A stretch of DNA of 64,000 nucleotides from Haliea alexandrii (lineage in GTDB: Bacteria > Pseudomonadota > Gammaproteobacteria > Pseudomonadales > Halieaceae): assembly GCF_003719295.1 (NCBI RefSeq), contig NZ_RFLW01000006.1:1-64000 (forward strand), written 5' to 3'. Positions 1 through 64,000 of this stretch are shown piece after piece. The notes under the pieces were generated by a model. It had not been told where the DNA came from. It did not search any database and worked only from the letters and a program-made list of their open reading frames with translations. The position numbers were made by a program, and so were the translations under genes. Each line of letters opens with the position of its first letter. Within the stretch, counting starts at the first letter, position 1.

Positions 1-91
1 ACGATAACCCGGACGCCTAGTCCAGAGTCTACGAAGACCGCCTGCGCAAGCCGGTGGTCTTCGTTCTAACAACAACGCCGCAAGGCATCCT

Positions 92-115
92 CCCAACGGG
101 ATTCGTCCCGTTGGG
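92..115 (+). promoter_or_regulatory. Perfect hairpin with TTCG tetraloop upstream of the RadC-like gene
   Basis: A 10-bp perfect stem (92-101 paired with 106-115) closes a TTCG loop, an unusually stable RNA hairpin. It lies about 35 bases before the start codon of the next gene. No T-tract follows, so it does not look like an ordinary terminator; it may be a 5' UTR structure or the end of an upstream transcript. Confidence 0.55.
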
Positions 116-149
116 CGCATCTCGGGAGATATTTTCAAGGTGCGAAACA

Positions 150-608
150 ATGGAGACTTTGCAATACGCCTCGAAAGAGGCTGTGATCGAGGCCGCGATT
201 GGCTTTCTGGAGGAGAACGGACGGACCTATGGCGAGGCGCTCACCAGCCCGAGCAGAACCGCGGAGTATTTGCGGTTGCGGATTGGTGCCAGTGAGCGTG
301 AGGTGTTTACGGTGATCTACCTCAATAATCAGCACCAGATCATCGCGACCGAGGACATGTTCCACGGCACGATCGACGGGGCTGCGGTGTACCCGAGGGA
401 AGTGGCCCGCCGCGCGCTGGAGCACAACGCGGCGGCGGCAATTTTCGGGCACAACCATCCCAGTGGGGTGACCGAGCCCAGTGCCGCGGACCGGCGAATC
501 ACCGAACGGCTTCAGTCCGGTCTGGGCCTGCTCGATATTCGGGTGCTGGATCACCTCATCGTCACTGAGGGCGCGAGCTATTCCTTCGCAGAGCACGGTC
601 TACTCTGA
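150..608 (+). CDS. RadC-like JAB/MPN-domain protein (152 aa)
   Basis: This is a short RadC-family protein that is almost entirely the JAB/MPN metalloprotease-like domain. The JAMM zinc motif is visible as HNHPSG (residues 101-106) followed by D114 in SAAD. Chromosomal RadC proteins are about 220 residues and carry an N-terminal HhH domain; this one lacks it, as is usual for copies on plasmids, ICEs and genomic islands. I chose the ATG at 150, preceded by AAGG at about 137-140, over a GTG at 54 because the extra 32 codons cover a hairpin and show no family resemblance. The molecular role of these proteins is not established; the name reflects family only. Confidence 0.85.
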   Translation: METLQYASKEAVIEAAIGFLEENGRTYGEALTSPSRTAEYLRLRIGASEREVFTVIYLNNQHQIIATEDMFHGTIDGAAVYPREVARRALEHNAAAAIFGHNHPSGVTEPSAADRRITERLQSGLGLLDIRVLDHLIVTEGASYSFAEHGLL

Positions 609-640
609 GATCGCAAACGGCGAATGATGTATAACCTTCA

Positions 641-667
641 AGGGAATCTAGCCGGATTCCCTTTTTT
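641..667 (+). terminator. Rho-independent terminator after the RadC-like gene
   Basis: An 8-bp stem (641-648 with 655-662) and a six-base loop are followed by a run of T to 667. It sits 30 bases after the stop codon of the RadC-like gene and before the convergent zinc-ribbon gene. Confidence 0.8.
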
Positions 668-684
668 CCGTCTGCCTCAACCAC

Positions 685-906
685 TCAAGATTCGTCCTGG
701 ACGTAGCTGGGAGCCGAAAACGCTAACTGCACACCGCCATCCCATTCGAGGGTAACCAGTGCTCCGCAGTCACTACAAACGGCGGCATCACCTTCGTGCG
801 TGTCGTCTTCATGGTGTACCTCGCCCCGGTGCCCGCACGCTGGACAGCGATAGACGTACAGGACCGACTGATCCTTGTTATCAGATTTCGAACGATTTGC
901 CGCCAT
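685..906 (-). CDS. Small zinc-ribbon protein (73 aa)
   Basis: The 73-residue product carries two Cys pairs, CPAC (C21, C24) and CSDC (C44, C47), spaced as in a zinc ribbon, and a run of His/Asp/Glu residues between them. The start at 906 (MAANRSKSD) begins just before the conserved-looking part and has GGGA upstream. The reading frame stays open further upstream, but that part shows no sensible protein composition. No specific function can be assigned; small zinc ribbons of this sort occur among plasmid and ICE accessory genes. Confidence 0.55.
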   Translation of the reverse strand: MAANRSKSDNKDQSVLYVYRCPACGHRGEVHHEDDTHEGDAAVCSDCGALVTLEWDGGVQLAFSAPSYVQDES

Positions 907-1066
907 ACTGCCATCCCGTCTGGTCGCTGTATGTTTTGAGTCTTCACTCTCCCAAGTGGCGCTGATCCCGTCAAGAGTGCATCGAAGTGCGTGACACTTG
1001 TCCCTTACTGAAGCGAGTGAGCGAATTGCTACCGCTCTGTTCAGCGCGTACTCCACGCCACACCGA

Positions 1067-1456
1067 CTATGGTGTAAATTGTGCGAAGAATGTCCGGGTG
1101 GATTTACTGAGATTCGCCAGTTCGTCGGGTTCAAGCAGGCCGTGATGGTGCAGCATGGCGAGTTGGGTGAGCATCTTCGAGCGTGAGTATCCATCAAAGA
1201 TCCGCACCAGTTCAGCACCATGATGGAAGAAATCATTCACGGCAAAGTGGTCTTTGGCTGCGAAGTCCTGCTTCGAGTCGCCTCGCGGTTGCGCGTCGTT
1301 AAACGACAGTACTGCGAGTGTGTACAGGAAGCCCAGCGCGCCCCATTCGGCAATCGCTGTGGGCTCGCTATCTGCTCCGGCCTCGGCAAAAACAAGATCG
1401 GCGCGTACGGCAATGTTCTCGCCGTCCAGGCCGACCTCAGTGTGCGTATCAATCAC
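1067..1456 (-). CDS. Uncharacterised protein, possibly N-terminally broken (129 aa)
   Basis: I do not recognise the family. The composition is that of a soluble, acidic alpha-helical protein. The start used is a GTG at 1456 with no Shine-Dalgarno sequence. In the same frame, coding-like sequence (PAWRYLLETGALVPF) continues upstream to a TAA at 1505-1507, and five codons before that is an ATG (1522; MDNTT). This looks like one gene with an early nonsense codon, for which a single C-to-T change (CAA to TAA) would be enough. It lies downstream of the 452-aa gene on the same strand and is probably co-transcribed with it. Confidence 0.5.
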   Translation of the reverse strand: MIDTHTEVGLDGENIAVRADLVFAEAGADSEPTAIAEWGALGFLYTLAVLSFNDAQPRGDSKQDFAAKDHFAVNDFFHHGAELVRIFDGYSRSKMLTQLAMLHHHGLLEPDELANLSKSTRTFFAQFTP

Positions 1457-1563
1457 CCGGAAGGGGACCAGGGCCCCTGTTTCCAGAAGGTAGCGCCAGG
1501 CGGGTTACGTGGTGTTATCCATGGCCGTCAGTGCCCGTTATCGTGCTGTATCGCGACAGTGTA

Positions 1564-2922
1564 CTACTGGCGTTCCAGATTGAGTTCATCCCATAGCCAG
1601 CTGAAATCATAGCTTGCGTCCGGGCCGCGATCACTGGTGTTTTCGAGGTGTTTGAGCCAGCTGATGACCTCGTTGTGTAACGAGGGGTCTGCTGCGCACT
1701 GGCGCGGGCTCAGGCCCTCGAGCATGGGAATGGGCTCGTCCAGTGTCTTGCGGTAGTGGTTGGTCAACTGGGCTGTGATTGCTGCCTGTACCTCGGCGGG
1801 GATGTCGGCGGCGGGCATCGGCATATCGCCGCAATCCTCCATCAGCGCCATATTTTCGTGGACGGTCAGGGGCGACCCCACAAGGTCACCGAGCAGCGCG
1901 GCCAGTAGCGCGGTGCCCCGTTCAGCCCGGGCGGTCGAGTTGGTGTCCAGTTCCAGGGCGTTATCGTCCAGTGCGATATGCCCCAACACGCTCACGCGCT
2001 CGCCAACGTCGATGTCCTGGTGGGGCTCGGGGAACCAGGTCCAGGACAGGGCCTCCGCCTCTCTGTGCAATACTGGCGACGCGTCGAGTGCGCGCAGAAC
2101 GGCCGTGCGAGAGCCCTGCAGGGGGAATCGCACACTGGTGGGTGCGATGGGCTCGTCATCCATGTTCCGCAGGGTTGGGGACGGCCCCGTGGTCTGTAGA
2201 TAGACATCCATGGCCCAGATCAGGAAGGCCACCCCGGCGAGTTCCGATTCCTGCGTGTGGCGGATGATGTCGTCGAGATCATCGGGTAGACGCTCGATCT
2301 CTCCCTGCTCAACCAGCTGTTGCATCAATTGCCGTGTTTCCGCCGGAATGGCAGAGAGTACCCCATGGATACGGGCAGCCAACTCCGGGGGCAAAGGCAG
2401 CATGGCGCCGCTGAATGTGGGGGTTGCCCCCGTGTACAGCACGCGGGCCACCAGCCCATCCCATTGGTGAAGACTCTCGGTCGCTGCTTTCTCTTTGACG
2501 CGTATCGTCTCGTCCCGGGTGCCATAGGGGCGAATGTCGGCGTAAGCCCCGGGTTTCACTGCGGTGACTTCCCAGAATCGCAGCTCGGATGCACCGAGGG
2601 CCTGCAGGTATCGACGACCCGCAGGGCCTTCCCGCCACCCGCGGTGTGCGAGGTAGGCCTCGATCAGATTGTGCGGTTCGTTATCCCACAGGACGGTGGC
2701 ATATTCCTCAAAACTGAAGCCAATGACCATGTGGCTGTAGGGGCCCGCGTAGAAGAAATCCTCCAACGCCTCGAAACTCACGTCGAGCTTTTCTGCCAGC
2801 GGATTAAGTAAATCCTCCTGGACCTGGTCCCATCGCCCCGCCCACTCATCATGTGGCCCGGTATAGGCCATGAGATGTTTGATGGCCTTGTCGATCTCCC
2901 TGCGGGATTTACGTTCACTCAT
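1564..2922 (-). CDS. Uncharacterised 452-aa protein
   Basis: A long soluble protein with no family I can name with confidence. Near the C-terminus (about residues 395-430) it has a segment of the type 'Tyr...Leu-Asp-Glu-Pro-Ile-Pro...Leu-Glu-Gly-Leu-Ser-Pro-Arg' followed by a helix rich in hydrophobics, reminiscent of the helical tail seen in several SEC-C-like or antitoxin-like bacterial proteins. That resemblance is only suggestive. It is followed by the 129-aa gene and preceded by the 103-aa gene, all on the minus strand, forming an apparent operon downstream of the ParB-like gene. The start at 2922 (MSERKSRREID) begins with a basic helix. Confidence 0.65.
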   Translation of the reverse strand: MSERKSRREIDKAIKHLMAYTGPHDEWAGRWDQVQEDLLNPLAEKLDVSFEALEDFFYAGPYSHMVIGFSFEEYATVLWDNEPHNLIEAYLAHRGWREGPAGRRYLQALGASELRFWEVTAVKPGAYADIRPYGTRDETIRVKEKAATESLHQWDGLVARVLYTGATPTFSGAMLPLPPELAARIHGVLSAIPAETRQLMQQLVEQGEIERLPDDLDDIIRHTQESELAGVAFLIWAMDVYLQTTGPSPTLRNMDDEPIAPTSVRFPLQGSRTAVLRALDASPVLHREAEALSWTWFPEPHQDIDVGERVSVLGHIALDDNALELDTNSTARAERGTALLAALLGDLVGSPLTVHENMALMEDCGDMPMPAADIPAEVQAAITAQLTNHYRKTLDEPIPMLEGLSPRQCAADPSLHNEVISWLKHLENTSDRGPDASYDFSWLWDELNLERQ

Positions 2923-2944
2923 GCGGTGCTGTGCTCAACCGTCA

Positions 2945-3256
2945 TTAGGGGAAAAAGGGATCGCGCATCCAGCCGACAATGATGGCGAGATCTTCACTGT
3001 CCAGCGTGCGGACCGCATCGACCAAACCCAGTGGTGCCTGGTCACTGCCGCACCAGACATTGCGGAAAAACGCGGCCATGATCCGCTCACCGTGGGAGAA
3101 GACCCCCATGGCCTGCTCCAGGCCGGGTTCATCGAGACAGCGGGCTTCCCAATCCCAGTAGCGGGTCAAGTAGCTGTAGGGTGTTATCAGGTCCCGAAAA
3201 CGCCGCTGCTCCGGTGATAACTGGAAGTCGCCTCGACTGACCGTCATTGGCAGCAT
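2945..3256 (-). CDS. Uncharacterised 103-aa protein
   Basis: A small tryptophan- and aromatic-rich protein of unknown family. It lies 22 bases upstream of the 452-aa gene on the same strand, so the two are probably co-transcribed. An alternative start is the ATG at 3247 (three codons in); neither has a strong ribosome-binding site. It is separated from the ParB-like gene upstream by about 200 bases containing a terminator. Confidence 0.5.
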   Translation of the reverse strand: MLPMTVSRGDFQLSPEQRRFRDLITPYSYLTRYWDWEARCLDEPGLEQAMGVFSHGERIMAAFFRNVWCGSDQAPLGLVDAVRTLDSEDLAIIVGWMRDPFFP

Positions 3257-3419
3257 CCCGTTGTGTTGGCCGTAGGCAGTGGCCTTCGCCTGTGGCAGTC
3301 GGTACGTTCAACCATCGTAATACGCTTCGCTCCTTGTGCGTGGTGTGTCGCTAGCGTCATCGTTTGCATTATACCGGGTTCAGTTGGATTGTTGCCCGCG
3401 CGCACTGTGCATCGGGATC

Positions 3420-3443
3420 AAAAAAGGCCACCCGGAGGTGGCC
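3420..3443 (-). terminator. Rho-independent terminator of the ParB-like gene
   Basis: On the minus strand a perfect 7-bp GC-rich stem (3437-3443 with 3426-3432) and a 4-base loop are followed by six T residues (3425-3420). It lies just past the stop codon of the ParB-like gene at 3465 and separates it from the downstream three-gene unit. Confidence 0.85.
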
Positions 3444-3464
3444 AAGGTGCGAGCCGGTATTGAT

Positions 3465-5339
3465 TTAGAAAACGGCGGGTAGCCAGGTCGCCCGCGGATC
3501 ATCCGCGGCGTAGTCCTCGGCAAAGGCCTGCTGTAGTGACTCGATAACCTCGCCCTTGCGCTTGCCCTGCTGGCTCTCGGCCCAGAAGTCCCCCAGCACC
3601 GGCCCGAAAGTGTCGCGTAACTGATCCATCGTCATGCGCTTGAAGTAGTACTCACCGGTCGGCTGCCAGTGTTCCCGAAAACCCGGCGCCAGCTGATCCA
3701 CCAGCACATCCCGTTCCACGTTGGCTCCCCGTGGCCCATGCTCTAATAGCATTGCTGTGCAGTAAGTCACCAGTTGGTCTTTGTCCCGTTTGGCCAGCGC
3801 GCAAAACGCCGCTAAACGGGCCTTCTCGTCGTCCTCGGCTAGCCAGGCGGTATTGAGTGTCTCTCGCGCCAGGCGCAGACGTTCTGCGGCGGGGCTGTCC
3901 TCGGTATCGCCCCGCTCCGATGCGCAGGGAACCTCACTGTAGCTGGCGTTGCAGTAAATGCGTCCCTCCCAACTGCGACCGGTCAGGACCTGGATGCACA
4001 GGCCGTAGTGCAACAGATCACTCGCCAGTTTGGGATGTTGCAGGAGGGTCAGTTTGGTGATCTGCCGCCGGTGGGCGGCCAGGTCACTCACGAGCGCCTG
4101 GGACAGGGGCTTTTCGGTCGTTGTTGTGCCATCACTGCCTTCTCCGGCGCCTGGCTCATCGGAATCAGGTTGGCCGTCCTTCACCGTTTTGGGGATATCC
4201 TGCGGTCGCGCCCATCCTTCTATCACCTCCAATTCGCCCCGCCAGTTGAGGGTTACCACCACACCGGCATAGCGGCGCTGCGCCTCGGTGAAGCCGCTGT
4301 AGGTCTGTTCTATTTCGTCTTCCAGCTGCCACAGGGCTTCATTGGCGTGATCAATGGCCTCAAACAGCGCGTCCTCGCTGTCAAACCCATCGGGCAATGG
4401 CGCGTCGGCATCGAGTGCCTCCAGCTCAGCCACGCACTGCGCCAGTCGCTCGCGTTCGCTGGTCTTGTCAGGGGGACCATCGATCAGCACGGCTGGCAAT
4501 CGTATCAGGCCAGTGGTCAGGGACTCGCGCTCGAGGCCGTGTACGACCCAGGCCCACTCGCCGCCTTTTTCCAGCTGACGGGCGGCACGACTCAGCTTCT
4601 CCAACCCCAGTCGCTCGACCAGTTCTGTGGCCGAGAGATAGACCTTCTCCTGGAACAGGTCGCGCGCCACTGCGCCACCGGCTTGTTCATAGGCGTTGAT
4701 ACCGGCAAAGGCACCGATGCCTTGCCCCACCTCGATGGCTTCACCAATCAGCCAGCGGCGGCTTGCATAGGCCGAACAGTGCTCTCCCAGCGCCTGATAA
4801 CAGGCCAGCTGCCGCTTGGGATCGTCCACCAGCGCGAAGGCCTGTACGTCCTCCAGCGTTAGTCGGCCTTTGCGGTAATCGTTCATGATGGCCTTGCCCA
4901 CCCGCCCGAGTTTGAGTAGTTTGCGAACGTGGGCCTCCGAGAGCCCAAAGCGCAGCGCAATGTCGGACTCACTCAATCCCTGCCGCGCCAGTTCGGCAAA
5001 AGCCTGCACCTGATCGGCCGGGTGCATAGCCTCCCGCTGGAAGTTTTCGGCCAGCGACAGGGCGGTCACGGCGTCCCCGGCGCCGCGCACCGCACAGGGT
5101 ACCGGGTGGCCGCCGGGTATCTGCCCTGTCGTTGCCAGACCCTGCAACGCCTTCAAGCGCCGCCCGCCGGCGATGACTGCAAAGTGGTCTCCCTCTGGCA
5201 CCACCACCAGGTTTTGCAATACCCCCTCAGCCGCAATGCTCGCCTTCAGGGCGTCGTGGGTCTCGCGGTTGGCTTTAGCCACCCGCACGTTGTGCCGACT
5301 GGCCACCAGCCGGTCCAGCGTAATCAGTTCAATAGACAT
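3465..5339 (-). CDS. Long ParB/Srx-family DNA-binding protein (624 aa)
   Basis: The N-terminal 150 residues are a ParB-type module: the box GGRRLKAL (58-65), the second box ENFQREAMHPADQ (98-110), then a helix-turn-helix around residues 122-144. Known family members bind DNA and, in true ParB proteins, use CTP for partition. At 624 residues it is about twice the length of a chromosomal ParB; the C-terminal 400 residues have no named domain I can see. ParB-like proteins of this length are common on large plasmids and ICEs, where they are not always partition proteins, and no parA lies beside it here. A good terminator follows it. Confidence 0.8.
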   Translation of the reverse strand: MSIELITLDRLVASRHNVRVAKANRETHDALKASIAAEGVLQNLVVVPEGDHFAVIAGGRRLKALQGLATTGQIPGGHPVPCAVRGAGDAVTALSLAENFQREAMHPADQVQAFAELARQGLSESDIALRFGLSEAHVRKLLKLGRVGKAIMNDYRKGRLTLEDVQAFALVDDPKRQLACYQALGEHCSAYASRRWLIGEAIEVGQGIGAFAGINAYEQAGGAVARDLFQEKVYLSATELVERLGLEKLSRAARQLEKGGEWAWVVHGLERESLTTGLIRLPAVLIDGPPDKTSERERLAQCVAELEALDADAPLPDGFDSEDALFEAIDHANEALWQLEDEIEQTYSGFTEAQRRYAGVVVTLNWRGELEVIEGWARPQDIPKTVKDGQPDSDEPGAGEGSDGTTTTEKPLSQALVSDLAAHRRQITKLTLLQHPKLASDLLHYGLCIQVLTGRSWEGRIYCNASYSEVPCASERGDTEDSPAAERLRLARETLNTAWLAEDDEKARLAAFCALAKRDKDQLVTYCTAMLLEHGPRGANVERDVLVDQLAPGFREHWQPTGEYYFKRMTMDQLRDTFGPVLGDFWAESQQGKRKGEVIESLQQAFAEDYAADDPRATWLPAVF

Positions 5340-5885
5340 AATGGGTTCCTCGCACTTGGATTTGGTTTTTGGGTCGCCCCAACCCCCATCCCTCTGGGGG
5401 CGAGAAGCCCCCTACCGTGCGAGGTACGAGCACCCGCAACCGGCTGTGGCGGCGCCAGGCAGGGGGAACCACCCGCCTTGCAGAGAGCGAGCAGCCATCA
5501 GGATGCGAACGCGCGAAAGGTGGGGGATGCCTGGTGCAAGCCACAACGGATGCCAGGCTAAAACCTCCCCCAGAGGGATAAAGCAATACGCAGGCGCCTG
5601 CGCCCGGCACAGTCGTTGCTTGATAGACCCGCTTCGGCCCAGGGAGCGCAGCGCACAGACCATGGTAGTGCGGGTGAAGTGACGAACCGCGTCAGGGATG
5701 CGACAGGTCTGTCTTGCAGGGAAGCCGTGGCCGAGAAAGCGGAATCTCCAGTCCATGCGGGCGTTCAGGGCGCCGCCGAAGTCCCAATGAGGCGCCTGCC
5801 GCACACTGACGTGATGACGGCGGTTCAATGGCGCAAAGAGAAACTAGCAGTGGCATCAGGGATAGCTTCGCTCAACCCCGCCCGG
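5340..5885. other. Structured, GC-rich non-coding stretch upstream of the ParB-like gene
   Basis: Open frames exist here on both strands, but none has protein-like composition or a credible start. The stretch is rich in self-complementarity. A 13-bp inverted repeat (5388-5400 and 5567-5579, CCCCCAGAGGGAT on the right copy) brackets it. Inside are GGGGC/GCCCC around 5396-5410 and GCCTGG/CCAGGC at about 5528-5557. It lies directly upstream of the ParB-like gene. Candidate roles are a parS/centromere-like site, a replication or transfer origin, or a structured RNA; the sequence alone does not decide. Confidence 0.45.
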
Positions 5886-6884
5886 CTACTGTTCCGCGGT
5901 GTCCCGGATCCAGTGCCCCTGTTCCCAGCGCACCCGCACCCGGGCGCGCTCCCTGAACGCTGCCAGGGGTAGTGAACCGTACTCGCCCAGGGAGGGGCCG
6001 TGCACCACCTGAAACTCGACGCGGGTCCGGGATGTACTGGTCGGATTCGTCAGAGCATCGACCCGCAACACCTGCCACTGGAAGCCGGTGAGCCCATTGC
6101 TGTAATAGGACCCCGGCAACACGGCTTCATCTGTTGCAGCCCCGTCGCGGGCATGTTCTCCAGCCAGCTCGAACAATTCACATAGATCTTCCGGTGAGAC
6201 GTCCACAAACAGATCCAGCTTCTGCAACGCCCAGGCCATGTCCTCGTGGGTGACGTGTTGGCCCGCGGGGTCCCGGGTGAGTGTCGCTGCAGTGTGTGCC
6301 GGTGGACCGATGTGCGAGAGGTAGGCGGGGTAGCGGCGGTGGCGGAACCAGATGTTAAAGGCGAGCGCGACGACAACCATCAGCAGGGCATTGTAGAGAA
6401 TGGGGCTGAGCAGATAATCGTAACCCAGCGCCCGGACCTGCTCTCCACCCACCACGGCGGCCAGCGCCGCGGCTCCTCCCGGTGGGTGCAGACAACGCAG
6501 GTAGTGCATGACCAACACGGCGCCACCGACGGCGCAGGCTGCGGCCAGGGCGAGGTGAGGAATAAAACGGGCGCAACTGACACCGATCGCAGCGGACACA
6601 ATATAGCCCAGTAGTACGGGCCAGGGCTGAGACAGCGGACCGTGGGGTATGGCGAACAGCAACACGGTAGATGCGCCGATGGACGTGGCGATGAGGACAC
6701 CGGCCTCACCCCACAGTTGGGGGGCGAGCAGACAGAGGCTGAGTATCCCGACAAAAGCTCCCACAGCCGAGAGCCACTTTTCCCGGTGGGACGTATTGCG
6801 AGGGCCCAGGCCAAGGAAACTGGCCACCTCTGTCTGTAATCTTGTGTGGCGTCTATCCTGCCGATCTGGCTGGGGTGGATTCAT
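5886..6884 (-). CDS. HPP-family membrane protein with extra C-terminal domain (332 aa)
   Basis: The first 185 residues hold four to five hydrophobic helices and the family signature HPPGGAAAL (residues 133-141). HPP proteins of cyanobacteria and plastids have been linked to nitrite transport; bacterial members often carry CBS domains at the C-terminus. Here the C-terminal 145 residues are soluble, carry no recognisable CBS motif and include several aromatic residues (GSYYSNGLTGFQW). The ATG at 6884 was preferred to a TTG at 6905. The gene appears to be monocistronic. Its substrate is unknown. Confidence 0.8.
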   Translation of the reverse strand: MNPPQPDRQDRRHTRLQTEVASFLGLGPRNTSHREKWLSAVGAFVGILSLCLLAPQLWGEAGVLIATSIGASTVLLFAIPHGPLSQPWPVLLGYIVSAAIGVSCARFIPHLALAAACAVGGAVLVMHYLRCLHPPGGAAALAAVVGGEQVRALGYDYLLSPILYNALLMVVVALAFNIWFRHRRYPAYLSHIGPPAHTAATLTRDPAGQHVTHEDMAWALQKLDLFVDVSPEDLCELFELAGEHARDGAATDEAVLPGSYYSNGLTGFQWQVLRVDALTNPTSTSRTRVEFQVVHGPSLGEYGSLPLAAFRERARVRVRWEQGHWIRDTAEQ

Positions 6885-7075
6885 GGAGACCGAATGCTTC
6901 GACAAAAAAAGCGCCAGTCTAGCGCCCTGATCAAATCAGAAAAAGCGGTTAGTTCCGCTAAGCATAATCGGAAGAACAGGTTTAGCTGTGACCAGGTGAC
7001 TGATCTCGAGGTGCTGGCATTGATCACCCTTCAGTATGTATGCATCCGAGTGCCGCGACGAATGACGAAGACAAA

Positions 7076-7609
7076 CTACCGCCATTCCAGCGTGAGTTGC
7101 TTGTCGAGCCAGATCTGTTCGAGTTTGTAGAATATTTCACTGAGGGCTGCAGGTGGACACGGTATGCCCTGTGCATCCATACAATCGTGAAACTGGAGAG
7201 CGCAACGGGTCATCGCTTTATCCTGGCGGACGATCAAGCCACGTAGGCTGGCGTGATAACCGGCAAACTCAATGTCAACATTCACGCTTTCTCCCCGTTC
7301 ACCGATCGGGTTAAAAGACTCAATGAAGATGCCCGTGAGTGAGATGTCTTCGGCGGTGACCCGCTGCTCGGAGTCTCCGGAAAGGATAGTCACCCGCAGA
7401 TCGTCCGCTTCTGTGCCTCGAACACTGTTCAGGGGGAGTCGCCAGCTGGATCGTCGGTTGGCGCTCTCATCCAGGTGCTGCTTGAGAAAATCGATGAGGA
7501 GTGGAACATCCGAGGTGTCAATATCGGCGGTACTGCCAAGTGTGACTTTGAACTGAATGCCCGTGTCCTTATCGGACACGGCGATGTCGCCGAACTTGAT
7601 GGTTTCCAC
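7076..7609 (-). CDS. PilZ-domain protein (177 aa)
   Basis: The C-terminal two thirds is a PilZ domain: an RxxxR motif (RSSWR, residues 53-57) followed by DxSxxG (D88, S90, G93) and the alternating beta-strand pattern ending in a conserved Gln-Phe. These are the residues that bind cyclic di-GMP in the family, so c-di-GMP binding is likely. The N-terminal 50 residues are unassigned and resemble the short beta/alpha region common in stand-alone PilZ adaptors. It is flanked by non-coding DNA on both sides and is probably transcribed alone. Confidence 0.85.
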   Translation of the reverse strand: METIKFGDIAVSDKDTGIQFKVTLGSTADIDTSDVPLLIDFLKQHLDESANRRSSWRLPLNSVRGTEADDLRVTILSGDSEQRVTAEDISLTGIFIESFNPIGERGESVNVDIEFAGYHASLRGLIVRQDKAMTRCALQFHDCMDAQGIPCPPAALSEIFYKLEQIWLDKQLTLEWR

Positions 7610-8033
7610 AAGGCTCTCCCTTACATCCGGCGGTTACCGAATGACTATTATCATCTCCTCGGCCAATACGCTTGGATTATGGCCGTATCCTGAATACCCG
7701 TAATCGGGCGCTACTGAAACAGTGATAGTTCCTTGAACGATGCGCTCGTCGAGGAACTGCGGCCTGTTATAACAGAGAGATTTCTCGGTTGGAAATGTAA
7801 TTCAGATTGGCGTGAAGATATCGGAAGGCAATCACAAAAATACGGCTCAACTCGGTACTAGCGTACCAATGATCCGTTCAATGGCCCCGAGACCACGGCC
7901 CATCAGATAGAGAAATCAATAACCGCAGAGATAGTGATGTGAGGGGTGTTGGCAACGTTCGCGAAACGATCTTGTTGCCTGACCACTCGTCAGGAGATGT
8001 AAAAAGTCGTGATGGTGTGTGGGGGAGGGCAGA
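7610..8033. other. Intergenic stretch with no supported gene
   Basis: Between the PilZ gene and the end of the AlgP-like gene I see no credible reading frame. The short ORFs present lack coding character. The right part before 8034 may serve as the 3' trailer of the AlgP-like transcript. Confidence 0.5.
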
Positions 8034-8065
8034 AGTCACCGGCCACGGATCCGTGGCCGGTGACT
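8034..8065 (-). terminator. 32-bp perfect palindrome, probable terminator of the AlgP-like gene
   Basis: The 32 bases read identically on both strands, centred on a GGATCC at about 8047-8052. The palindrome starts 10 bases after the stop codon of the AlgP-like gene. As RNA it would form a very strong stem. The T-tract after it on the minus strand is weak, so it may act as a 3' stabilising hairpin or a bidirectional terminator. Confidence 0.6.
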
Positions 8066-8075
8066 GCAATCGACC

Positions 8076-8696
8076 TTACTCGCCCTGGGTAGGAGCGGTC
8101 GCTTTGGGAGCCGCGGTCTTCGGTGCGGCTTTACGTTTCGCGGCCACTTTGCGCTTTGCCGGAGCACGTTTCTTCGCAGCGGCGGGCTTGGTAGCAGGCG
8201 CCTTCTGCTTAGCCACTTTTTGCTTCGTCACTTTCTTGGCCGCAGGCTTCTTGGCGGCAACGGTCTTCTTAGCAGTCGGCTTGCGTTTGGCCGGCGCTTT
8301 CTTCCTGGCAGCTTTGGTCACTGCACGCTGAGCGCCAGAAATCGCCTTCTCGACGGCCTTGTGCTCGCGCAACAGGTTCTTGGCGGCGGCAATGCCAGCA
8401 TTGATGTCACGCTTAGCATCGTTGGCGGCTTTCAGGTCGACTTTCAGGGCCGCGAGCTCATCTCGCAATTTGGCGATTTTGGCTTTGTTGGCTGCGGTCG
8501 GACGCGCTTTGGCGGCAGCGCGCGCTTTGGTTGCTCGGGTTGTGGCCGCTGCAACCTTCTTGCGCAGCGCAGCGGTTTTCTTCTGTTGGGCCGCCAGCGC
8601 TTTGGTGCCTGCTTTAGCATCTGCTTCGATCGCCTTTCCGAGCTTGGCGCGCAGTGCTTCGATCTCTTTTACCAGCGCGTTTGTGGTGTCGCTCAT
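8076..8696 (-). CDS. Histone-H1-like / AlgP-like lysine-alanine-rich protein (206 aa)
   Basis: The N-terminal half (to about residue 120) is a charged coiled-coil rich in Ala, Lys and Leu. The C-terminal 85 residues are a low-complexity KPAAKK/APAKRK array typical of histone-H1-like tails such as AlgP (AlgR3) of Pseudomonas. Such proteins bind DNA non-specifically. The ATG at 8696 has GGAG five bases upstream and is preferred to an ATG six codons earlier that has no ribosome-binding site. A perfect palindrome lies after the stop codon. Confidence 0.8.
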   Translation of the reverse strand: MSDTTNALVKEIEALRAKLGKAIEADAKAGTKALAAQQKKTAALRKKVAAATTRATKARAAAKARPTAANKAKIAKLRDELAALKVDLKAANDAKRDINAGIAAAKNLLREHKAVEKAISGAQRAVTKAARKKAPAKRKPTAKKTVAAKKPAAKKVTKQKVAKQKAPATKPAAAKKRAPAKRKVAAKRKAAPKTAAPKATAPTQGE

Positions 8697-9170
8697 GTGA
8701 ACTCCATTGTCCATTGATTAAAAACCGCGCAATTATGTCGATTTGAATTCAATTTATCTACCGGTAGCACTGAGATATACAAGGAACTAGTACCGTTCGG
8801 AACTCAATGCCGTTGGAAGACGGTGACGACATGCCCAATTAGCGCGCACGGATACTTTGGTTTCATAGTCCTACTGGAACCTGACTCAGACCTGACTATA
8901 TACCTGCTGTAGCAACGCATCAGCGACAGCGAGCGCGACCGCAAACGTGTTACAGCGCTTAATACTGGTGAGTTACTCGCGCTCATCCTCGGGAAGCAGG
9001 CCGAGAGCGGAACTCGCTCGATACGATTGGGTCTATCTAGGCTGGGATTTGTACTTGCGCGAGCTTATCGTCATATCACAAGAATGGTTGATAGCTCATG
9101 GGGTAGGTCCAATCTCGCAAATCAAGTTATTAACCAGATCGCTCGGGCAATATCAGGTGACGAAAGCGCA
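8697..9170. other. Intergenic stretch with no supported gene
   Basis: The divergent region between the AlgP-like and AP2-domain genes holds no credible gene. An open frame continues upstream of the AP2 start at 9171, but that part does not resemble the protein family. It should contain the promoters of both divergent genes; I cannot place them with confidence. Confidence 0.45.
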
Positions 9171-9689
9171 ATGCAGACAAGACGCAAGAATAACAATACC
9201 AGTAATGCGATGTACGGCGTTTCCAGGATGGATTCGGATCGTTTCTATACCCACGGTTGGCGTGTAAAGCTGGTTCGCCGCGGGGTGGTTTACGTTAAGA
9301 ACTTTCCGGACAAGCGCTGGGGAGGCAAACGCAAAGCCCTGGTACAGGCGAAAGCATATCGGGATGCCTTGCTATCGGAACTGCCCGAACCACTGACGCG
9401 GCGTGAGTTCTGTACCGCCCTGCGCAGCAACAATCGCAGTGGCATCAGCGGCGTCTACCGGTACGCCAAGAAGTACACGCTGACGAACGGTAAAGTCATC
9501 GCGTCGTGGTACTGGGAGGCCACCTGGCCGATTGGGAGGAGCCAGCAAGGCCACCAGGCCTTCTCGGTCAATGAATTCGGTGAAAGGAAGGCCAAAGCAC
9601 TCGCGATCGCTGCCCGGGAAGAAGCCCTTGATGATCTCGACGGTTACTACTGGGCCTCACAGCGAGGCGCCCCGAGTCAATCAGGATGA
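9171..9689 (+). CDS. Tandem AP2-domain putative DNA-binding protein (172 aa)
   Basis: Two AP2-like units are visible: the first at about residues 15-68 (GVSRM...WRVKLVRRG...KNFPDKRWGGKRKAL), the second at about 92-157 (ISGVYR...WYWEATWP...FSVNEFGERKAKALAIA). AP2 domains are three-stranded DNA-binding folds, best known from plants and from homing endonucleases and phage proteins in bacteria. No nuclease motif is visible here, so it may be a stand-alone DNA-binding protein. The ATG at 9171 has AGGTGA ten bases upstream. Its 3' end overlaps by 13 bases the convergent PepSY fragment. Confidence 0.7.
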   Translation: MQTRRKNNNTSNAMYGVSRMDSDRFYTHGWRVKLVRRGVVYVKNFPDKRWGGKRKALVQAKAYRDALLSELPEPLTRREFCTALRSNNRSGISGVYRYAKKYTLTNGKVIASWYWEATWPIGRSQQGHQAFSVNEFGERKAKALAIAAREEALDDLDGYYWASQRGAPSQSG

Positions 9690-10183
9690 TACCAGCGTCG
9701 TTTCCGCCTGTGCAGCCAGCGGGTGTAGTAATGACTGCCGCCGGTAAAGGCGAGCCAGGCCAGAGCGATGCCGGCGATCAGGATCAGAAGGCGATAGCCA
9801 AAATGCATGCCGTAGCCAGAGTGCAGAGGGTACAGCTGATTGACCAGGCGTCGTGTCGCACTGGACTCATCGGAGCGCTCACTGATAACCAACTCGCCGG
9901 TACTGTTGTTGATGATCACTGAGGTGCGTCCGTTGAGGTGCCATTCTCCGGGTAACCGAAAACGCACTTTGGTATGGACCACGCCCGCTTCTTCGAAAGT
10001 ACGGATATAGGTCGGCCAGCCGTCCGGTACTGCTGTCTGGGCCAGACGGTAATCTCGGGCGATAGCTAGTATTTCAGTGGCTTGAGCGCTGAAATCCGAC
10101 GCCATCTGGGTCGAGGTCGGTACCGACGGCAGCAGGTGTGAGTTGGCGTGGAAAACTGTCCGGTGGGTCAATTTTGGATGCAA
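9677..10183 (-). pseudogene. PepSY-associated membrane protein, 5'-truncated
   Basis: The C-terminal part of a PepSY-TM protein is recognisable: the periplasmic PepSY segment (LPGEWHLNGRTSVIINNSTG), then a transmembrane helix (RLLILIAGIALAWLAFTGG) and a basic cytoplasmic tail (RWLHRRKRR). Family members usually have 350-500 residues and three to five helices. Only about 150 residues remain, and the first 20 of the open frame do not fit the family. No matching N-terminal part is found upstream. It is most likely the remnant of a gene lost when the DNA to its right was inserted. Confidence 0.6.
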
Positions 10184-10538
10184 ATCAACAGATGAGTTCT
10201 ATGACGAATCGCTGAAAAGTGGCTATGGCAGAAAATGCCTCTCCTGCAAGAGATATAGCTGATCGGCCACGAAACGAGGAGTATGGGTAGCCAAAGTAAG
10301 TTGCTGATCGTTCAGAGGCCTGTTTCGCATTGGCTCCGTCACCGCGGAGGTGCTCGCGGTCAGGTGAGAGATCACCTAGGTTCGAGAAATTGAGCCAGTC
10401 ATATTGAAGACGGCGTTCAACAGATCAACGAATGGCTCTCAAGTTCTGCCAGGCGTGTTTTTGTCTTTCCGCTCAGGGGTGCACGGGGAAAGTCGACCAA
10501 ACGTGACCGCCTAGTTCAATTCTTCTAAATATACCTTC
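10184..10538. other. Junction region without a gene
   Basis: This stretch lies between the truncated PepSY gene and the end of the large NACHT gene. No coding frame is convincing. It probably contains the left boundary of the inserted DNA that carries the NACHT gene, since base composition shifts to visibly more A+T from about 10530 onward. Confidence 0.4.
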
Positions 10539-13500
10539 CTAAGCAGAAAATCCAATATCACGGTAACTACGCAGCAATCTGTCAATTTCGATGATGCAGT
10601 TTCTTAGCGTATTGAGTGATGATTCGGGGTCATGGCCGATTTCTCTCTTAGATTCTCTATCCCAATTCTTCAGCAGTATTTGTTGAATACTCTGTAAATT
10701 TGGGTACACGGCTCTAACAAACTCAACTTTACCTCTACAGCGCCTAACGAAAGAAAGAATGGAGCGAATTACATGAGTACGATTGACGCCGATATTTTGA
10801 TCGACCAACCTCTCCATGAACTCTGCATTTTCGGTAGTAGGTGTAGCAATCTTGCCGAACAACTGGAGAAAGGATTTTTGTACTTCATTGGGGACCTTGT
10901 GATCGACTATATGAGCATAAATTTGACGAATGGCGGCGTCCTCTATTTTTGGTGTGGCCAGATCTATAGCGGCGGAAAGATTAAGGATCTTGCTTATCCG
11001 TGCTCTTCCCCACCCTCGCTCAGGTTTAGATAGTTCCGATACGAATTCGCTTACTAAGAAATCCGATGCGGATATATTTGTATCAGCGTGGTGCGCGAGA
11101 CTTTCGATACATGCCTCATATTCACTGTATTTAGATCCTTTTTCGCAACCTATCGCCTGTTCGATTAAATGGACAATAACATCCTGAAGTGGTGGTACCT
11201 GACCTAATGCAAGAGTTGCCGCAATCCGTACATTACTATTGGGCTTCCGACTAAGATTCCGAATTGAATTTACATCATCAAGCCTTAGTAGTTTATGAAT
11301 ATTTGCATTTCTTGAGATGCCATTTAGCGCTTCAGTGACAATATCTGGCGCAGACTCCTTCAATACTATTTCTATTAGCAACTCATAGGCGCGAACAAAA
11401 TTATGTTCAGAAAGACCAATCAATCTTATGGCTCTAATTCTCTCAACGTTATCAGAGGAGTGAAGCCAACCTTCCAGTTCATCGTAGTCTAGCGTTAGAG
11501 ATAACCTAGCACCTTGATTATGCCTAGAGCTCAGAATAAGAGCGTTCAGGGCTTTGTCAAGCAGCTCTAGATCGATTCCCGAGGGAGTTCTGTAAGCAGA
11601 TGACCTAACAATAACTCTGGCGGCGTTATGAGCATATGGTCCATCACCAAAAACTGCCTCCCTAAGCTCTAGGGGGAACTGGGCGCCTAGTGGAATATTC
11701 AACTCAAGAGATTGGAAGGCAGCATGCCGCTCCTCGGCTGTCCCCCTTGTTATCGCCCTGCTCATTATTTTTTGTGTGGCATTATTCACGAACGCTGTGG
11801 ACCGTCCTGCTGATCGGATGATGGCTGCACGCACAGTGGGCTCTTCTCGTTCACAGGCCTTCTCTAATGCATCCACCACGTCAGAGAAGCTCTGTAATGA
11901 AGATCCAAGAAACCCAGCAACTTCAATTGTGGCAGCCGCAACTTGCGGAACTTCATGTTTTAGCCCTTCTGACAGAGCTTGTGTAATTGAAGTGCTGCGA
12001 GTAGTTTCAAGAAGATTACCAAGCGGCTTGGCCAGCTCTTCGCGTGCTGATGATGAAATTTTTGCAGCCCCATTGATAAGATATTCGAGAACCCACGAAG
12101 CAAGCAAAGACTGGGCTTCTACTGGCGGGACATCAGACTCCGACGCGCACTCTATAGCTAGAATTAATAGTTTACCAGTTACCTTTTCAGCCACTTCAGG
12201 CAGCGACTTTAGCTCCCGAACTACATCAGTAACTTCAGCTCGATCTGCATATATTCCAGCTGCAAGTACAATAACCTCTCTCCATCTATTTTCTAGAGCA
12301 AGTTGATGAAGATTAGTAAGGAAGTTGTTGTCAACCAACTTAATAGCTGCGTAAAACTCGAGGAAAGAGTGGTGCATAAAAGTTAGGACGTCATCTTCTC
12401 CGCCTTCTTCGCTACGTTGGTGAAAACGCACTAAACCAGTTGAATTGGAGATTGTCTGTAGAAAGATATCGATGGCAGCTGAGTTTTCATTTTCATAAAA
12501 ACTTGAAGCAGAATTGCTCATTAAAAGCTGGTGGATTTCAGCACGAGATGGAATTTCATTAATCATTCCCTCATAAATTGCCAGAGCGATGATTCCAAGC
12601 TCACGTCTGAGATCTGCTTCCGAAAGCATCTCACGTTCAATTTGACGTTGTCGTACTGAAACAAGAGTTCTGATAGCTTGGGCATAGACAATGTGCCTTT
12701 TGGCTACCATCGGTCCACTATTTGCGTAGATAAGAACTAAAAGAGTAAGAAGAAGAGGATTACGACCTAGTCGACGTATACCAGGAACTTCATTACAGTC
12801 ACTGACCAATCGATCGACAGTCTGTCGTTGGGCATCAGACAGCTCGACGGTACCATCATTGGAAATCGAGGTAGCAAGTATTCTCTCCGCTAGCAGTCTC
12901 ATCTCATCGTCAGTGAGCCCTCGTAAACTAAGGCGTGCAAGATGGGAAGGAACATCAACCGATTGAACCGCTGCTGGCCTCGAAGTGAGTACGAATCTAT
13001 TACCTAACGGAGCGAACTGATCAACTAGGCTAGAGATTTCGCTAACTATTTCACTACGTTCTTCTATAGTAGCGATTTCGTCTAGTCCATCGAAAAAGAA
13101 AGCAGCTTGTCCAACGGTAACAAGTTGTTCCAGATCTGCGGTACTTATTTGTAGTCGAGTGGTACGAGCATACTCTGCGCATACTGATAAAAGATCTGAC
13201 TGATGACGCTTTAGCCTGCTTACTTCAGCTAGCGGCAGAAAAACTGGAGTGTGTTGTGAGTACCAGGAAATCTTCTCTGTAGTTGTGTCGCAGTAATTAA
13301 GAATTGAATTACGGACGAAAAGACTTTTACCCGATCCTGGGTCGCCTTCTACTAGTATGTTTCCATACAGCTCATACATCTCAGCAGCCGCACCAGATTC
13401 GGCCGTCCCGGATATCCCGTATTGCCCGGTTAACGCCTGTTGTAATTGGGAGCGCTGGTCGGACGGGAGATCAAGAGCGTTTACAGCATCAGTAATTGCA

Positions 13501-15368
13501 AGTGAGATCGATTCTTGCTCGGTATCCGATCGAACAGAATCTGCAGCTGTAGCCACATAGATTTGCTTGACAGATTTGTTTGGTATTTGTAACCCAATAG
13601 CGGCCAAACCTGGATACTGAATATCGTCATGAATATCAAAACACCGCTTTTTATACTCAGCAAGGTTAAATGGTTCTTGCTGAGGTTCTCTATTCTGCTC
13701 TGAAGTTTTATCTTCAGTATCGTAAGTAGCAGTGTATTGAAGATGCATATACCTTGGGCGTGATTGACGAAGTTCATACACTATTTCGGATGCGCTAGGT
13801 TCTAACGTGCCCTGCAGATCAGACACTGTAAACCATGTTTTGCTCATCTGATCTGTTATTAATAATAATATTCCTTTTGAACAGAAAAGCGGTCGTATTG
13901 ATATTCTTTGGCCAAAATTTTCTGAGATACGGCCGATACTATTGGAAAGATATGATTTGGAAAGCCTTTGGTTTATCTCTTTCCCGTCAAAAATACGGAT
14001 TGGTTTTCTATTTCGTTCAAGCTGGTCCGCGAGAGTTCGAGCATCTTCTGAGACCGATCCGAGGGTAAGAATTATTGCTTGGTCAAGTGACTGCGTATCT
14101 ATGGTAGTATTGGTTTCTTCCACAGACTTTTTAGACAGGGTATCTCCAACTGCAGAGATCGTTCGAACCAAGTACTTTCCGGATTTCGCTGTAATAATAA
14201 ACTGAACATAATTTCTGCCTCTGGCATCTCTGGGCAGGGTAGAAATCGTATCTATTCCATGGATTAGACTTAGTTTTGATATTATTTCCTTCCAAATATC
14301 TTCCTCATTTTGAGAAAGTAGAATAGCTTCCTCTAACGACCAGCGTTGCTCGACGGCCAGATTGTAATTTCTTTGGCTTTCAGCCTGGGAGCCGGCAGAA
14401 GCTGGTGTTCTAGAAATAGCCAGCTTGTAACCTGAATTTAGGATACTGCTATTTGTTTTGAATGAAGGAGGGACTTGCTTCTCAGGAATCCACCGGCCAT
14501 TCTCACAGTCCCAAACATACGGGGATACATGCAAGTAGTCATCCAAGGCGCAAATAGCAAAGCTATTCCGATAGAATGGCGTTGGTTCTGCGTTCATCGG
14601 TGAAACGTAAGAAGCACCAAACCCAAGCGAAATTAAACCCGTTGCTTCAAATTCTGCTTCTATTTCATGTTCATGTCCATGAACATAAAGCGCTGAGCAA
14701 TCCATAAGCGCTGAAATGAAAGGTTTTTGAGACCGAGGAGTGAACCATGATATAGGGTAATGCCCCAGCACAAGAACCTGGTTGTGTGTCCCTACATCCC
14801 TGCAAAGATAAGTAAGTGGGTGGTAAGGTGCGGGTGTGTTGTGTCTATCTGACTGTTCAAAGTCTGAAAAATAGCATGTGTTCAGCGCTATCAGTTTTAT
14901 ATCCGGGTGGTTTGGAAGGTCAATTACTCCGGCTGGATGCTGAGTAAAATCTGGTGTTAGTATTGCGTTTCTTTCCGTGAAATCGATGTAAGCTTGCAGG
15001 TTTTGAAGGCGCATCGCCCGGATTTCTCGACCTCTTTCGTCAAAGTTGAAAAACTTTTCCTGCCTTGATGATCCTATCGAGTTCCAACTGATGGGGGTGC
15101 CAAGGGAGCAGTCTATATCATGATTTCCAGGTACAGATACCACGATCGCTGTTTTTACATTGTCTATTTTTCGAAGCGGCGTTAGGAAGTTATTTTCGAA
15201 AGACTCATACTCGGAAATTTTTCCTGAGTAAGAGATGTCGCCCGTAATCACTACTAGGTCAAATTGAACGTCAGCTTGGGCTATTGCGGTAAGCAATGAA
15301 CTTGCCGCGACTGTTTGCTGCTCATTATCATTTCCCCAATGAAGGTCTGTCAGATGTAGCCAGCGCAA
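10539..15368 (-). CDS. Phosphoesterase-REase-like-NACHT-HEAT protein (1609 aa), candidate defence NTPase
   Basis: Domains in order: a calcineurin-like metallophosphoesterase (residues 1 to about 300) with its full metal set, DLHWG (8-12), GD (43-44), GNHD (81-84), GHYP (202-205) and HGHEHE (230-235). Next, about 355-470, a segment patterned like an Mrr-type restriction-endonuclease fold (LTLGSVSEDARTLADQ...IFDGKEI) with unclear catalytic residues. Then a NACHT STAND NTPase with Walker A GDPGSGKS (675-682), Walker B FFFDGLDE (757-764) and a sensor TSRP (795-798). From about 1090 to the end are HEAT-like helical repeats. This is the plan of bacterial NLR-type immune proteins: N-terminal effector, NTPase, C-terminal sensor. 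The gene stands alone and is more A+T-rich than its neighbours. Antiphage function is inference. Confidence 0.9.
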   Translation of the reverse strand: MRWLHLTDLHWGNDNEQQTVAASSLLTAIAQADVQFDLVVITGDISYSGKISEYESFENNFLTPLRKIDNVKTAIVVSVPGNHDIDCSLGTPISWNSIGSSRQEKFFNFDERGREIRAMRLQNLQAYIDFTERNAILTPDFTQHPAGVIDLPNHPDIKLIALNTCYFSDFEQSDRHNTPAPYHPLTYLCRDVGTHNQVLVLGHYPISWFTPRSQKPFISALMDCSALYVHGHEHEIEAEFEATGLISLGFGASYVSPMNAEPTPFYRNSFAICALDDYLHVSPYVWDCENGRWIPEKQVPPSFKTNSSILNSGYKLAISRTPASAGSQAESQRNYNLAVEQRWSLEEAILLSQNEEDIWKEIISKLSLIHGIDTISTLPRDARGRNYVQFIITAKSGKYLVRTISAVGDTLSKKSVEETNTTIDTQSLDQAIILTLGSVSEDARTLADQLERNRKPIRIFDGKEINQRLSKSYLSNSIGRISENFGQRISIRPLFCSKGILLLITDQMSKTWFTVSDLQGTLEPSASEIVYELRQSRPRYMHLQYTATYDTEDKTSEQNREPQQEPFNLAEYKKRCFDIHDDIQYPGLAAIGLQIPNKSVKQIYVATAADSVRSDTEQESISLAITDAVNALDLPSDQRSQLQQALTGQYGISGTAESGAAAEMYELYGNILVEGDPGSGKSLFVRNSILNYCDTTTEKISWYSQHTPVFLPLAEVSRLKRHQSDLLSVCAEYARTTRLQISTADLEQLVTVGQAAFFFDGLDEIATIEERSEIVSEISSLVDQFAPLGNRFVLTSRPAAVQSVDVPSHLARLSLRGLTDDEMRLLAERILATSISNDGTVELSDAQRQTVDRLVSDCNEVPGIRRLGRNPLLLTLLVLIYANSGPMVAKRHIVYAQAIRTLVSVRQRQIEREMLSEADLRRELGIIALAIYEGMINEIPSRAEIHQLLMSNSASSFYENENSAAIDIFLQTISNSTGLVRFHQRSEEGGEDDVLTFMHHSFLEFYAAIKLVDNNFLTNLHQLALENRWREVIVLAAGIYADRAEVTDVVRELKSLPEVAEKVTGKLLILAIECASESDVPPVEAQSLLASWVLEYLINGAAKISSSAREELAKPLGNLLETTRSTSITQALSEGLKHEVPQVAAATIEVAGFLGSSLQSFSDVVDALEKACEREEPTVRAAIIRSAGRSTAFVNNATQKIMSRAITRGTAEERHAAFQSLELNIPLGAQFPLELREAVFGDGPYAHNAARVIVRSSAYRTPSGIDLELLDKALNALILSSRHNQGARLSLTLDYDELEGWLHSSDNVERIRAIRLIGLSEHNFVRAYELLIEIVLKESAPDIVTEALNGISRNANIHKLLRLDDVNSIRNLSRKPNSNVRIAATLALGQVPPLQDVIVHLIEQAIGCEKGSKYSEYEACIESLAHHADTNISASDFLVSEFVSELSKPERGWGRARISKILNLSAAIDLATPKIEDAAIRQIYAHIVDHKVPNEVQKSFLQLFGKIATPTTENAEFMERLVDQNIGVNRTHVIRSILSFVRRCRGKVEFVRAVYPNLQSIQQILLKNWDRESKREIGHDPESSLNTLRNCIIEIDRLLRSYRDIGFSA

Positions 15369-15612
15369 GTGATGTTCTCCTTCACAGCGATTGTATTATG
15401 AGTGTAGTTCGGCTTCTTTTTAATAAAATTAATCGATACGTAGTTTATGGTACTAGCGGTGTCGTGTCTCGCTCCGGGGCATTCCTGTTGCTGGCGCTTC
15501 AAAAATTATGATCAGGAAATGACCAATGCCTGTTGAGGTTAGCTATCTCCGTTAGAAGCGCGGGATGGCAGGTCTTCTGGACTTCAGGCACGTCTTCGCG
15601 GAATGTTGTTCT

Positions 15613-15965
15613 TTATCTATCATAACTTAATTTGTTCCAAGCATCGTGCCAGCGATGATCTTCGGCATGCTGGTAAATCGCCGTTGTCTCCACCTTCTCA
15701 TGCCGGGCTGAAGCTTGCAGGTACTTGAGGTTAACCCCGGCATCGTCGGCGTGGGTGACGGCGGTGTGGCGGAACCAGTGCGTCGAGGCTTTGCGCAGCT
15801 TGGCCGCTGAGACCGGGGCCGTTTCCTCGATGACATCGGCCGCAGCAGTGACCGTCTCCTTGACGATCCGGTACACCATATTGGCGCTAATACCCGCAGT
15901 GCCTTTCAGACTTCGCAGCATCGGACTCAGATCATCCGGCTCGGGTATGCCGGTAAGCCCCAGGA
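15613..15965 (-). pseudogene. Tyrosine recombinase, C-terminal fragment
   Basis: About 117 residues of a tyrosine recombinase catalytic domain remain, including HWFR (H68, R71 of the open frame), H94 and the nucleophile Y103 in TTAIYQH. The first catalytic Arg, the Lys and the whole N-terminal half are missing. The frame runs on into the left inverted repeat of the adjacent transposon, which supplies an ATG at 15981, but those codons belong to the transposon end. The fragment is a distant relative of the complete recombinase at 16049. It may be the integrase of the element that brought in the NACHT gene, cut by the transposon. No other half is found to the right of the transposon. Confidence 0.75.
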
Positions 15966-16094
15966 AAGGCTCCCAGAACATAAGCGGACGTGATTCTCCG
16001 CTCAGTGGGTTTATGTAGTTGATTTCCCTGTATTTTTTCTCGCCAGTTTTACAGGGAGTGAATTCGCTTCTTCTTCGCTGATTTGTGCCGCTCT
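15966..16094. repeat. Left terminal inverted repeat (129 bp)
   Basis: It aligns without gaps to the reverse complement of 21371-21499 with 9 mismatches by my reading. The inner third (16049-16094) is the 3' end of the recombinase gene, including its stop codon. Confidence 0.85.
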
Positions 16095-17299
16095 TTGAGC
16101 TCTATATCAATGTACTTGTCGGTAATGGCGCTGGAGCTATGGCCTGCATCGTCTCTCACATGCTCTCTGGGCCTGGTTTTGACGTCTTCTGAGATACCTG
16201 TATGGCGCAGCCAATGCACGGTAGCACCCATCAGTGATTCGGCCTCCTCTGTTTGTTGCTGAGCAACCAGGCTCTGAATCGCCTTGTCGAAACAGTCTTG
16301 TACTATAGACCGTATGTGTGTGGTATTGGCCATAGGCCCTTGGCCCCGATGAACCGGAAGTAGTGGCGAGTCATCAGCTGGCGTGGGTAGTACCGATAAC
16401 CCCCGAAACTTCCGCCAGCGTTTTAGCGCAGCCAGCATTGTATCGCTAACCGCTATTTGCCGCTCTTTATTGCCTTTTCCTACCGTGGTAAACCACCACA
16501 ATCCATCGTTATCCTTGTGAAAGTCATTCATCGTGGGTGTCCAGCGGTCGCTAGCCGCCAACTCTGATATCCGTAAATACATACTGTAAAGCGCGGATAA
16601 CATGAAGAGCGTTCGCTCATGAGATCCCGGGTTGTCTGCGGCCATCTGCTCAGCGGTAGTGATGACCACTTGCCACTGAAGTGGACTCAATCGACGTACT
16701 CTAGTTTGGCCCTGACGCTTCTGCACGAACTTACTTTTTTGCCGAATCAAGGCCACCGGGTTGCTGTAGACATATTCCTCTAACAGCAGATATTGGTAAA
16801 AACTACTGCAGATAGCCATCAGCTGTTTGATGCTGTTATTTGAGGCGAAATAGTCCTTTTTAGAGGGCGCTTCGCCCTTTTTGTGGGCAGATTTCGAGAC
16901 CGTTGCCACGAAGGGTCGCCACTCGGGGTTTGGTCGGCGCTCACTTTCACTGTCAATAAAACGTGGCGCTTTCTTAACGCCGATCCAGGCGGCTGGTGGA
17001 CGCTGACTAAACCGAATAAATTTCTCGATATCCTCTCGCTTCAGTCCATCCAGTGTGGTCAGGGCAATGTGCCAGGTCCATTGCAGCAAGTTTTCGACTT
17101 CACGACGGTAACTATTAAACGTTGCGGCGCTACCGGTGTACTGTTGGAGGAATTGCACAGCAATGGTGAAATCGCGACTCTGCGCTTCCGACAGGTCGTC
17201 GGGCGGACTCGCGTTATCGATATACTCCATGGCATCCAGGTATGCTAGTGGAGGCCGTCTCATGCTAGCGGTTGTCATCGGCTGCTCACGCTGATACAT
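16049..17299 (-). CDS. Transposon tyrosine recombinase (416 aa)
   Basis: A complete tyrosine recombinase: R243 (YLRISEL), K275 (GKGNK), H362-x-x-R365 (HWLRHTG), H387 (DAGHSSS) and nucleophile Y396 (DKYID). Family members cut and join DNA at short specific sites; next to a Tn3-type transposase the likely job is resolving cointegrates. The gene is divergent from tnpA with a 74-bp A+T-rich spacer that probably holds the recombination site and both promoters. Its last 15 codons lie inside the left inverted repeat. Later in-frame ATGs at 17278 and 17263 are possible starts; none has a clear ribosome-binding site. Confidence 0.88.
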   Translation of the reverse strand: MYQREQPMTTASMRRPPLAYLDAMEYIDNASPPDDLSEAQSRDFTIAVQFLQQYTGSAATFNSYRREVENLLQWTWHIALTTLDGLKREDIEKFIRFSQRPPAAWIGVKKAPRFIDSESERRPNPEWRPFVATVSKSAHKKGEAPSKKDYFASNNSIKQLMAICSSFYQYLLLEEYVYSNPVALIRQKSKFVQKRQGQTRVRRLSPLQWQVVITTAEQMAADNPGSHERTLFMLSALYSMYLRISELAASDRWTPTMNDFHKDNDGLWWFTTVGKGNKERQIAVSDTMLAALKRWRKFRGLSVLPTPADDSPLLPVHRGQGPMANTTHIRSIVQDCFDKAIQSLVAQQQTEEAESLMGATVHWLRHTGISEDVKTRPREHVRDDAGHSSSAITDKYIDIELKERHKSAKKKRIHSL

Positions 17300-17373
17300 T
17301 TACCGTATTAATAATAGTTATCACAGTATATAGATAATAATAGGCAAGGCAATATGTATTCAGGAGTCCCTAT
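17300..17373. promoter_or_regulatory. A+T-rich spacer, candidate resolution site and divergent promoters
   Basis: The 74 bases between recombinase and transposase are strongly A+T-rich and contain partly symmetrical blocks (TATTAATAATA near 17308 and ATAATAATAGG near 17334). This is where the internal resolution site and the divergent promoters sit in related elements. The exact core site cannot be fixed from sequence alone. Confidence 0.4.
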
Positions 17374-20300
17374 ATGACGCGATTGGTCTTTCTGTCGCCC
17401 ACTGAAAAACGGAAATTCGACTCCCCTCCCGTCTTTACAAAAGAACAACGTCACGCCTACTTTGTCGTGACTGAGGATATTCGACGAACTCTGAGTCAGC
17501 TACGCACAACGACAAATAAAGTCGGCTTCCTTTTGCAGCTCGGGTATTTCCGGTACTGCGGGAAATTCTTTGTGCCATCTGTGTATCGCCGTAGGGATAT
17601 CCAATACGTGAAGCGACTTCTCAGCGTCACAGATGAATTCAATTTCGATCGCTATCCTTCAGCCCGAATTTTACAGCATAGATCACGCATTCTGACACTG
17701 CTGGATTGGACACCTTTCGATGAGTCCAATGCTACATTGATTGCTGAACGCATCCAATTGTTGGCCCAGCAGCAATTGAAGCCAGATCAGGTATTTGTTG
17801 CTGCAATTGATTTTTGCTGGAAGCAACGCATCGAAATACCGACCTACCATCAGTTATCCACAGTGATTACGGACAGCTTCAATATCGTGGAATCCAGCCT
17901 GCTAAACACCCTGTCGTCAGAATTGCGCGAGGATGAAAAATCCTCGCTAGACGTATTGCTAGCAAATCCGAAGAATCACTGGCTACCTTTGCTCGGGCAA
18001 ATCAAACAGGTTAACCAGTCATTGCGCGCCAAGGATATTCAGCAAAATGTCAACGCATCCCGGACGCTCAGAGATCACTTCGAACAGTTTCGATCAATTT
18101 TTGACGAGTTAAATTTGAACCAACAAGCCACAGAGTACTACGCTACCTGGGTACAGAAGGCAACGCTGACACAAGTGAAGCAGTTTCCCAATCCACAGAA
18201 ACGTCACCTCCATTTACTGTCCTTCATCAAGCACCAGTACTATTTCCGCCAAGATGTCTTGATGGATATTTTCCTAAAAAGTGTCCGCACCGCTACGAAT
18301 GGCGTTAATAAGAAGCTTGCTCAAAAAGAGCAAAAAACGCAGTCAGAGCGAAAGACTGCTATCCAAACAATCAACACGTCCCATAGAAATTCACGCCATC
18401 TACTGGACGAAATTACGCGTATTGTCCGATGCAAGGACCAATCAGATTCTGAGAGAATGGAAAAGATTGAACGTCTGATCGATGACTATGAGGCTCTGCA
18501 GGGAGATATCAAGACAGAGAAATTACAATTCTATGAACAACTACTCGATCAACACACAGAGGGTCAGCACTATTACGATACCCTGGAAAACCAATCTCTG
18601 CGCCTCCAGCGCAAGGTGTCCTCAGTGCTTAAGAATTTGGTATTCGATAAGGCGTCATCGGAGGAGCCGTTATTTGCAGCCATGACACATTTTCAAGTGA
18701 CGGATGGTAATGTCGGACACTCACCACCTCTGGACTTCCTGCCAGAAAAGGAACAAGACATTGTCGCAGGCGATACCACATTCCGCACATCGCTGTACAA
18801 AATACTACTTTTTCAATCCGTTGCGGATGCGGTGCGCGCGGGCAAGCTTAACCTCCAGTATTCATACCGTTATCGCGCTATACAGGACTACCTGATTCCT
18901 ACTGCACGCTGGCGGAAAGAAAGGGATCGCTTGCTGACATTGGCAGGCCTACAAAAATTCGCAGATGGCGCAAGCTACCTTGCGGAACTCAAAACAACAC
19001 TAGAAAGCACATACCAGGCTGTCAATGGACGCTTTGGTGAGGGGAATAACACGTACCTATCTGTTGACGACTCTGGCTATGCCAAGGTCAGTACGCCCGG
19101 TACGTCATTTAGTGAAGACGGATATAATGGCACCCTATTGAAGGAGAACGGCATCGTTCCCATTTTGCGCGTTCTTCGGGACATTAACCGAACGAGCGAC
19201 TTCACCCGCTACTTTAAACATCTAAGCCCCAAACACCACAAGCTCAAGCCGAATGTCGAAACGGTTCTGGCTGGTATTATGGGCATGGGCTGTAACATTG
19301 GTATTGATAAACTGTCCCAGATCTCTGTAGGTATCAACGAAAGCACGCTGAAAAACACCGTTAACTGGTGCTTTAGCCTGAAAAATATTCAGGCAGCGAA
19401 CAACGTTATTATTGGCCAGATTGACAAGCTCGCTTTATCCAACGCGTTTCAAAAATATCCGGACCAGCTGCATACCAGCAGTGACGGGCGCAAGGTAAAC
19501 GTTGGAGTAGATTCACTGCATGCAAGTTATTCATTCAAATACTTCGGCAAGGATAAAGGCGTCACGATGTATACTTTCATCGATGAGCGCCATGCCCTGT
19601 TCCACTCAACCGTGATTAGTGCATCCGATAGAGAGGCCGCCTATGTCATTGATGGCTTGATGCAGAATGAAGTCGTCAAGAGTGACATACACTCGACGGA
19701 TACACACGGATTTTCTGAAGCCATATTTACGGCCACGCATATGATAGATACTGCATTTGCCCCACGTTTTAAGAAGATTGGCGAACAGCGGCTGTATGGA
19801 TTCTCCAGCAAATCTACATATCAAAGGCGCGGTTACAGTATTGTGCCGAGTCGCACAATCAACCGGAAACTCATCCTCAAAAACTGGGATGACATCCTCC
19901 GCTTTATGGCTACGATTAAACTGCGCTATTCCAGCGCCTCGCAACTGTTCAAGCGGTTAAGCTCCTATGCGAAAGATCATCCGTTGTACCGGGCATTAAA
20001 GGAGTTCGGACGCATTATAAAATCCCAGTTTATACTGACTTACTATGATGACGTAGAGCTACGTCAGCGTATTGAAAAGCAACTGAATAAAGTGGAATTA
20101 GCCAACAGGTTTTCAGCGGCTGTATTTTTTGCTAACAACCAGGAATTCCAGGTAGGCACCAAGGAGGAACAGGAAATAGCAACGGCCTGTAAAGTGCTCA
20201 TGCAAAATGCCATTGTCCTGTGGAATTACCTGTACCTGTCCCAACGGCTATCATCCACGGCTGATCCCGACGACAGGCAGGACATGCTCGAGGCCATTAC

Positions 20301-20421
20301 CAGTGGTTCGATCATAGCCTGGGCACATGTCAATATGCAGGGGGAATATGATTTTACACGGCCCGCCGCTAATGATGATGTCTTTGATATGGCGAAAATT
20401 CTTGCGCTGAAACTGGGTTGA
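17374..20421 (+). CDS. tnpA: Tn3-family transposase TnpA (1015 aa)
   Basis: A full-length Tn3-family DDE transposase. The N-terminal part is the DNA-binding region (DUF4158 type), the C-terminal half the catalytic Tn3 domain. Two catalytic Asp are placed with fair confidence: D704 in SSDGRK and D776 in STDTHGFSE; the Glu lies further on. The length of about 1000 residues is typical. It mobilises the element by replicative transposition. It shares overall plan but not close sequence with the transposases at 27741 and 59591, so three separate lineages are present. The ATG at 17374 has AGGAG about ten bases upstream. Confidence 0.92.
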   Translation: MTRLVFLSPTEKRKFDSPPVFTKEQRHAYFVVTEDIRRTLSQLRTTTNKVGFLLQLGYFRYCGKFFVPSVYRRRDIQYVKRLLSVTDEFNFDRYPSARILQHRSRILTLLDWTPFDESNATLIAERIQLLAQQQLKPDQVFVAAIDFCWKQRIEIPTYHQLSTVITDSFNIVESSLLNTLSSELREDEKSSLDVLLANPKNHWLPLLGQIKQVNQSLRAKDIQQNVNASRTLRDHFEQFRSIFDELNLNQQATEYYATWVQKATLTQVKQFPNPQKRHLHLLSFIKHQYYFRQDVLMDIFLKSVRTATNGVNKKLAQKEQKTQSERKTAIQTINTSHRNSRHLLDEITRIVRCKDQSDSERMEKIERLIDDYEALQGDIKTEKLQFYEQLLDQHTEGQHYYDTLENQSLRLQRKVSSVLKNLVFDKASSEEPLFAAMTHFQVTDGNVGHSPPLDFLPEKEQDIVAGDTTFRTSLYKILLFQSVADAVRAGKLNLQYSYRYRAIQDYLIPTARWRKERDRLLTLAGLQKFADGASYLAELKTTLESTYQAVNGRFGEGNNTYLSVDDSGYAKVSTPGTSFSEDGYNGTLLKENGIVPILRVLRDINRTSDFTRYFKHLSPKHHKLKPNVETVLAGIMGMGCNIGIDKLSQISVGINESTLKNTVNWCFSLKNIQAANNVIIGQIDKLALSNAFQKYPDQLHTSSDGRKVNVGVDSLHASYSFKYFGKDKGVTMYTFIDERHALFHSTVISASDREAAYVIDGLMQNEVVKSDIHSTDTHGFSEAIFTATHMIDTAFAPRFKKIGEQRLYGFSSKSTYQRRGYSIVPSRTINRKLILKNWDDILRFMATIKLRYSSASQLFKRLSSYAKDHPLYRALKEFGRIIKSQFILTYYDDVELRQRIEKQLNKVELANRFSAAVFFANNQEFQVGTKEEQEIATACKVLMQNAIVLWNYLYLSQRLSSTADPDDRQDMLEAITSGSIIAWAHVNMQGEYDFTRPAANDDVFDMAKILALKLG

Positions 20422-20567
20422 CCTCTGGCTTTGATATAAGGAGAAGGACGAATCCTTTCAAGACAATGAGTTGGTTCCACTGATCAGAAAATCTCATTCA
20501 TTCACCCTCGGCCCCCAGGTCCCAAGGCCGTAAACAAAAGTAAGAAACTGTTTTTGTTGCCTGGAGC

Positions 20568-20583
20568 GTACCATATATGGTAC
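20568..20583. promoter_or_regulatory. Perfect 16-bp palindrome, operator of the toxin-antitoxin pair
   Basis: GTACCATATATGGTAC lies 10 bases upstream of the toxin start codon. Its place and symmetry fit the autoregulatory operator bound by the HTH antitoxin of HigBA-type modules. Confidence 0.65.
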
Positions 20584-20593
20584 ATTCAGCAGA

Positions 20594-20953
20594 ATGATAG
20601 CACCTAAGAAAAAAATAACCGCTGTTTTTTACCAGCTCTCCAGCGGGAAAGAACCTGTTAGAGATTGGTTGCTTGGACTGACCCAAGAAGATCGGCAAAC
20701 AATCGGGCAGGACATTATGGCAGTGGAGTTCGGTTGGCCTTGTGGTGAACCGCTGTGCAAATCCTTATCTGGCTATCCTGGATTGTGGGAGGTCAGAAGT
20801 AATATTAAGAGCGGGATCGCCCGTGTGTTTTTCTATATCGACAATTCAGAGATGATCCTATTGCATGGACTGGTTAAAAAGACCCAGAAAACACCGGACA
20901 GAGATTTAAAGCTCGCTCAGAAGCGGAAGACGGAGTATCAGAAAAATGGCTAA
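20594..20953 (+). CDS. RelE/HigB-type toxin of the Gp49-like family (119 aa)
   Basis: The fold pattern is that of phage-derived Gp49-like HigB toxins: VRDWLLGLTQEDRQTIGQDI near the N-terminus, then LWEVRSNI, ARVFFYI and ILLHGLVKKTQKTP, ending in a basic helix (LAQKRKTEYQK). Related toxins cut mRNA on the ribosome. Toxin precedes antitoxin, and the two genes overlap by 8 bases, the usual HigBA order. As transposon cargo it may stabilise the element. The start at 20594 follows a palindromic operator. Confidence 0.85.
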   Translation: MIAPKKKITAVFYQLSSGKEPVRDWLLGLTQEDRQTIGQDIMAVEFGWPCGEPLCKSLSGYPGLWEVRSNIKSGIARVFFYIDNSEMILLHGLVKKTQKTPDRDLKLAQKRKTEYQKNG

Positions 20954-21239
20954 AAGAAACCCTCGAGCAGGTTCAAGTTTTGACGACTTTCTAAAGGCAG
21001 ATGGTATCTATGAAGATGTTCAAAATGCCGCGATCAAAAAAGTACTGTCTGCAAAACTAGAAGCTGCCATGCTTGACCAAAATATTTCAAAAACCGATAT
21101 GGCTAAACGCTTGAAAACCAGCCGTTCACAGCTTGATAGATTGCTTGATCCAGACAATGAAACTATAACACTTCAAACTGCTAGTAGAGCAGCGGCAGTG
21201 CTTGGGATGACCTTAGAAATCAACCTTAGCCCGATGTAA
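20946..21239 (+). CDS. XRE-family HTH antitoxin (97 aa)
   Basis: A helix-turn-helix of the Cro/CI type is visible (about residues 48-85: MAKRLKTSRSQLDRLLDPDN), followed by the short tail VLGMTLEINLSPM common to antitoxins of the HigA/Gp48-like group. It should neutralise the toxin encoded just upstream and repress the shared promoter. The start overlaps the toxin's last codons (translational coupling). The 130 bases after it, up to the right inverted repeat at 21371, hold no gene. Confidence 0.85.
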   Translation: MAKRNPRAGSSFDDFLKADGIYEDVQNAAIKKVLSAKLEAAMLDQNISKTDMAKRLKTSRSQLDRLLDPDNETITLQTASRAAAVLGMTLEINLSPM

Positions 21240-21370
21240 AGACCTGGGCCAGATTCGGCCAAAAGCATGCCCTATCAAGCGTCTCAGGAAAAGGTGGTGA
21301 GGAATCACTATAAATAAAATAGCTTAAGTGGGGGGAACGCAATATCTCGTCCCCTTATGCCCGCGGACCC

Positions 21371-21499
21371 AGAGCGGCACAAATCAGCGAAAAAGATGCG
21401 AATTCACTCCCTGTAAAAGTGGCGGGAAAAATTACTGGGAAATCAACGGCTTAAACCCACTGAGCGGAGAATCACGTCCGCTTATGTTCTGGGAGCCTT
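21371..21499. repeat. Right terminal inverted repeat (129 bp) with a copy of the recombinase 3' end
   Basis: Reverse-complement match to 15966-16094 (about 93 percent). Read on the plus strand, its inner part encodes ERHKSAKKMRIHSL then a stop, nearly the same as the last residues of the recombinase (ERHKSAKKKRIHSL), with no rest of the gene beside it. Confidence 0.85.
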
Positions 21500-21514
21500 A
21501 TAAGCACTGCACAT

Positions 21515-22615
21515 TCAGCCGGCCTTACCAAGGGATCGCAGAATCCTCTCTGTGTGTTCGCCGGAACGCGGAACATCACCGACCTCCTGCTGGGTCGCAC
21601 TGAATTTCGGCGCAGGAGCTGGCTGCAACAGGCCTTCACCCGCAACAAAGCACTCGCGTGCCCTGATGTGCTCGTCTTCCGCCGCTTCCGGCAGCGACAG
21701 TACTGGTGCGAAACAGGCATCGGTGCCCGACAGCAATTCGCACCAGTGTGACCTGGGTTTACTGGCAAACAGGACCGCCATTTTTTCTCGGGCGGCAGGC
21801 CAGGTCTTCTTGTCGTGCTGGCGGGCGAAGTCAGGATCGTCTTCAAACCCGCACAGGGCAATCAATTCTCGGTAAAAATTGGGTTCAAGGGCCTGTACCG
21901 TAATGTAGCGACCGTCCGAACAGGGGTAGCTGTTGCACCAGGGTGATGCCCCGCCGAAGAACGTTTCACTGGGGGTCTCGCTGATTGCGCCCTCCCCTCG
22001 CAGGCCCGCGATCAGGGTCTGGTTATAGATGGCACCGTCGCAGATGGCTGCGTCGATTACCTGCCCCTCGCCGGTGCGCTGCGCGTGCAGCAGCGCTGCC
22101 AGGATGCCCAATACCAACATATTCGAACCGGAACCGATGTCACCCAGCACTGTGGGCGTGGGATAAGGCGCATCGCCCGGCAGGCCGCCGTAGTGGAGAA
22201 TCCCCGAGATGGCGAGGTAATTCAGGTCGTGTCCAGCCGCATGCGACAGGGGGCCATCCTGCCCCCAGCCGGTCATCCGACCATAGACCAGGGAGGCCTT
22301 TCGCTGATGCACGACCTCTGGCCCCAGCCCCAGCCGCTCCATTACACCGGGGCGAAAGCCCTCGATCAGCACGTCGGACTGCTCCGCCAACTGCAACACA
22401 CTTTCCACCGCTTTCGGGTCTTTCAGGTCCAGAGCTATGGATTGTTTGCCTCGGTTGAAAAAGCCGTTCTGACCCACCTCAGCCGCGTTTTTGTTAGCGG
22501 CTGCGCGTTCAACCAGGATGACTTCCGCCCCCAGATCGGCCAGCATCATACCGGCGATCGGGCAGGGCCCGATACCGGCGATTTCTAAAACTTTGATTCC
22601 GGCTAGCGGTCCCAC
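21515..22615 (-). CDS. CaiB/BaiF CoA-transferase, alpha-methylacyl-CoA racemase-like (366 aa)
   Basis: A class III CoA-transferase family protein. The N-terminus (GIKVLEIAGIGPCPIAGMML) and the stretch GQDGPLSHAAGHDLNYLAIS, which holds the active-site Asp, match the alpha-methylacyl-CoA racemase branch most closely. Racemases of this type convert 2R- to 2S-methylacyl-CoA so that acyl-CoA dehydrogenases can act. It is the last gene of a five-gene minus-strand beta-oxidation operon, which supports that role for branched-chain or isoprenoid/steroid side-chain substrates. The right end of the Tn3 element lies just past its stop codon without damaging it. Confidence 0.85.
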   Translation of the reverse strand: MGPLAGIKVLEIAGIGPCPIAGMMLADLGAEVILVERAAANKNAAEVGQNGFFNRGKQSIALDLKDPKAVESVLQLAEQSDVLIEGFRPGVMERLGLGPEVVHQRKASLVYGRMTGWGQDGPLSHAAGHDLNYLAISGILHYGGLPGDAPYPTPTVLGDIGSGSNMLVLGILAALLHAQRTGEGQVIDAAICDGAIYNQTLIAGLRGEGAISETPSETFFGGASPWCNSYPCSDGRYITVQALEPNFYRELIALCGFEDDPDFARQHDKKTWPAAREKMAVLFASKPRSHWCELLSGTDACFAPVLSLPEAAEDEHIRARECFVAGEGLLQPAPAPKFSATQQEVGDVPRSGEHTERILRSLGKAG

Positions 22616-22646
22616 GTCTCTCTCCTCAAGGCGTTGGTTGTATGGC

Positions 22647-23423
22647 CTACCTGGCCTGCATCACCGTGGCAGCATCCAGGCGCAGGACCCGGCCATTCAT
22701 ATAGCCATTCTCCGCTAGGAAGGCGCAGGCGTGGGCGAACTCATCCACCTCGCCCATGCGCTTGGGCGCCTCGCACATCGCGATCAGTGAGTCCTGCACT
22801 TTCTGGTCCAGCCCCTTCACCAGAGGTGTTCCAAACAGTCCCGGGGCAATTGAATTCACCCGGATACCCAGGGGGCCGAGTTCGCGGGCAGCGGGAATAT
22901 TCATGCCATTCACGCCCGCCTTGGACCCACTGTAGGCGCTCTGGCCGATCTGGCCTTCAAAGGCTGCGCCGGAAGATACGTTCACAATCACACCGCGCTC
23001 ACCGTTCTCGTCCGGCTCGTTCCTGGCCATCTGCTCGGCGCACTTGGCCATCACGTTAAACACGCCCATCAGGTTTACGTTGATCACCGTAGCGTACTTT
23101 GCCAGGCTGCTGGCCTTGCCTTCCCGGTCGAGGATCTTGCAGGGCAGCGGGATACCAGCGGCGTTAACATTCATATGGATCGCGCCGAACTTGTCCATGA
23201 TCGCTGCGATAGCGACATCTATGCTCTCCTCGGAGGTCACATCGGTCTGGCAGAAAATGGCATTTTCCTCGCCCAATTCTTCTACTGTCGCTGTGCCGGC
23301 TGCCTCATTCAGGTCCAGAAGTGCAACCTTTGCACCCTTCTCGCTCACCATATAACGCGCGGTGGCCTGGCCCAGACCCGAGGCGCCGCCGGTGATTACC
23401 AAAACTCTATTTTTCAGCTTCAC
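22647..23423 (-). CDS. Short-chain dehydrogenase, type-2 3-hydroxyacyl-CoA dehydrogenase-like (258 aa)
   Basis: A classical SDR with the nucleotide motif TGGASGLG near the N-terminus, the NAG-type motif as NAAG, catalytic Ser (NVSSGAA) and YSGSK for Tyr-x-x-x-Lys. It resembles HSD10-type 3-hydroxyacyl-CoA dehydrogenases (the segment CQTDVTSEESIDVAIAA and the ending NGRVLRLDAATVM). It would oxidise 3-hydroxyacyl-CoA with NAD+. The start is a GTG at 23423 with GGAGG five bases upstream; a TTG at 23435 would lie on top of that site. It lies in the same operon as the ACAD, thiolase and hydratase. Confidence 0.87.
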   Translation of the reverse strand: MKLKNRVLVITGGASGLGQATARYMVSEKGAKVALLDLNEAAGTATVEELGEENAIFCQTDVTSEESIDVAIAAIMDKFGAIHMNVNAAGIPLPCKILDREGKASSLAKYATVINVNLMGVFNVMAKCAEQMARNEPDENGERGVIVNVSSGAAFEGQIGQSAYSGSKAGVNGMNIPAARELGPLGIRVNSIAPGLFGTPLVKGLDQKVQDSLIAMCEAPKRMGEVDEFAHACAFLAENGYMNGRVLRLDAATVMQAR

Positions 23424-23445
23424 AAAAACCTCCAAATTCCCTTAC

Positions 23446-24591
23446 TTAACTGAACGCATTCAAACCGGTCAGGGCCCGGCTGATTAACAGCTTCTGGATT
23501 TCGGTAGTGCCATCGGGGATCGGCGCGACAATAGCCTCCCGCGCCAGGCGCTCAACGATGAATTCCTTGGTCACACCGTTACCACCGTGAATTTCCAGCG
23601 CGTCGCGTGTCGCGGTCACCGCGATTTCGGTGCCGTACCACTTGGCCATGGCGCACTCCTTGTCCGCGCGCTCGCCGCGCATCACCATATCCATGGCCCG
23701 GTAGGTCAGCAGCCGGGCGGCATCGATCTGGGTGGCCATGGTGGCGAGCTTGTCGGCGATCAGCTGGTGACCGCCAATCAACTTGCCGTGCTGCTTGCGC
23801 TCCTGGGCGTACTTGATGGCCTCGTCCATGGCGCGACGCGCCACGCCAATTCCCCACATTGCCATGTGGCAGCGAGCGTATTCGAATATCTTCAGGGTAT
23901 TTTTGAGCCCGGTACCGCGGCCACCCACCACGTTCTCCACCGGCACCCGCACATCAGACATGAAAACCTGCGAAGTGGACTGACCGTTCAACGCCATCTT
24001 GGGAATTCCCACCGTCTCGTAGCCATGCTCCTCACGGTCGATCAGTATATGGCTGATCTCGTTCTCACCGGTGCGACAGGTACAGATGAACACGTCTGAG
24101 TACTCGCCATTCGTAATCCAGGTCTTTTCGCCATTGATCACCCAGTGGTCGCCATCGAGCACCGCACGCGTCTTGACTGCAGACACGTCTGAACCCACGT
24201 CCGGCTCAGAGATACCCATGGCGATGAACTTGTCGCAGTTGATGATGTCCGCGAGGTAATTCTCCTTGATGGCCTCGGGCGCCAGCTGTCTTAACAGCTC
24301 GGCATTGACCGCGTTGATAAAACCGGGGATGGCGATATCCAGAGAGGTGTAGGCGATCTCCTCAAATACCATCAGGTGGGTGAGCCAGTCCATGCCAAAG
24401 CCGCCCCACTCCTCACCGAATGGCGCCTTGATCAAGCCGAACTCGGTCAGCCCCTGGGTCCACTCCTGCATTTTCTCCCGCGGTATGAAGCCCTCGCCGT
24501 GCTCGCGAAAGGCCGGCTCGATCTCCGAGTCCAGGTATTTGCGCAGATTCTCGATAATCATCTGCTGTTCTTCACTGCGTTGGAAATTCAT
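23446..24591 (-). CDS. Acyl-CoA dehydrogenase (381 aa)
   Basis: A standard FAD-dependent acyl-CoA dehydrogenase: MGISEPDVGSDVSAVKTRA and WVINGEKTWITNG in the middle domain, and the C-terminal signature DALEIHGGNGVTKEFIVERLAREA. The probable catalytic base is a Glu in the final helix region (IPDGTTEIQ). It introduces the alpha-beta double bond into acyl-CoA and passes electrons to ETF. The operon lacks its own CoA ligase, so the substrate must be activated elsewhere. Confidence 0.92.
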   Translation of the reverse strand: MNFQRSEEQQMIIENLRKYLDSEIEPAFREHGEGFIPREKMQEWTQGLTEFGLIKAPFGEEWGGFGMDWLTHLMVFEEIAYTSLDIAIPGFINAVNAELLRQLAPEAIKENYLADIINCDKFIAMGISEPDVGSDVSAVKTRAVLDGDHWVINGEKTWITNGEYSDVFICTCRTGENEISHILIDREEHGYETVGIPKMALNGQSTSQVFMSDVRVPVENVVGGRGTGLKNTLKIFEYARCHMAMWGIGVARRAMDEAIKYAQERKQHGKLIGGHQLIADKLATMATQIDAARLLTYRAMDMVMRGERADKECAMAKWYGTEIAVTATRDALEIHGGNGVTKEFIVERLAREAIVAPIPDGTTEIQKLLISRALTGLNAFS

Positions 24592-24605
24592 CGCTTTGTT
24601 CTCCT

Positions 24606-25847
24606 CTACTGCTTTGCGAGTATGCTTACCGCGGCCGTTGCCTCTTCCAGGCCGACGAGGCCACCACCGTTTTCCTGTACTGCGATCCGCGCGCCTTCAA
24701 CCTGGCGCGCGCCGGCTTCGCCGCGCAGCTGGGTTACCAGCTCAAATATCTGGCCGAGGCCTGTGGCGCCGATGGGGTGCCCTTTTGACTCCAGGCCGCC
24801 GGAGGGATTGACCGGCACCCGGCCGCCGACAGTGAAATCGCCGCGCGCGGCGGCGGGGCCGCCCTCCCCCCAGGGCACCAGGCGCAGGTTTTCCACCTGG
24901 ATGATCTCACCCATGGCAGTCGCGTCGTGCACCTCCACCACGCTCACATCCTCCGGGGAAACGCCGGCCTTCTCGTAGGCTTCTGCGGCCGCCAGCGCAG
25001 TAATGTGCTTTTCATACTCCTCGGCCGTGCGGTTGATACCGGAGCGGAAGACGCAGCTGAGCAGCTTCACCGCCCGGGAGGCATCGCCCCTGAGCCGTTT
25101 GAGGCCCTCGGCACTGCACAGCACCGCCGCGGCAGAGCCGTCGGAGATGGGCGCGCACATGGGCAGGGTCAGGGGGTAAGTGATCGGCGGTGCGGCCATC
25201 ACCTCTTCAACGGTGTAAGGGTTCTGGTACTGGGCCAGGGGATTGTGCACCGAGTGGGTGTGGTTCTTGGCGCAAACCGCGGCGATCTGCTCCTGGGTGG
25301 TGCCGAAGGTCTTCATATGCTGGCGGCAGAAGGCTGCGTACACATCCATGAACATGCTGTAGGGCTTGGGTGACAGGGAGCCTTCCGGCAGGGTAATCCC
25401 CTCCCCCATCTTGAGCAGGTACTCCTTGTTGGCCTCAACCGTGGTCACATCCCAGGCGGAATCGAACGCGGCGAACATCTTCGCCTTGTCCTCGGTTAAC
25501 ATTTTTTCCGTACCCACCGCGATTGCGATATCGCAGCTGCCGGCGCGAATCGCCTGGGCAGCCAGGTAAAGGCCGGACGTGGCGGAAGCGCAGGCGCCTT
25601 CAACATTGAATATAGGGATGCCCTCAAAACCCATGGAGCGCAGGGCCACCTGGCCGGGCACCATATGCTGGTCCTGCAGAAAGCCGATGACACAGGAGGC
25701 GAAGAAGGCCTCGCCCACCTCGTCCTTGTCTACACCCGCATCAGTCAGGGCCCCCTGTACAGCCTCAGCGGTCAGGTCCTTGTAGCTCTTGTCCATATGC
25801 CGACCGAAGGGGGTCATGCCGACGCCGGCGATATATACATCTGTCAT
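24606..25847 (-). CDS. SCP-x-type thiolase (413 aa)
   Basis: A thiolase of the sterol-carrier-protein-x / lipid-transfer branch: start VYIAGVGMTPFGRH, active-site Cys in NVEGACASATSG, His in VVEVHDATAMGEI and the segment GGLESKGHPIGATG. The final cysteine motif of classical thiolases is replaced by ENGGGLVGLEEA, as usual in this branch. Such enzymes cleave 3-ketoacyl-CoA, often branched or sterol side-chain substrates. Position between the ACAD and the hydratase supports a complete beta-oxidation cycle. Confidence 0.88.
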   Translation of the reverse strand: MTDVYIAGVGMTPFGRHMDKSYKDLTAEAVQGALTDAGVDKDEVGEAFFASCVIGFLQDQHMVPGQVALRSMGFEGIPIFNVEGACASATSGLYLAAQAIRAGSCDIAIAVGTEKMLTEDKAKMFAAFDSAWDVTTVEANKEYLLKMGEGITLPEGSLSPKPYSMFMDVYAAFCRQHMKTFGTTQEQIAAVCAKNHTHSVHNPLAQYQNPYTVEEVMAAPPITYPLTLPMCAPISDGSAAAVLCSAEGLKRLRGDASRAVKLLSCVFRSGINRTAEEYEKHITALAAAEAYEKAGVSPEDVSVVEVHDATAMGEIIQVENLRLVPWGEGGPAAARGDFTVGGRVPVNPSGGLESKGHPIGATGLGQIFELVTQLRGEAGARQVEGARIAVQENGGGLVGLEEATAAVSILAKQ

Positions 25848-25861
25848 TTTCTCTACTCCTA

Positions 25862-26650
25862 TTAGCGGCCCTGGAACCGTGGCTTGCGTTTCTCGGCAAA
25901 GGCGGCCAGGCCTTCCTGCATATCCCAGGAGCGCTGGTGCTTGCGGAATTCGTACATCTCGTGCCGCAGCGCGTCGTCTCGGGTCTTGTCAGCGGCGGCA
26001 TTAGCCACGGACTTCATCCGGCGCAGGGCGATGGGGCTCTTCTCAGCGATATGCAGGGCCAATGCCTGGGCGGCTTCCTGCAGCTCACCGTCGGCTACCA
26101 CCTCATTGACGAAGCCGTAGTTTTTCATCTCCTGTGCGGAAAGAGTTCTGCCGGTAAACAGTAGGTACTTAGCCACGTTGTGGGGAACGATACGCGGCAG
26201 TACTGCTGCTCCCCCCGCCCCCGGGTAGACACCGAAGTTGGCGTGAGCGTCGCCTATCCTGGCACTCTCAGCGGCCACGACGAGATCGGCGCACATGGCG
26301 GTCTCCAGGCCACCTGCCATGGTGATACCGTTGAGGGCGGCAATCACCGGCTTGGGGAAATCGCGCAGCGGGTTCAAAACCCTGTCGCACAGGCGATCGA
26401 GGAAATCAGGCTTACCGGGTGGGACGTCGAGGCTATCCAATACCTGCTTCAAGTCAGCGCCGGCGCAGAAAGCCTTGCCCGCACCGCTGATGACAACAAC
26501 CTTGATACACTCATCCCCCAGAATCTGTTCCAGGTACTCCTCGTACAGGGTAATCATTTCCAGGCTGATGGAATTCATGGCCTCGGGCCGGTTCATGGTC
26601 AACCAGGCTACTCCATCCCTGTTTTCGAATAGAAGGGCAGCTTCACTCAT
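25862..26650 (-). CDS. Enoyl-CoA hydratase/isomerase (262 aa)
   Basis: A crotonase-fold protein: LTMNRPEAMNSIS, the oxyanion-hole segment GAGKAFCAGADLKQ, and the second hole at ALNGITMAGGLETAMCAD. One catalytic Glu is likely in GGLE. The ATG at 26650 has GGAG upstream and is preferred to a start six codons earlier. It is the first gene of the five-gene operon running to 21515; genes are separated by 11-31 bases. It would hydrate 2-enoyl-CoA made by the ACAD. Confidence 0.88.
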   Translation of the reverse strand: MSEAALLFENRDGVAWLTMNRPEAMNSISLEMITLYEEYLEQILGDECIKVVVISGAGKAFCAGADLKQVLDSLDVPPGKPDFLDRLCDRVLNPLRDFPKPVIAALNGITMAGGLETAMCADLVVAAESARIGDAHANFGVYPGAGGAAVLPRIVPHNVAKYLLFTGRTLSAQEMKNYGFVNEVVADGELQEAAQALALHIAEKSPIALRRMKSVANAAADKTRDDALRHEMYEFRKHQRSWDMQEGLAAFAEKRKPRFQGR

Positions 26651-26850
26651 TAGAAAAACTCCTGACACTGATCCATCTGTGGACCGATATTGTTAGCGGA
26701 AACCCGCGCTGGGTATTCACTCCCGTGTTCTGGGAATACTATAAGCGCAGGCGGCTGTAAGCCCCTTGTCATCAGAGCTTAAATACTTGTCTGGATGATA
26801 ATTGTTAACGGGGGCTTTGAGAGTCGATTCGGGCGAATCGGGGAAGAAAT

Positions 26851-26896
26851 AAAAAAAACAGCGCTTGATACCAGGCAGGGTGCCGGCATCAAGCGC
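26851..26896 (-). terminator. Rho-independent terminator of the TonB receptor gene
   Basis: On the minus strand the stem arms 26888-26896 and 26861-26869 (GCGCTTGAT/ATCAAGCGC) enclose an 18-base partly paired loop and are followed by a run of T (26858-26851). It lies 14 bases after the stop codon of the TonB receptor fragment. Confidence 0.85.
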
Positions 26897-26909
26897 CGCA
26901 AAGGGACTA

Positions 26910-27598
26910 TCAGAAATTGTATGCTGCAGATATTCCGTAGACGCGGGGTTCCTCAACCCAGCCAATATAAACTCCTGGGCTCAAGGGAGCATCAACCGAA
27001 GCGGTGTAGGTGGTCTCATCGGTCAGGTTCCGTCCGTAGAGCACCACCTCCCAGGTACCTTCCAGGGACATCAGGGAGATACTGGCATCGACCTTGGTGT
27101 AGGAATCCTGCAGCACATTTTCATCGAGGTCGCCATCCAGGAAGAATTCATCCTTGTAATTGACATCGACATGGAAATTGAATTCCGCCCAATCAAATGC
27201 GTGATTGTAGTCCAGGTAGAGCGAGGCACTGTGCTCCGGTGCGAACGCCCCGCGCTCGCCGGACAGATCCTTTGTACCCTCACCAGAGGAGTTCGGGCAG
27301 GTACCCAGGCCAATCTCGACAACGGAACAACCCGCCCCCGGATACGAATCGAACTCGTGATCGAGGTAGGCATAGCTGCCGCCGATTTCCAGTGCATCGG
27401 TAGCGGCGAACTGCGCTTCGATCTCGATACCCTGGACGGTCAGCTCCGCCGCGTTGCCTACGACAAAACTTGTGCCACCCCAAGAAGTAACCTGCAGATC
27501 TTCCAGCTCAGATCTGTAAATGGCTGTCGCGACGCGCGCACGGCCATCCATGAAGTCCTGTTTTACACCCAACTCCCAGGCAGTCACGGCTTCGTCTT
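26910..27598 (-). pseudogene. TonB-dependent receptor, C-terminal 228 residues only
   Basis: The remaining part is the end of an outer-membrane beta-barrel of the TonB-dependent receptor family: TAWELGVKQDF, alternating barrel strands, the segment NLTDETTY and a C-terminal strand ending in Phe (YGISAAYNF). Full proteins have 700-800 residues with an N-terminal plug; here everything upstream is replaced by the left end of a Tn3-type insertion at 27599. The frame runs open into the insertion, but those residues are not receptor sequence. It probably once served uptake of a substrate for one of the neighbouring operons. Confidence 0.85.
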
Positions 27599-27665
27599 GG
27601 GGTACTAGGGTTTTTCCGTCCAAAAACGACAATAATCGCCGAAAGCCCCGCCATCCGGGGCCTCC
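27599..27665. repeat. Left inverted repeat of the 3.2-kb element
   Basis: 67 bp starting GGGGTACTAGGG, matching the reverse complement of 30771-30837 at 63 of 67 positions by my alignment. Confidence 0.9.
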
Positions 27666-27740
27666 AAGAGGGGATTGCTTTTTCTGAAGTCCATATTTAC
27701 ACCAATTTTGGTTAAGATTTGGCCTTTTTAGGCTAAACGT

Positions 27741-30700
27741 ATGGCATATGAAGAACGTGTTCAAATCTTGTCCGATGCAGAACAAGACGATTTTTATGGG
27801 CCCCCAATTTTCACGTCCAACGATCAACGCTTCATTTTCGCTCTGAACGACAAGGAACTGGCTGTCGCTAATAAATTCCGAAATCGTGGGCAGCGCTACA
27901 TGTTTATTGTGCTGCTGGGTTATTTTAAGGCTAAACCTGTAGTGCTGAATCCTGGATTTCATCAGATAAAACATGATCTAAAGCACGTCCACGAAACGGT
28001 ACTGCCAGGACCCGGCTTCAGACCGTTCAATCTCTCGCAGAAAGAAAACGAGAGGATTTACAAGCGGATATTCGAACTCTGCGAATACCAGCGCTGGAGT
28101 TTTAAAGCCCATGGATCTGCTTTGGTAGCCCACCTAACGCAGCAGGCCAAAGCCTGGTCTGCTCCGAGGCACCTCTTCGACGCAGCGATTGAGTATTTAT
28201 CAGGGCAGAAAATTGCGATCCCTGCCTACAGCACCCTGCAAAAGATCATCAGCCAGGTTGTTGGTCAGGAGCAAGATCGGCTGATTACCCACGTAGATCT
28301 CGAACTGCCTCAGGAGCTAAAAGACGCATTGGCTGCCCTCGTAAACGTAGACGGATCGCTAACGTTGCGACAGTTACGTCAATCTGCCCGTAACTTCACA
28401 GGAACTGAGCTGGAGAAGGAGCTGACCGTACATCGCCACATCCAGCACTGGATGTCGCAAGTGAATGCCATATTGAGTACGCTATCGTTGTCCCAGAAAA
28501 ATCAGCAGCACTTTGCAGAACGGGTCGATTACTATGGGGCTAAACTGAAGCGGCAGTCTGTGGGAAATCAGAGGCTTTATCTCCTGTGCTATTTGCAGTT
28601 CCGCTGGCAGCAGGCGTTGGAACGCATAGCCGATGGTTTTGTTCATCATGTCCGACAGGCCAAGAATAAATCGAAGGCTTATGCGCAGGAAGTAGTTTAT
28701 CAAGATTGGCAAAAAGCCGCTAAAAATGTCAGCAAGGCTGCGGAAGTTCTACATCTGTTCATTGATGATAGCATCGATCAACAGCAACCGTTTGGGGCGG
28801 TAAGACAGAAAGCGCTGAAGCTGCTTGCGGAGAAAGATCTGAAGTCTGTCTACCTGTTCCTGAATGAACAAAAGCGTTCCGTTGAGGAAGCTATGTGGCA
28901 ATACTATGACCAGAGAGATAGCTTAAGGGAAGGGTTGCTTCGGCAGCTGTTTCTTTGCCTACGCTATGAAGCCAGCGCAGGCGCCCAACGCCTGGCAGCA
29001 GCACTGAATCACGCTCGGCTTGATCTTGCAGCACAAGGGGTCATCTCAAATGCAACGATAGACGCCCGGTTGCCCTCCAAGAAACAATTACCGTTCTTGC
29101 AGGACGAGGGTGGGACGTTTAACCCAGATCGCTACGAATGGTACCTGTATCTACAGATCCCCGATCGGTTGAATGGCCAGCTGACCTTGCCTGATGTCAT
29201 TAAATACCGGGCCTTGGATGCAGATCTGGTGAGTCGAGAACGCTGGCGAAGAGAAAAGCACAATTTGCTGGAGCAAACTCAGCTACCAAAGTTGACCGCT
29301 GAACCGAGTAAGCTGATCGAGCGAACAGCCAATGATCTGGAGATCCGTTTGTATGAGGTCAGTGACTACCTGGAACAGGATGACAACCGGAACATTATCC
29401 TACGTAATCCGAAGGGTAAGCGCCTATGGCGGTTGCCGACGGGGAGTAAAAAGTACTTGGTCAACAACCCCTTCTTCCAGCAGATACCGACGACGGGCGT
29501 TGCCGATGTGCTGCGCATGGTGGACCGTGATACCGGCTTCATTGAGTGCTTTGAACATGTGCTGGGCGCTCAGTCCAAGAACCGAGCCCACGAATATGAC
29601 CTTCTGGCGATTCTGGTGGGGAATGCAACGAACCAAGGCATCTACGGCATGGCTCAAATCTCCGATCGCACTTATGATCAGCTCAGTACCATCCAAGCGA
29701 ATTACCTGCGACTGGAAACCCTGAATGCTGCCAACGACAACATCAACAATGCGACGGCCATGCTTCCAATCTTCAAGCATTACAATATCCAAGAGGATAT
29801 TATCCACGCCAGTGCCGATGGTCAAAAGTTTGAGGCCCGGCGAGAGACCTTCAAAACCCGCTATTCATCGAAGTACTTTGGAACTCAGAAAGGCGTCTCG
29901 GCCATGAGCTTAATCGCTAACCATGCCGCTATTAACGCCAGGGTGATCGGAGCGAATGAACACGAATCCCATTACATCTTTGACTTGCTGATGAATAACA
30001 GCTCGGAAATCATTCCGGACGTGCTCTCTACGGATACCCACGGAGTTAATCACGTCAACTTCGCTCTGCTAGACTTGTTTGGATACAGCTTTGCACCGCG
30101 TTACGCGCAGGTTAGTCGCGTCATCAACGAGATGTTTGATGTAAAAGAAGACAAAGATCAGAGAATTCAGCTACGCCTGAAAAAAGCCATCAATACCAAA
30201 CGTATCATGCAGCACTGGGACACCATCCAACGGATCGCAGTGTCACTCAAGGAGCGAAAAACGACACAGGCCACGCTGGTTCGTAAACTCTCCGGGTACA
30301 AGAAAAACCATCCCTTGCTGGAGGCCCTAACGGAGTACAACCGCTTGGTAAAAGCGAATTACTTGTTGAACTACATCGATGATGCCAGCCTGCGTAACTA
30401 CGTTCAGCGAGCCCTTAATCGGGGGGAAGCTTACCACCAGCTGCGTCGAGCAATCAGCAACGTCAATGGGGATCAGTTCCGGGGCAGCTCTGATGAAGAA
30501 ATCCAACTATGGAACGAATGCGCGCGCTTGGTCACCAACGCCATTATTTACTTCAATTCCAGCATACTCAGCCAGCTGCTGACGAGCTTCGAATATCAGA
30601 ATGACGATAAGCGAATACAGATTGTCAAACAGGCTTCTCCAGTGGCTTGGTATAACATCAACTTGAAGGGTATCTATACCTTCGAAATGAGTGAAAAACT

Positions 30701-30761
30701 ACCGGATCTGGAGGAACTGATGCGCACAATCGAGGGATATTTACCGGTTCGGGAAAAGTAA
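27741..30761 (+). CDS. tnpA: Tn3-family transposase (1006 aa)
   Basis: Full-length Tn3-family transposase with N-terminal DUF4158-type region and C-terminal DDE domain. Catalytic Asp candidates are D693 (SADGQKF) and D765 (STDTHGVNH). Conserved patches such as RYSSKYFG and SGYKKNHPLLEAL match the family. It nearly fills the element, ending 10 bases before the right inverted repeat; there is no resolvase. The frame is intact, so the element may still be active. It is not closely similar to the transposases at 17374 or 59591. Confidence 0.92.
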   Translation: MAYEERVQILSDAEQDDFYGPPIFTSNDQRFIFALNDKELAVANKFRNRGQRYMFIVLLGYFKAKPVVLNPGFHQIKHDLKHVHETVLPGPGFRPFNLSQKENERIYKRIFELCEYQRWSFKAHGSALVAHLTQQAKAWSAPRHLFDAAIEYLSGQKIAIPAYSTLQKIISQVVGQEQDRLITHVDLELPQELKDALAALVNVDGSLTLRQLRQSARNFTGTELEKELTVHRHIQHWMSQVNAILSTLSLSQKNQQHFAERVDYYGAKLKRQSVGNQRLYLLCYLQFRWQQALERIADGFVHHVRQAKNKSKAYAQEVVYQDWQKAAKNVSKAAEVLHLFIDDSIDQQQPFGAVRQKALKLLAEKDLKSVYLFLNEQKRSVEEAMWQYYDQRDSLREGLLRQLFLCLRYEASAGAQRLAAALNHARLDLAAQGVISNATIDARLPSKKQLPFLQDEGGTFNPDRYEWYLYLQIPDRLNGQLTLPDVIKYRALDADLVSRERWRREKHNLLEQTQLPKLTAEPSKLIERTANDLEIRLYEVSDYLEQDDNRNIILRNPKGKRLWRLPTGSKKYLVNNPFFQQIPTTGVADVLRMVDRDTGFIECFEHVLGAQSKNRAHEYDLLAILVGNATNQGIYGMAQISDRTYDQLSTIQANYLRLETLNAANDNINNATAMLPIFKHYNIQEDIIHASADGQKFEARRETFKTRYSSKYFGTQKGVSAMSLIANHAAINARVIGANEHESHYIFDLLMNNSSEIIPDVLSTDTHGVNHVNFALLDLFGYSFAPRYAQVSRVINEMFDVKEDKDQRIQLRLKKAINTKRIMQHWDTIQRIAVSLKERKTTQATLVRKLSGYKKNHPLLEALTEYNRLVKANYLLNYIDDASLRNYVQRALNRGEAYHQLRRAISNVNGDQFRGSSDEEIQLWNECARLVTNAIIYFNSSILSQLLTSFEYQNDDKRIQIVKQASPVAWYNINLKGIYTFEMSEKLPDLEELMRTIEGYLPVREK

Positions 30762-30770
30762 TACCCCCTG

Positions 30771-30837
30771 GGAGGCCTCGGATGGCGGGGCTTTCAGCGA
30801 TTCTTGTCGTTTTTGGACGGAAAATCCCTAGTACCCC
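30771..30837. repeat. Right inverted repeat of the 3.2-kb element
   Basis: 67 bp, reverse complement of the left repeat with mismatches at about positions 13, 35, 42 and 60 from the outer end. Its outer bases provide the premature stop codon (TAG at 30828-30830) of the truncated ligB. Confidence 0.9.
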
Positions 30838-30959
30838 TTGGAGTAGTCGTAACCGGCAAAGAGTGGTTTCCAGTAGTCCTCACCAGACTTGCCGTTATCG
30901 AGTGCCGCGCCGATGGCCGGCACGTGCGACGAGTATACACTCGCGGTAATTTTTGCCAT
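30828..30959 (-). pseudogene. ligB: Protocatechuate 4,5-dioxygenase beta subunit, first ~40 codons
   Basis: The start MAKITASVYSSHVPAIG, with H12 in place, matches the N-terminus of LigB, the iron-binding subunit of the type II extradiol dioxygenase that opens protocatechuate between C4 and C5. The full protein has about 300 residues; in the characterised Sphingobium enzyme the iron ligands are His12, His61 and Glu242, and only the first is left here. The frame enters the transposon end and stops after 43 codons. GAGGT upstream of the ATG and position directly after ligA show this was the normal ligAB pair. Confidence 0.9.
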
Positions 30960-31006
30960 TGTGGTACCTCATTGCGCCCCAACCGGAGCGTATTAAGTGT
31001 AGAGCG

Positions 31007-31384
31007 TTACTTGTACATATTGCCTTCTGGAGAACGACCCCCATCCAGCATCATCTGCGCGTATTCAGGCTGACTCATGCCGGTCATAGTCGCCGCTGCG
31101 TGCTGGAAGCTCAGTCCATCCGACGAAAAAATCTTGGCCAGAAAATAAATATTGCCGCCCAGTGACATCATGCGGTTGTAGTCCCGCGCAAGTACCGCCA
31201 GCTTTTGGTCTTCGGTCATCGGCCACTCATCTAGGTAAGCGCGCTGATCCGCCTTGAAGCGCTCGCGGTTTTCCGCCTTCATCAGCGACATACAGAACTG
31301 ATTGAGGTGGAAACCCTGGCGTGCCATATCGGCGTCAAAAATCGTGGTACCGGGAATATCCTGATAGGGTTTGTCTAGTGCCAT
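31007..31384 (-). CDS. ligA: Protocatechuate 4,5-dioxygenase alpha subunit LigA (125 aa)
   Basis: The small helical subunit of the LigAB extradiol dioxygenase: GTTIFDADMARQGFHLNQFC near the N-terminus and AGNxY-type helices (MMSLGGNIYFLAKIFSSDG) in the middle match LigA. It covers the active site of LigB but has no iron ligands of its own. AGGAGG lies seven bases upstream of the ATG. It follows ligI in the lig operon. With ligB cut off just downstream, LigA has no partner encoded in this window. Confidence 0.9.
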   Translation of the reverse strand: MALDKPYQDIPGTTIFDADMARQGFHLNQFCMSLMKAENRERFKADQRAYLDEWPMTEDQKLAVLARDYNRMMSLGGNIYFLAKIFSSDGLSFQHAAATMTGMSQPEYAQMMLDGGRSPEGNMYK

Positions 31385-31410
31385 AAATAGCCTCCTGTTA
31401 TTCCAGCCGC

Positions 31411-32301
31411 TTAATCCGACCAGTAGAGCCGCATCGGGTTAGCCACCAGCAGTTTTTGCTGCAACTCGGCGGTGGGTGCAATGCGGGGAATCATATCAAC
31501 CAGATGGCCGTCGTCGGGCATATGGCTTTTCATATTCGGATGCGGCCAGTCTGTGCCCCACAATACGCGGTCGGGAAACAGCTCTACAATGCGGCGGCCA
31601 AAGGGCACAAAGTCGTCATAGGTCGGTGCGCCACTCAGCGACAAACGCTCGGGGCAGGTCACCTTCGACCAGAAATTCTCGTTCTCACGCAGCAGCTTGA
31701 CGAACAACTCAAACTCGGGCCCGTCAACCGGCTTGCTGACATCGGGGCGACCCATGTGGTCCACCACCACAGTGGTGGGCAGCGCCGTAAAAAAGTCATA
31801 CAGCTCGGGCAGTTCCTGCGCCTCGAAATAAATCACGATGTGCCAGCCCAGCGGCTTGATACGCTCGGCAATACTGCTCAGGCTGTCAAAGGGCAGCGCA
31901 TCCACCAGACGCTTCACAAAGTTAAAGCGCACACCGCGCACGCCGGCGGCGTGCAGCGCTGCTAGTTCCTTGTCGGTGACACTGGCCTTGACCGTGGCCA
32001 CGCCGCGAGCCAAACCATTGGAGTGGTTCAAGGCATCAACCAGCGCGCGGTTATCTGCGCCGTGGCAGGTTGCCTGAACAATGACATTACGGGAAAAGCC
32101 GAGATAATCCCGCAACGCCCACAACTGATCTTTGGAGGCGTCACAGGGGGTGTACTTGCGCTCCGGCGCAAAGGGGAATAAATCCCCGGGGCCAAACACA
32201 TGGCAGTGGGCATCTACCGCGCCAGCAGGTGGCACGTAGCTCGGTTTGCTGGGCGACTGGTGCCAGTGCAGCCAGTCGGCGTCGGGGGTGAACTGGCTCA
32301 T
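31411..32301 (-). CDS. ligI: 2-pyrone-4,6-dicarboxylate hydrolase LigI (296 aa)
   Basis: An amidohydrolase-superfamily enzyme with the N-terminal metal-type motif DAHCHVFG and the LigI-like segments SNGLARGVATVKASV, GVRGVRFNFVKRLVD and LWGTDWPHPN. LigI hydrolyses 2-pyrone-4,6-dicarboxylate to 4-oxalomesaconate in the protocatechuate 4,5-cleavage pathway. Its start overlaps the ligJ stop (ATGA), indicating translational coupling. Length fits the family. Confidence 0.9.
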   Translation of the reverse strand: MSQFTPDADWLHWHQSPSKPSYVPPAGAVDAHCHVFGPGDLFPFAPERKYTPCDASKDQLWALRDYLGFSRNVIVQATCHGADNRALVDALNHSNGLARGVATVKASVTDKELAALHAAGVRGVRFNFVKRLVDALPFDSLSSIAERIKPLGWHIVIYFEAQELPELYDFFTALPTTVVVDHMGRPDVSKPVDGPEFELFVKLLRENENFWSKVTCPERLSLSGAPTYDDFVPFGRRIVELFPDRVLWGTDWPHPNMKSHMPDDGHLVDMIPRIAPTAELQQKLLVANPMRLYWSD

Positions 32302-33320
32302 TCTCCTCGCTCCTTCAATGAGGCATCCAGTCGTGGATACACCCGGCGGGCATTGCCTTCAAAGACCTTGTAGCGGTCTTCGTCGGAAAGCGGCAACGCA
32401 TCCAGATAACGTTTGGTGTCGTCGAAATACTGTCCGGTTTGCGGGTCGATACCGCGCACCGCACCGACCATTTCCGAGCCAAACAGAATATTGTCGATGT
32501 CGATCACCTTGAACAGCAGGTCGATACCGGGCTGGTGGTAAACACAGGTATCGAAGAACACATTCTTCATCACGTGCTCGTCCAACGGCGGCTGCTTGAG
32601 CATGTCGGCCAGACCACGGTAGCGACCCCAGTGGTAGGGCACCGCGCCGCCGCCGTGGGGAATAATAAAGCGCAGCTCAGGGAAATCCTTGAACAGATCG
32701 CCCTGCAGAAACTGCATAAACGCGGTGGTGTCGGCGTTGATGTAGTGGGCACCGGTAGCGTGGAAGTTGTGGTTGCAGGAACCGGACACGTGCACCATCG
32801 CCGGCACATCCAGCTCAACCATTTTTTCATAGAACGGGTACCAGCTTTTATCGGTCAGCGGCGCGGAAGTCCAGTGACCACCGGAAGGGTCGGGGTTCAG
32901 GTTACAGCCGACAAAACCCAGCTCGTTGACGCAGCGCTCCAGCTCGGCAATGGAGTTGGCAATCGGCACACCGGGCGACTGAGGCAACTGGCACACGCCA
33001 ATAAAGGTTTCGGGGTAGAGATCGACTACTCGCTTAATCAGATCGTTACAGGCGCTGGTCCATTGCTTGGACACCGCCTCGTCGCCAACATGGTGAGCCA
33101 TGGTGGAGGCGCGTGGCGAGAAGATGGTCATGTCGGCGCCACGCTCTTTCAGCAGGCGCATCTGGTTCTGCTCGATGCTCTCACGAATCTGGTCATCGCT
33201 GATTTGCGGCACTTCAGGCAGCGCTTCGCCTTTTTTAAAGGCTTCCAGCTGTGCCTCACGGAACAATTGATGGGGTTCTGGAGCAGTAGTGTAGTGCCCG
33301 TGGCAATCGATAATTTTCAT
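32298..33320 (-). CDS. ligJ: 4-oxalomesaconate hydratase LigJ (340 aa)
   Basis: An amidohydrolase-fold hydratase starting MKIIDCHGHYTTAP, with the family segments LLKERGADMTIFSPRAS, GFVGCNLNPDPSGGHW, FIIPHGGGAVPYHWGR and DIDNILFGSEMVGAV. LigJ adds water to 4-oxalomesaconate to form 4-carboxy-4-hydroxy-2-oxoadipate. The ATG at 33320 is chosen over one at 33338 because it gives the family's standard N-terminus; GGAG lies 12 bases upstream. It begins 4 bases after the stop of the DUF1932 gene. Confidence 0.92.
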   Translation of the reverse strand: MKIIDCHGHYTTAPEPHQLFREAQLEAFKKGEALPEVPQISDDQIRESIEQNQMRLLKERGADMTIFSPRASTMAHHVGDEAVSKQWTSACNDLIKRVVDLYPETFIGVCQLPQSPGVPIANSIAELERCVNELGFVGCNLNPDPSGGHWTSAPLTDKSWYPFYEKMVELDVPAMVHVSGSCNHNFHATGAHYINADTTAFMQFLQGDLFKDFPELRFIIPHGGGAVPYHWGRYRGLADMLKQPPLDEHVMKNVFFDTCVYHQPGIDLLFKVIDIDNILFGSEMVGAVRGIDPQTGQYFDDTKRYLDALPLSDEDRYKVFEGNARRVYPRLDASLKERGE

Positions 33321-33324
33321 AATT

Positions 33325-34245
33325 CTAGGCTTCTCCATTCATAGTACTAATTTGGGCGTTGATCGCGTCCAGCAAAGGGTTCAATTCTGTTTCACTCAGC
33401 TGGGCTTTGAATTTTGCCGCCCAGTCCTGGCGCTCGGCACAGGCCGCGCTCATCCACGGTGACAAACCCGCTTCGTTGACGGTCTTGGCCACTTCACGCA
33501 TTTCTGCCGCGCGCCGCTCTCCGTGCAGTAGTGAGCGGGTAATCAGGTAGTGGGCATGTTCCGGCCAGTCGGGGCGGGGGAACAGGTTATTCAGCGAGGC
33601 CAGCACCACCTCATCAACACCGTAGTGCCGCGCGGCCAGTAAGGACTCGGTTACCAGTGCCTCCATGCCTTTAATAATCACACTGCGACACATTTTTGTA
33701 GCCGCCGCGATGCCCAGCTCCGCCGAAGTGGCACGCATGTCGCTAAAGCCCAGCTGCTCTCCAATAGCTTCGAAGGCCGCCGCGTGGGGGCCACCCAACA
33801 AGATCGGCGCGTCGGTGCGCTTGGGGTGAATCGGCGACATCACCGAGGCCTCGACAAAGCGTCCGCCTGCGGCCGTCACCATTTCTGACAGTTGCTTTTT
33901 GGCTGCCGGCGAGATGGAGTTAAGGTCGACAAACCAAGCCTCGGCAGCTAGTCCCGCCAACACCGACTCCGCGGCGGGCACCGCCTGCTCGGCGGTCACC
34001 ATCGACAGCACCAGCTGGCAGTCTTTGGCAGCACTTGCCGCATCCGCAGCCCGACTCACCCGGTCAGAGGATGCCAACGACGCCCAGTGCGCTTCTGCCG
34101 CACTGCCGGTCGTGCCAAACTGCGCGTCCCACAGTTGCAAGTCCAGTTCGGTTTTCGCCAGCAGGTCCTCGGCCACGGCCAGGCCCACTTCGCCTAAACC
34201 AATCAGCGCGATGCGCTTCACTTTAGCCAGCTCAAGGTCAGCCAT
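33325..34245 (-). CDS. NAD(P)-binding DUF1932-domain dehydrogenase-like protein (306 aa)
   Basis: The N-terminus is a Rossmann fold (RIALIGLGEVGLAVAEDL) of the 6-phosphogluconate/3-hydroxyisobutyrate dehydrogenase type, with LVLSMVTAEQAV and the substrate-site segment GGRFVEASVMSP. The C-terminal half is a DUF1932-type helical domain (AATKMCRSVIIKGMEALVTESL), where the Lys is the usual catalytic position in the superfamily. It sits inside the lig operon, overlapping galD by 8 bases, so a step in protocatechuate or side-product metabolism is likely, but the reaction is not known to me. It is not LigC, which belongs to another family. Confidence 0.75.
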   Translation of the reverse strand: MADLELAKVKRIALIGLGEVGLAVAEDLLAKTELDLQLWDAQFGTTGSAAEAHWASLASSDRVSRAADAASAAKDCQLVLSMVTAEQAVPAAESVLAGLAAEAWFVDLNSISPAAKKQLSEMVTAAGGRFVEASVMSPIHPKRTDAPILLGGPHAAAFEAIGEQLGFSDMRATSAELGIAAATKMCRSVIIKGMEALVTESLLAARHYGVDEVVLASLNNLFPRPDWPEHAHYLITRSLLHGERRAAEMREVAKTVNEAGLSPWMSAACAERQDWAAKFKAQLSETELNPLLDAINAQISTMNGEA

Positions 34246-35338
34246 GCTCGCTCTCCAACTCGGCGGGCACCATCACCTCACCGCGCATCAGCAGCCGCGC
34301 CGTGCGCAACAGGGCCGCGCGCTTAACGGTAAAGCTATCGAGGCTATCGCTACCGGCCACTTCCATCTCTACAGTGAAAAACCCGGTCGGGTGCTCCACC
34401 TCCAGCTGACATACGCCATCGGCCGCAGGCACCGCTGCCACGGACTGCGCGACCGAACCCGGCAACATGCAGCCGGAGGCCACACTGACCGAACCCAGCA
34501 CACCAATGGCTTCGTGAACCCGGTGAGGGATAAACGTGCGGGTATTGATCGAACCGCCGGCCAGCGGCGCAGAGATCAGACTCATCTTGGGCACGGTTTT
34601 GCTGGTCACGTCACCCAGATTCATCAGTTTGCCCGCCGCCAGACGGATGGATTCGATGCGCGCTTTCAACTCGGCATTGGCTTCCAGCTCCGCCGGAGAC
34701 TCCAACCCGCTCAGGCCAAAGTCTGCCGCCCGCAGTAAGACCACCGGCATGCCGTTATCGATGCAGCTCACCTCAATTCCTTCGATCACATCGAGGGTGT
34801 TACCTGTGGGTAACAAGGCACCACAACTGGAGCCGGCAATATCGAGAAAATCGATTGGGATCGGCGCTGCCGTACCCGGCACGCCGTCAATACGGGCCTG
34901 CCCGACGTAATTTACACAGCCGTTGGGGGTTTCCACCCGAGCCACCGCGCGGGCACCGGTATTCACCATATGGATGCTGACATCGGTGTGTCCGTTCTGA
35001 GCCGCGACCAAGCCATTCTCAATGGCAAAAGGTCCCACCCCAGCCAGAATATTGCCGCAGTTTTGGGCGTCACTGACCTCGGCCTTATCGACCACCACCT
35101 GTAGGAAAAGATAGTCCACATCGACGCCGGGCAGCGATGACGGCGAGATCACCGCCACCTTGCTGGTCAGCGGGTGAGCACCGCCCATGCCGTCAATCTG
35201 GCGGGCATCCGGAGAGCCCATCGCCGCCAGCAACAAACGGTTGCGAGCTTCGGCGTCGGCAGGCAAGTCACTGGCCAGAAAATACAGGCCCTTGGAAGTG
35301 CCGCCGCGCATAACCTGACAGGGAATCGCCTTTTGCAT
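34238..35338 (-). CDS. galD: 4-oxalomesaconate tautomerase (PrpF-like) GalD/LigU (366 aa)
   Basis: A PrpF/diaminopimelate-epimerase-fold isomerase: MRGGTSKGLYFLASDLP at the N-terminus, GMGGAHPLTSKVAVIS, and NCGNILAGVGPFAIENGL, a Cys region typical of the fold. Members linked to gallate and protocatechuate pathways (GalD, LigU) tautomerise or isomerise 4-oxalomesaconate. Operon position between ligK and ligJ supports that assignment over a PrpF methylaconitate role. It starts two bases after the ligK stop region. Confidence 0.85.
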   Translation of the reverse strand: MQKAIPCQVMRGGTSKGLYFLASDLPADAEARNRLLLAAMGSPDARQIDGMGGAHPLTSKVAVISPSSLPGVDVDYLFLQVVVDKAEVSDAQNCGNILAGVGPFAIENGLVAAQNGHTDVSIHMVNTGARAVARVETPNGCVNYVGQARIDGVPGTAAPIPIDFLDIAGSSCGALLPTGNTLDVIEGIEVSCIDNGMPVVLLRAADFGLSGLESPAELEANAELKARIESIRLAAGKLMNLGDVTSKTVPKMSLISAPLAGGSINTRTFIPHRVHEAIGVLGSVSVASGCMLPGSVAQSVAAVPAADGVCQLEVEHPTGFFTVEMEVAGSDSLDSFTVKRAALLRTARLLMRGEVMVPAELESEHG

Positions 35339-35340
35339 GA

Positions 35341-36030
35341 TTAGGCTTCGTCCAGCGACTTCACGTAACGCAGGCCTTTTTCCGCCAGACGCTCGCGCAT
35401 ATTGTAGATATCCAGCCCTAGTTCACCGGCGACCAGGCGTTCGCGCTTGCTGTCTTCGTTAGCCACCCGCTTGAGCACACTGGTGTGCACCGCCTCGGCT
35501 TCCTGGCGGCGCACTACCACCACGCCATCATCGTCGGCCACAATCAAATCACCGGGATTGACCAACGCGCCCGCACATACCACCGGCACATTGACGTTGC
35601 CCACGGTTTCTTTAACCGTGCCCTGACCAAACACCGCTTTGGACCACACCGGGAATCCCATCTCGGTCAAAGTGGCAATGTCCCGCACGCCAGCATCGAT
35701 AATCAGCCCGACAACCCCCCGCGCCTTCAATGAGGTGGCCAACAGATCACCAAAATAACCGTCTTCACAAGGGCTAGTCGGAGCAACAACCAACACATCG
35801 CCTGGTTGGCACTGCTCTACAGCCACATGCAGCATCCAGTTGTCACCTGGCGCCACTTCACAGGTTACGGCGGTGCCAACGATTTTGGCTGGGCGGTAAA
35901 TAGGGCGCATATACGAAGCCATCAAGCCCTTGCGGCCTTGCGCCTCGTGAACAGTGGCCACTTCAGCACCTTGGTACTGTTCCAGCACCTCAGCCGAAAC
36001 ACGCGTAATATCGGTTACACAAACAGGCAT
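35341..36030 (-). CDS. ligK: 4-carboxy-4-hydroxy-2-oxoadipate aldolase LigK (229 aa)
   Basis: An RraA-fold class II aldolase. The metal/substrate motif [10 protein letters not shown] is present, together with [17 protein letters not shown] and the C-terminal [20 protein letters not shown], all as in LigK/GalC. The enzyme splits 4-carboxy-4-hydroxy-2-oxoadipate into pyruvate and oxaloacetate and can decarboxylate oxaloacetate. It is the first gene of the lig operon and faces the divergent LysR gene across 133 bases. Confidence 0.92.
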
Positions 36031-36115
36031 GGTCGCTTCCCCTATTTACTAAAATTCCGAACTTTATTATGGCCCAGCGTACTCATCTCGGCATGTTCGA
36101 AAGCTGTACCCAGGT

Positions 36116-36141
36116 ATAAGTTTTTTCTATAATGTTCTTAT
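36116..36141. promoter_or_regulatory. Candidate LysR-type operator between ligK and its regulator
   Basis: An ATAAG...CTTAT inverted repeat (36116-36120 and 36137-36141) with an A+T-rich spacer lies between the divergent ligK and LysR genes, the usual place for a LysR binding site overlapping the regulator's own promoter. Confidence 0.45.
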
Positions 36142-36163
36142 TTCACTGCACCTCGACTCAGTT

Positions 36164-37369
36164 ATGTCCATGAGAGACACCGCTCCCTCACCACCCAACT
36201 TGCGCCACCTCAGCGCCGCTCTGACTATATGGAAATTGGGCAGCATCAGCCGCGCCACCTCTAGCGTGCATCTATCCCAATCAGCCATCACCCAAGGCCT
36301 GGCCAAACTGGAGCAAGAACTGGATATATTGCTCTTTACCCGCTCAAGTACTGGCCTGCATGCCACCGAGGCAGGCGAAATTTTTCTTCGCCGGGCCGAA
36401 CGGGCAGTGAATTGGCTGACCGCCATTGAGCAAGCCACCAGCCTACGCTCAGGCCGAAAAACGCAGCCCCTATACCGACGCCTCACCTCCACCCAACTCA
36501 GAACCCTACTCAGCGTTGTCGAACAAGGCAGTTATTCTCGGGCAGCACAGCACCTTGGACTGACCCAGCCCACAGTGCACCGCGCGATAAAAGAATTGGA
36601 AATTGTTTGTAACCAGGAGCTATTCCAGCGTTCACCAGCGGGTATGGAGCCGAGCTGGTTGGCCAGAAAAATGGCTCGACTCACAAGCCTCTTTCTTTCC
36701 GAAATTCGCCTGGGTCGCGAAGAAGTCGAAGAGCTGAAAGGGCTTAGCGCAGGTAGTGTGCGGATTGGCTGCCTGCCACTAGCGCGAACCAAACTGGTTC
36801 CGCATGCGGTCACGCACTTACTGAATGAATTTCCTGCAGCACATATCAGTATTATCGATGGGCCTTACGAGGAACAGCTACACGCCTTACTGCACGGCCA
36901 GCTGGACATGATAGTCGGCGCGCTGCGCCACCCCAGTCCTAGCCCAGAGATCGAGCAACAATTTTTATTTCGGGATTCCCTCCACTTGGTGGTACGTGCA
37001 AGCCACCCCCTGGCTGGCCGCGCTGCGCCACCCACAGCAGAACTGCGCAACTTGGGATGGATTGCGCCCAAGCACAATACCCCTGCGCGAGAAACCTTCA
37101 GCCGTTTTTTTGCCGATTCGGGCTTTGATCCGCCTACACAAATGATTGAATGCAGTTCGTTGGTTGCCATCCGTAGTCTGCTACTAGACAGCGACCGGGT
37201 CGCCCTGCTCCCCGCCCGGCAGGTTGAACTGGAAGTGGAGATGGGGATACTCGCTGCCAGTCCCCAGCCTCTCGAGGGAACGGGTCGCGATATAGGAATA
37301 ACCGTTAGGAAAAACTGGCAGCCGACACGATTGCAGAAACGCTTCCTAGCGCTTCTGGACAACTTTTAG
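36164..37369 (+). CDS. LysR-family regulator with two HTH domains (401 aa)
   Basis: Two LysR-type winged HTH units occur in tandem: residues about 12-72 (LGSISRATSSVHLSQSAITQ) and about 107-165 (GSYSRAAQHLGLTQPTVHRA). An effector-binding domain follows from about residue 185 (GSVRIGCLPLARTKLVP). Normal LysR proteins are about 300 residues with one HTH; this one is 401. Divergent placement beside ligK strongly suggests it controls the lig operon, probably in response to a pathway intermediate. It would also be the regulator expected to sense that the pathway is blocked by the ligB lesion. Confidence 0.88.
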   Translation: MSMRDTAPSPPNLRHLSAALTIWKLGSISRATSSVHLSQSAITQGLAKLEQELDILLFTRSSTGLHATEAGEIFLRRAERAVNWLTAIEQATSLRSGRKTQPLYRRLTSTQLRTLLSVVEQGSYSRAAQHLGLTQPTVHRAIKELEIVCNQELFQRSPAGMEPSWLARKMARLTSLFLSEIRLGREEVEELKGLSAGSVRIGCLPLARTKLVPHAVTHLLNEFPAAHISIIDGPYEEQLHALLHGQLDMIVGALRHPSPSPEIEQQFLFRDSLHLVVRASHPLAGRAAPPTAELRNLGWIAPKHNTPARETFSRFFADSGFDPPTQMIECSSLVAIRSLLLDSDRVALLPARQVELEVEMGILAASPQPLEGTGRDIGITVRKNWQPTRLQKRFLALLDNF

Positions 37370-37416
37370 GGAACCCCGATCTACATAACCGATTCCACAG
37401 CATGAAAAGCTGCCGC

Positions 37417-37857
37417 CTAGAAGTCGATAGTTTGAAGGTTTTCACTGACGTGATGAAGCACCATCAGGCACTTTTCCAATTCCCGCTTTGAAATGCCTTT
37501 AGTCGCAGCTTCATTAATTTCAGGCGCAATGTGCATAAGCTTCTTTTCGAGATCACGCCCCTTCGGAGTCAAATAAACACACATCTTGCGACGATCAATT
37601 TCGTCCCGCTTTCTGGTTAGCAATCCATCTTTTTCCATGCCCAGAATCATCGCTACCGTGGTGTTTTCCTTGACATTGATAGCATCACCCAACTCCTTTT
37701 GCGTCAGGCCCTCACGCAGCCAGAGTACCCTCAAGTAGTACCAGTAGCCCGCCTTAAGACCAAACGGCGCTAGTCGAGCTGCCAGTAAACGATCAAAAGC
37801 TCTATGCGCTATGCGAACCTGATAGCCCAGACTCGCCTTCGGTGGAAGTGACGCCAA
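37417..37857 (-). CDS. MarR-family regulator (146 aa)
   Basis: A winged-helix MarR protein: LAPFGLKAGYWYYLRVLWLREG, the recognition helix region LTQKELGDAINVKENTTVAMI, and the wing TRKRDEIDRRKMCVYLTPKGRDLE. MarR proteins usually repress nearby genes and release DNA on binding aromatic carboxylates or CoA thioesters. It is convergent with the LysR gene, and the TetR-tandem gene lies about 210 bases upstream on the same strand. Its target is not evident. Confidence 0.88.
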   Translation of the reverse strand: MASLPPKASLGYQVRIAHRAFDRLLAARLAPFGLKAGYWYYLRVLWLREGLTQKELGDAINVKENTTVAMILGMEKDGLLTRKRDEIDRRKMCVYLTPKGRDLEKKLMHIAPEINEAATKGISKRELEKCLMVLHHVSENLQTIDF

Positions 37858-38068
37858 TGTTTATCTCCCTTGCCCGCCGTACCCGCAATCGCCCGCATCC
37901 TCAACTTACCGCTAGCTGGGAGAAAGAAGTCGAAGCCTAATTCCAGAACGAAGACTCGCAACGCAATTCGGTCGCCAACAGAGAAGGCAAGAATAAAAAA
38001 CCAAACTCTACCAAGCCCAGCGCAATGCTGCGTCTCGCAGCAAAACCCACAGATCACAACGACGCAAG

Positions 38069-39376
38069 CTACGACCGCGCCGCCTGACCTGCCAACTCAA
38101 GACCAAGAGCAATAACTTGCTCTGACAAGTCCCCCTGCTTCTGGACCAAATTCCGAACTGCAATGCCCTTCACCATATTCCACAAAAAACTGGTGATTTG
38201 GTAGGCCTTACCGGCCTCAACCCCCGATTCCATCAAACGGCTCGCCCACTGGTTCTGAGCGCCCGGAGAATAGCGCTCCTCCAGCGCTTTGCGCACCTTT
38301 GCCAGAGACTCATCTTTTCCAGAAGCGATCAGTATATCCAGCGTGACTTTATAAGAATCATCAAAGAAACGCGCCTGAGCATCCTCGACAATAGCAGATA
38401 GGATGTCTGCATCTTTAGTTGCGCCAATTCGACGCAAACTGTCCTGTTCTATCCGGTCTACTATACGCTCGTATACCGCTGCAACGAGTAGGTCCTTGGT
38501 AGGATAATGGTGTAACAGCCCGCCCCGGGAGACTCCTGACTGATCGATAACCTTGGCTGAACGGAGTCCAGCATGCCCCAAATCCCGCATAATTTGGTAC
38601 GTTGTATCGAGAATTTGGTCCCGAGTGGAGGCACTGCGCCCTTGTTGGCCTTTATGATCGACTGCCCCTTCCACAGGTATGCCATTGCCTAGCTTCGACC
38701 CGGGCGGACTCGGGGGAGAGCTTGGCAGAGCGGGAGAGCCAAGTCTTTTCGACTTGAGATAACCGGTAAGAAGGCCTACAGCAAATTCGAGCTCGCCAGC
38801 ATTTTTCTTCCCACGTCCGCCCTCTATTTTTCGGCCAACAACGTAACCCCTCTGAATACTCCACAACAGCACGAGGATTGCTGCAGCTTCCTGGCGGCTG
38901 ATACCTGACTGGGCAATTCGATGAACCCACGCTTCTTCAATTGGTACCCGACTATTTGCTGAGATTTCTCTGACGCCGTCAGCAAGATGCTCCTCTTCGC
39001 CCGCAGAAACCAGCATATTTAAACTAACGGTATATAATTTGCTCGTTAAAAAATCTTGAGCGTGGCGGGCCGCCTGATCAATAACGTCCTCATCCGCTGT
39101 TTTGGCCGCATCAAACTCGGCCTGCCCCACCTCACTCTCGAACAGACGCTCGATTGCCGCTTCAATAAGTTCCTTTTTGGTGGAAAAATGGTGGGTTTGA
39201 CCACCCCTGGAGACTTTAGCACGAGCAGCAGCATCGGCTATTCGAAAGCGCGAATAACCATTTTCAAGAAGGAGGTCGACGGTGGCCTTAAGGAGTTTAC
39301 CAGACGTTTCACTGCGGCGCTCTTCTTGCGTGCGTCGCCTTTTTCTGGGGCTACTCTTTTTTGTACTTGGAAGCAT
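38069..39376 (-). CDS. Tandem TetR-TetR fusion regulator (435 aa)
   Basis: Two complete TetR/AcrR-type units lie in one chain. The first HTH is at about residues 45-68 (IADAAARAKVSRGGQTHHF) and its ligand domain runs to about 210. A Pro/Ser linker (SPALPSSPPSPPG) follows. The second HTH is at about 268-300 (VIDQSGVSRGGLLHHYPT), with its own ligand domain to the end. Single TetR proteins are about 200 residues. The fusion behaves as a covalent dimer and may bind asymmetric or paired operators. It is the best local candidate to bind the 18-bp operator found three times at 41.7 and 48.1-48.3 kb, though this is inference. Confidence 0.87.
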   Translation of the reverse strand: MLPSTKKSSPRKRRRTQEERRSETSGKLLKATVDLLLENGYSRFRIADAAARAKVSRGGQTHHFSTKKELIEAAIERLFESEVGQAEFDAAKTADEDVIDQAARHAQDFLTSKLYTVSLNMLVSAGEEEHLADGVREISANSRVPIEEAWVHRIAQSGISRQEAAAILVLLWSIQRGYVVGRKIEGGRGKKNAGELEFAVGLLTGYLKSKRLGSPALPSSPPSPPGSKLGNGIPVEGAVDHKGQQGRSASTRDQILDTTYQIMRDLGHAGLRSAKVIDQSGVSRGGLLHHYPTKDLLVAAVYERIVDRIEQDSLRRIGATKDADILSAIVEDAQARFFDDSYKVTLDILIASGKDESLAKVRKALEERYSPGAQNQWASRLMESGVEAGKAYQITSFLWNMVKGIAVRNLVQKQGDLSEQVIALGLELAGQAARS

Positions 39377-39388
39377 TGTCTGCAGACA
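39377..39388. promoter_or_regulatory. 12-bp palindrome abutting the tandem-TetR start codon
   Basis: TGTCTGCAGACA is perfectly symmetrical and ends at the base before the ATG at 39376. It could be an autoregulatory operator, but its place between the ribosome-binding region and the start codon is odd. Confidence 0.35.
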
Positions 39389-39919
39389 TGTTACCTAGGG
39401 GGGATGACAGAGCCGGAAAATCAACGAAACAAATTCAGAATACGGCAGTACCCTGTGATGTTAAATGGGTTACTCCTTAAAGGCAAGGAAGTATAACCAT
39501 GCCTCGAAGAGCCAATCCTAGAAAACGAAAGCGCGAGAGGCCTTGAAGGCATGACACTTATAAACTATTCAATACTTGGTCAGTACCTGGGTTTTCGAAT
39601 TGGACTGTCAACATGCCTGAGATTGAACGCAGACCACCCAGGGTGTTTTATAACTACCTTCAGCTCGATATTTCCATAACACCCCGCAGCATGAACAATA
39701 TGCAGATCAAAATAGGCAGCAGTGCAGATGATAGAGGCCAGCCCGCTCCATGCTACTTCAACCAGCCTCTTCAACGCTTTGTGCGACGCTGTCGAAATTG
39801 TGCTAATCCTTTACGCCTGCTTCAAATCAACTTAAGTTCGACAACACAAAGGCGATCGTTATGACGTCAAAGACCTTGGGTTATGTCCATAACCCTCACC
39901 GCTCCATGCTTGCTGACGA
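39389..39919. other. Intergenic stretch with no supported gene
   Basis: The region between the tandem-TetR gene and the end of the VOC gene has only short ORFs without coding character. The promoter of the tandem-TetR gene should lie at its left end. Confidence 0.45.
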
Positions 39920-40594
39920 TTACTCAGGCGCATTGAATCGCATTGCTTCTTTGAGCTCTTCGTCAGAAAGATAGCCAAGAGCGTCAAACATCGGCCGTGG
40001 AATCGGCGTCGGGTACATAGCGTTATCCAGACTGGGTTGCTTCACCGCACCTCCTTGACTGGCAAACGCCGGTGGATTGAGGTAGCGTTTCAAATCCGCT
40101 TCGCTCATTCCGAGTGTCTTAGCGGTACTAGGGTCGACCCAGTCTTCCGCTCGCACTGGCTCACATTGATCCGTGGTAGCAAACTCAAGTTGCATCCCTT
40201 CAGGACCACCAAAGTACATGGAGTGACTCATGCCATGCTCCAGCGGACCAAAAACAGCGTAGCCATTGCTTCTCAGGCGATCCCTCAGGGTCATCATTTC
40301 CTCAAGACTGTCGCAACCGAAGGCCATATGTTGCATTGCACCGCCAGCCACCGGGTGCGCGGTGTCAATTGCGTGGCTCACGCCATAGACAGGCTCGACA
40401 TTGACGTCCTTTATTTGCACGAAGCTCACATATGCGTCTTTCCCCGCTTCAATAAAGCAATGAGAAGCACCAGGAACTCCGTGCATAGGAAAAATCCCAA
40501 CCAGCTTCATACCGAGAACCTGGGTATAAAACTCAATTTGCGTTTTCATATCATTTGTTATGAAAGCGGCATGGTGTACACCAGTAAATGCCAT
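39920..40594 (-). CDS. VOC-family (glyoxalase/bleomycin-resistance fold) protein (224 aa)
   Basis: A vicinal-oxygen-chelate fold: N-terminal GVHHAAFITNDMKTQIEFYT with a metal-type His, then GAMQHMAFGCDSLEEMMTLRDR and the C-terminal half-motif FGGPEGMQLEFATT. A 70-residue tail without known motifs follows. VOC proteins include lyases, isomerases and extradiol dioxygenases; the metal-ligand pattern is present but does not define the reaction. It follows the BKACE gene by about 100 bases on the same strand and is probably part of the same unit. Confidence 0.85.
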   Translation of the reverse strand: MAFTGVHHAAFITNDMKTQIEFYTQVLGMKLVGIFPMHGVPGASHCFIEAGKDAYVSFVQIKDVNVEPVYGVSHAIDTAHPVAGGAMQHMAFGCDSLEEMMTLRDRLRSNGYAVFGPLEHGMSHSMYFGGPEGMQLEFATTDQCEPVRAEDWVDPSTAKTLGMSEADLKRYLNPPAFASQGGAVKQPSLDNAMYPTPIPRPMFDALGYLSDEELKEAMRFNAPE

Positions 40595-40698
40595 GATATC
40601 TCTCCAAAAATAACTTGCGTCAACGACCTTAAGTACTTTGACGGATGAGCTCCGAGCCCACCTTCGTATTTAGAAAATAAACCATCAAAATCCAAAAG

Positions 40699-41676
40699 CT
40701 ATCGTTCGGGCATACCGAACATTCTACGCATTTCATTGGCGGTCGCAGGTCTGCGACCGTGCATTTCGGCAATCTCCTTTGCGCGCTTGAACATTTCTAA
40801 GTTGCTGGTGAATTTCTCATCAGAGTTAGGATACTTGAATTCGGTATCCTCAGTACCAACTCGAATGTGCATACCCAGCATGGTCGCCAGCGTGGTGAAG
40901 TACATCGTGCCACGACCTGCTGCACAACCAATGAACTGGGCGTTGGGATCGATTTTCCGTATCTGGTGCTGCAGCAGCAGCATCTGCCGAACCAAATCAT
41001 CCATATCCATTACCGTATTACCTGACAACAGCGTGCGCCCTACGTCAAAAGGCAGACCGAACAGCAGCCCCCACAGAACCGGCCCCTTCATCAGCCCTTT
41101 GTCGATAATACGGCGCTTCATCAACTCGATTTCACCGGAGTTGTGAATTGCCACTTGGGGCAGTACGCCGTATTCGAACAATGTCTTGACCGCATTGGTC
41201 ACAAACACTTCTGGGTGACCCGGAGCACAGGGTGCAGTCTCCGCCAAACCGGCTTTCACCGGGCTCATGCACTCTTCGAAGGTCGCTCCGTTCAGAACAT
41301 TCAGGTCTGCCATAAAGCTATAACCATAACGCTTGCGCAGCGGCTCAAGCACCATCGGGTAAGCTTCAGTAGGGGGAATCTGGTCCAAACGGCGGCCCTT
41401 CTCATCCGTCACCCAGGTAAAATCAATGTGGACAGACCAAGCACCTTCCTCAATTACTGCAGAGGCCTCATCAATGTACTTTTCAACAGAAGATTTGGAT
41501 GCACCGGCCTTTGCGTCATCGCCAAAACGATTTGATACTGCACAGGAGATACCAATAATTTCAGGCACATCCCACTTTGGCTGCACGTAGTCCCCAAGGA
41601 AGCTGTATCCCTCCATTTCCTGCTTTGCAGCCTCCCACAGGGACGGAATGTTTTTCATATCGATATTGTCACTCAT
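40699..41676 (-). CDS. BKACE-family (DUF849) beta-keto acid cleavage enzyme (325 aa)
   Basis: The chain has the BKACE/3-keto-5-aminohexanoate cleavage fold: ISCAVSNRFG, the metal/His segment SVHIDFTWVTDEKG, PQVAIHNSGEIELMKR, and the C-terminal GRRPATANEMRRMFG. Characterised BKACEs condense a beta-keto acid with acetyl-CoA to give acetoacetate and a new CoA ester, using zinc. The N-terminal 30 residues extend beyond the common family start. One of the three 18-bp operators (41737-41754) lies 60 bases upstream of the start, linking it to the operon starting at 47979. Confidence 0.85.
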   Translation of the reverse strand: MSDNIDMKNIPSLWEAAKQEMEGYSFLGDYVQPKWDVPEIIGISCAVSNRFGDDAKAGASKSSVEKYIDEASAVIEEGAWSVHIDFTWVTDEKGRRLDQIPPTEAYPMVLEPLRKRYGYSFMADLNVLNGATFEECMSPVKAGLAETAPCAPGHPEVFVTNAVKTLFEYGVLPQVAIHNSGEIELMKRRIIDKGLMKGPVLWGLLFGLPFDVGRTLLSGNTVMDMDDLVRQMLLLQHQIRKIDPNAQFIGCAAGRGTMYFTTLATMLGMHIRVGTEDTEFKYPNSDEKFTSNLEMFKRAKEIAEMHGRRPATANEMRRMFGMPER

Positions 41677-41736
41677 TATTTTTCCTCAGCTACCTTATCC
41701 AGAAGTTATAAGGCCCGGACCTTTCGGGCATGTTAC

Positions 41737-41754
41737 AAACAGGTTGTACTGTCT
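41737..41754. promoter_or_regulatory. Operator copy 1 (AAACAGGTTGTACTGTCT)
   Basis: An imperfect inverted repeat (ACAG-6 bases-CTGT core) lies 60 bases upstream of the BKACE gene and recurs at 48120 and 48327. The rest of the 319-base gap (41677-41995) holds no gene. Confidence 0.7.
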
Positions 41755-41995
41755 ATATAGTTGTGGATTCAAGCACAATTCCAAGCTCTGCGCAACCATC
41801 AAACCGTGCCTACAGAACCATCGATAAAGTGCAAAAACCCTCACCTCTTACCGGCATTACCAAGCGGCAACAACAAGTAGCCGCAACTATTTGTAATACG
41901 GACAACACTGCAGCTCCCTACAATTCCATGCCGCTCACTATTCCGGGGCAACTTCCGAAACACAATAGTTGGCGAATCGCGATAGAGAGTAGCCG

Positions 41996-42691
41996 CTAAA
42001 ACACCCAAAGCATAATAATCAGCCCCATCAAGATATAAGGTAGGTAACTTAGAGCCTTGAAAATTTTAACAATGCGCTCAATTTCATGGGCCTCATTCAC
42101 CCGCGGATATGGCTCAGCAGGAATATCCTTCCCCAGGAATTCACACAGCGGTTGCCATCCATCAGCGGGGTGGTGCACCAGCAGGCGCTCAGGCGGGTAG
42201 TACGCTTTGACGTCTTCAGTATTTTGCAGGAACACCTGTTTCGCATACGCCTCGTCAGCGAATCGACCGCCAAACACCCCATCCCAAACAACCCCTGTCA
42301 CCATTTGATGGATGGTGCGCATCCGCGGACTTAACCAACGCAACCAGCGGGGCATGCTCTGGGTAAAAGCAAATATAGTGCTGCGGGTGCTGTCGTACCA
42401 TTTGTCTGCGTCACGTACAGAAAGAACAATTTTGGCATCGGGATAATGGGCTGCCAGCTCTTTATGAAACTTGGCCGAGGGCCAGTCGCAAGCCGCCTGA
42501 AAGCCCTCAAAGATGACACTCCATTCAACCGCCTCCCCCGCACCTGCTCGATTAAACAAATCGACCTGGTCGCGCCGAGGCATCACTTCCTTCATATGGT
42601 GGCATGGGGCATAACCCAATCTCTCCAAAGCGACCTTAAGAGAATTTGTACTCGTCCGACCGAAACCGGCCCCAATAACCTGCAAGGTCAC
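41996..42691 (-). CDS. Sulfotransferase-family protein with C-terminal membrane anchor (231 aa)
   Basis: The N-terminal P-loop-like PAPS motif GAGFGRTSTNSLKVAL is followed by ALERLGYAPCHHM, and later VLSVRDADKWYDS, the 3'-phosphate-binding region. This is the PF17784-type sulfotransferase group. The C-terminus ends in a hydrophobic helix (YLPYILMGLIIMLWVF), suggesting membrane attachment. Substrate and true activity are unknown; members of this group are common in lipid and aromatic catabolic clusters. It is the last gene of the minus-strand operon from 47979. Confidence 0.82.
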   Translation of the reverse strand: MTLQVIGAGFGRTSTNSLKVALERLGYAPCHHMKEVMPRRDQVDLFNRAGAGEAVEWSVIFEGFQAACDWPSAKFHKELAAHYPDAKIVLSVRDADKWYDSTRSTIFAFTQSMPRWLRWLSPRMRTIHQMVTGVVWDGVFGGRFADEAYAKQVFLQNTEDVKAYYPPERLLVHHPADGWQPLCEFLGKDIPAEPYPRVNEAHEIERIVKIFKALSYLPYILMGLIIMLWVF

Positions 42692-42752
42692 AACAAGCTC
42701 CCAATGATTAAAGTACGTTTATCCCCTGCACCAAAGCCAGACGCATAACACA

Positions 42753-43820
42753 TTATTGACAGGCTTCCATTGCTCTGCGGGCCAGCTCCGCCAGGGTCGG
42801 GAAAGATGCCGCGCGATCTCGGGCATGAGCAGACGCGGCGCTGCCTTTTATCACCCGCCCCTTGATACCATGGAAAATCGCGGCCAGTCTGAAAAAGTTG
42901 AAAGCAATATAAAAATCATAGTTGGCGATAGCACTGCGCCCGGTACGACGACAGTAGTCAGCAATATAGTCTTCCTCCGTCGGAATGCCTAGCTCATGCA
43001 GGTCCGCCCCCGACAGGCCCGCAACGATATTCGGCGGCATCCGGTACATCATTGCGTGGTAAGCAAAATCCGACAGGGGGTCACCCAAAGTAGACAGCTC
43101 CCAGTCTAGCACTGCGAGTATGCGCGGCTCTGTAGGGTGAAAAATGACATTGTCACAACGGAAGTCGCCGTGAATAAGCGTTGTAGTATTGCCCTCTGGT
43201 ATGTTTTCCGGCAGCCATTCAATAAGGCGATCCATATTGGCATCTCTGCCAGCGTCGCCGTCGTCCAGGTACTGCTTCGTCCAACGGGCAATTTGGCGCT
43301 CAAAGTAATTACCCGTGCGACCATAATCGCCCAAGCCCAATGCTTGGTAATCAAGGGTATGCAACTGCGCGATAGTCGCATTCATGGCGTCAAAGTAAGC
43401 GCGGCGTTCAGACTTGGCCACATCTGGGAAGGTAGCATCCCAAATAATGCGACCCTCAATCATCTCCATAATGTAAAAATTGCTGCCAATAAGCGTTTCA
43501 TCAGTGCACAATCCGTAAACATGAGCGACAGGGTAGCCCGCTTTACCCAGCCCAATCAGCACAGTGGCTTCACGCTCCACCGAGTGCGCCCCCTTGACCA
43601 GCTTTCCCGGCGGTTTGCGCCGCAAAACGTAACTTCGGCCAGAAGTGATCAGTTTATAGGTGGGATTGGATTGCCCCCCCTTAAACTGCTCAACTCGAAG
43701 AGGTCCCTCAAAGCCCTCTACATTGGCCTTCATCCAGTTAGCCAGCGCGGCTTCATTAAAGGCAAACCCTTCCCGAACTGGGGTTGATCCAGAATTTGAT
43801 GAATGATCGGAAGCACTCAT
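42753..43820 (-). CDS. APH-family phosphotransferase, ACAD10/11 N-domain-like (355 aa)
   Basis: An aminoglycoside-phosphotransferase-fold kinase: GGQSNPTYKLITSGRSYVLRR at the N-terminus, catalytic LIHGDFRCDNVIFHP and metal-binding VLDWELSTLGDPLSDFA. This branch matches the kinase domain of mammalian ACAD10/ACAD11, which phosphorylates 4-hydroxyacyl-CoA. It lies two bases after the ACAD gene at 43823. The pair therefore mirrors the ACAD11 domain arrangement and suggests 4-hydroxy acid catabolism (inference). The ATG at 43820 is preferred to a TTG at 43838. Confidence 0.88.
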   Translation of the reverse strand: MSASDHSSNSGSTPVREGFAFNEAALANWMKANVEGFEGPLRVEQFKGGQSNPTYKLITSGRSYVLRRKPPGKLVKGAHSVEREATVLIGLGKAGYPVAHVYGLCTDETLIGSNFYIMEMIEGRIIWDATFPDVAKSERRAYFDAMNATIAQLHTLDYQALGLGDYGRTGNYFERQIARWTKQYLDDGDAGRDANMDRLIEWLPENIPEGNTTTLIHGDFRCDNVIFHPTEPRILAVLDWELSTLGDPLSDFAYHAMMYRMPPNIVAGLSGADLHELGIPTEEDYIADYCRRTGRSAIANYDFYIAFNFFRLAAIFHGIKGRVIKGSAASAHARDRAASFPTLAELARRAMEACQ

Positions 43821-43822
43821 AA

Positions 43823-45007
43823 CTACATCGCTTTCCAATCGCGCTTGATTTTTTTAGCCAGGGACCACTTATGAACTTCGGTTGGACCGTCGTAGATGCG
43901 AAAAGCACGAATCTCACGAAAGACCTGTTCAACAACTGTATTCTGAGTCACACCAGTCCCGCCCATAACTTGAACACAACGGTCAGCAATGCGCATGAGA
44001 GCTTCAGAAACCGCCACTTTTGTCATGGAACTCTCCACAGTCGCAAGCGATCCACTATCAAGCACGGCGGCACACCAGTCGATCATTAGTTCGGCCTGTT
44101 TTAGATCAATCAGATTCTCCGCAAGCATAAAGCCTACACCTTCATGATCAACTAGCAGTTTCCCAAAAGCCTCTCGCTGACAGGCATAATCAGTCGCGAT
44201 TTCATGGGCGCGCTTGCACGCACCGAGCCAGCGCATACAGTGCGAAAGCCGGGCTGGGGATAGACGCACTTGAGCATACTTGAAGCCCTCACCAGCCTCC
44301 CCAAGCATCTGCTCAGCCGGCACCCGGAGATTGTCTATCGTGAAGGTGCCGTGCCCGCCAGGCATAGCATTATCGATGGTGTGAGGGAGCTCATCGAGGC
44401 GAATCGCCGGGTTGGGGAGATCCACCAAAAACATACAGGCCCCCTCTTCGGCGGCGGCCATAACAATACCGACCTTTGCACCTATGGCACCAGTAATAAA
44501 AGCCTTCCGACCATTGATCACCCAATCATCACCATCCCGACGACAGGTGGTTTTCATCATAGATGGATCGGAGCCTGCACCGTTCTCACTCGCTGGCTCG
44601 GTCATAAAAAATGCTGACCGCGCCTCGCCGGAGGCTATCGGCTCCAAAAAGCGCATCTTGAGGGCGGGGCTGGCGACATGCCCCATTAGGTACATATTGC
44701 CTTCGTCCGGCGCCGCTGTATTACAGGCTACAGGACCGATGGGAGACAATCCTGAATTTATCAATACTAGAGCTGTCTCCCGCTGAGTGAGATGATGACC
44801 ATCTGGTCGAATATGGGGTGTCATTACCCCAGCTTCCCGCGCCTTGTGACGCATCTCCATCACAAGCTCTTCGGTGGGCGCACCATGACTATCCCGACGG
44901 GCATCTTTCTCATAGGGAACAATCACATTGCGCACAAATTTTTCTACCCGCGCTGCCATCTCCACAGCGTAATCGCTCACCGGAGTCGCCAGGGAGGATT
45001 GTTTCAT
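43823..45007 (-). CDS. Acyl-CoA dehydrogenase, ACAD10/11-like (394 aa)
   Basis: Acyl-CoA dehydrogenase fold with FMTEPASENGAGSDPSMMKTT, WVINGRKAFITGA and the C-terminal VQVMGGTGVTQNTVVEQVFREIR and YDGPTEVHKWSLAKK. The last region is the ACAD10/11-like pattern. In mammals the homologous domain, together with a 4-hydroxyacyl-CoA kinase domain, converts 4-hydroxyacyl-CoA to 2-enoyl-CoA. The neighbouring kinase-like gene makes the same two-step reaction plausible here. The ATG at 45007 has GGAG upstream; 16 extra codons from a GTG do not resemble the family. Confidence 0.88.
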   Translation of the reverse strand: MKQSSLATPVSDYAVEMAARVEKFVRNVIVPYEKDARRDSHGAPTEELVMEMRHKAREAGVMTPHIRPDGHHLTQRETALVLINSGLSPIGPVACNTAAPDEGNMYLMGHVASPALKMRFLEPIASGEARSAFFMTEPASENGAGSDPSMMKTTCRRDGDDWVINGRKAFITGAIGAKVGIVMAAAEEGACMFLVDLPNPAIRLDELPHTIDNAMPGGHGTFTIDNLRVPAEQMLGEAGEGFKYAQVRLSPARLSHCMRWLGACKRAHEIATDYACQREAFGKLLVDHEGVGFMLAENLIDLKQAELMIDWCAAVLDSGSLATVESSMTKVAVSEALMRIADRCVQVMGGTGVTQNTVVEQVFREIRAFRIYDGPTEVHKWSLAKKIKRDWKAM

Positions 45008-45070
45008 ACCACATCTCCACTCAATTACGTCACGCCCCCGCGCAAACGCCAACACAGGGATTCCGAAGGC

Positions 45071-45496
45071 TCAACCTCGCAATTTAGGTGAATCAGCGCC
45101 CAGCGAGAAAACAGTTATTCCTTCAGGAAGCGGTACCCATTTCTTCACCTCATTTCCCCACACAGCAGCAATCGGCGGCGGCATATCCACTCCTGACAAT
45201 GCGCCCAACGCGATCCCCCAGGAATTGGGCCGTCCCTCCGCGCGCCAAAATACAGTACTGCCGCACTCCGGACAAAAATGAAACGTGACCGTATTGCCGC
45301 TGTCAGCTTTGCGGGCGAATACTTTATAGTCACCCTCTATTTTTACACCGCTTTGGGCAAAAAATGCGTGCGTGCTATACACGCTACCTGTTCGACGTTG
45401 ACACTGCTGACAACCGCAGATCGCAACAATCTCTGGCTCACCGTCTACTGCCATTACTACCTGACCACAGGCGCAGCTTGCTTTTCTTAGGCTCAT
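45071..45496 (-). CDS. GFA/CENP-V-family zinc protein (141 aa)
   Basis: The Cys pattern of the glutathione-dependent formaldehyde-activating (GFA) family is clear: CACG (residues 8-11), CGCQQCQRR in the first third and FHFCPECGSTVFW in the middle. The fold binds two zinc ions. Most members have no proven formaldehyde role. It lies between the acyl-CoA dehydrogenase and the membrane protein genes of the operon from 47979. Confidence 0.85.
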   Translation of the reverse strand: MSLRKASCACGQVVMAVDGEPEIVAICGCQQCQRRTGSVYSTHAFFAQSGVKIEGDYKVFARKADSGNTVTFHFCPECGSTVFWRAEGRPNSWGIALGALSGVDMPPPIAAVWGNEVKKWVPLPEGITVFSLGADSPKLRG

Positions 45497-45519
45497 CTCC
45501 TTACCCCTTTACTTGTCAA

Positions 45520-46092
45520 TCAAAATGGTTTGGTTAAGGCCAAAATTAATACGGCAGGGATAAATACAACAATCGGATACGCTAGCCTTGTGAGGTATTT
45601 GTAGTAAAATTTCCGAAAAGCTTCGTATTTTGGTCTGTCGGCTTCTTTGTTTCGCTCCATACGTGGCGCTTTCACATGAGTCAACCAGATATCGTAAATT
45701 TCCATAGGCACAAAGAATCCAACCACTATCAACATCTTTGCAAAAAACCACCCACTGGCAAAACTCGCCACTCCAGAGGCGTAAAGCATTAACCCGGTTA
45801 TTAACAGCACTGCCAGCGCAATATGTTCAAGAATAACAACCCGGTCCATCTGTTCCAGAACCCATTCCCCGCGACGCTTTAGCTCTGGATCATCGGGATT
45901 GGCCTTTAGCTTTTTCATTGTCGGATTGACGTAAAACAGCATTGGAGAAATGGTGGTAAATGACCACAAAAAAGCCGAAATGATATGAGCAGCTTTGACG
46001 CTCAAAAAGTGGCTCAGCACGAAGTTCTGAATAACGTCCACTAGTACATCCTCAAAGTAAATTATGACAAGAAGACCTGAATACCCACTCAA
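45520..46092 (-). CDS. Four-helix membrane protein, DUF2269/CopD-like (190 aa)
   Basis: Hydrophobic helices lie at about residues 30-52 (AAHIISAFLWSFTTISPMLF), 84-110, 113-138 (FFAKMLIVVGFFVPMEIYD) and 165-188. The first contains a His and resembles the haem- or metal-associated first helix of CopD/DUF2269-type proteins. No enzymatic motif is visible. Position in the operon before the azoreductase-like gene suggests a linked redox or transport role, but this cannot be shown from the sequence. Confidence 0.65.
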   Translation of the reverse strand: MSGYSGLLVIIYFEDVLVDVIQNFVLSHFLSVKAAHIISAFLWSFTTISPMLFYVNPTMKKLKANPDDPELKRRGEWVLEQMDRVVILEHIALAVLLITGLMLYASGVASFASGWFFAKMLIVVGFFVPMEIYDIWLTHVKAPRMERNKEADRPKYEAFRKFYYKYLTRLAYPIVVFIPAVLILALTKPF

Positions 46093-46113
46093 CAGATCAT
46101 ATATTCCAGACGC

Positions 46114-46743
46114 CTAAAATTCGGCGGCCGCCTGCTTTAGAATTTCGGAAAATTCTGCAATATACTGAGCACGCTCTTCAGACGTTGGCCTAGTTGTACT
46201 CTCAGCCACCACAACTCGATGATCCAAGATACCCATAAAGCCAAAAATGGATCTGAGATACGGCAGCTGATTATCGAACGGATCACCAACCGGTACTGAG
46301 GAGCGTGTGAGAACGAACTGCAATGGTCGATCTTTCAGCAAACCAAAATGCTCCCCAGTCTCTGGGTTAAAGCCAAAGGTCACCAGAGGTTGTACAATTA
46401 TGTCGATGTAGTGTTTAAGTTTGTAAGGAATCGAACCATTCCACATCGGCGTGGAAACGATGATTTTGTCAGCCTTATCAAAACGCGAGATCACGTCGAG
46501 AATAACCTGCCACTTCTGCTCTTGCTCCTGAGTTAGCTGATCGCCAAAAATGGGCGCGAACTTGGCTGTAGTCTGATCAAAGCCAAACTCGGGCAAATCA
46601 CTCTCAAACAGCGATAGGGTTTCAATCTCGTGAGCGGGATTAATTTTCCGGTATTCATCAAGAAAGATATCCGCCATCTGGCCGGAAGCTGAATATTCCC
46701 TTTTGGGACTTGCATGAACATGAAGCACTTTTGTCATTATCAT
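46114..46743 (-). CDS. FMN-dependent NAD(P)H oxidoreductase, AzoR-like (209 aa)
   Basis: Flavodoxin-like fold of the azoreductase/NAD(P)H dehydrogenase (quinone) family: HVHASPKREYSASGQMADIF for FMN phosphate, DKADKIIVSTPMWNGSIPYKLKHYID for the isoalloxazine site, and TFGFNPETGEHFGLL near the dimer contact. Such enzymes reduce quinones, azo or nitro compounds with NADH. It may protect against quinones formed during aromatic catabolism. Two possible starts (46743 and 46737) are two codons apart. Confidence 0.87.
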   Translation of the reverse strand: MIMTKVLHVHASPKREYSASGQMADIFLDEYRKINPAHEIETLSLFESDLPEFGFDQTTAKFAPIFGDQLTQEQEQKWQVILDVISRFDKADKIIVSTPMWNGSIPYKLKHYIDIIVQPLVTFGFNPETGEHFGLLKDRPLQFVLTRSSVPVGDPFDNQLPYLRSIFGFMGILDHRVVVAESTTRPTSEERAQYIAEFSEILKQAAAEF

Positions 46744-46851
46744 TTCACCATCTGTTTCAAGCTGACAAGATAATCATAGGCCACCCGCGCCAAATGCCTG
46801 ACTGATAGCGTCCTCAACCACCAGCAGAACCCGCCCAGGGCAACCCACATG

Positions 46852-47979
46852 TTACAAATTGGGTTTTATTAAAAATTTGGACCCCGTCGAACGCGCAGCC
46901 GCCACCCGGATTTTTTCGGGGCAGAGAATTTCTCTAATGGTGGCCGAATGCCCAAACTCACTGGCAAATGTTGTATATATTTCCCGTTCGACACGTGCCT
47001 TTAATGCCGCCGTCGCCTCGTTGCCAATCTTTTCAAGGAAGGGGAACAACAACCAACCACCTGCCCCCCAGGCCATACCGTAGTTCTTACGCAGGACAAT
47101 GGGACTGGTGTCGAGCCCTCCGTAAAAATACACCTGCTTATATACGTTTGATCCGTAACGACTGTAAGGTGTTTTTCCGGTGTTTGCCCTCTCCATCGCT
47201 GCAAGTATGCGGCTGGCAAGGTCACCACCACCAACAGCGTCAAAGGCAATGGTTGCCCCCGTCTCGCCGATAGCAGCGACCAGTTCATCGTCGAACGTGG
47301 GCGAGCTGCTATTGCATACATACTTGGCGCCCAGACCTTTTAACAACGTCACCTGAGCCTCGCTGCGGACAACATTTACCAGGCCAACGCCATCTGACTT
47401 GCAGATTTTTACTAGCATCTGACCGAGATTTGAGGCTGCAGCAGTATGAACCAAGGCCGTATGACCATCTCGGCGCATCGTCTCAACCAAGCTCAGGGAT
47501 GTCATCGGATTTACAAATGCGCCAGCGCCATCTTCAGGGCTTGTGCCATTGGGCAGCGCCAGACAATCACCAGCATTAATCTTGCGGTACTGGGTGTACA
47601 TGCCTCCGCCGACCATGGCAACCACGTTGCCGACCAAGTGCTGGGCCAGCTCCCCGGCGGCCACCACGGTGCCCATTCCTTCCAAACCTACTCCAATGGA
47701 CTGGCCAACTCGCTCAGAAAGCCGCCCAAAATCGGCTTCTGGAATGTCCGCAACGAGCCCACCATTGTCGGTAAGCCGAAATGCATCAGCGGACACACCA
47801 CCCAGCATAGACCCAAGATCGGAAGGGTTCATCGGCGCTCCTTCGACCCTCACCACCAACTCATCCCCCACAGGACTACCGATCTCCACTACCTCCAGCG
47901 ATAAATACAGCCTTGCGTCTTCACCAACGAAAGAACGCAACTCGCAATTAGCCAGTGGGAACTCTACTTTTTCAGTCAT
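46852..47979 (-). CDS. Zinc-free medium-chain reductase (quinone-oxidoreductase-like, 375 aa)
   Basis: A medium-chain dehydrogenase/reductase with an N-terminal GroES-like domain (RVEGAPMNPSDLGSMLGG) and a Rossmann domain (ALVHTAAASNLGQMLVKICK, then LVNVVRS and FDAVGGG). The Cys ligands of zinc alcohol dehydrogenases are absent, as in the quinone oxidoreductase and enoyl reductase branches. It leads a seven-gene minus-strand operon down to 41996. Operator copy 2 lies 140 bases upstream of the start. Confidence 0.85.
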   Translation of the reverse strand: MTEKVEFPLANCELRSFVGEDARLYLSLEVVEIGSPVGDELVVRVEGAPMNPSDLGSMLGGVSADAFRLTDNGGLVADIPEADFGRLSERVGQSIGVGLEGMGTVVAAGELAQHLVGNVVAMVGGGMYTQYRKINAGDCLALPNGTSPEDGAGAFVNPMTSLSLVETMRRDGHTALVHTAAASNLGQMLVKICKSDGVGLVNVVRSEAQVTLLKGLGAKYVCNSSSPTFDDELVAAIGETGATIAFDAVGGGDLASRILAAMERANTGKTPYSRYGSNVYKQVYFYGGLDTSPIVLRKNYGMAWGAGGWLLFPFLEKIGNEATAALKARVEREIYTTFASEFGHSATIREILCPEKIRVAAARSTGSKFLIKPNL

Positions 47980-48119
47980 AACCGCCTCTGAGAAAAATAA
48001 CTATGCAAACAGGGATGGGCCGTAGAATATTCTGACCCACTCCATGTTTCTTAGATCTCTAAACCTGCAAGCACGAATCTCGGATACTGCGAGCCGGGCT
48101 TAACCCCTAGGATTCTTAG

Positions 48120-48137
48120 AAACAGGTTATACTGTCT
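48120..48137. promoter_or_regulatory. Operator copy 2 (AAACAGGTTATACTGTCT)
   Basis: The same 18-bp inverted-repeat motif as at 41737 and 48327. It lies on the side of the divergent region that serves the minus-strand operon beginning with the reductase gene at 47979. Confidence 0.7.
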
Positions 48138-48326
48138 TTACGCTGCCATTTCAAGAGCACTTTTCCCCACCAAACCTGAAGCCGGTCATCACCCTTCAAT
48201 TGAACCATGTAAACGATTAACCTGCAGGTAGGCATCCATCGCCCCAAAGCCCGCGTACTCAGCGCGAACACGCGAAGTGCCAGCCTTAATCAGCGCCAAT
48301 GACAAACTTCAATTGACCCACAATAA

Positions 48327-48344
48327 AAACAGGTTATACTGTGT
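48327..48344. promoter_or_regulatory. Operator copy 3 (AAACAGGTTATACTGTGT)
   Basis: Third copy, one base different from copy 2, 180 bases upstream of the acyl-CoA synthetase start at 48527. Together the copies place divergent operons and the BKACE unit under one repressor. Apart from these two sites the gap 47980-48526 holds no gene. Confidence 0.7.
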
Positions 48345-48526
48345 TTAAAATGAAAGAATAAATCGCTCTGATCTAGCACAGCAATAGATGTCCGATACCG
48401 AAGTATCGAAAAATTGAACGGTATACAGCGCCGTTCTGGATGATTGCAGCTGTACAACCTCAACAGCTCCTAATCAGGCAATTATTCACCGCTGAGTTTT
48501 ACTCGGCCGTACAAAGTGAGAGTTCG

Positions 48527-50074
48527 ATGCGCACACAACTGCATAAAGAAATTTTTACTCCACACCTGCTCATCCGAGCACTTCAGGACAATGCCGACCG
48601 CGAAGTTATCTTTCTACCCGACGGCAGCTCAAGAACCGGAAGAGAGATTGCCGATGAAACCAGTCGCTACTGCCAGGCGTTCCGAGCCCAAGGACTCAAT
48701 CGCGCTAGCCGTATTGCCTTACTGTCCGGCAATAGAGTAGAAGTTATTCACGTCACTGATGCCGCGCTGTTGGAGGCAATGCTTATCACCTCTCTACACC
48801 CAATGGGCGCAGTCGATGACTTCGCGTACGTCGTCGAAGACGCCAATATCGACACCATTATTTTCGATCCCAAATTCGATCACTTGGTTGGCGAACTTAA
48901 ACAGCGCTGCCCCCAGCTAAAACGTGTCTGGTCGCTGGGACAGAGTAACTCCGGCGAGAACCTCCTGCCCTTTGTGTCTAATCACGATGCGGCGCCGCTA
49001 ATTGCCCCCGAGGTAAATGGAGAAGACGTATACCGGCTAACCTATTCCGGCGGCACAACGGGCAAACCCAAGGGAATCGAAGGCTCATACCGCTGCTTTA
49101 TGACAATGACCCAAATCATGATGGCGGAGTGGGAATGGCCCGAAAACACGCGCCAACTTCTAGTCTCGCCCCTGAGCCACACTGGCGGCACCCTATTTCT
49201 ACCCACCCTGCTTGCCGGTGGCTCCATGTACGTGATCCCCGCGTTTGAACCAGTCAAAGTCATGGAAATGATTCAGGAGCATAAAATTAACTGCATGTTG
49301 ATGGTGCCAACCATGATCTACGCTCTGATGGATCACCCTCGTGCACCCGAGTTTGACCTGAGCAGCCTGGAAACCATAATTTACGGCGCCTCGCCAATGT
49401 CAGTACCACGCCTGCAGGAAGCCATCAAAAAATTCGGCCCGATCTTCTTCCAATTCTACGGCCAGAGCGAGTGCCCAATGACGATTTCGGTGATGCGCCG
49501 CAGCGAGCATTTGGTTGACGACCCCAAGCGCCTGTCGTCCTGCGGCCGCCCCGTGCCCTGGATTGATGTTGCGCTTCTCGACCACCAGGGCAATCCAGTG
49601 CCCGATGGCGAGCCCGGCGAAATCTGCACCCGCGGGCCCTTGGTGATGCCAGGTTATTACAACAAGCCCGATCTTACGGAGGAAGTCTTTGCCCACGATT
49701 GGCTCCACACTGGAGATATTGCAATTAAGGACCCCGATGGTTTCTTAAGAATTGTCGACCGCGCTAAAGACATGGTCATTACCGGCGGCTTCAATGTGTT
49801 CCCGCGGGAGGTAGAAGATGTAATTGCCACCCATCCGGCCGTCTCTGCGGTCTCGGTATTTGGCACTCCAGACGAAAAGTGGGGCGAGGCGGTCACTGCA
49901 GCAGTCGCGCTGAGACCCGGCATGGAAGCCTCTGCCGAGGATATTTCCAAACTGGTGCGCGCCACAAAAGGCCCCCACCAGACACCAAAAATTATCCATT
50001 TCGTCGACGCCATCCCCGTCACCAATCTGGGAAAGCCCGACAAAAAGGCCCTCCGCAAACAATTTAGTGGTTAA
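48527..50074 (+). CDS. AMP-forming acyl-CoA synthetase (515 aa)
   Basis: ANL-superfamily adenylating enzyme. A3-type motif LTYSGGTTGKPKGIEG, A5 FQFYGQSECPMT, A7/A8 WLHTGDIAIKDPDGFLRIVDRAKDMVITGGFNVFPREVED and a C-terminal Lys in LGKPDKKALRK, the position needed for adenylation. It would activate a carboxylic acid to its CoA ester, providing substrate for the ACAD, BKACE and kinase genes transcribed the other way. The ATG at 48527 is chosen because residues before it in the longer frame (from 48440) are unlike the family. Substrate is not evident. Confidence 0.9.
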   Translation: MRTQLHKEIFTPHLLIRALQDNADREVIFLPDGSSRTGREIADETSRYCQAFRAQGLNRASRIALLSGNRVEVIHVTDAALLEAMLITSLHPMGAVDDFAYVVEDANIDTIIFDPKFDHLVGELKQRCPQLKRVWSLGQSNSGENLLPFVSNHDAAPLIAPEVNGEDVYRLTYSGGTTGKPKGIEGSYRCFMTMTQIMMAEWEWPENTRQLLVSPLSHTGGTLFLPTLLAGGSMYVIPAFEPVKVMEMIQEHKINCMLMVPTMIYALMDHPRAPEFDLSSLETIIYGASPMSVPRLQEAIKKFGPIFFQFYGQSECPMTISVMRRSEHLVDDPKRLSSCGRPVPWIDVALLDHQGNPVPDGEPGEICTRGPLVMPGYYNKPDLTEEVFAHDWLHTGDIAIKDPDGFLRIVDRAKDMVITGGFNVFPREVEDVIATHPAVSAVSVFGTPDEKWGEAVTAAVALRPGMEASAEDISKLVRATKGPHQTPKIIHFVDAIPVTNLGKPDKKALRKQFSG

Positions 50075-50545
50075 TCGACAATTTTGGACTTGGGCGCGGT
50101 AAAATTCCGCTGTGGGCATCGAGAAAATTCCGCTAGAAGTTTGCAGTGAAGTGCTTACAACTGATTGGAAGTCGCTATAAACCACCGCGTTATGCCGACT
50201 ACAAAGGCAAAGGTGGCATAAACCGCCACCTTATCCTTCTCCGGAAAGGTCGTTGCTACTATGTCAGCCCCCAGATTTCACGACAATTTTGATCTGGAAA
50301 ACGGCATACTCATCATAAAAAAGAACTCGATCGCTACCTAGCTACGGCGTTATCTGAGGTGACAGTCTCACTCGGCAATTAAGATTTCATCACTTTTGAG
50401 CCGTTTCCGCCGGACAAAAAGGCATGTCTGCCAATGTCAGAAGGCGCGTTATTTTTTGAACCCCAAACCGTGTACCGCAGGGGCCCTTTTAATTTATCTT
50501 CTTGAGAATTTTTTTGTCACCAGTCCCTCAAAAGGAGCCCTCAAA
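50075..50545. other. Intergenic stretch; short direct repeat only
   Basis: No credible gene. An 11-base direct repeat (AAAATTCCGCT at 50101-50111 and 50124-50134) is the only clear structure. Confidence 0.4.
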
Positions 50546-51115
50546 TTGACGCACGATAACCTTGATCGGAATTCCGGCGCAACGGTGGTTATATCTCACC
50601 GGGTTCACCACAACAGAAAGCCAGAATACGAAAGCTGGCTTAATGAGATTATACCGCTTAGCGAAGCCTCTCCCGGTTTCCTAGATCGTCATATCGTCAG
50701 GCCGGTACCGGGCATCACCGATACCTATTCAATTATGATCCGCTTCCGAACGGCGGAACAATTAAAAAGCTGGATGACTTCTCCAAAACGGCAACAGCTA
50801 ATCGATAAGGCTAGGCCTTTCATTTCCGGAAATGATGATTTCAATATCACTAGCGGGCTGGACTTTTGGTTTACTCCAAGAAACGTCCGAGCAAAAATCC
50901 CGGTGCGCTGGAAACAGTACCTGCTAACCTGGTCTGCGATTTACCCTTTAGTGCTTTTTATTCCCATTATACTTAGCCCCCTGTTTAACCTACTAGGCAT
51001 CCAGCACAATCGCTTGCTTAATACGCTCGCAGTTACTGCGGTCGCCGTTTTCCTTATGGTGTACATGATCATGCCCAGATATACCAGACTAGTTCACAAA
51101 TGGCTTTTCAAATAG
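50546..51115 (+). CDS. ABM-domain protein with C-terminal membrane helices (189 aa)
   Basis: The N-terminal 105 residues form an antibiotic-biosynthesis-monooxygenase (ABM) ferredoxin-like domain: TVVISHRVHHNRKPEYESW, GFLDRHIVRP and the last strand SIMIRFRTAEQLKSWMTS. Two or three hydrophobic helices follow (WSAIYPLVLFIPIILSPLF; AVTAVAVFLMVYMIM). The combination is that of 'ABM superfamily' membrane proteins of unknown role. I chose a TTG start at 50546 because AGGAG lies eight bases upstream and the 50 codons before it are not protein-like. It probably follows the acyl-CoA synthetase in the same transcription unit. Confidence 0.75.
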   Translation: MTHDNLDRNSGATVVISHRVHHNRKPEYESWLNEIIPLSEASPGFLDRHIVRPVPGITDTYSIMIRFRTAEQLKSWMTSPKRQQLIDKARPFISGNDDFNITSGLDFWFTPRNVRAKIPVRWKQYLLTWSAIYPLVLFIPIILSPLFNLLGIQHNRLLNTLAVTAVAVFLMVYMIMPRYTRLVHKWLFK

Positions 51116-51533
51116 ACCTTAAGTATCACAGCGCGACCACCAATAAATAAAAGATTTAATTATCGAATATGGCCTTCAACACGCGATCCTAAAAGACGCT
51201 GCGCTACTCTTCTTATTTAATTTGCAACTTAACCTCGCAGTAACGAGCCGGTTTCATTGTCTAATTGCTATGAAGCCTACGCACAAACCCAGTGATGCGA
51301 GATAACTGTTCAAACATCAAAAGGCTAAGGATTCGGCAGGGCCTGCTCCCGTAAATTGCATATGGTTTTATGCTTTTGGCCAAGTTGGGGAAAACGGCTC
51401 CGCCGGGCACTACCCAAATAGTAGGAATGGAGTGCCACAGCAAACCCAATTGGTCATGCTGCTCCTTCGGCTACCGTTGTTATATATCACCGGAGTGATC
51501 CGGCGATGGAGGATGTACTGTACAAAATTGAGT
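51116..51533. other. Intergenic stretch with no supported gene
   Basis: No coding frame is convincing here. It lies next to a decayed aldo/keto reductase and may contain further remnants that I cannot recognise. Confidence 0.4.
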
Positions 51534-52476
51534 TCAGGCAAACTCTTCCGTATCAATTTCCAACTGCGACGTACTGCCATAGCGCGGACCGTGAACGGCG
51601 CCCTGATTAACAAGGCCATCAAGCCGCTCAATGTCACTATCTATTATGGGGACCGACGCCGCCTTAAAGTTTTCTTCCAGACCGATCAGCGAGGTGGTGC
51701 CGGGAATCGGCAACACGTGATTACTCGGGCCAGCAACCAGGCTAGCGAGAGCTGAGCCATACTTGATTGACACTAAAATTCGGCTCTGCAAATCGCGGTA
51801 TCGCATTGCAAATTTCCTTTGTCGGGAACTAATCCAGGTCTTCTACCGCCCCTGCCAGAAGGCCCCGCCAAAGAGGAGAAAAAGCAACAAAGGTTGCGCC
51901 GATCTCGCAACAAGCATCAAGTACGGCGATTTCAGGATTTCGCGTCCAAAACAAGTACTCTGTCTGTACCGTCGAAATGGGGTGCACGGCATGCGCTTTG
52001 CGTAGTGTATCAGCCGACACCTCCAACAATCCCAACGCCCCAACATTGCCTTGCTCTACCATCCTGGCCATGGCTCCCAGACTTTTTTCAATGGCAATTT
52101 ATTTGTCCCAGCGATGCAAGTAATTCCGATCGATATGCTCCACCCGCAGACGCAACAGCGCCTCGTCGACAGTTTTCAGCAGAGTTTCGGGGCGTCCATC
52201 AATTACCCGCTTTCCATCTACACCGGTCATACCGCACTTACTGGCGAGATGGATGTGATGGAGTTTGGACTTAAACGCCTTACCAATCAGGGCTTCATTG
52301 GCGCCAAAGCCGTAGAGTGCAGCGGTATCAAAATGCCGGATACCTAAGTCGAAGGACCGCTCCAGCACTAGCGTCGCCGCTGCCTCAGTCGGCGGATGAC
52401 CGTAAGCATGGCTCAGATTCATACATCCCAAACCGACAGCTGGGACTTGCCAGTGTCCAATCTTACGGTATTGCAT
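51534..52476 (-). pseudogene. Aldo/keto reductase, decayed by two stops and a frameshift
   Basis: The family is clear from GLGCMNLSHAYGHPP and the NADP-enzyme active-site segment FDLGIRHFDTAALYGFGANE, then [14 protein letters not shown] and VLPIPGTTSLIGLEENFKAA. In-frame stop codons interrupt it at 52099-52101 (after HRWDK) and 51829-51831 (after VEDLD). A frameshift with loss of coding sequence lies near 51745, after which the C-terminal part continues in another frame. It is a dead gene, close to the phthalate cluster but not obviously part of it. Confidence 0.85.
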
Positions 52477-52616
52477 TTAGCTCAGATCGCACACCAATTG
52501 GCGGCGCAGTTACCCGCTTTATACGCCGCCGTACAACTCTGACTACGGAAAGGAAGCCCGGGCCAAATACCTTCCTGGCTTATTTTCAACGCTGCGTCCC
52601 GGCCACAGCAATTAGA

Positions 52617-53609
52617 TTAAATACTGTAGCCTTCCTGTGTAGCAGGCCAGAACAACTCATCGGCCTTCACGGGACGTTCGGACAGGCCTTGCCGGTAGTG
52701 ATGGTCCAGGAAGGTTTCCAGGGTTTTCAGATTGTTTTTGTAGCCGTAGGAAAAATAGTCGTTACCCATAAGCTTGCGCGCGTCTTCAATCTGCTCTTCC
52801 ACAAAGGGCAACGTCACTTTAGTTGCTGATGTGTCAGACAGTGCAGCCAACGCTGCTGCCTTGGACTGCTCGAATGCCTTCAGCAGAGCCATCGGCAGCC
52901 AGTTGTGCTGCTCCACCAGTGAACGGCGAACGCCAACAACGTGCATAATCGGGAAAACGCCAGTTTTTTTATAGTACTTGGTGCCCGCAGCGCGGGAGTC
53001 CGAAAACAGACGCACGACATTCGGGTGGCCTTTGTCGAAGCACGACAGGGTCCGAGGCCCAATAAAGCCGTCGATCTCACCCTCTTCCAGCAGCGAATTC
53101 AACGTGCGGCCCGCCGCTGCAGGCTCCATAACTACACCCTTAGGCAGGGTTAACTTAACCTTCTCCGGGCGATCGGCCACTTCCATACCACCGCGAACCC
53201 AAGTGATGTCAGAGGGGCAAACACCATATTCTTCTTCCAGCAGTGCGCGCGCCCAGACGTTAGCGGTAAGCTGGTATTCGGCCACACCAATCCTTTTGCC
53301 CTTCAGATCTTCCGGACTGTTGATGCCCTTGTCATTGCGGATGTATATACAACTGTGGCGGAAGGCTCGGGACAAAAAGGCCGGAATGGCAATATAGTCG
53401 TTGGTACCGCGGCTGACGCTCAGCGTATAACTGCTAAACGACAGCTCACAAATATCGAATTCCTGATGACGGAAGGCCCGGAAGAAAATTTCCTCCGGTG
53501 ACAATTTCATAAATACGGGGTTAACACCATCGATCTGGACTTCGCCGTCGATCAAAGCACGGTTGCGATCGTAATTCCCGATGGCCACAGAAAGGGACAG
53601 GTTTGACAT
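52617..53609 (-). CDS. pht5: 4,5-dihydroxyphthalate decarboxylase Pht5 (330 aa)
   Basis: The chain follows the 4,5-dihydroxyphthalate decarboxylase family throughout: start SLSVAIGNYDRNRALIDGEV, then FMKLSPEEIFFRAFRHQEFD, SFSSYTLSVSRG and IGVAEYQLTANVWARALLEEEYG. The fold is related to periplasmic substrate-binding proteins, but there is no signal peptide. The enzyme removes one carboxylate from 4,5-dihydroxyphthalate to make protocatechuate, the substrate of LigAB. It lies downstream of pht4 on the same strand, 57 bases away. Confidence 0.92.
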   Translation of the reverse strand: MSNLSLSVAIGNYDRNRALIDGEVQIDGVNPVFMKLSPEEIFFRAFRHQEFDICELSFSSYTLSVSRGTNDYIAIPAFLSRAFRHSCIYIRNDKGINSPEDLKGKRIGVAEYQLTANVWARALLEEEYGVCPSDITWVRGGMEVADRPEKVKLTLPKGVVMEPAAAGRTLNSLLEEGEIDGFIGPRTLSCFDKGHPNVVRLFSDSRAAGTKYYKKTGVFPIMHVVGVRRSLVEQHNWLPMALLKAFEQSKAAALAALSDTSATKVTLPFVEEQIEDARKLMGNDYFSYGYKNNLKTLETFLDHHYRQGLSERPVKADELFWPATQEGYSI

Positions 53610-53666
53610 AGATTTCTCCGTTCTATTACCTAGCTAATAGGTAATTTCTGATTATTGCGCAGCGAC

Positions 53667-54842
53667 TTAGTCAGACATCCTGATTTCAACCCGCTGCTTG
53701 CTCCGAAACGATTCGTAAATGCCTTCACAAAGCGCCACATTGACATACCCACGACGGGCCGAATGCACCGGGGACATACCATGGCGCACCAATGCATAGA
53801 GCTCTGCAACAACCTCGGCCCGGGGAGATCCCTCCAAGGGCAAGGGAATAAACTCGTAACCATCGTCGCTATAGACATGAATGCCTTTGGCAGTGGGCCG
53901 CAGGTCAGCTTTCTCACAACTGATCACAATATTGCCGAAGTGCTCATGAAATTTCGGAACATCGCCGACGTGACTGCCCGCGACAAAACCACGGCTTTGT
54001 TTTGCCGTCACTTCGTTTTTTACCTGCGATAGATTTTTTCGAGCCACTGCATATACGTTAGGCGGCTTCAGCGCACCCATTTCCCCTATCCAACCTTGGT
54101 CGGCATCGCTGTCGTAATGACCATAGCCGCTATAAGTTACTGAACCGATACATCCATTGTCGAACTCAATTAAGGCGCTATATGCACCATCACAGGGACG
54201 CCGGGCGTCAAGGTTGCCAACGCATCCATAAACACTCACTGGCATCGCTCCAGTCAATGTTAGTAGCATATCTACCTGATGGGCGCCCTGATTAAACACC
54301 ACTCCCCCACCGTGAGCGGAGTCCAATTCTTCAGGGCGTCGGGGGCGGAAAACAAAGTCAGTGTAGTAGTGAGCGTGAATCATCCCGACCCGACCATACT
54401 TGCCGCTGGCAATCAATTTTCCCGCCTCCACTATTGGTACGTCAAAACTGTGGCTGGGGCCGACGATCACTTCCCTTTGGTATTTTTCCACCGACTCAAC
54501 AATGGCTGCCGCGTCGCTTACACGAATCGTCATCGGTTTTTCCACCAGTACATGCTTCCCCGAAGCCAGCGCCTCAATCGCATTGTCGCGATGCATCTCG
54601 TGAGGGGTTGCGATATAGACGGCCTCAATATTCGGGTCGGCGTACAGTTCTTCTGTCGTCGACACTGCACGATAGCCAAACCGCTTTTCAAATTCCTGCT
54701 GCTTCAATTCACTGGTCGTTGCTGCACCGACTAATTCAACTCGAGGGTCGTCCAAAAAGGTCGGCAACATCAACATAAAACCGCGGCCCAAGCCCACCAC
54801 GCCGAGCTTGACTGGTTTGATATCGGCGGTATCCGCACTCAT
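53667..54842 (-). CDS. pht4: Phthalate 4,5-cis-dihydrodiol dehydrogenase Pht4 (391 aa)
   Basis: A Gfo/Idh/MocA-family dehydrogenase: Rossmann motif GVVGLGRGF near the N-terminus, VYIATPHEMHRDNA, the family EKP motif (LVEKPMT) and GGGVVFNQGAHQVDMLL with the catalytic-region His. Position between pht2 and pht5 and match to Pht4-type enzymes assign it the NAD-dependent oxidation of cis-4,5-dihydro-4,5-dihydroxyphthalate to 4,5-dihydroxyphthalate. The ATG at 54842 has AGGTG upstream; a GTG at 54851 is the alternative. Confidence 0.92.
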   Translation of the reverse strand: MSADTADIKPVKLGVVGLGRGFMLMLPTFLDDPRVELVGAATTSELKQQEFEKRFGYRAVSTTEELYADPNIEAVYIATPHEMHRDNAIEALASGKHVLVEKPMTIRVSDAAAIVESVEKYQREVIVGPSHSFDVPIVEAGKLIASGKYGRVGMIHAHYYTDFVFRPRRPEELDSAHGGGVVFNQGAHQVDMLLTLTGAMPVSVYGCVGNLDARRPCDGAYSALIEFDNGCIGSVTYSGYGHYDSDADQGWIGEMGALKPPNVYAVARKNLSQVKNEVTAKQSRGFVAGSHVGDVPKFHEHFGNIVISCEKADLRPTAKGIHVYSDDGYEFIPLPLEGSPRAEVVAELYALVRHGMSPVHSARRGYVNVALCEGIYESFRSKQRVEIRMSD

Positions 54843-54867
54843 GCAATGCACCTAGCTCTGATTAATC

Positions 54868-55821
54868 TTAAATTTTGACGGTAATGGACTCACCCGCGGC
54901 ACGCGACACGCAAGCCATTAGATAGCTTTTCTTCTCATCGCCTTCTAGAACGAGGTCGCGGTGATCCACCTCTCCGTCTAGGTAAGCAACCTTGCACGAG
55001 CCACAAGTTCCACTCTCGCAGGAGCTATGCACTTTAATACCCTGGCGCCGCAGAGCATCCAGCATTGTCTCGGATTCTCCGACTTGAACCTCGGTATCGA
55101 ACCCGGCCAGACGCACGATGAAAGGCTTATCATCTACCCGCACCGCCTCAACAGGTTTGAAGTCTTCAAAGTGCAGCTGAGACTGACGCCAGTGGCCGCT
55201 CATATCTTTGATTTCGGACATCAATCCCTTCGGGCCACAGCAGTAAATATGCTGTGCCGTCGGCCTTTCCAGCATATCCCAAAAGTCGAAGCGCTCTCCA
55301 ACCTCGTCACTGTGATGAATCAACACATGCTCCTTGTACTTAGCTTGTGATAACTCTTCTATAAAGGGTGCGTCAGCAACGCAGCGACTCAGGTAGATCA
55401 GCTTGAAATCGGGATGCCCGATTTTCATCAGGTGTTTAAACATCGCATAAATAGGGGTGATACCAATGCCGCCTGCTATCAGCAAATAGCCTGGGGCGTC
55501 GACAAACTCGAACTCGCACTCCGGCTCACTGATGGTCAGCACCGAGCCAACCTCAGTATCGTCAATCAGACTGACCGAGCCACCGCGACCGCCTGCCTCG
55601 CGCTTAACAGCGATAAAATAGGACTGGCTATTCTCCGTCACATCACAAATGGAGTACCAGCGATGCGCCCCGCTGGGCACCTCAACCGAAATGTGTGATC
55701 CAAGCTCACAGCCTGGCAACGCCGCACCGTCGGTCCGCACCAGCTCAAATTGATAGATATTGGTTGCAATTTGACTTTTGCTTTTAATAACAACTTCTAA
55801 ACTCGGTTCGTTCCCACTCAT
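54868..55821 (-). CDS. pht2: Phthalate 4,5-dioxygenase reductase Pht2 (317 aa)
   Basis: A phthalate-dioxygenase-reductase-type protein in the order FMN/FAD domain (HRWYSICDVTENSQSYFIAVKR), NAD domain (LLIAGGIGITPIYAM) and C-terminal plant-type [2Fe-2S] ferredoxin (HSSCESGTCGSCKVAY with a fourth Cys in LMACVSR). It passes electrons from NADH to the Rieske oxygenase encoded divergently at 56181. It begins the minus-strand unit pht2-pht4-pht5. Confidence 0.92.
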   Translation of the reverse strand: MSGNEPSLEVVIKSKSQIATNIYQFELVRTDGAALPGCELGSHISVEVPSGAHRWYSICDVTENSQSYFIAVKREAGGRGGSVSLIDDTEVGSVLTISEPECEFEFVDAPGYLLIAGGIGITPIYAMFKHLMKIGHPDFKLIYLSRCVADAPFIEELSQAKYKEHVLIHHSDEVGERFDFWDMLERPTAQHIYCCGPKGLMSEIKDMSGHWRQSQLHFEDFKPVEAVRVDDKPFIVRLAGFDTEVQVGESETMLDALRRQGIKVHSSCESGTCGSCKVAYLDGEVDHRDLVLEGDEKKSYLMACVSRAAGESITVKI

Positions 55822-55853
55822 ACTCGCTCAGACCACAACTGAAACACTCACAA

Positions 55854-55873
55854 ATATACTTCTCTATAGAAGC
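55854..55873. promoter_or_regulatory. Motif copy A in the divergent pht promoter region
   Basis: ATATACTTCTCTATAGAAGC, with inner symmetry CTTCT/AGAAG. An inverted relative (ATATACTTCTATATA read on the minus strand) lies at 56116-56130. Copy A is 33 bases upstream of pht2; the other is 50 bases upstream of pht3. Confidence 0.5.
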
Positions 55874-56115
55874 TTAATAGTGTACACCCTTCGATATTCG
55901 CTTTGCAATATTCCCCACTCTCTCTCGGACTCACCACCATCAACTTGAAACCAAGCAGCCTAAAAAGACCAAGCGTCAGCGAAAAATAGTCACTCATAGA
56001 CCAAAATCGAGATCTGAGAATTCACGGAAATTGCGTTCGCAGCGCCTTTTTCAACACGGTGCACACATAACTTGGAGCCTCAATTGCGGCAAAACAAAAG
56101 GCTTGAATAAATATC

Positions 56116-56130
56116 TATATAGAAGTATAT
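56116..56130. promoter_or_regulatory. Motif copy B upstream of pht3
   Basis: TATATAGAAGTATAT on the plus strand, the inverted counterpart of the motif at 55854. Paired placement before divergent catabolic genes suggests operators for one regulator, which is not encoded in the immediate vicinity. Confidence 0.5.
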
Positions 56131-56180
56131 TTATGGGCATCAAATGCAATTCTTTTGCTCGTGGTCTATTAGGAGGCAGA

Positions 56181-57464
56181 ATGCTAACCCCAGCCGAAAA
56201 CGAACTATTGTGCAGAGTTGAGGGCGACGCCCCGATGGGGAAAATCATGCGTCACTATTGGATGCCCGCGTGCTTATCGGAGGAAATTCCAGAAGCCGAT
56301 GGCAAGCCCATCCAGGTAAGGTTGCTGGGGGAAAACTTCGTTGCGTTTCGCGATAGTAATGGCGAAGTTGGTGTTATGGATGAGCTTTGCCCCCACCGCC
56401 GCGCCTCACTGGTGATGGGACGAAATGAAGAATGTGGCCTGCGCTGTCTTTACCATGGATGGAAAATGGACCGCCACGGCAACATCGTGGATATGCCCTC
56501 TGAGCCGCCGGAGAGCCCCTTGAAAGACAAGGTCAAGCACCGCGCTCTCCCTGTCAAAGAATGGGCAGGCTTGGTGTGGGTTTTCCTTGGGGAGGCAAAT
56601 AGCGTACCTGAATTTATTCCGCCGGCATGGGCCCCCAACGCTGATACCAAAGTCAGTATTGCCAAGATCAAAATTCCGTGTAACTGGGCGCAGATTCTTG
56701 AGGGCGCGATTGACAGCTCACACAGCTCCAGCCTTCACTCCAGCGACATGGTTCCTTCACGTGTCGTTCAGGCTGAGGCTGATGACAACGCTTGGTACCG
56801 ACCCTCTACGGACAAGAACCCGAGCATGCGCTCCAAATCAACCGAGTATGGCTTCCACTACGCTGCTATCAGAAGACCTATTAAAAAGGCGGATACTCAC
56901 AGTTATGTGCGGACCTCAGTCTTCGTTTCCCCGATGACCGTGCTGATCCCGCCGAACGCGTCTTACAATGTCGCAAACATCAATGTTCCTATTGACGACA
57001 CCAACACCGCATTCCATTTCATTGGTTGGGGTGAGAACGCCATGGACACCGAAAAATGGCGCGCCTTTCTAGGTGCGACACTGGGCGAACATCTAGATCA
57101 AAATTGGGTTTCTAAGCGCAACCTAAGCAATTGGTTCCAACAAGACCGACAGATGATGAAGGACGGTAACTTTACCGGGATCATCGGCATTCCCAATCAG
57201 GACATGGCTATGTGGATCACCATGGGCCCCATTGCCAATCGCTCTGAAGATACACTAGGTGCTGGCGACGCTGCGGTAGTGGAATTTCGCCGCTATATGA
57301 TGGCTCAGTTGAGCAAGTACCAAGAGGAAGGCAAGGCGTTCGAAAAATCCATATTTCGCAAAGGACCTGAGCAGATTATTCCCTCTTGGCAAGGTATTAT
57401 CCCGAAGGAAACCGACTGGTCTGATCCTCAAGAACGTGAGGAGAAGAAGCTCCAGCAATGGTAA
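56181..57464 (+). CDS. pht3: Phthalate 4,5-dioxygenase Rieske oxygenase Pht3 (427 aa)
   Basis: A Rieske non-haem iron oxygenase. The [2Fe-2S] centre is C70-P-H72 and C89-L-Y-H92; the mononuclear iron site is H181 and H186 in IDSSHSSSLHS with bridging Asp at 178. The overall pattern is that of phthalate 4,5-dioxygenase, an alpha-only enzyme of the phthalate/vanillate-demethylase class. It forms cis-4,5-dihydrodiol of phthalate using electrons from Pht2. AGGAGG four bases before the ATG at 56181 fixes the start; an open frame from 56031 adds nothing family-like. A terminator follows. Confidence 0.92.
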   Translation: MLTPAENELLCRVEGDAPMGKIMRHYWMPACLSEEIPEADGKPIQVRLLGENFVAFRDSNGEVGVMDELCPHRRASLVMGRNEECGLRCLYHGWKMDRHGNIVDMPSEPPESPLKDKVKHRALPVKEWAGLVWVFLGEANSVPEFIPPAWAPNADTKVSIAKIKIPCNWAQILEGAIDSSHSSSLHSSDMVPSRVVQAEADDNAWYRPSTDKNPSMRSKSTEYGFHYAAIRRPIKKADTHSYVRTSVFVSPMTVLIPPNASYNVANINVPIDDTNTAFHFIGWGENAMDTEKWRAFLGATLGEHLDQNWVSKRNLSNWFQQDRQMMKDGNFTGIIGIPNQDMAMWITMGPIANRSEDTLGAGDAAVVEFRRYMMAQLSKYQEEGKAFEKSIFRKGPEQIIPSWQGIIPKETDWSDPQEREEKKLQQW

Positions 57465-57547
57465 GGGCTTGGCAAAAAAGGGATTTCGTGACTCTCAGGA
57501 TTATTCTCGGCCAGTTTTGAGCTCATCTGTTCCACCCAGCGTTATTT

Positions 57548-57575
57548 CCGGCTCTTTATGGGCCGGCTTTTTTTT
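57548..57575 (+). terminator. Rho-independent terminator after pht3
   Basis: Stem 57548-57554 paired with 57560-57566 (one G-T pair), followed by eight T residues to 57575. It lies only about 20 bases before the nadC start, so nadC expression depends on read-through or a promoter overlapping the terminator. Confidence 0.8.
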
Positions 57576-57595
57576 GAATGAGGCAAAGCCAGCTC

Positions 57596-58435
57596 ATGAT
57601 TGATTTAGACGTTCTTAATGCAGCAATAAAGCAAAATGTGGATGCAGCGCTAGCCGAAGATATCGGCACTGGCGATATTTCTGCACAGCTCATCCCGCTG
57701 GATACAACCGCCCGCGCAAAAATTTATTCGCGTCAGGAGGCGACTCTTTGCGGCACTCCATGGGTCGACGAAATATTCCGTCGTCTTGATCCCAATATTG
57801 CAATTTCGTGGCAAGTCGAAGAAGGACAGCAAGTAGCTAAAGACCAATGTCTTGTAGAAATAGCGGGAAATGCCAGAGCACTGCTAAGTGGCGAACGCAC
57901 TGCCCTCAACTTCCTGCAAACCCTCTCAGGTGTGGCGACCGTTTGCAGGCACTACGCCGGACTAGTGTCATCAACGAAGGTAAAGTTGCTCGACACCCGA
58001 AAAACTCTCCCCGGTCTGCGAATTGCTGAAAAATACGCCGTAACCATTGGAGGCTGCTTCAACCACCGTATTGGCCTGTATGACGCTTTTCTAATAAAGG
58101 AAAATCATATCAACGCCTGTGGTTCCATTGCAGCGACAGTCAGGGCTGCCAGAGAACTTGCGCCAGGTAAATCCGTGGAAGTTGAAGTGGAAAACCTAAA
58201 TGAGCTTGAACAAGCCCTAGAAGCAAAGGCCGACATTATCATGCTGGATAACTTCTCCGTTGACGATATGCGCGTAGCGGTAAAAAGAACCAACAAGCAG
58301 GCCAAAATTGAGGCCTCCGGGGGAATCAATGAACAGACACTACTGTCGATAGCAAAAACCGGTGTAGATTACATATCCATTGGCACTATTACGAAGGACT
58401 GTAAAGCTGTTGACCTGTCCATGCGCTTTGTCTAG
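57596..58435 (+). CDS. nadC: Quinolinate phosphoribosyltransferase NadC (279 aa)
   Basis: A full Nad[70 protein letters not shown] and [12 protein letters not shown]. It converts quinolinate and PRPP to nicotinate mononucleotide. Its place next to pht3 is unlikely to be chance. Quinolinate resembles phthalate, and in Burkholderia a nadC homologue beside the phthalate genes is needed for good growth on phthalate. Here it may keep NAD synthesis going while phthalate accumulates. An upstream ATG (57578) sits on the terminator and is less likely. Confidence 0.9.
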
Positions 58436-58487
58436 TGCGAGGCCAGCTAAGAGCGAGCATGCGAGCAAAGCAGCGAATTGATGTGAA

Positions 58488-58510
58488 GTCGTCCGGGTAA
58501 TTCGGACGAC
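58488..58510 (+). terminator. Hairpin after nadC
   Basis: An 8-bp perfect stem (58488-58495 with 58503-58510) with a 7-base loop lies 50 bases after the nadC stop. Flanking AGCGAGC/GCTCGCT can extend the structure. There is no T-tract, so it may be a weak or Rho-assisted terminator. Confidence 0.45.
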
Positions 58511-58584
58511 GCTCGCTATCTGAACTAATACAACTACAGCTATCTGAAATACCCCCGTCATTGAAGCGGTGTACACCAGAAGAG

Positions 58585-58909
58585 ATGTCTAATCTACTTG
58601 CCGCTCTAAGTTTTAGTCTGTCGGTTACCTTTCCAATTTATGTAGTTATGGCTCTCGGATTCTTGCTGCGGCGGCGCCAGTTTACTGATAAGAACTTCAT
58701 TGATATCAGCCCCAAGCTCACTTTCAACGTAACACTTCATGCGCTACTTTTTATTAGCGTTGACAAACCCACGTAGATTCTTCAAATAATCTTATGCTAA
58801 TACATTTCGGACTAGCAGTTACCTTGATCGCATTTGTTCTACTAGAGTAGCTCTCAAAAGTACTGGTTCCAGACAGATGCAACCGAGGAGTGGTAGTACA
58901 AGGACTAGC
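58585..58909 (+). pseudogene. AEC-family transporter, N-terminal remnant with frameshift and stop
   Basis: The start MSNLLAALSFSLSVTFPIYV and FNVTLHALLFISVDK match the first helices of auxin-efflux-carrier (AEC) type permeases. After FISVDK the frame is lost (stop at 58774-58776), but the same protein continues in another frame as LMLIHFGLAVTLIAFVLLE, a TAG, then VLVPDRCNRGVVVQG. The coding match ends where the GGGGG of a Tn3-type end begins (58910). Full proteins have about 310 residues, so about two thirds is missing. Confidence 0.75.
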
Positions 58910-58996
58910 GGGGGCATTTGAACAGAAACTTACGGTTTCGCCTTCACGGATCCACCTCAAACCGTAAATTCCTGCGCAATATTCACCTGCCTCATT

Positions 58997-59590
58997 TCAT
59001 GGCCGGGGATTGAGATCTAGCGGATACTTCTTTAAATCCAGGTAATCCCAGTTATTTCTGCATACCCAGTTCATCACTGTACCCGGTGGATCCGGGTTTT
59101 TAGTAAAGGTCTTTACCGCGCTTTCGTACTGCTCTAAAGAGCAGCTGTCCTCGCCAAATTGTTCTTGGTTGGTACGTAGTCCCGCAAGGTCTTGGGCCTC
59201 GAATTGTGATCGAAAGGCTGTGACGGTTTGATCCGGATTGATGGCGAAGAAAAAGTAGTCCTGGGTATCCAGCATGGTTGCAATTACGGCCTGAATGATC
59301 GGATTTCCGGCAGGTACCAGGCCGTGATACGTCGCATGGCCATAGAATTCAAACCCAAAGTGAAGCACCTTGTACTGGCTTGTGCCAAGAACTGAGTGGC
59401 CGAAGTTCATGCCTCGCTGCGTTACCTGGTTCGGTATTGGACTCTCTGGCCGCACCGCGATGAAACCGCACTTTTCTTTCCGATCCTCCACATAACCCAA
59501 GGCGAAACACGGCGCTTGCGCGGCCATAAGATCGCGGATCAACAATTGATTGACTGTCAGGCGTGGCAGGAAGTTGTGGATTTCGCCCAT
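58997..59590 (-). CDS. Uncharacterised 197-aa passenger protein of the Tn3 element
   Basis: Not a family I can name. The protein is soluble and has alternating beta-strand segments (YKVLHFGFEFYGHATYHGLVP, DYFFFAINPDQTVTAFRSQF) and one central Asn/Gln-rich helix. The ATG at 59590 directly abuts the stop codon of the transposase (59591), so the two are translated from one transcript. The tight link suggests a transposition-related or passenger role. The last part reads NWVCRNNWDYLDLKKYPLDLNP. Confidence 0.6.
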   Translation of the reverse strand: MGEIHNFLPRLTVNQLLIRDLMAAQAPCFALGYVEDRKEKCGFIAVRPESPIPNQVTQRGMNFGHSVLGTSQYKVLHFGFEFYGHATYHGLVPAGNPIIQAVIATMLDTQDYFFFAINPDQTVTAFRSQFEAQDLAGLRTNQEQFGEDSCSLEQYESAVKTFTKNPDPPGTVMNWVCRNNWDYLDLKKYPLDLNPRP

Positions 59591-61047
59591 CTATTTCGTA
59601 TCCTCTTGTTCAATAAAGTAAGTGCCATTGGGCAATACATGTTTATATGGCAATAGGGAGATATGAGCCAGCAGGTCGTCATCCACTGTCTCACCCTGCT
59701 TTCTGAGTTCATCAACGATATTGCTGATCCTGGAGGTGTTCCAGTACAGGATCGCATTGGACACCATGCTTAAAGCGCTGGCCTTGTTCATAATCTCTAG
59801 GTAATCACCGGTGGTGAACTCGCCTTGGTTGGCAAAGAAGATCCAGCGCGGCAGGTTGTGCCGATACTCGCCTTTGTTGAGTTGGAGCTGAACCGTGCGG
59901 CGCAAATCCTTGTCGGTAATGTAACGCAGGATGTATTCGGTTTTTATGATCCTGCCCAGGTTGGTGAAGGCCTTCGCCAGCCGGTCGGAGGGAAAGCTGT
60001 TGGTCAGTCGCTCCACAATCACATGTGCCGGAGCCGTGCGTTCCTTTAACGACGTGGCCACATGAATCATTTCATCCCACTGCTCTTCAACAATATCCAG
60101 ATCCGCCGTCTTGTTCAGTAAGGGCGTGAACACGCCGTAATTGACGTTACGCTCCACCCGGTAGAGCTGTTGATCCTTGAGGTCGCGGATCCGGGGCATG
60201 AAGTAATACCCCAGCAAATAGCACAAGGCGAAGATAATTTCGGTGTAGCCGTGGGTGTCGGTGGTATGTTCGCGGATCTTCAGAATGGTGTTGTTTTCCA
60301 ATATTCCATCGAGGACGTACAGCGCTTCCCTGGGATTACAGGAAATGGCCTTGGTGCTGTACACCGAGTATTGATCGGACACATGGGTGTAGATGCCGAT
60401 CGCTTTCTCATAGTAGCCGTAGTACCGGGGATAATAGGCCGCCAACAGGCTGTCGGCCCGGATCCGGAAGCGTTGCGCATCCGATGACGACACCTGGCCG
60501 GATCCGTGTACCTCACTGAACGGTAATTGGTGGTGCTGGTTCACGATCTCGGCGCTGGCCGCCGTAATGGTTTCTTCGCGCACGTAAAACTGCAAGACGT
60601 GGCGCAGCATGTCCACAGTTACGTCATCAACGCTTGCACTCATGGCCACGACACCAAGATTGGTGGCCTGGGAAATCAGGGCCGAAATCAGCGTTTTATA
60701 GAAATTCTTGGGCCTGGAGTGATGTTGCTGCACCGGGATAAAGTGCCGGGTGAAATTGGTTTCCCTGTCCACCTCCATCAGCAATTCTTCAATGCGAATG
60801 GTGGGCATACTGGCATCGATGACCTTCTGGAGTTTCTTCACCGCCTCAGGGATTTCTGCCTTGTCATCGCGCTTCAGTTTAAGGTTGCCATCCTTGATGT
60901 CGGCAAAGGTATCCAGGCCGAAACGCTTGTCCGCTTCCCCCACACTTTGGTGGAATTGCAGAATCAATTGCGCTTTCACCTGGTCTTTGAACGGTTGCTG
61001 TAGGTCTTCATAAGCGGCTTCGCGGGTGTCCTCCCAGCGGTGCTGAT
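59591..61047 (-). pseudogene. tnpA: Tn3-family transposase, 3' portion, split by an IS21 insertion
   Basis: The C-terminal catalytic part of a Tn3-family transposase: SSSDAQRFRIRADSLLAAYY, HTTDTHGYTEIIF with a catalytic Asp, and NLPRWIFFANQGEF. Reading upstream, the coding frame continues to the IS21 insertion point at 61047. If the IS and one copy of its 5-bp target duplication are removed, the frame joins the part at 63669 as SFWDLMLNQ-HRWEDTREAAYEDL without a break. The transposase is thus inactivated only by the insertion. It differs from those at 17374 and 27741. Confidence 0.88.
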
Positions 61048-61120
61048 TGCGTATTCCGACGAACGTGACCGCTCATTCCGGGCATCGTGACCGACTTGCA
61101 CACCGATGCTCGCTGGACGC
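61048..61120. repeat. IS21 left end with multiple terminal repeats
   Basis: Holds the 11-bp terminal repeat and two copies of a CGTGACCG unit with TTCCG spacing. Confidence 0.8.
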
Positions 61121-61127
61121 GGTAGTT

Positions 61128-61886
61128 TTACATTGACCGGTCACGTTCCGTCAATTTGGTGCTGGATTTTCGCATCGACTCGCCGGTCAGGTTGAGGCGA
61201 TGAGCGCCGTGCAGTAAGCGGTCGAGGATCGCGTCTGCGATCGTCGCTTCACCGATGTACTCGTGCCAGTATTCCGTTGGCAGCTGACTGGCGATGAGCG
61301 TGGAACGGCGGCCATGCCGATCCTCGATCACTTCCATCAGGTCATTGCGCTGGGCGGCACTGACTTTCTGGATACCCCAGTCATCCAGGATTAACACATC
61401 GGTTTTCAGGAGCTGGTTCATCAGCCGCGCATAGGAGCCGTCGCCATGGGCGATGCGCAGCATTTCAAACAGCCGCGGCAAGCGCAGGTAGCGTACGCTG
61501 TAGCCGCGCCGGCAGGCTTCGTTACCGAAGGCACAGGCCAGCCAGGTTTTACCGCAGCCGGTGGGACCGGTAAGACACAGGTTCAGGGACTGCTGTACCC
61601 AGTCCAGCGAGAGCAGAGACGCCATGCGGCTCTTTTCCAGTCCCCGGGGATGCCGGTAATCGATATCCTCGGCACAGGCGTGCACACGCAGCTTCGCCAC
61701 CTTCAACAACCGATCCAGACGGCGGTTCTCCCGGTACAGCACTTCCCGGTCGATCAGCATGGCCAGACGTTCCTCGAAGCTCAGGTCACTCATCGCGGGT
61801 GTCTCCAGTTGTTCTTCCAGGGCCTGTAGCAGGCCGGTCAGTTTCAGGGCATGCAGTTGTTCGCGGGTTTGTTGCATCAACATCAT
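61128..61886 (-). CDS. istB: IS21 helper ATPase IstB (252 aa)
   Basis: DnaC-like AAA+ ATPase: Walker A GPTGCGKT (residues 107-114), Walker B TDVLILDDWG and the C-terminal basic tail. IstB assembles on target DNA and helps the IstA transposase. It follows istA by 11 bases, as usual. Full length. Confidence 0.95.
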   Translation of the reverse strand: MMLMQQTREQLHALKLTGLLQALEEQLETPAMSDLSFEERLAMLIDREVLYRENRRLDRLLKVAKLRVHACAEDIDYRHPRGLEKSRMASLLSLDWVQQSLNLCLTGPTGCGKTWLACAFGNEACRRGYSVRYLRLPRLFEMLRIAHGDGSYARLMNQLLKTDVLILDDWGIQKVSAAQRNDLMEVIEDRHGRRSTLIASQLPTEYWHEYIGEATIADAILDRLLHGAHRLNLTGESMRKSSTKLTERDRSM

Positions 61887-61897
61887 TCATTTCCTCG

Positions 61898-63436
61898 TCA
61901 GTGGTAGTAATCGGCGCCGCGCACATTGCCGTGCAGTGGCAGATCGGATTGCAGGTGGCTGTCGCCTTCGAGCGCCCGCTGGTCCAGTCCCTGCTTGAGG
62001 ATGGAGGCGATGCTCTGGTAATTGATGGAACGGATGGCCAGCGCCCGTTCACAGGCGTTTTCCAGTCGGCTCCTGCTGTAGCGGCGACTGAGGTTCAGCA
62101 AGCCAAGACAGGCCCGGTAGCCATGCTCCGGATGAGGCCGGTTCTCCAGTTGCTGCTGAACCACCTGCCGGGTGCAGGGGCCGATGTCCTGGGCCCAGTT
62201 GAGGAAGCGCCCCGGCGACCACTCCCGGTGCGCCCGGTGGGAACTGGGCATGTGATCCACCAAGGTGCTGAAGCGCCCCGGTCCCCGGCGGCTGTGGATC
62301 GCCACCCGGTGGCCCTTGTGCATGACCTCCACCGTATCGGCGGTCAGGCGCACATCGAGGGTCTGGCCCACCAGGGCATGGGGTACGCTGTAGAAGCGCT
62401 TGTCGACGCTGACGTGATAGTCGATGCCCGGCTTGGCCTTGCACCACTCGGCGTATTCGTAGGGCGTTTCAGGTAGCGGCTTCAGGGCGGGGGCATCCAA
62501 CTGCTCATACAGATCCCGGCGACTGACGGACTGCCCCTGGAAGTGGCGCTCATTGAGATCCGGCAGTAATCCGGCAATGGCTCGATTGAGCTCGGCGAGG
62601 GAGAAGAAGGTATGGTGGCGCAAGCGGGCCAGGATCCAGCGCTCCACGATCTGCACTGCGACTTCCGCTTTGGCCTTGTCCTTGGGCTTGCGGGGCCGGG
62701 CTGGCAGGATCGCCGTCTGGTAGTGGGCCGCCATCTCGGTGTAGGTAGCATTGATCTCGGGCGTGTACCGGTTCGCGTCAGTGACACCGGCCTTGAGGTT
62801 GTCCGGGATTTGCAATTCGGTGACGCCGCCGAAGAAGCGGAAGGCACGTTGGTGCGAGGCAATCCAGTCCGGCAGGGACTGGGTCCAGGTGGCGTCGGCA
62901 TAGGTGTAGCTGGAGGCGCCCAGCACCGCCACAAAGACCTGGGCACGCCGGATCTCGCCCGTCTGGCGGCAGACCACCGGGACGGTGGGGCCGCAGTAAT
63001 CAATAAAGGTCTTCTCGCCGGCGCGGTGCACCTGGCGCATGCTCCGGCGCTGCTGCTTGCGCCACTGCCGGTAGCGATTGCAGTACTGGCTGTAGCGGTA
63101 GGCAGCGTCCTCATGCACCGCCACGTACTCGGCCCACAATAACTGCAGTGTCACCCCCTTGCGCTTGAGTTCCTGGTGGATGTGGAAGTAGTCGGGCTCG
63201 GCGAAGCGGGAGGGTTTCTGTACTGCCGGAAACAGCAGCCGTTCGAGCTGGGCTTCGTCGGCGCCTGCGGGTGGTGGCCACCCAACACCCCGGGCGTTGG
63301 CTAGGTGCAGGTACTTGCAGACCACGCCCTTGGAAAGGCCGCAGGCGCGGGCGATCTTCTCGTTACTGAGTCCGGCCTCATGCTTGAGGCGCAATATCTC
63401 CATGATTTTACGCATTGGAATCCTCGTTGCCGGCAT
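61898..63436 (-). CDS. istA: IS21 transposase IstA (512 aa)
   Basis: N-terminal HTH (RLKHEAGLSNEKIARACGLSK), then an RNase-H-like DDE core with a first Asp in FIDYCGPTVPV, a second in ELQIPDNLKAGV and a Glu in KPKDKAKAEVAVQIVERW, and a C-terminal beta-barrel region (VDKRFYSVPHALVGQ). Complete. It cuts and joins the IS ends with IstB help. Confidence 0.95.
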   Translation of the reverse strand: MPATRIPMRKIMEILRLKHEAGLSNEKIARACGLSKGVVCKYLHLANARGVGWPPPAGADEAQLERLLFPAVQKPSRFAEPDYFHIHQELKRKGVTLQLLWAEYVAVHEDAAYRYSQYCNRYRQWRKQQRRSMRQVHRAGEKTFIDYCGPTVPVVCRQTGEIRRAQVFVAVLGASSYTYADATWTQSLPDWIASHQRAFRFFGGVTELQIPDNLKAGVTDANRYTPEINATYTEMAAHYQTAILPARPRKPKDKAKAEVAVQIVERWILARLRHHTFFSLAELNRAIAGLLPDLNERHFQGQSVSRRDLYEQLDAPALKPLPETPYEYAEWCKAKPGIDYHVSVDKRFYSVPHALVGQTLDVRLTADTVEVMHKGHRVAIHSRRGPGRFSTLVDHMPSSHRAHREWSPGRFLNWAQDIGPCTRQVVQQQLENRPHPEHGYRACLGLLNLSRRYSRSRLENACERALAIRSINYQSIASILKQGLDQRALEGDSHLQSDLPLHGNVRGADYYH

Positions 63437-63519
63437 GCGGCCCTCCCGATAGGCAAAAGGGCGCGGTTATGCCGTGAATTGTTCAAGAATTCCAGCGAGT
63501 TAGGCGGGATTCCGAGGGA

Positions 63520-63668
63520 ACGTGACCGCCGGTTCCGACAACGTGACCGGCGATTCCGGGCAAAGCCCCGAAATCGGTCACGTTCAATCGGAATGAGCGG
63601 TCACGCTCGCCCGGAACAGGCGGTCACGATAAATCGGAATGGGTGGTCACGATGGGGCGGAATACGCA
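63520..63668. repeat. IS21 right end with multiple terminal repeats
   Basis: Contains five or six tandem-like units of the CGTGACC...TTCCG motif in both orientations between the istA promoter region and the terminal repeat at 63658-63668. Confidence 0.8.
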
Positions 63669-64000
63669 CTGATTCAACATCAGATCCCAGAAAGACACGT
63701 GCTGTTTGCTTTTGGGTACAAACAGATCCCCGGAGCGCAAGGCCTCCTTCATGGCCATAGCCACGCCCAGCTCCCAGGCGTTGCGTTGGATCTTGCCGTT
63801 TTTGCCTTTCAGGCAGCGCCGCAGTTCTTTGGGAATGAAATAGGTCGGCACGTCATCGGGCAGGGTTTTCAGCTCCCCGGCATCGAGCTGGCGAATCAGT
63901 TGTATGGACTTCAGGAGGGGTTCAGTACCGGGTTTGGCCTGGAACGGCAGGTGCAGGAACTCCGGGAAATACTTGCGCAAACTGGGATAGCGAGCCAGCA
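63669..64000 (-). pseudogene. tnpA: Tn3-family transposase, middle portion continuing beyond the window
   Basis: This is the part of the split transposase upstream of the IS21 insertion. It reads LRKYFPEFLHLPFQ...DDVPTYFIPKELRRCLKG...VAMAMKEALRSGDLFVPKS and SFWDLMLNQ, the standard mid-region of Tn3 transposases just before the catalytic domain. The frame is open to the window edge. The residues CVFRPIVTT seen at its end in the present sequence come from the IS. Confidence 0.88.

Follow-up and report, generated by a model that had tools for sequence, protein, structure and literature searches.

The 64,000-nucleotide stretch of Haliea alexandrii DNA analysed here (the window) contains a single gene whose intact product is probably an antiphage receptor that joins a calcineurin-type metallophosphoesterase to a NACHT NTPase and a C-terminal array of HEAT repeats. 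Judged by sequence, this protein and two orthologues, found among the best 80 of 106 matches, form a small phosphoesterase–NACHT subfamily with an extra middle module. The most interesting aspects are that this module is conserved and that one member of the subfamily lies inside a BREX-related operon.

Domain plan and metal centre

A single minus-strand frame (10539–15368) encodes all 1609 residues, the length given in the preliminary description, without an internal stop. It begins with TTG, preceded by a ribosome-binding-like site (Table 1), and its stop codon occupies 10539–10541; the start of the complete orthologue, L107, is an ATG one codon before the position of this TTG. In Pfam searches with the whole protein, Metallophos (PF00149) reaches 41.2 bits against a gathering score of 21.5, NACHT (PF05729) 37.5 bits against 26.7 in a central position, and HEAT_2 45.4 bits against 27.7 at residues 1130–1222; a scan confined to the C-terminus shows HEAT_2 in three stretches. 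The Walker A (GDPGSGKS, 675–682) and Walker B (FFFDGLDE, 757–764) motifs are intact. All three parts of a tripartite STAND/NLR-like receptor are present, namely an N-terminal effector, a central NACHT and C-terminal superstructure-forming repeats, which bears out the plan first proposed for this gene. The segment-wise profile search suggested at that time returned Metallophos, NACHT and HEAT as anticipated, together with a middle module that had not been named.

The metal set of the phosphoesterase is complete (D8, H10, D44, N82, H83, H203, H232 and H234). These eight residues are kept in both orthologues and are invariant in 25 aligned phosphoesterase proteins, and across a set of 21 domains H232 alone is not fully invariant (at least 90%). 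One correction concerns the last motif, which had been read as H230 and H232: the motif is G231-H232-E233-H234, so that the ligand pair is H232/H234, and H230 is not invariant among the 25 proteins. The other six assignments stand.

Table 1. Features of the receptor gene and its surroundings, and copies of the neighbouring integrase clade
Feature	Position	Strand	Basis or remark
PepSY-like gene, 3' part	9677..10183	-	371 aa in G005; left edge of foreign DNA
C-terminal HEAT-repeat region, residues 1061–1609	10542..12188	-	Pfam
NACHT core, residues 671–831	12876..13358	-	Pfam
Middle module, residues 301–660	13389..14468	-	Pfam, orthologue alignment
Calcineurin-type metallophosphoesterase, residues 1–300 (Pfam 2–235), all metal motifs	14469..15368	-	Pfam, alignments
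GGAG ribosome-binding-like site	15377..15380	-	Sequence; 8 nt 5' of TTG
C-terminal remnant of tyrosine integrase	15613..15981	-	82% over 120 aa to intact G005 copy
Tn3-family element	15966..21499	.	129-nt inverted ends, 93% complementary
Integrase-clade copy with defence gene	G005:C22		CBASS
Integrase-clade copy with defence gene	G902:C31		SIR2-type candidate PDC-S65; PDC-S06 and type I restriction beyond
Integrase-clade copy with defence gene	G841:C16		Caspase-type protein
Integrase-clade copy without defence gene	G028:C5		TniQ-like
Integrase-clade copy without defence gene	G902:C2		Tn3 transposase identical to window 27741–30761
Integrase-clade copy without defence gene	G005:C27		Transposase by eye
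Integrase-clade copy without defence gene	G005:C46		Short contig

A subfamily with an extra middle module

Genome contigs were scanned with a three-protein alignment, one genome per species over 84,980 species, and the best 80 of 106 matches resolved into 78 distinct loci, two of which encode the plan of the window protein. L107 (OY282378.1), on a chromosome of uncultured Gammaproteobacteria, has 1608 residues and all four parts and is 36% identical to the window protein; L106 (JAPOYW010000639.1) is 35% identical and lacks most of the C-terminus because its contig ends there. The recurrence of the plan in two other genomes, complete in the first and up to the contig end in the second, is more than chance. 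Identity between L107 and the window protein amounts to 43% over residues 1–300, 31% over 301–600, 45% over 601–1060 and 27% over 1061–1609, the HEAT region being the least conserved part; by this measure the engine is conserved and the presumed sensor evolves faster. In the Pfam search HEAT_2 reaches 23.9 bits in L107, under the cut-off of 27.7, and no HEAT match is reported in the L106 fragment.

A profile of residues 301–660, run against 4804 open frames from 226 records, matched only the window protein, L106 and L107, apart from three copies of the window gene itself; among 390 genomes of the order it matched one, the window's own. The distance from the GHxH motif to Walker A was compared in 38 distinct phosphoesterase-then-P-loop proteins, a set selected on motif patterns that may include some without a NACHT: it is 433–444 residues in these three and 8–243 in the other 35, the value of 8 looking spurious. 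This gap points to an additional module, some 250 residues long, as the hallmark of the subfamily. A NACHT protein from another genome (G290, L073) was rejected as an orthologue, having only about 205 residues before its NACHT domain, no phosphoesterase and a contig-cut sequence.

As to the nature of the module, Pfam places Mrr_cat at residues 371–467 (13968–14258, minus strand) just over the cut-off of 21, with 21.3 bits in the whole protein and 24.3 bits in the piece scanned alone, and NA-iREase1 ("NACHT-associated inactive Restriction Endonuclease 1") at 21.9 bits, under its cut-off of 27; no Mrr match is reported in L106 or L107. Profile comparison with 16 Mrr domains, in which D32, D36, Q52 and K54 are invariant, gave values of 47–53% and aligned only the second half of Mrr, after the QxK motif. 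By eye, the catalytic D and QxK were not seen in the three aligned members, and the profile alignment stops short of that half. A search of solved structures with the module returned a translation factor as its best match (0.03), which we judged to be chance. Part of the module thus appears weakly restriction-endonuclease-like, lacking catalytic residues by eye, and with low confidence we regard the module as nuclease-like and probably dead.

Relation to known systems

The closest published counterpart is DS-8 (Science 2026), described as a phosphoesterase–NACHT antiphage protein in which mutation of either the phosphatase or the NACHT abolishes defence; its substrate is given as unknown, and its authors compare the phosphoesterase with the cGAMP-cleaving enzyme SMPDL3A (PMC13092281). 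The two proteins share the N-terminal metallophosphatase, homologous over window residues 5–239 (NF053861, 1.1e-22), and the possession of a NACHT. Membership in DS-8 was nevertheless rejected: the window protein scores 79.7 bits against a cut-off of 790, matches only positions 1–233 of the 994-position model, all within the phosphoesterase, and adds some 250 residues before the NACHT and a HEAT C-terminus. Since phosphoesterase–NACHT defence has been published as DS-8, the kind is known and the window protein represents a diverged line. In a survey with the DS-8 model, four other genomes (G543, G753, G080 and G627; L093–L096) encode proteins that match positions of about 290–994 at 335–570 bits without the phosphoesterase part, a pattern that suggests effector swapping on a DS-8 body.

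Calcineurin–STAND–FGS conflict proteins likewise carry a calcineurin effector N-terminal to a NACHT or other STAND NTPase, but are described as ending in an FGS domain, where the window protein has HEAT repeats in addition to the middle module (PMC8195603). Among 25 phosphoesterase proteins scanned with Pfam, the window protein included, Metallophos occurs in all 25, NACHT in 16 and FGE-sulfatase in 10, and the last, we infer, is the FGS domain of that report; HEAT_2 or Mrr_cat occurs in the window protein only. The effector–NACHT–sensor order described for bacterial NACHT proteins (PMC12169576) is that of the window protein and underlies the likeness to Avs and bNACHT groups noted earlier; no Avs or bNACHT model is among its matches in PADLOC (four matches at E up to 1) or NCBIfam. 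The phosphoesterase part also matches the PADLOC candidate PDC-S60 (2.8e-20, residues 2–243), the best stretch covering positions 2–249 of a 1027-position model. Among the matches listed in a literature search, no title or abstract opening describes the plan of the window protein, a result that falls short of showing its absence from print.

Neighbourhoods of the orthologues

L107 lies in a run of genes on one strand: a DUF499/HmaC-like ATPase, a 430-residue gene, the receptor, a PIN gene, a DUF1156/HmaB-like methylase and an SNF2 helicase that resembles HmaA and DrmD. The receptor's ATG overlaps the stop of the preceding gene (ATGA). For that 430-residue gene, searches of PADLOC, Pfam and NCBIfam gave no match, and the PDB gave only a chain at chance level; PglZ-like motifs were seen in it by eye, and we leave it unnamed. 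The NCBIfam matches of the neighbours are far under the equivalog cut-offs (DUF499, for example, 38.6 of 1200). By these scores the run is related to, but diverged from, the DUF499-centred BREX-related systems (PMC12839542). The main text of that source contains neither "calcineurin" nor "nacht" (0 occurrences each), and its examples of nucleotide-depleting effectors include phosphoesterases. Upstream of L106 is a type I restriction subunit (1.4e-107), with 1.3 kb between its end and the start of L106. While L107 thus sits among genes of BREX-related DUF499 systems and PADLOC Hma, the window gene has no such neighbours: neither a DUF499 ATPase, a DUF1156 methylase nor a helicase is among those examined.

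Neighbourhood of the window gene

The gene lies 244 bp beyond the remnant of a tyrosine integrase and to the left of a Tn3-family element (transposase, 718.8 bits against 500), so its placement beside integrase remnants and a transposon was correct. The inverted ends at 15966 and 21499 put the gene outside the element, and we therefore rejected the receptor as Tn3 cargo; no 5-bp target duplication was seen by eye at the flanks. Genome G005, of the same genus, has an intact 387-residue copy of the integrase, and its DNA match to the remnant (81.5% over 330 bp) stops at position 15966, the border of the Tn3 element. The window neighbours examined comprise a truncated PepSY-like gene, an AP2 gene, integrases, the Tn3 element and a HigBA-like pair; PADLOC gave 0 matches on three of them, and among them no defence gene was identified directly beside the receptor. 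The Tn3 element itself also carries a 416-residue tyrosine recombinase (16049–17299) and the HigBA-like toxin–antitoxin pair (20594–21239, matches under cut-off).

In G005, four CBASS-type genes (phospholipase, cyclase, E1–E2 and JAB) lie downstream of the integrase on its strand, and AbiEi/AbiEii are found further along the contig. Both flanks of the window locus recur on this contig, 9128–10139 at 94% and 21514–26245 at 99.9% and inverted. The insertion point differs, the PepSY-like gene being whole, other genes lying between and the right flank being inverted. Shared flanks, other cargo and the inversion indicate the same neighbourhood with different defence cargo, rearranged, and not a clean pair of occupied and empty sites. 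We compared seven other copies of the integrase clade (66–67% identical, or the query itself): a defence-type gene adjoins the 3' end in three and is absent there in four (Table 1). The defence setting proposed in the preliminary description is supported by the orthologues, which lie in or beside restriction or BREX-related genes, and by CBASS next to the same integrase in G005; directly beside the window gene no defence gene was identified among the neighbours examined. Its A+T-richness is likewise a local matter: G+C over the gene is 0.43–0.47 against 0.59–0.64 at 1–7 kb and 0.57–0.61 at 21–26 kb, but much of 38–60 kb is also at 0.47–0.53, so that low G+C is not distinctive within the window.

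Distribution

Among 97 related genomes, the gene was found only in the window's own; the 96 others, seven of the same genus among them, gave no match. With this, and with the single match among genomes of the order reported above, the idea of a core-genome housekeeping gene was rejected. Matches occur in 12 of 369 genomes of the class and 35 of 398 of the phylum, counts that include the window's own genome and otherwise reflect single parts; in these surveys, as in that with the DS-8 model, at most two candidates were scored per genome. In BLAST comparisons, 3 of 33 other loci from the class and phylum surveys had phosphoesterase and NACHT in one frame, and after more loci were added the two occurred together in 14 of 28 listed similar frames, which were picked by similarity and so give no population frequency; several Magnetococcales loci seem present in both collections, and the fusion counts are thus not all independent. 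Calcineurin-type effectors had been called rarer than other types. Phosphoesterase–STAND fusions turned up repeatedly, so we dropped the notion of a very rare effector; one such fusion, DS-8, is reported as proved antiphage (PMC13092281). A 639-residue protein at L072:9862–11781 fuses the phosphoesterase to SIR2_2. Single-protein scans of genome contigs, viral contigs and phages, and an orthologue-based scan of viral contigs, gave nothing useful, and a plasmid search gave three weak records, none covering 80%.

Proposed mechanism and alternatives

We consider it likely that the gene encodes an NLR-like receptor that acts as a single protein against phages (or mobile elements) and is cargo next to an island integrase. 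By analogy with other receptors of this type, the HEAT array would hold the protein off and detect an invader-derived molecule, upon which ATP binding at the NACHT would drive oligomerisation and unleash the N-terminal metallophosphoesterase. The enzyme may then hydrolyse a nucleotide pool (more likely) or nucleic acid, so that growth would stop before the phage matures; the middle module could be a decayed nuclease-like or linker domain serving binding or assembly and not cutting. We favour this reading because intact metal and Walker motifs are kept in two orthologues at 35–36% identity, because L107 lies in a DUF499/DUF1156/helicase operon and L106 follows type I restriction, because CBASS follows the same integrase in G005 and the gene is accessory (1 of 97 genomes), and because DS-8, with the same type of effector and a NACHT, needs both for defence (PMC13092281). 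Counted against an antiphage role are the lack of an identified defence gene directly beside the window gene, the four of seven integrase copies that have no defence neighbour, the different insertion point in G005, the sub-cut-off HEAT match in L107 with none reported in the L106 fragment, the small number of members (three) and the low G+C elsewhere in the window.

The same receptor plan might instead deploy an SbcD/Mre11-like nuclease, with phage or host DNA as its target, a minor though real possibility. With the effector profile, SbcD/Mre11-type exonucleases come out on top among solved structures (5.1e-12), practically equalled by the phosphodiesterase Rv0805 (5.3e-12), and this tie near 5e-12 leaves the substrate class undiscriminated by sequence; the whole protein gave nothing useful in that search. 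The sbcd model TIGR00619 gives 3.6e-9 for L107 and 8.7e-4 for the window protein, and nuclease effectors, of the PD-(D/E)XK type, are described for bNACHT25 and bNACHT32 (PMC12169576). The SbcD-type matches, however, mainly cover shared N-terminal motifs (about residues 1–105) and stay under the model's cut-off, and in function the nearest model is DS-8, likened by its authors to SMPDL3A (PMC13092281). It is unlikely, but conceivable, that the protein is an auxiliary module of restriction or BREX-related systems that has here been orphaned from its partners and may be inactive or act alone. The settings of L107 and L106, and the lack of restriction or BREX-related genes among the window neighbours examined, would fit such an origin, yet there are just two known orthologue contexts, the gene in the window is intact and single-protein phosphoesterase–NACHT defence exists in DS-8.

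That studies of bacterial STAND NTPases have dealt mainly with their role as transcriptional regulators (PMC7159879) brings to mind a signalling or transcriptional regulator with no defence role. We hold this to be very improbable, given a complete metal centre, no DNA-binding domain reported by Pfam, a patchy distribution and defence neighbours at both orthologues. Equally remote is the idea that the gene is a functionless relic decaying within mobile DNA: truncation has affected the integrase and the PepSY-like gene next to it, but the receptor frame runs for 1609 codons without stops and all its catalytic motifs are intact.

Returning to the NLR-like receptor, a second, diverged line with the effector type of DS-8 would provide an independent enzyme for finding the DS-8 substrate (PMC13092281), and the window protein may be viewed as a natural domain swap with a new middle module and a HEAT sensor. 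That L107 is part of a BREX-related operon suggests a possible role for NLR-like receptors as auxiliary effectors of modification-based immunity. More speculatively, and in our estimate quite unlikely in this full form, the subfamily may have two recognition parts, a dead nuclease-like domain reading nucleic acid and HEAT repeats reading protein, and could act as a built-in second line for BREX-related or restriction systems, its nucleotide-destroying enzyme firing when restriction is engaged or fails, while also travelling alone on integrase islands.

Some further observations concern the mobile DNA. A divergent, coiled-coil-like neighbour of 344 residues with a weak SMC match accompanies four of the seven integrase-clade copies (L220, L221, L222 and L223), and clade and neighbour together possibly define a defence-carrying type of island; the GMT mobile trio was considered as the island type and not established. 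A second transposon in the window (27572–30864) has 117-nt inverted ends (81%) and a 1006-residue transposase that shares 25% identity with the Tn3 transposase at 17374, and it splits a TonB-receptor-like gene (by eye) that is whole (835 residues) in G005. The right end of the window (59591–63436) holds a Tn3-type transposase fragment, 28% identical over 409 residues to the one at 17374, and an IS21-like pair recognised by eye.
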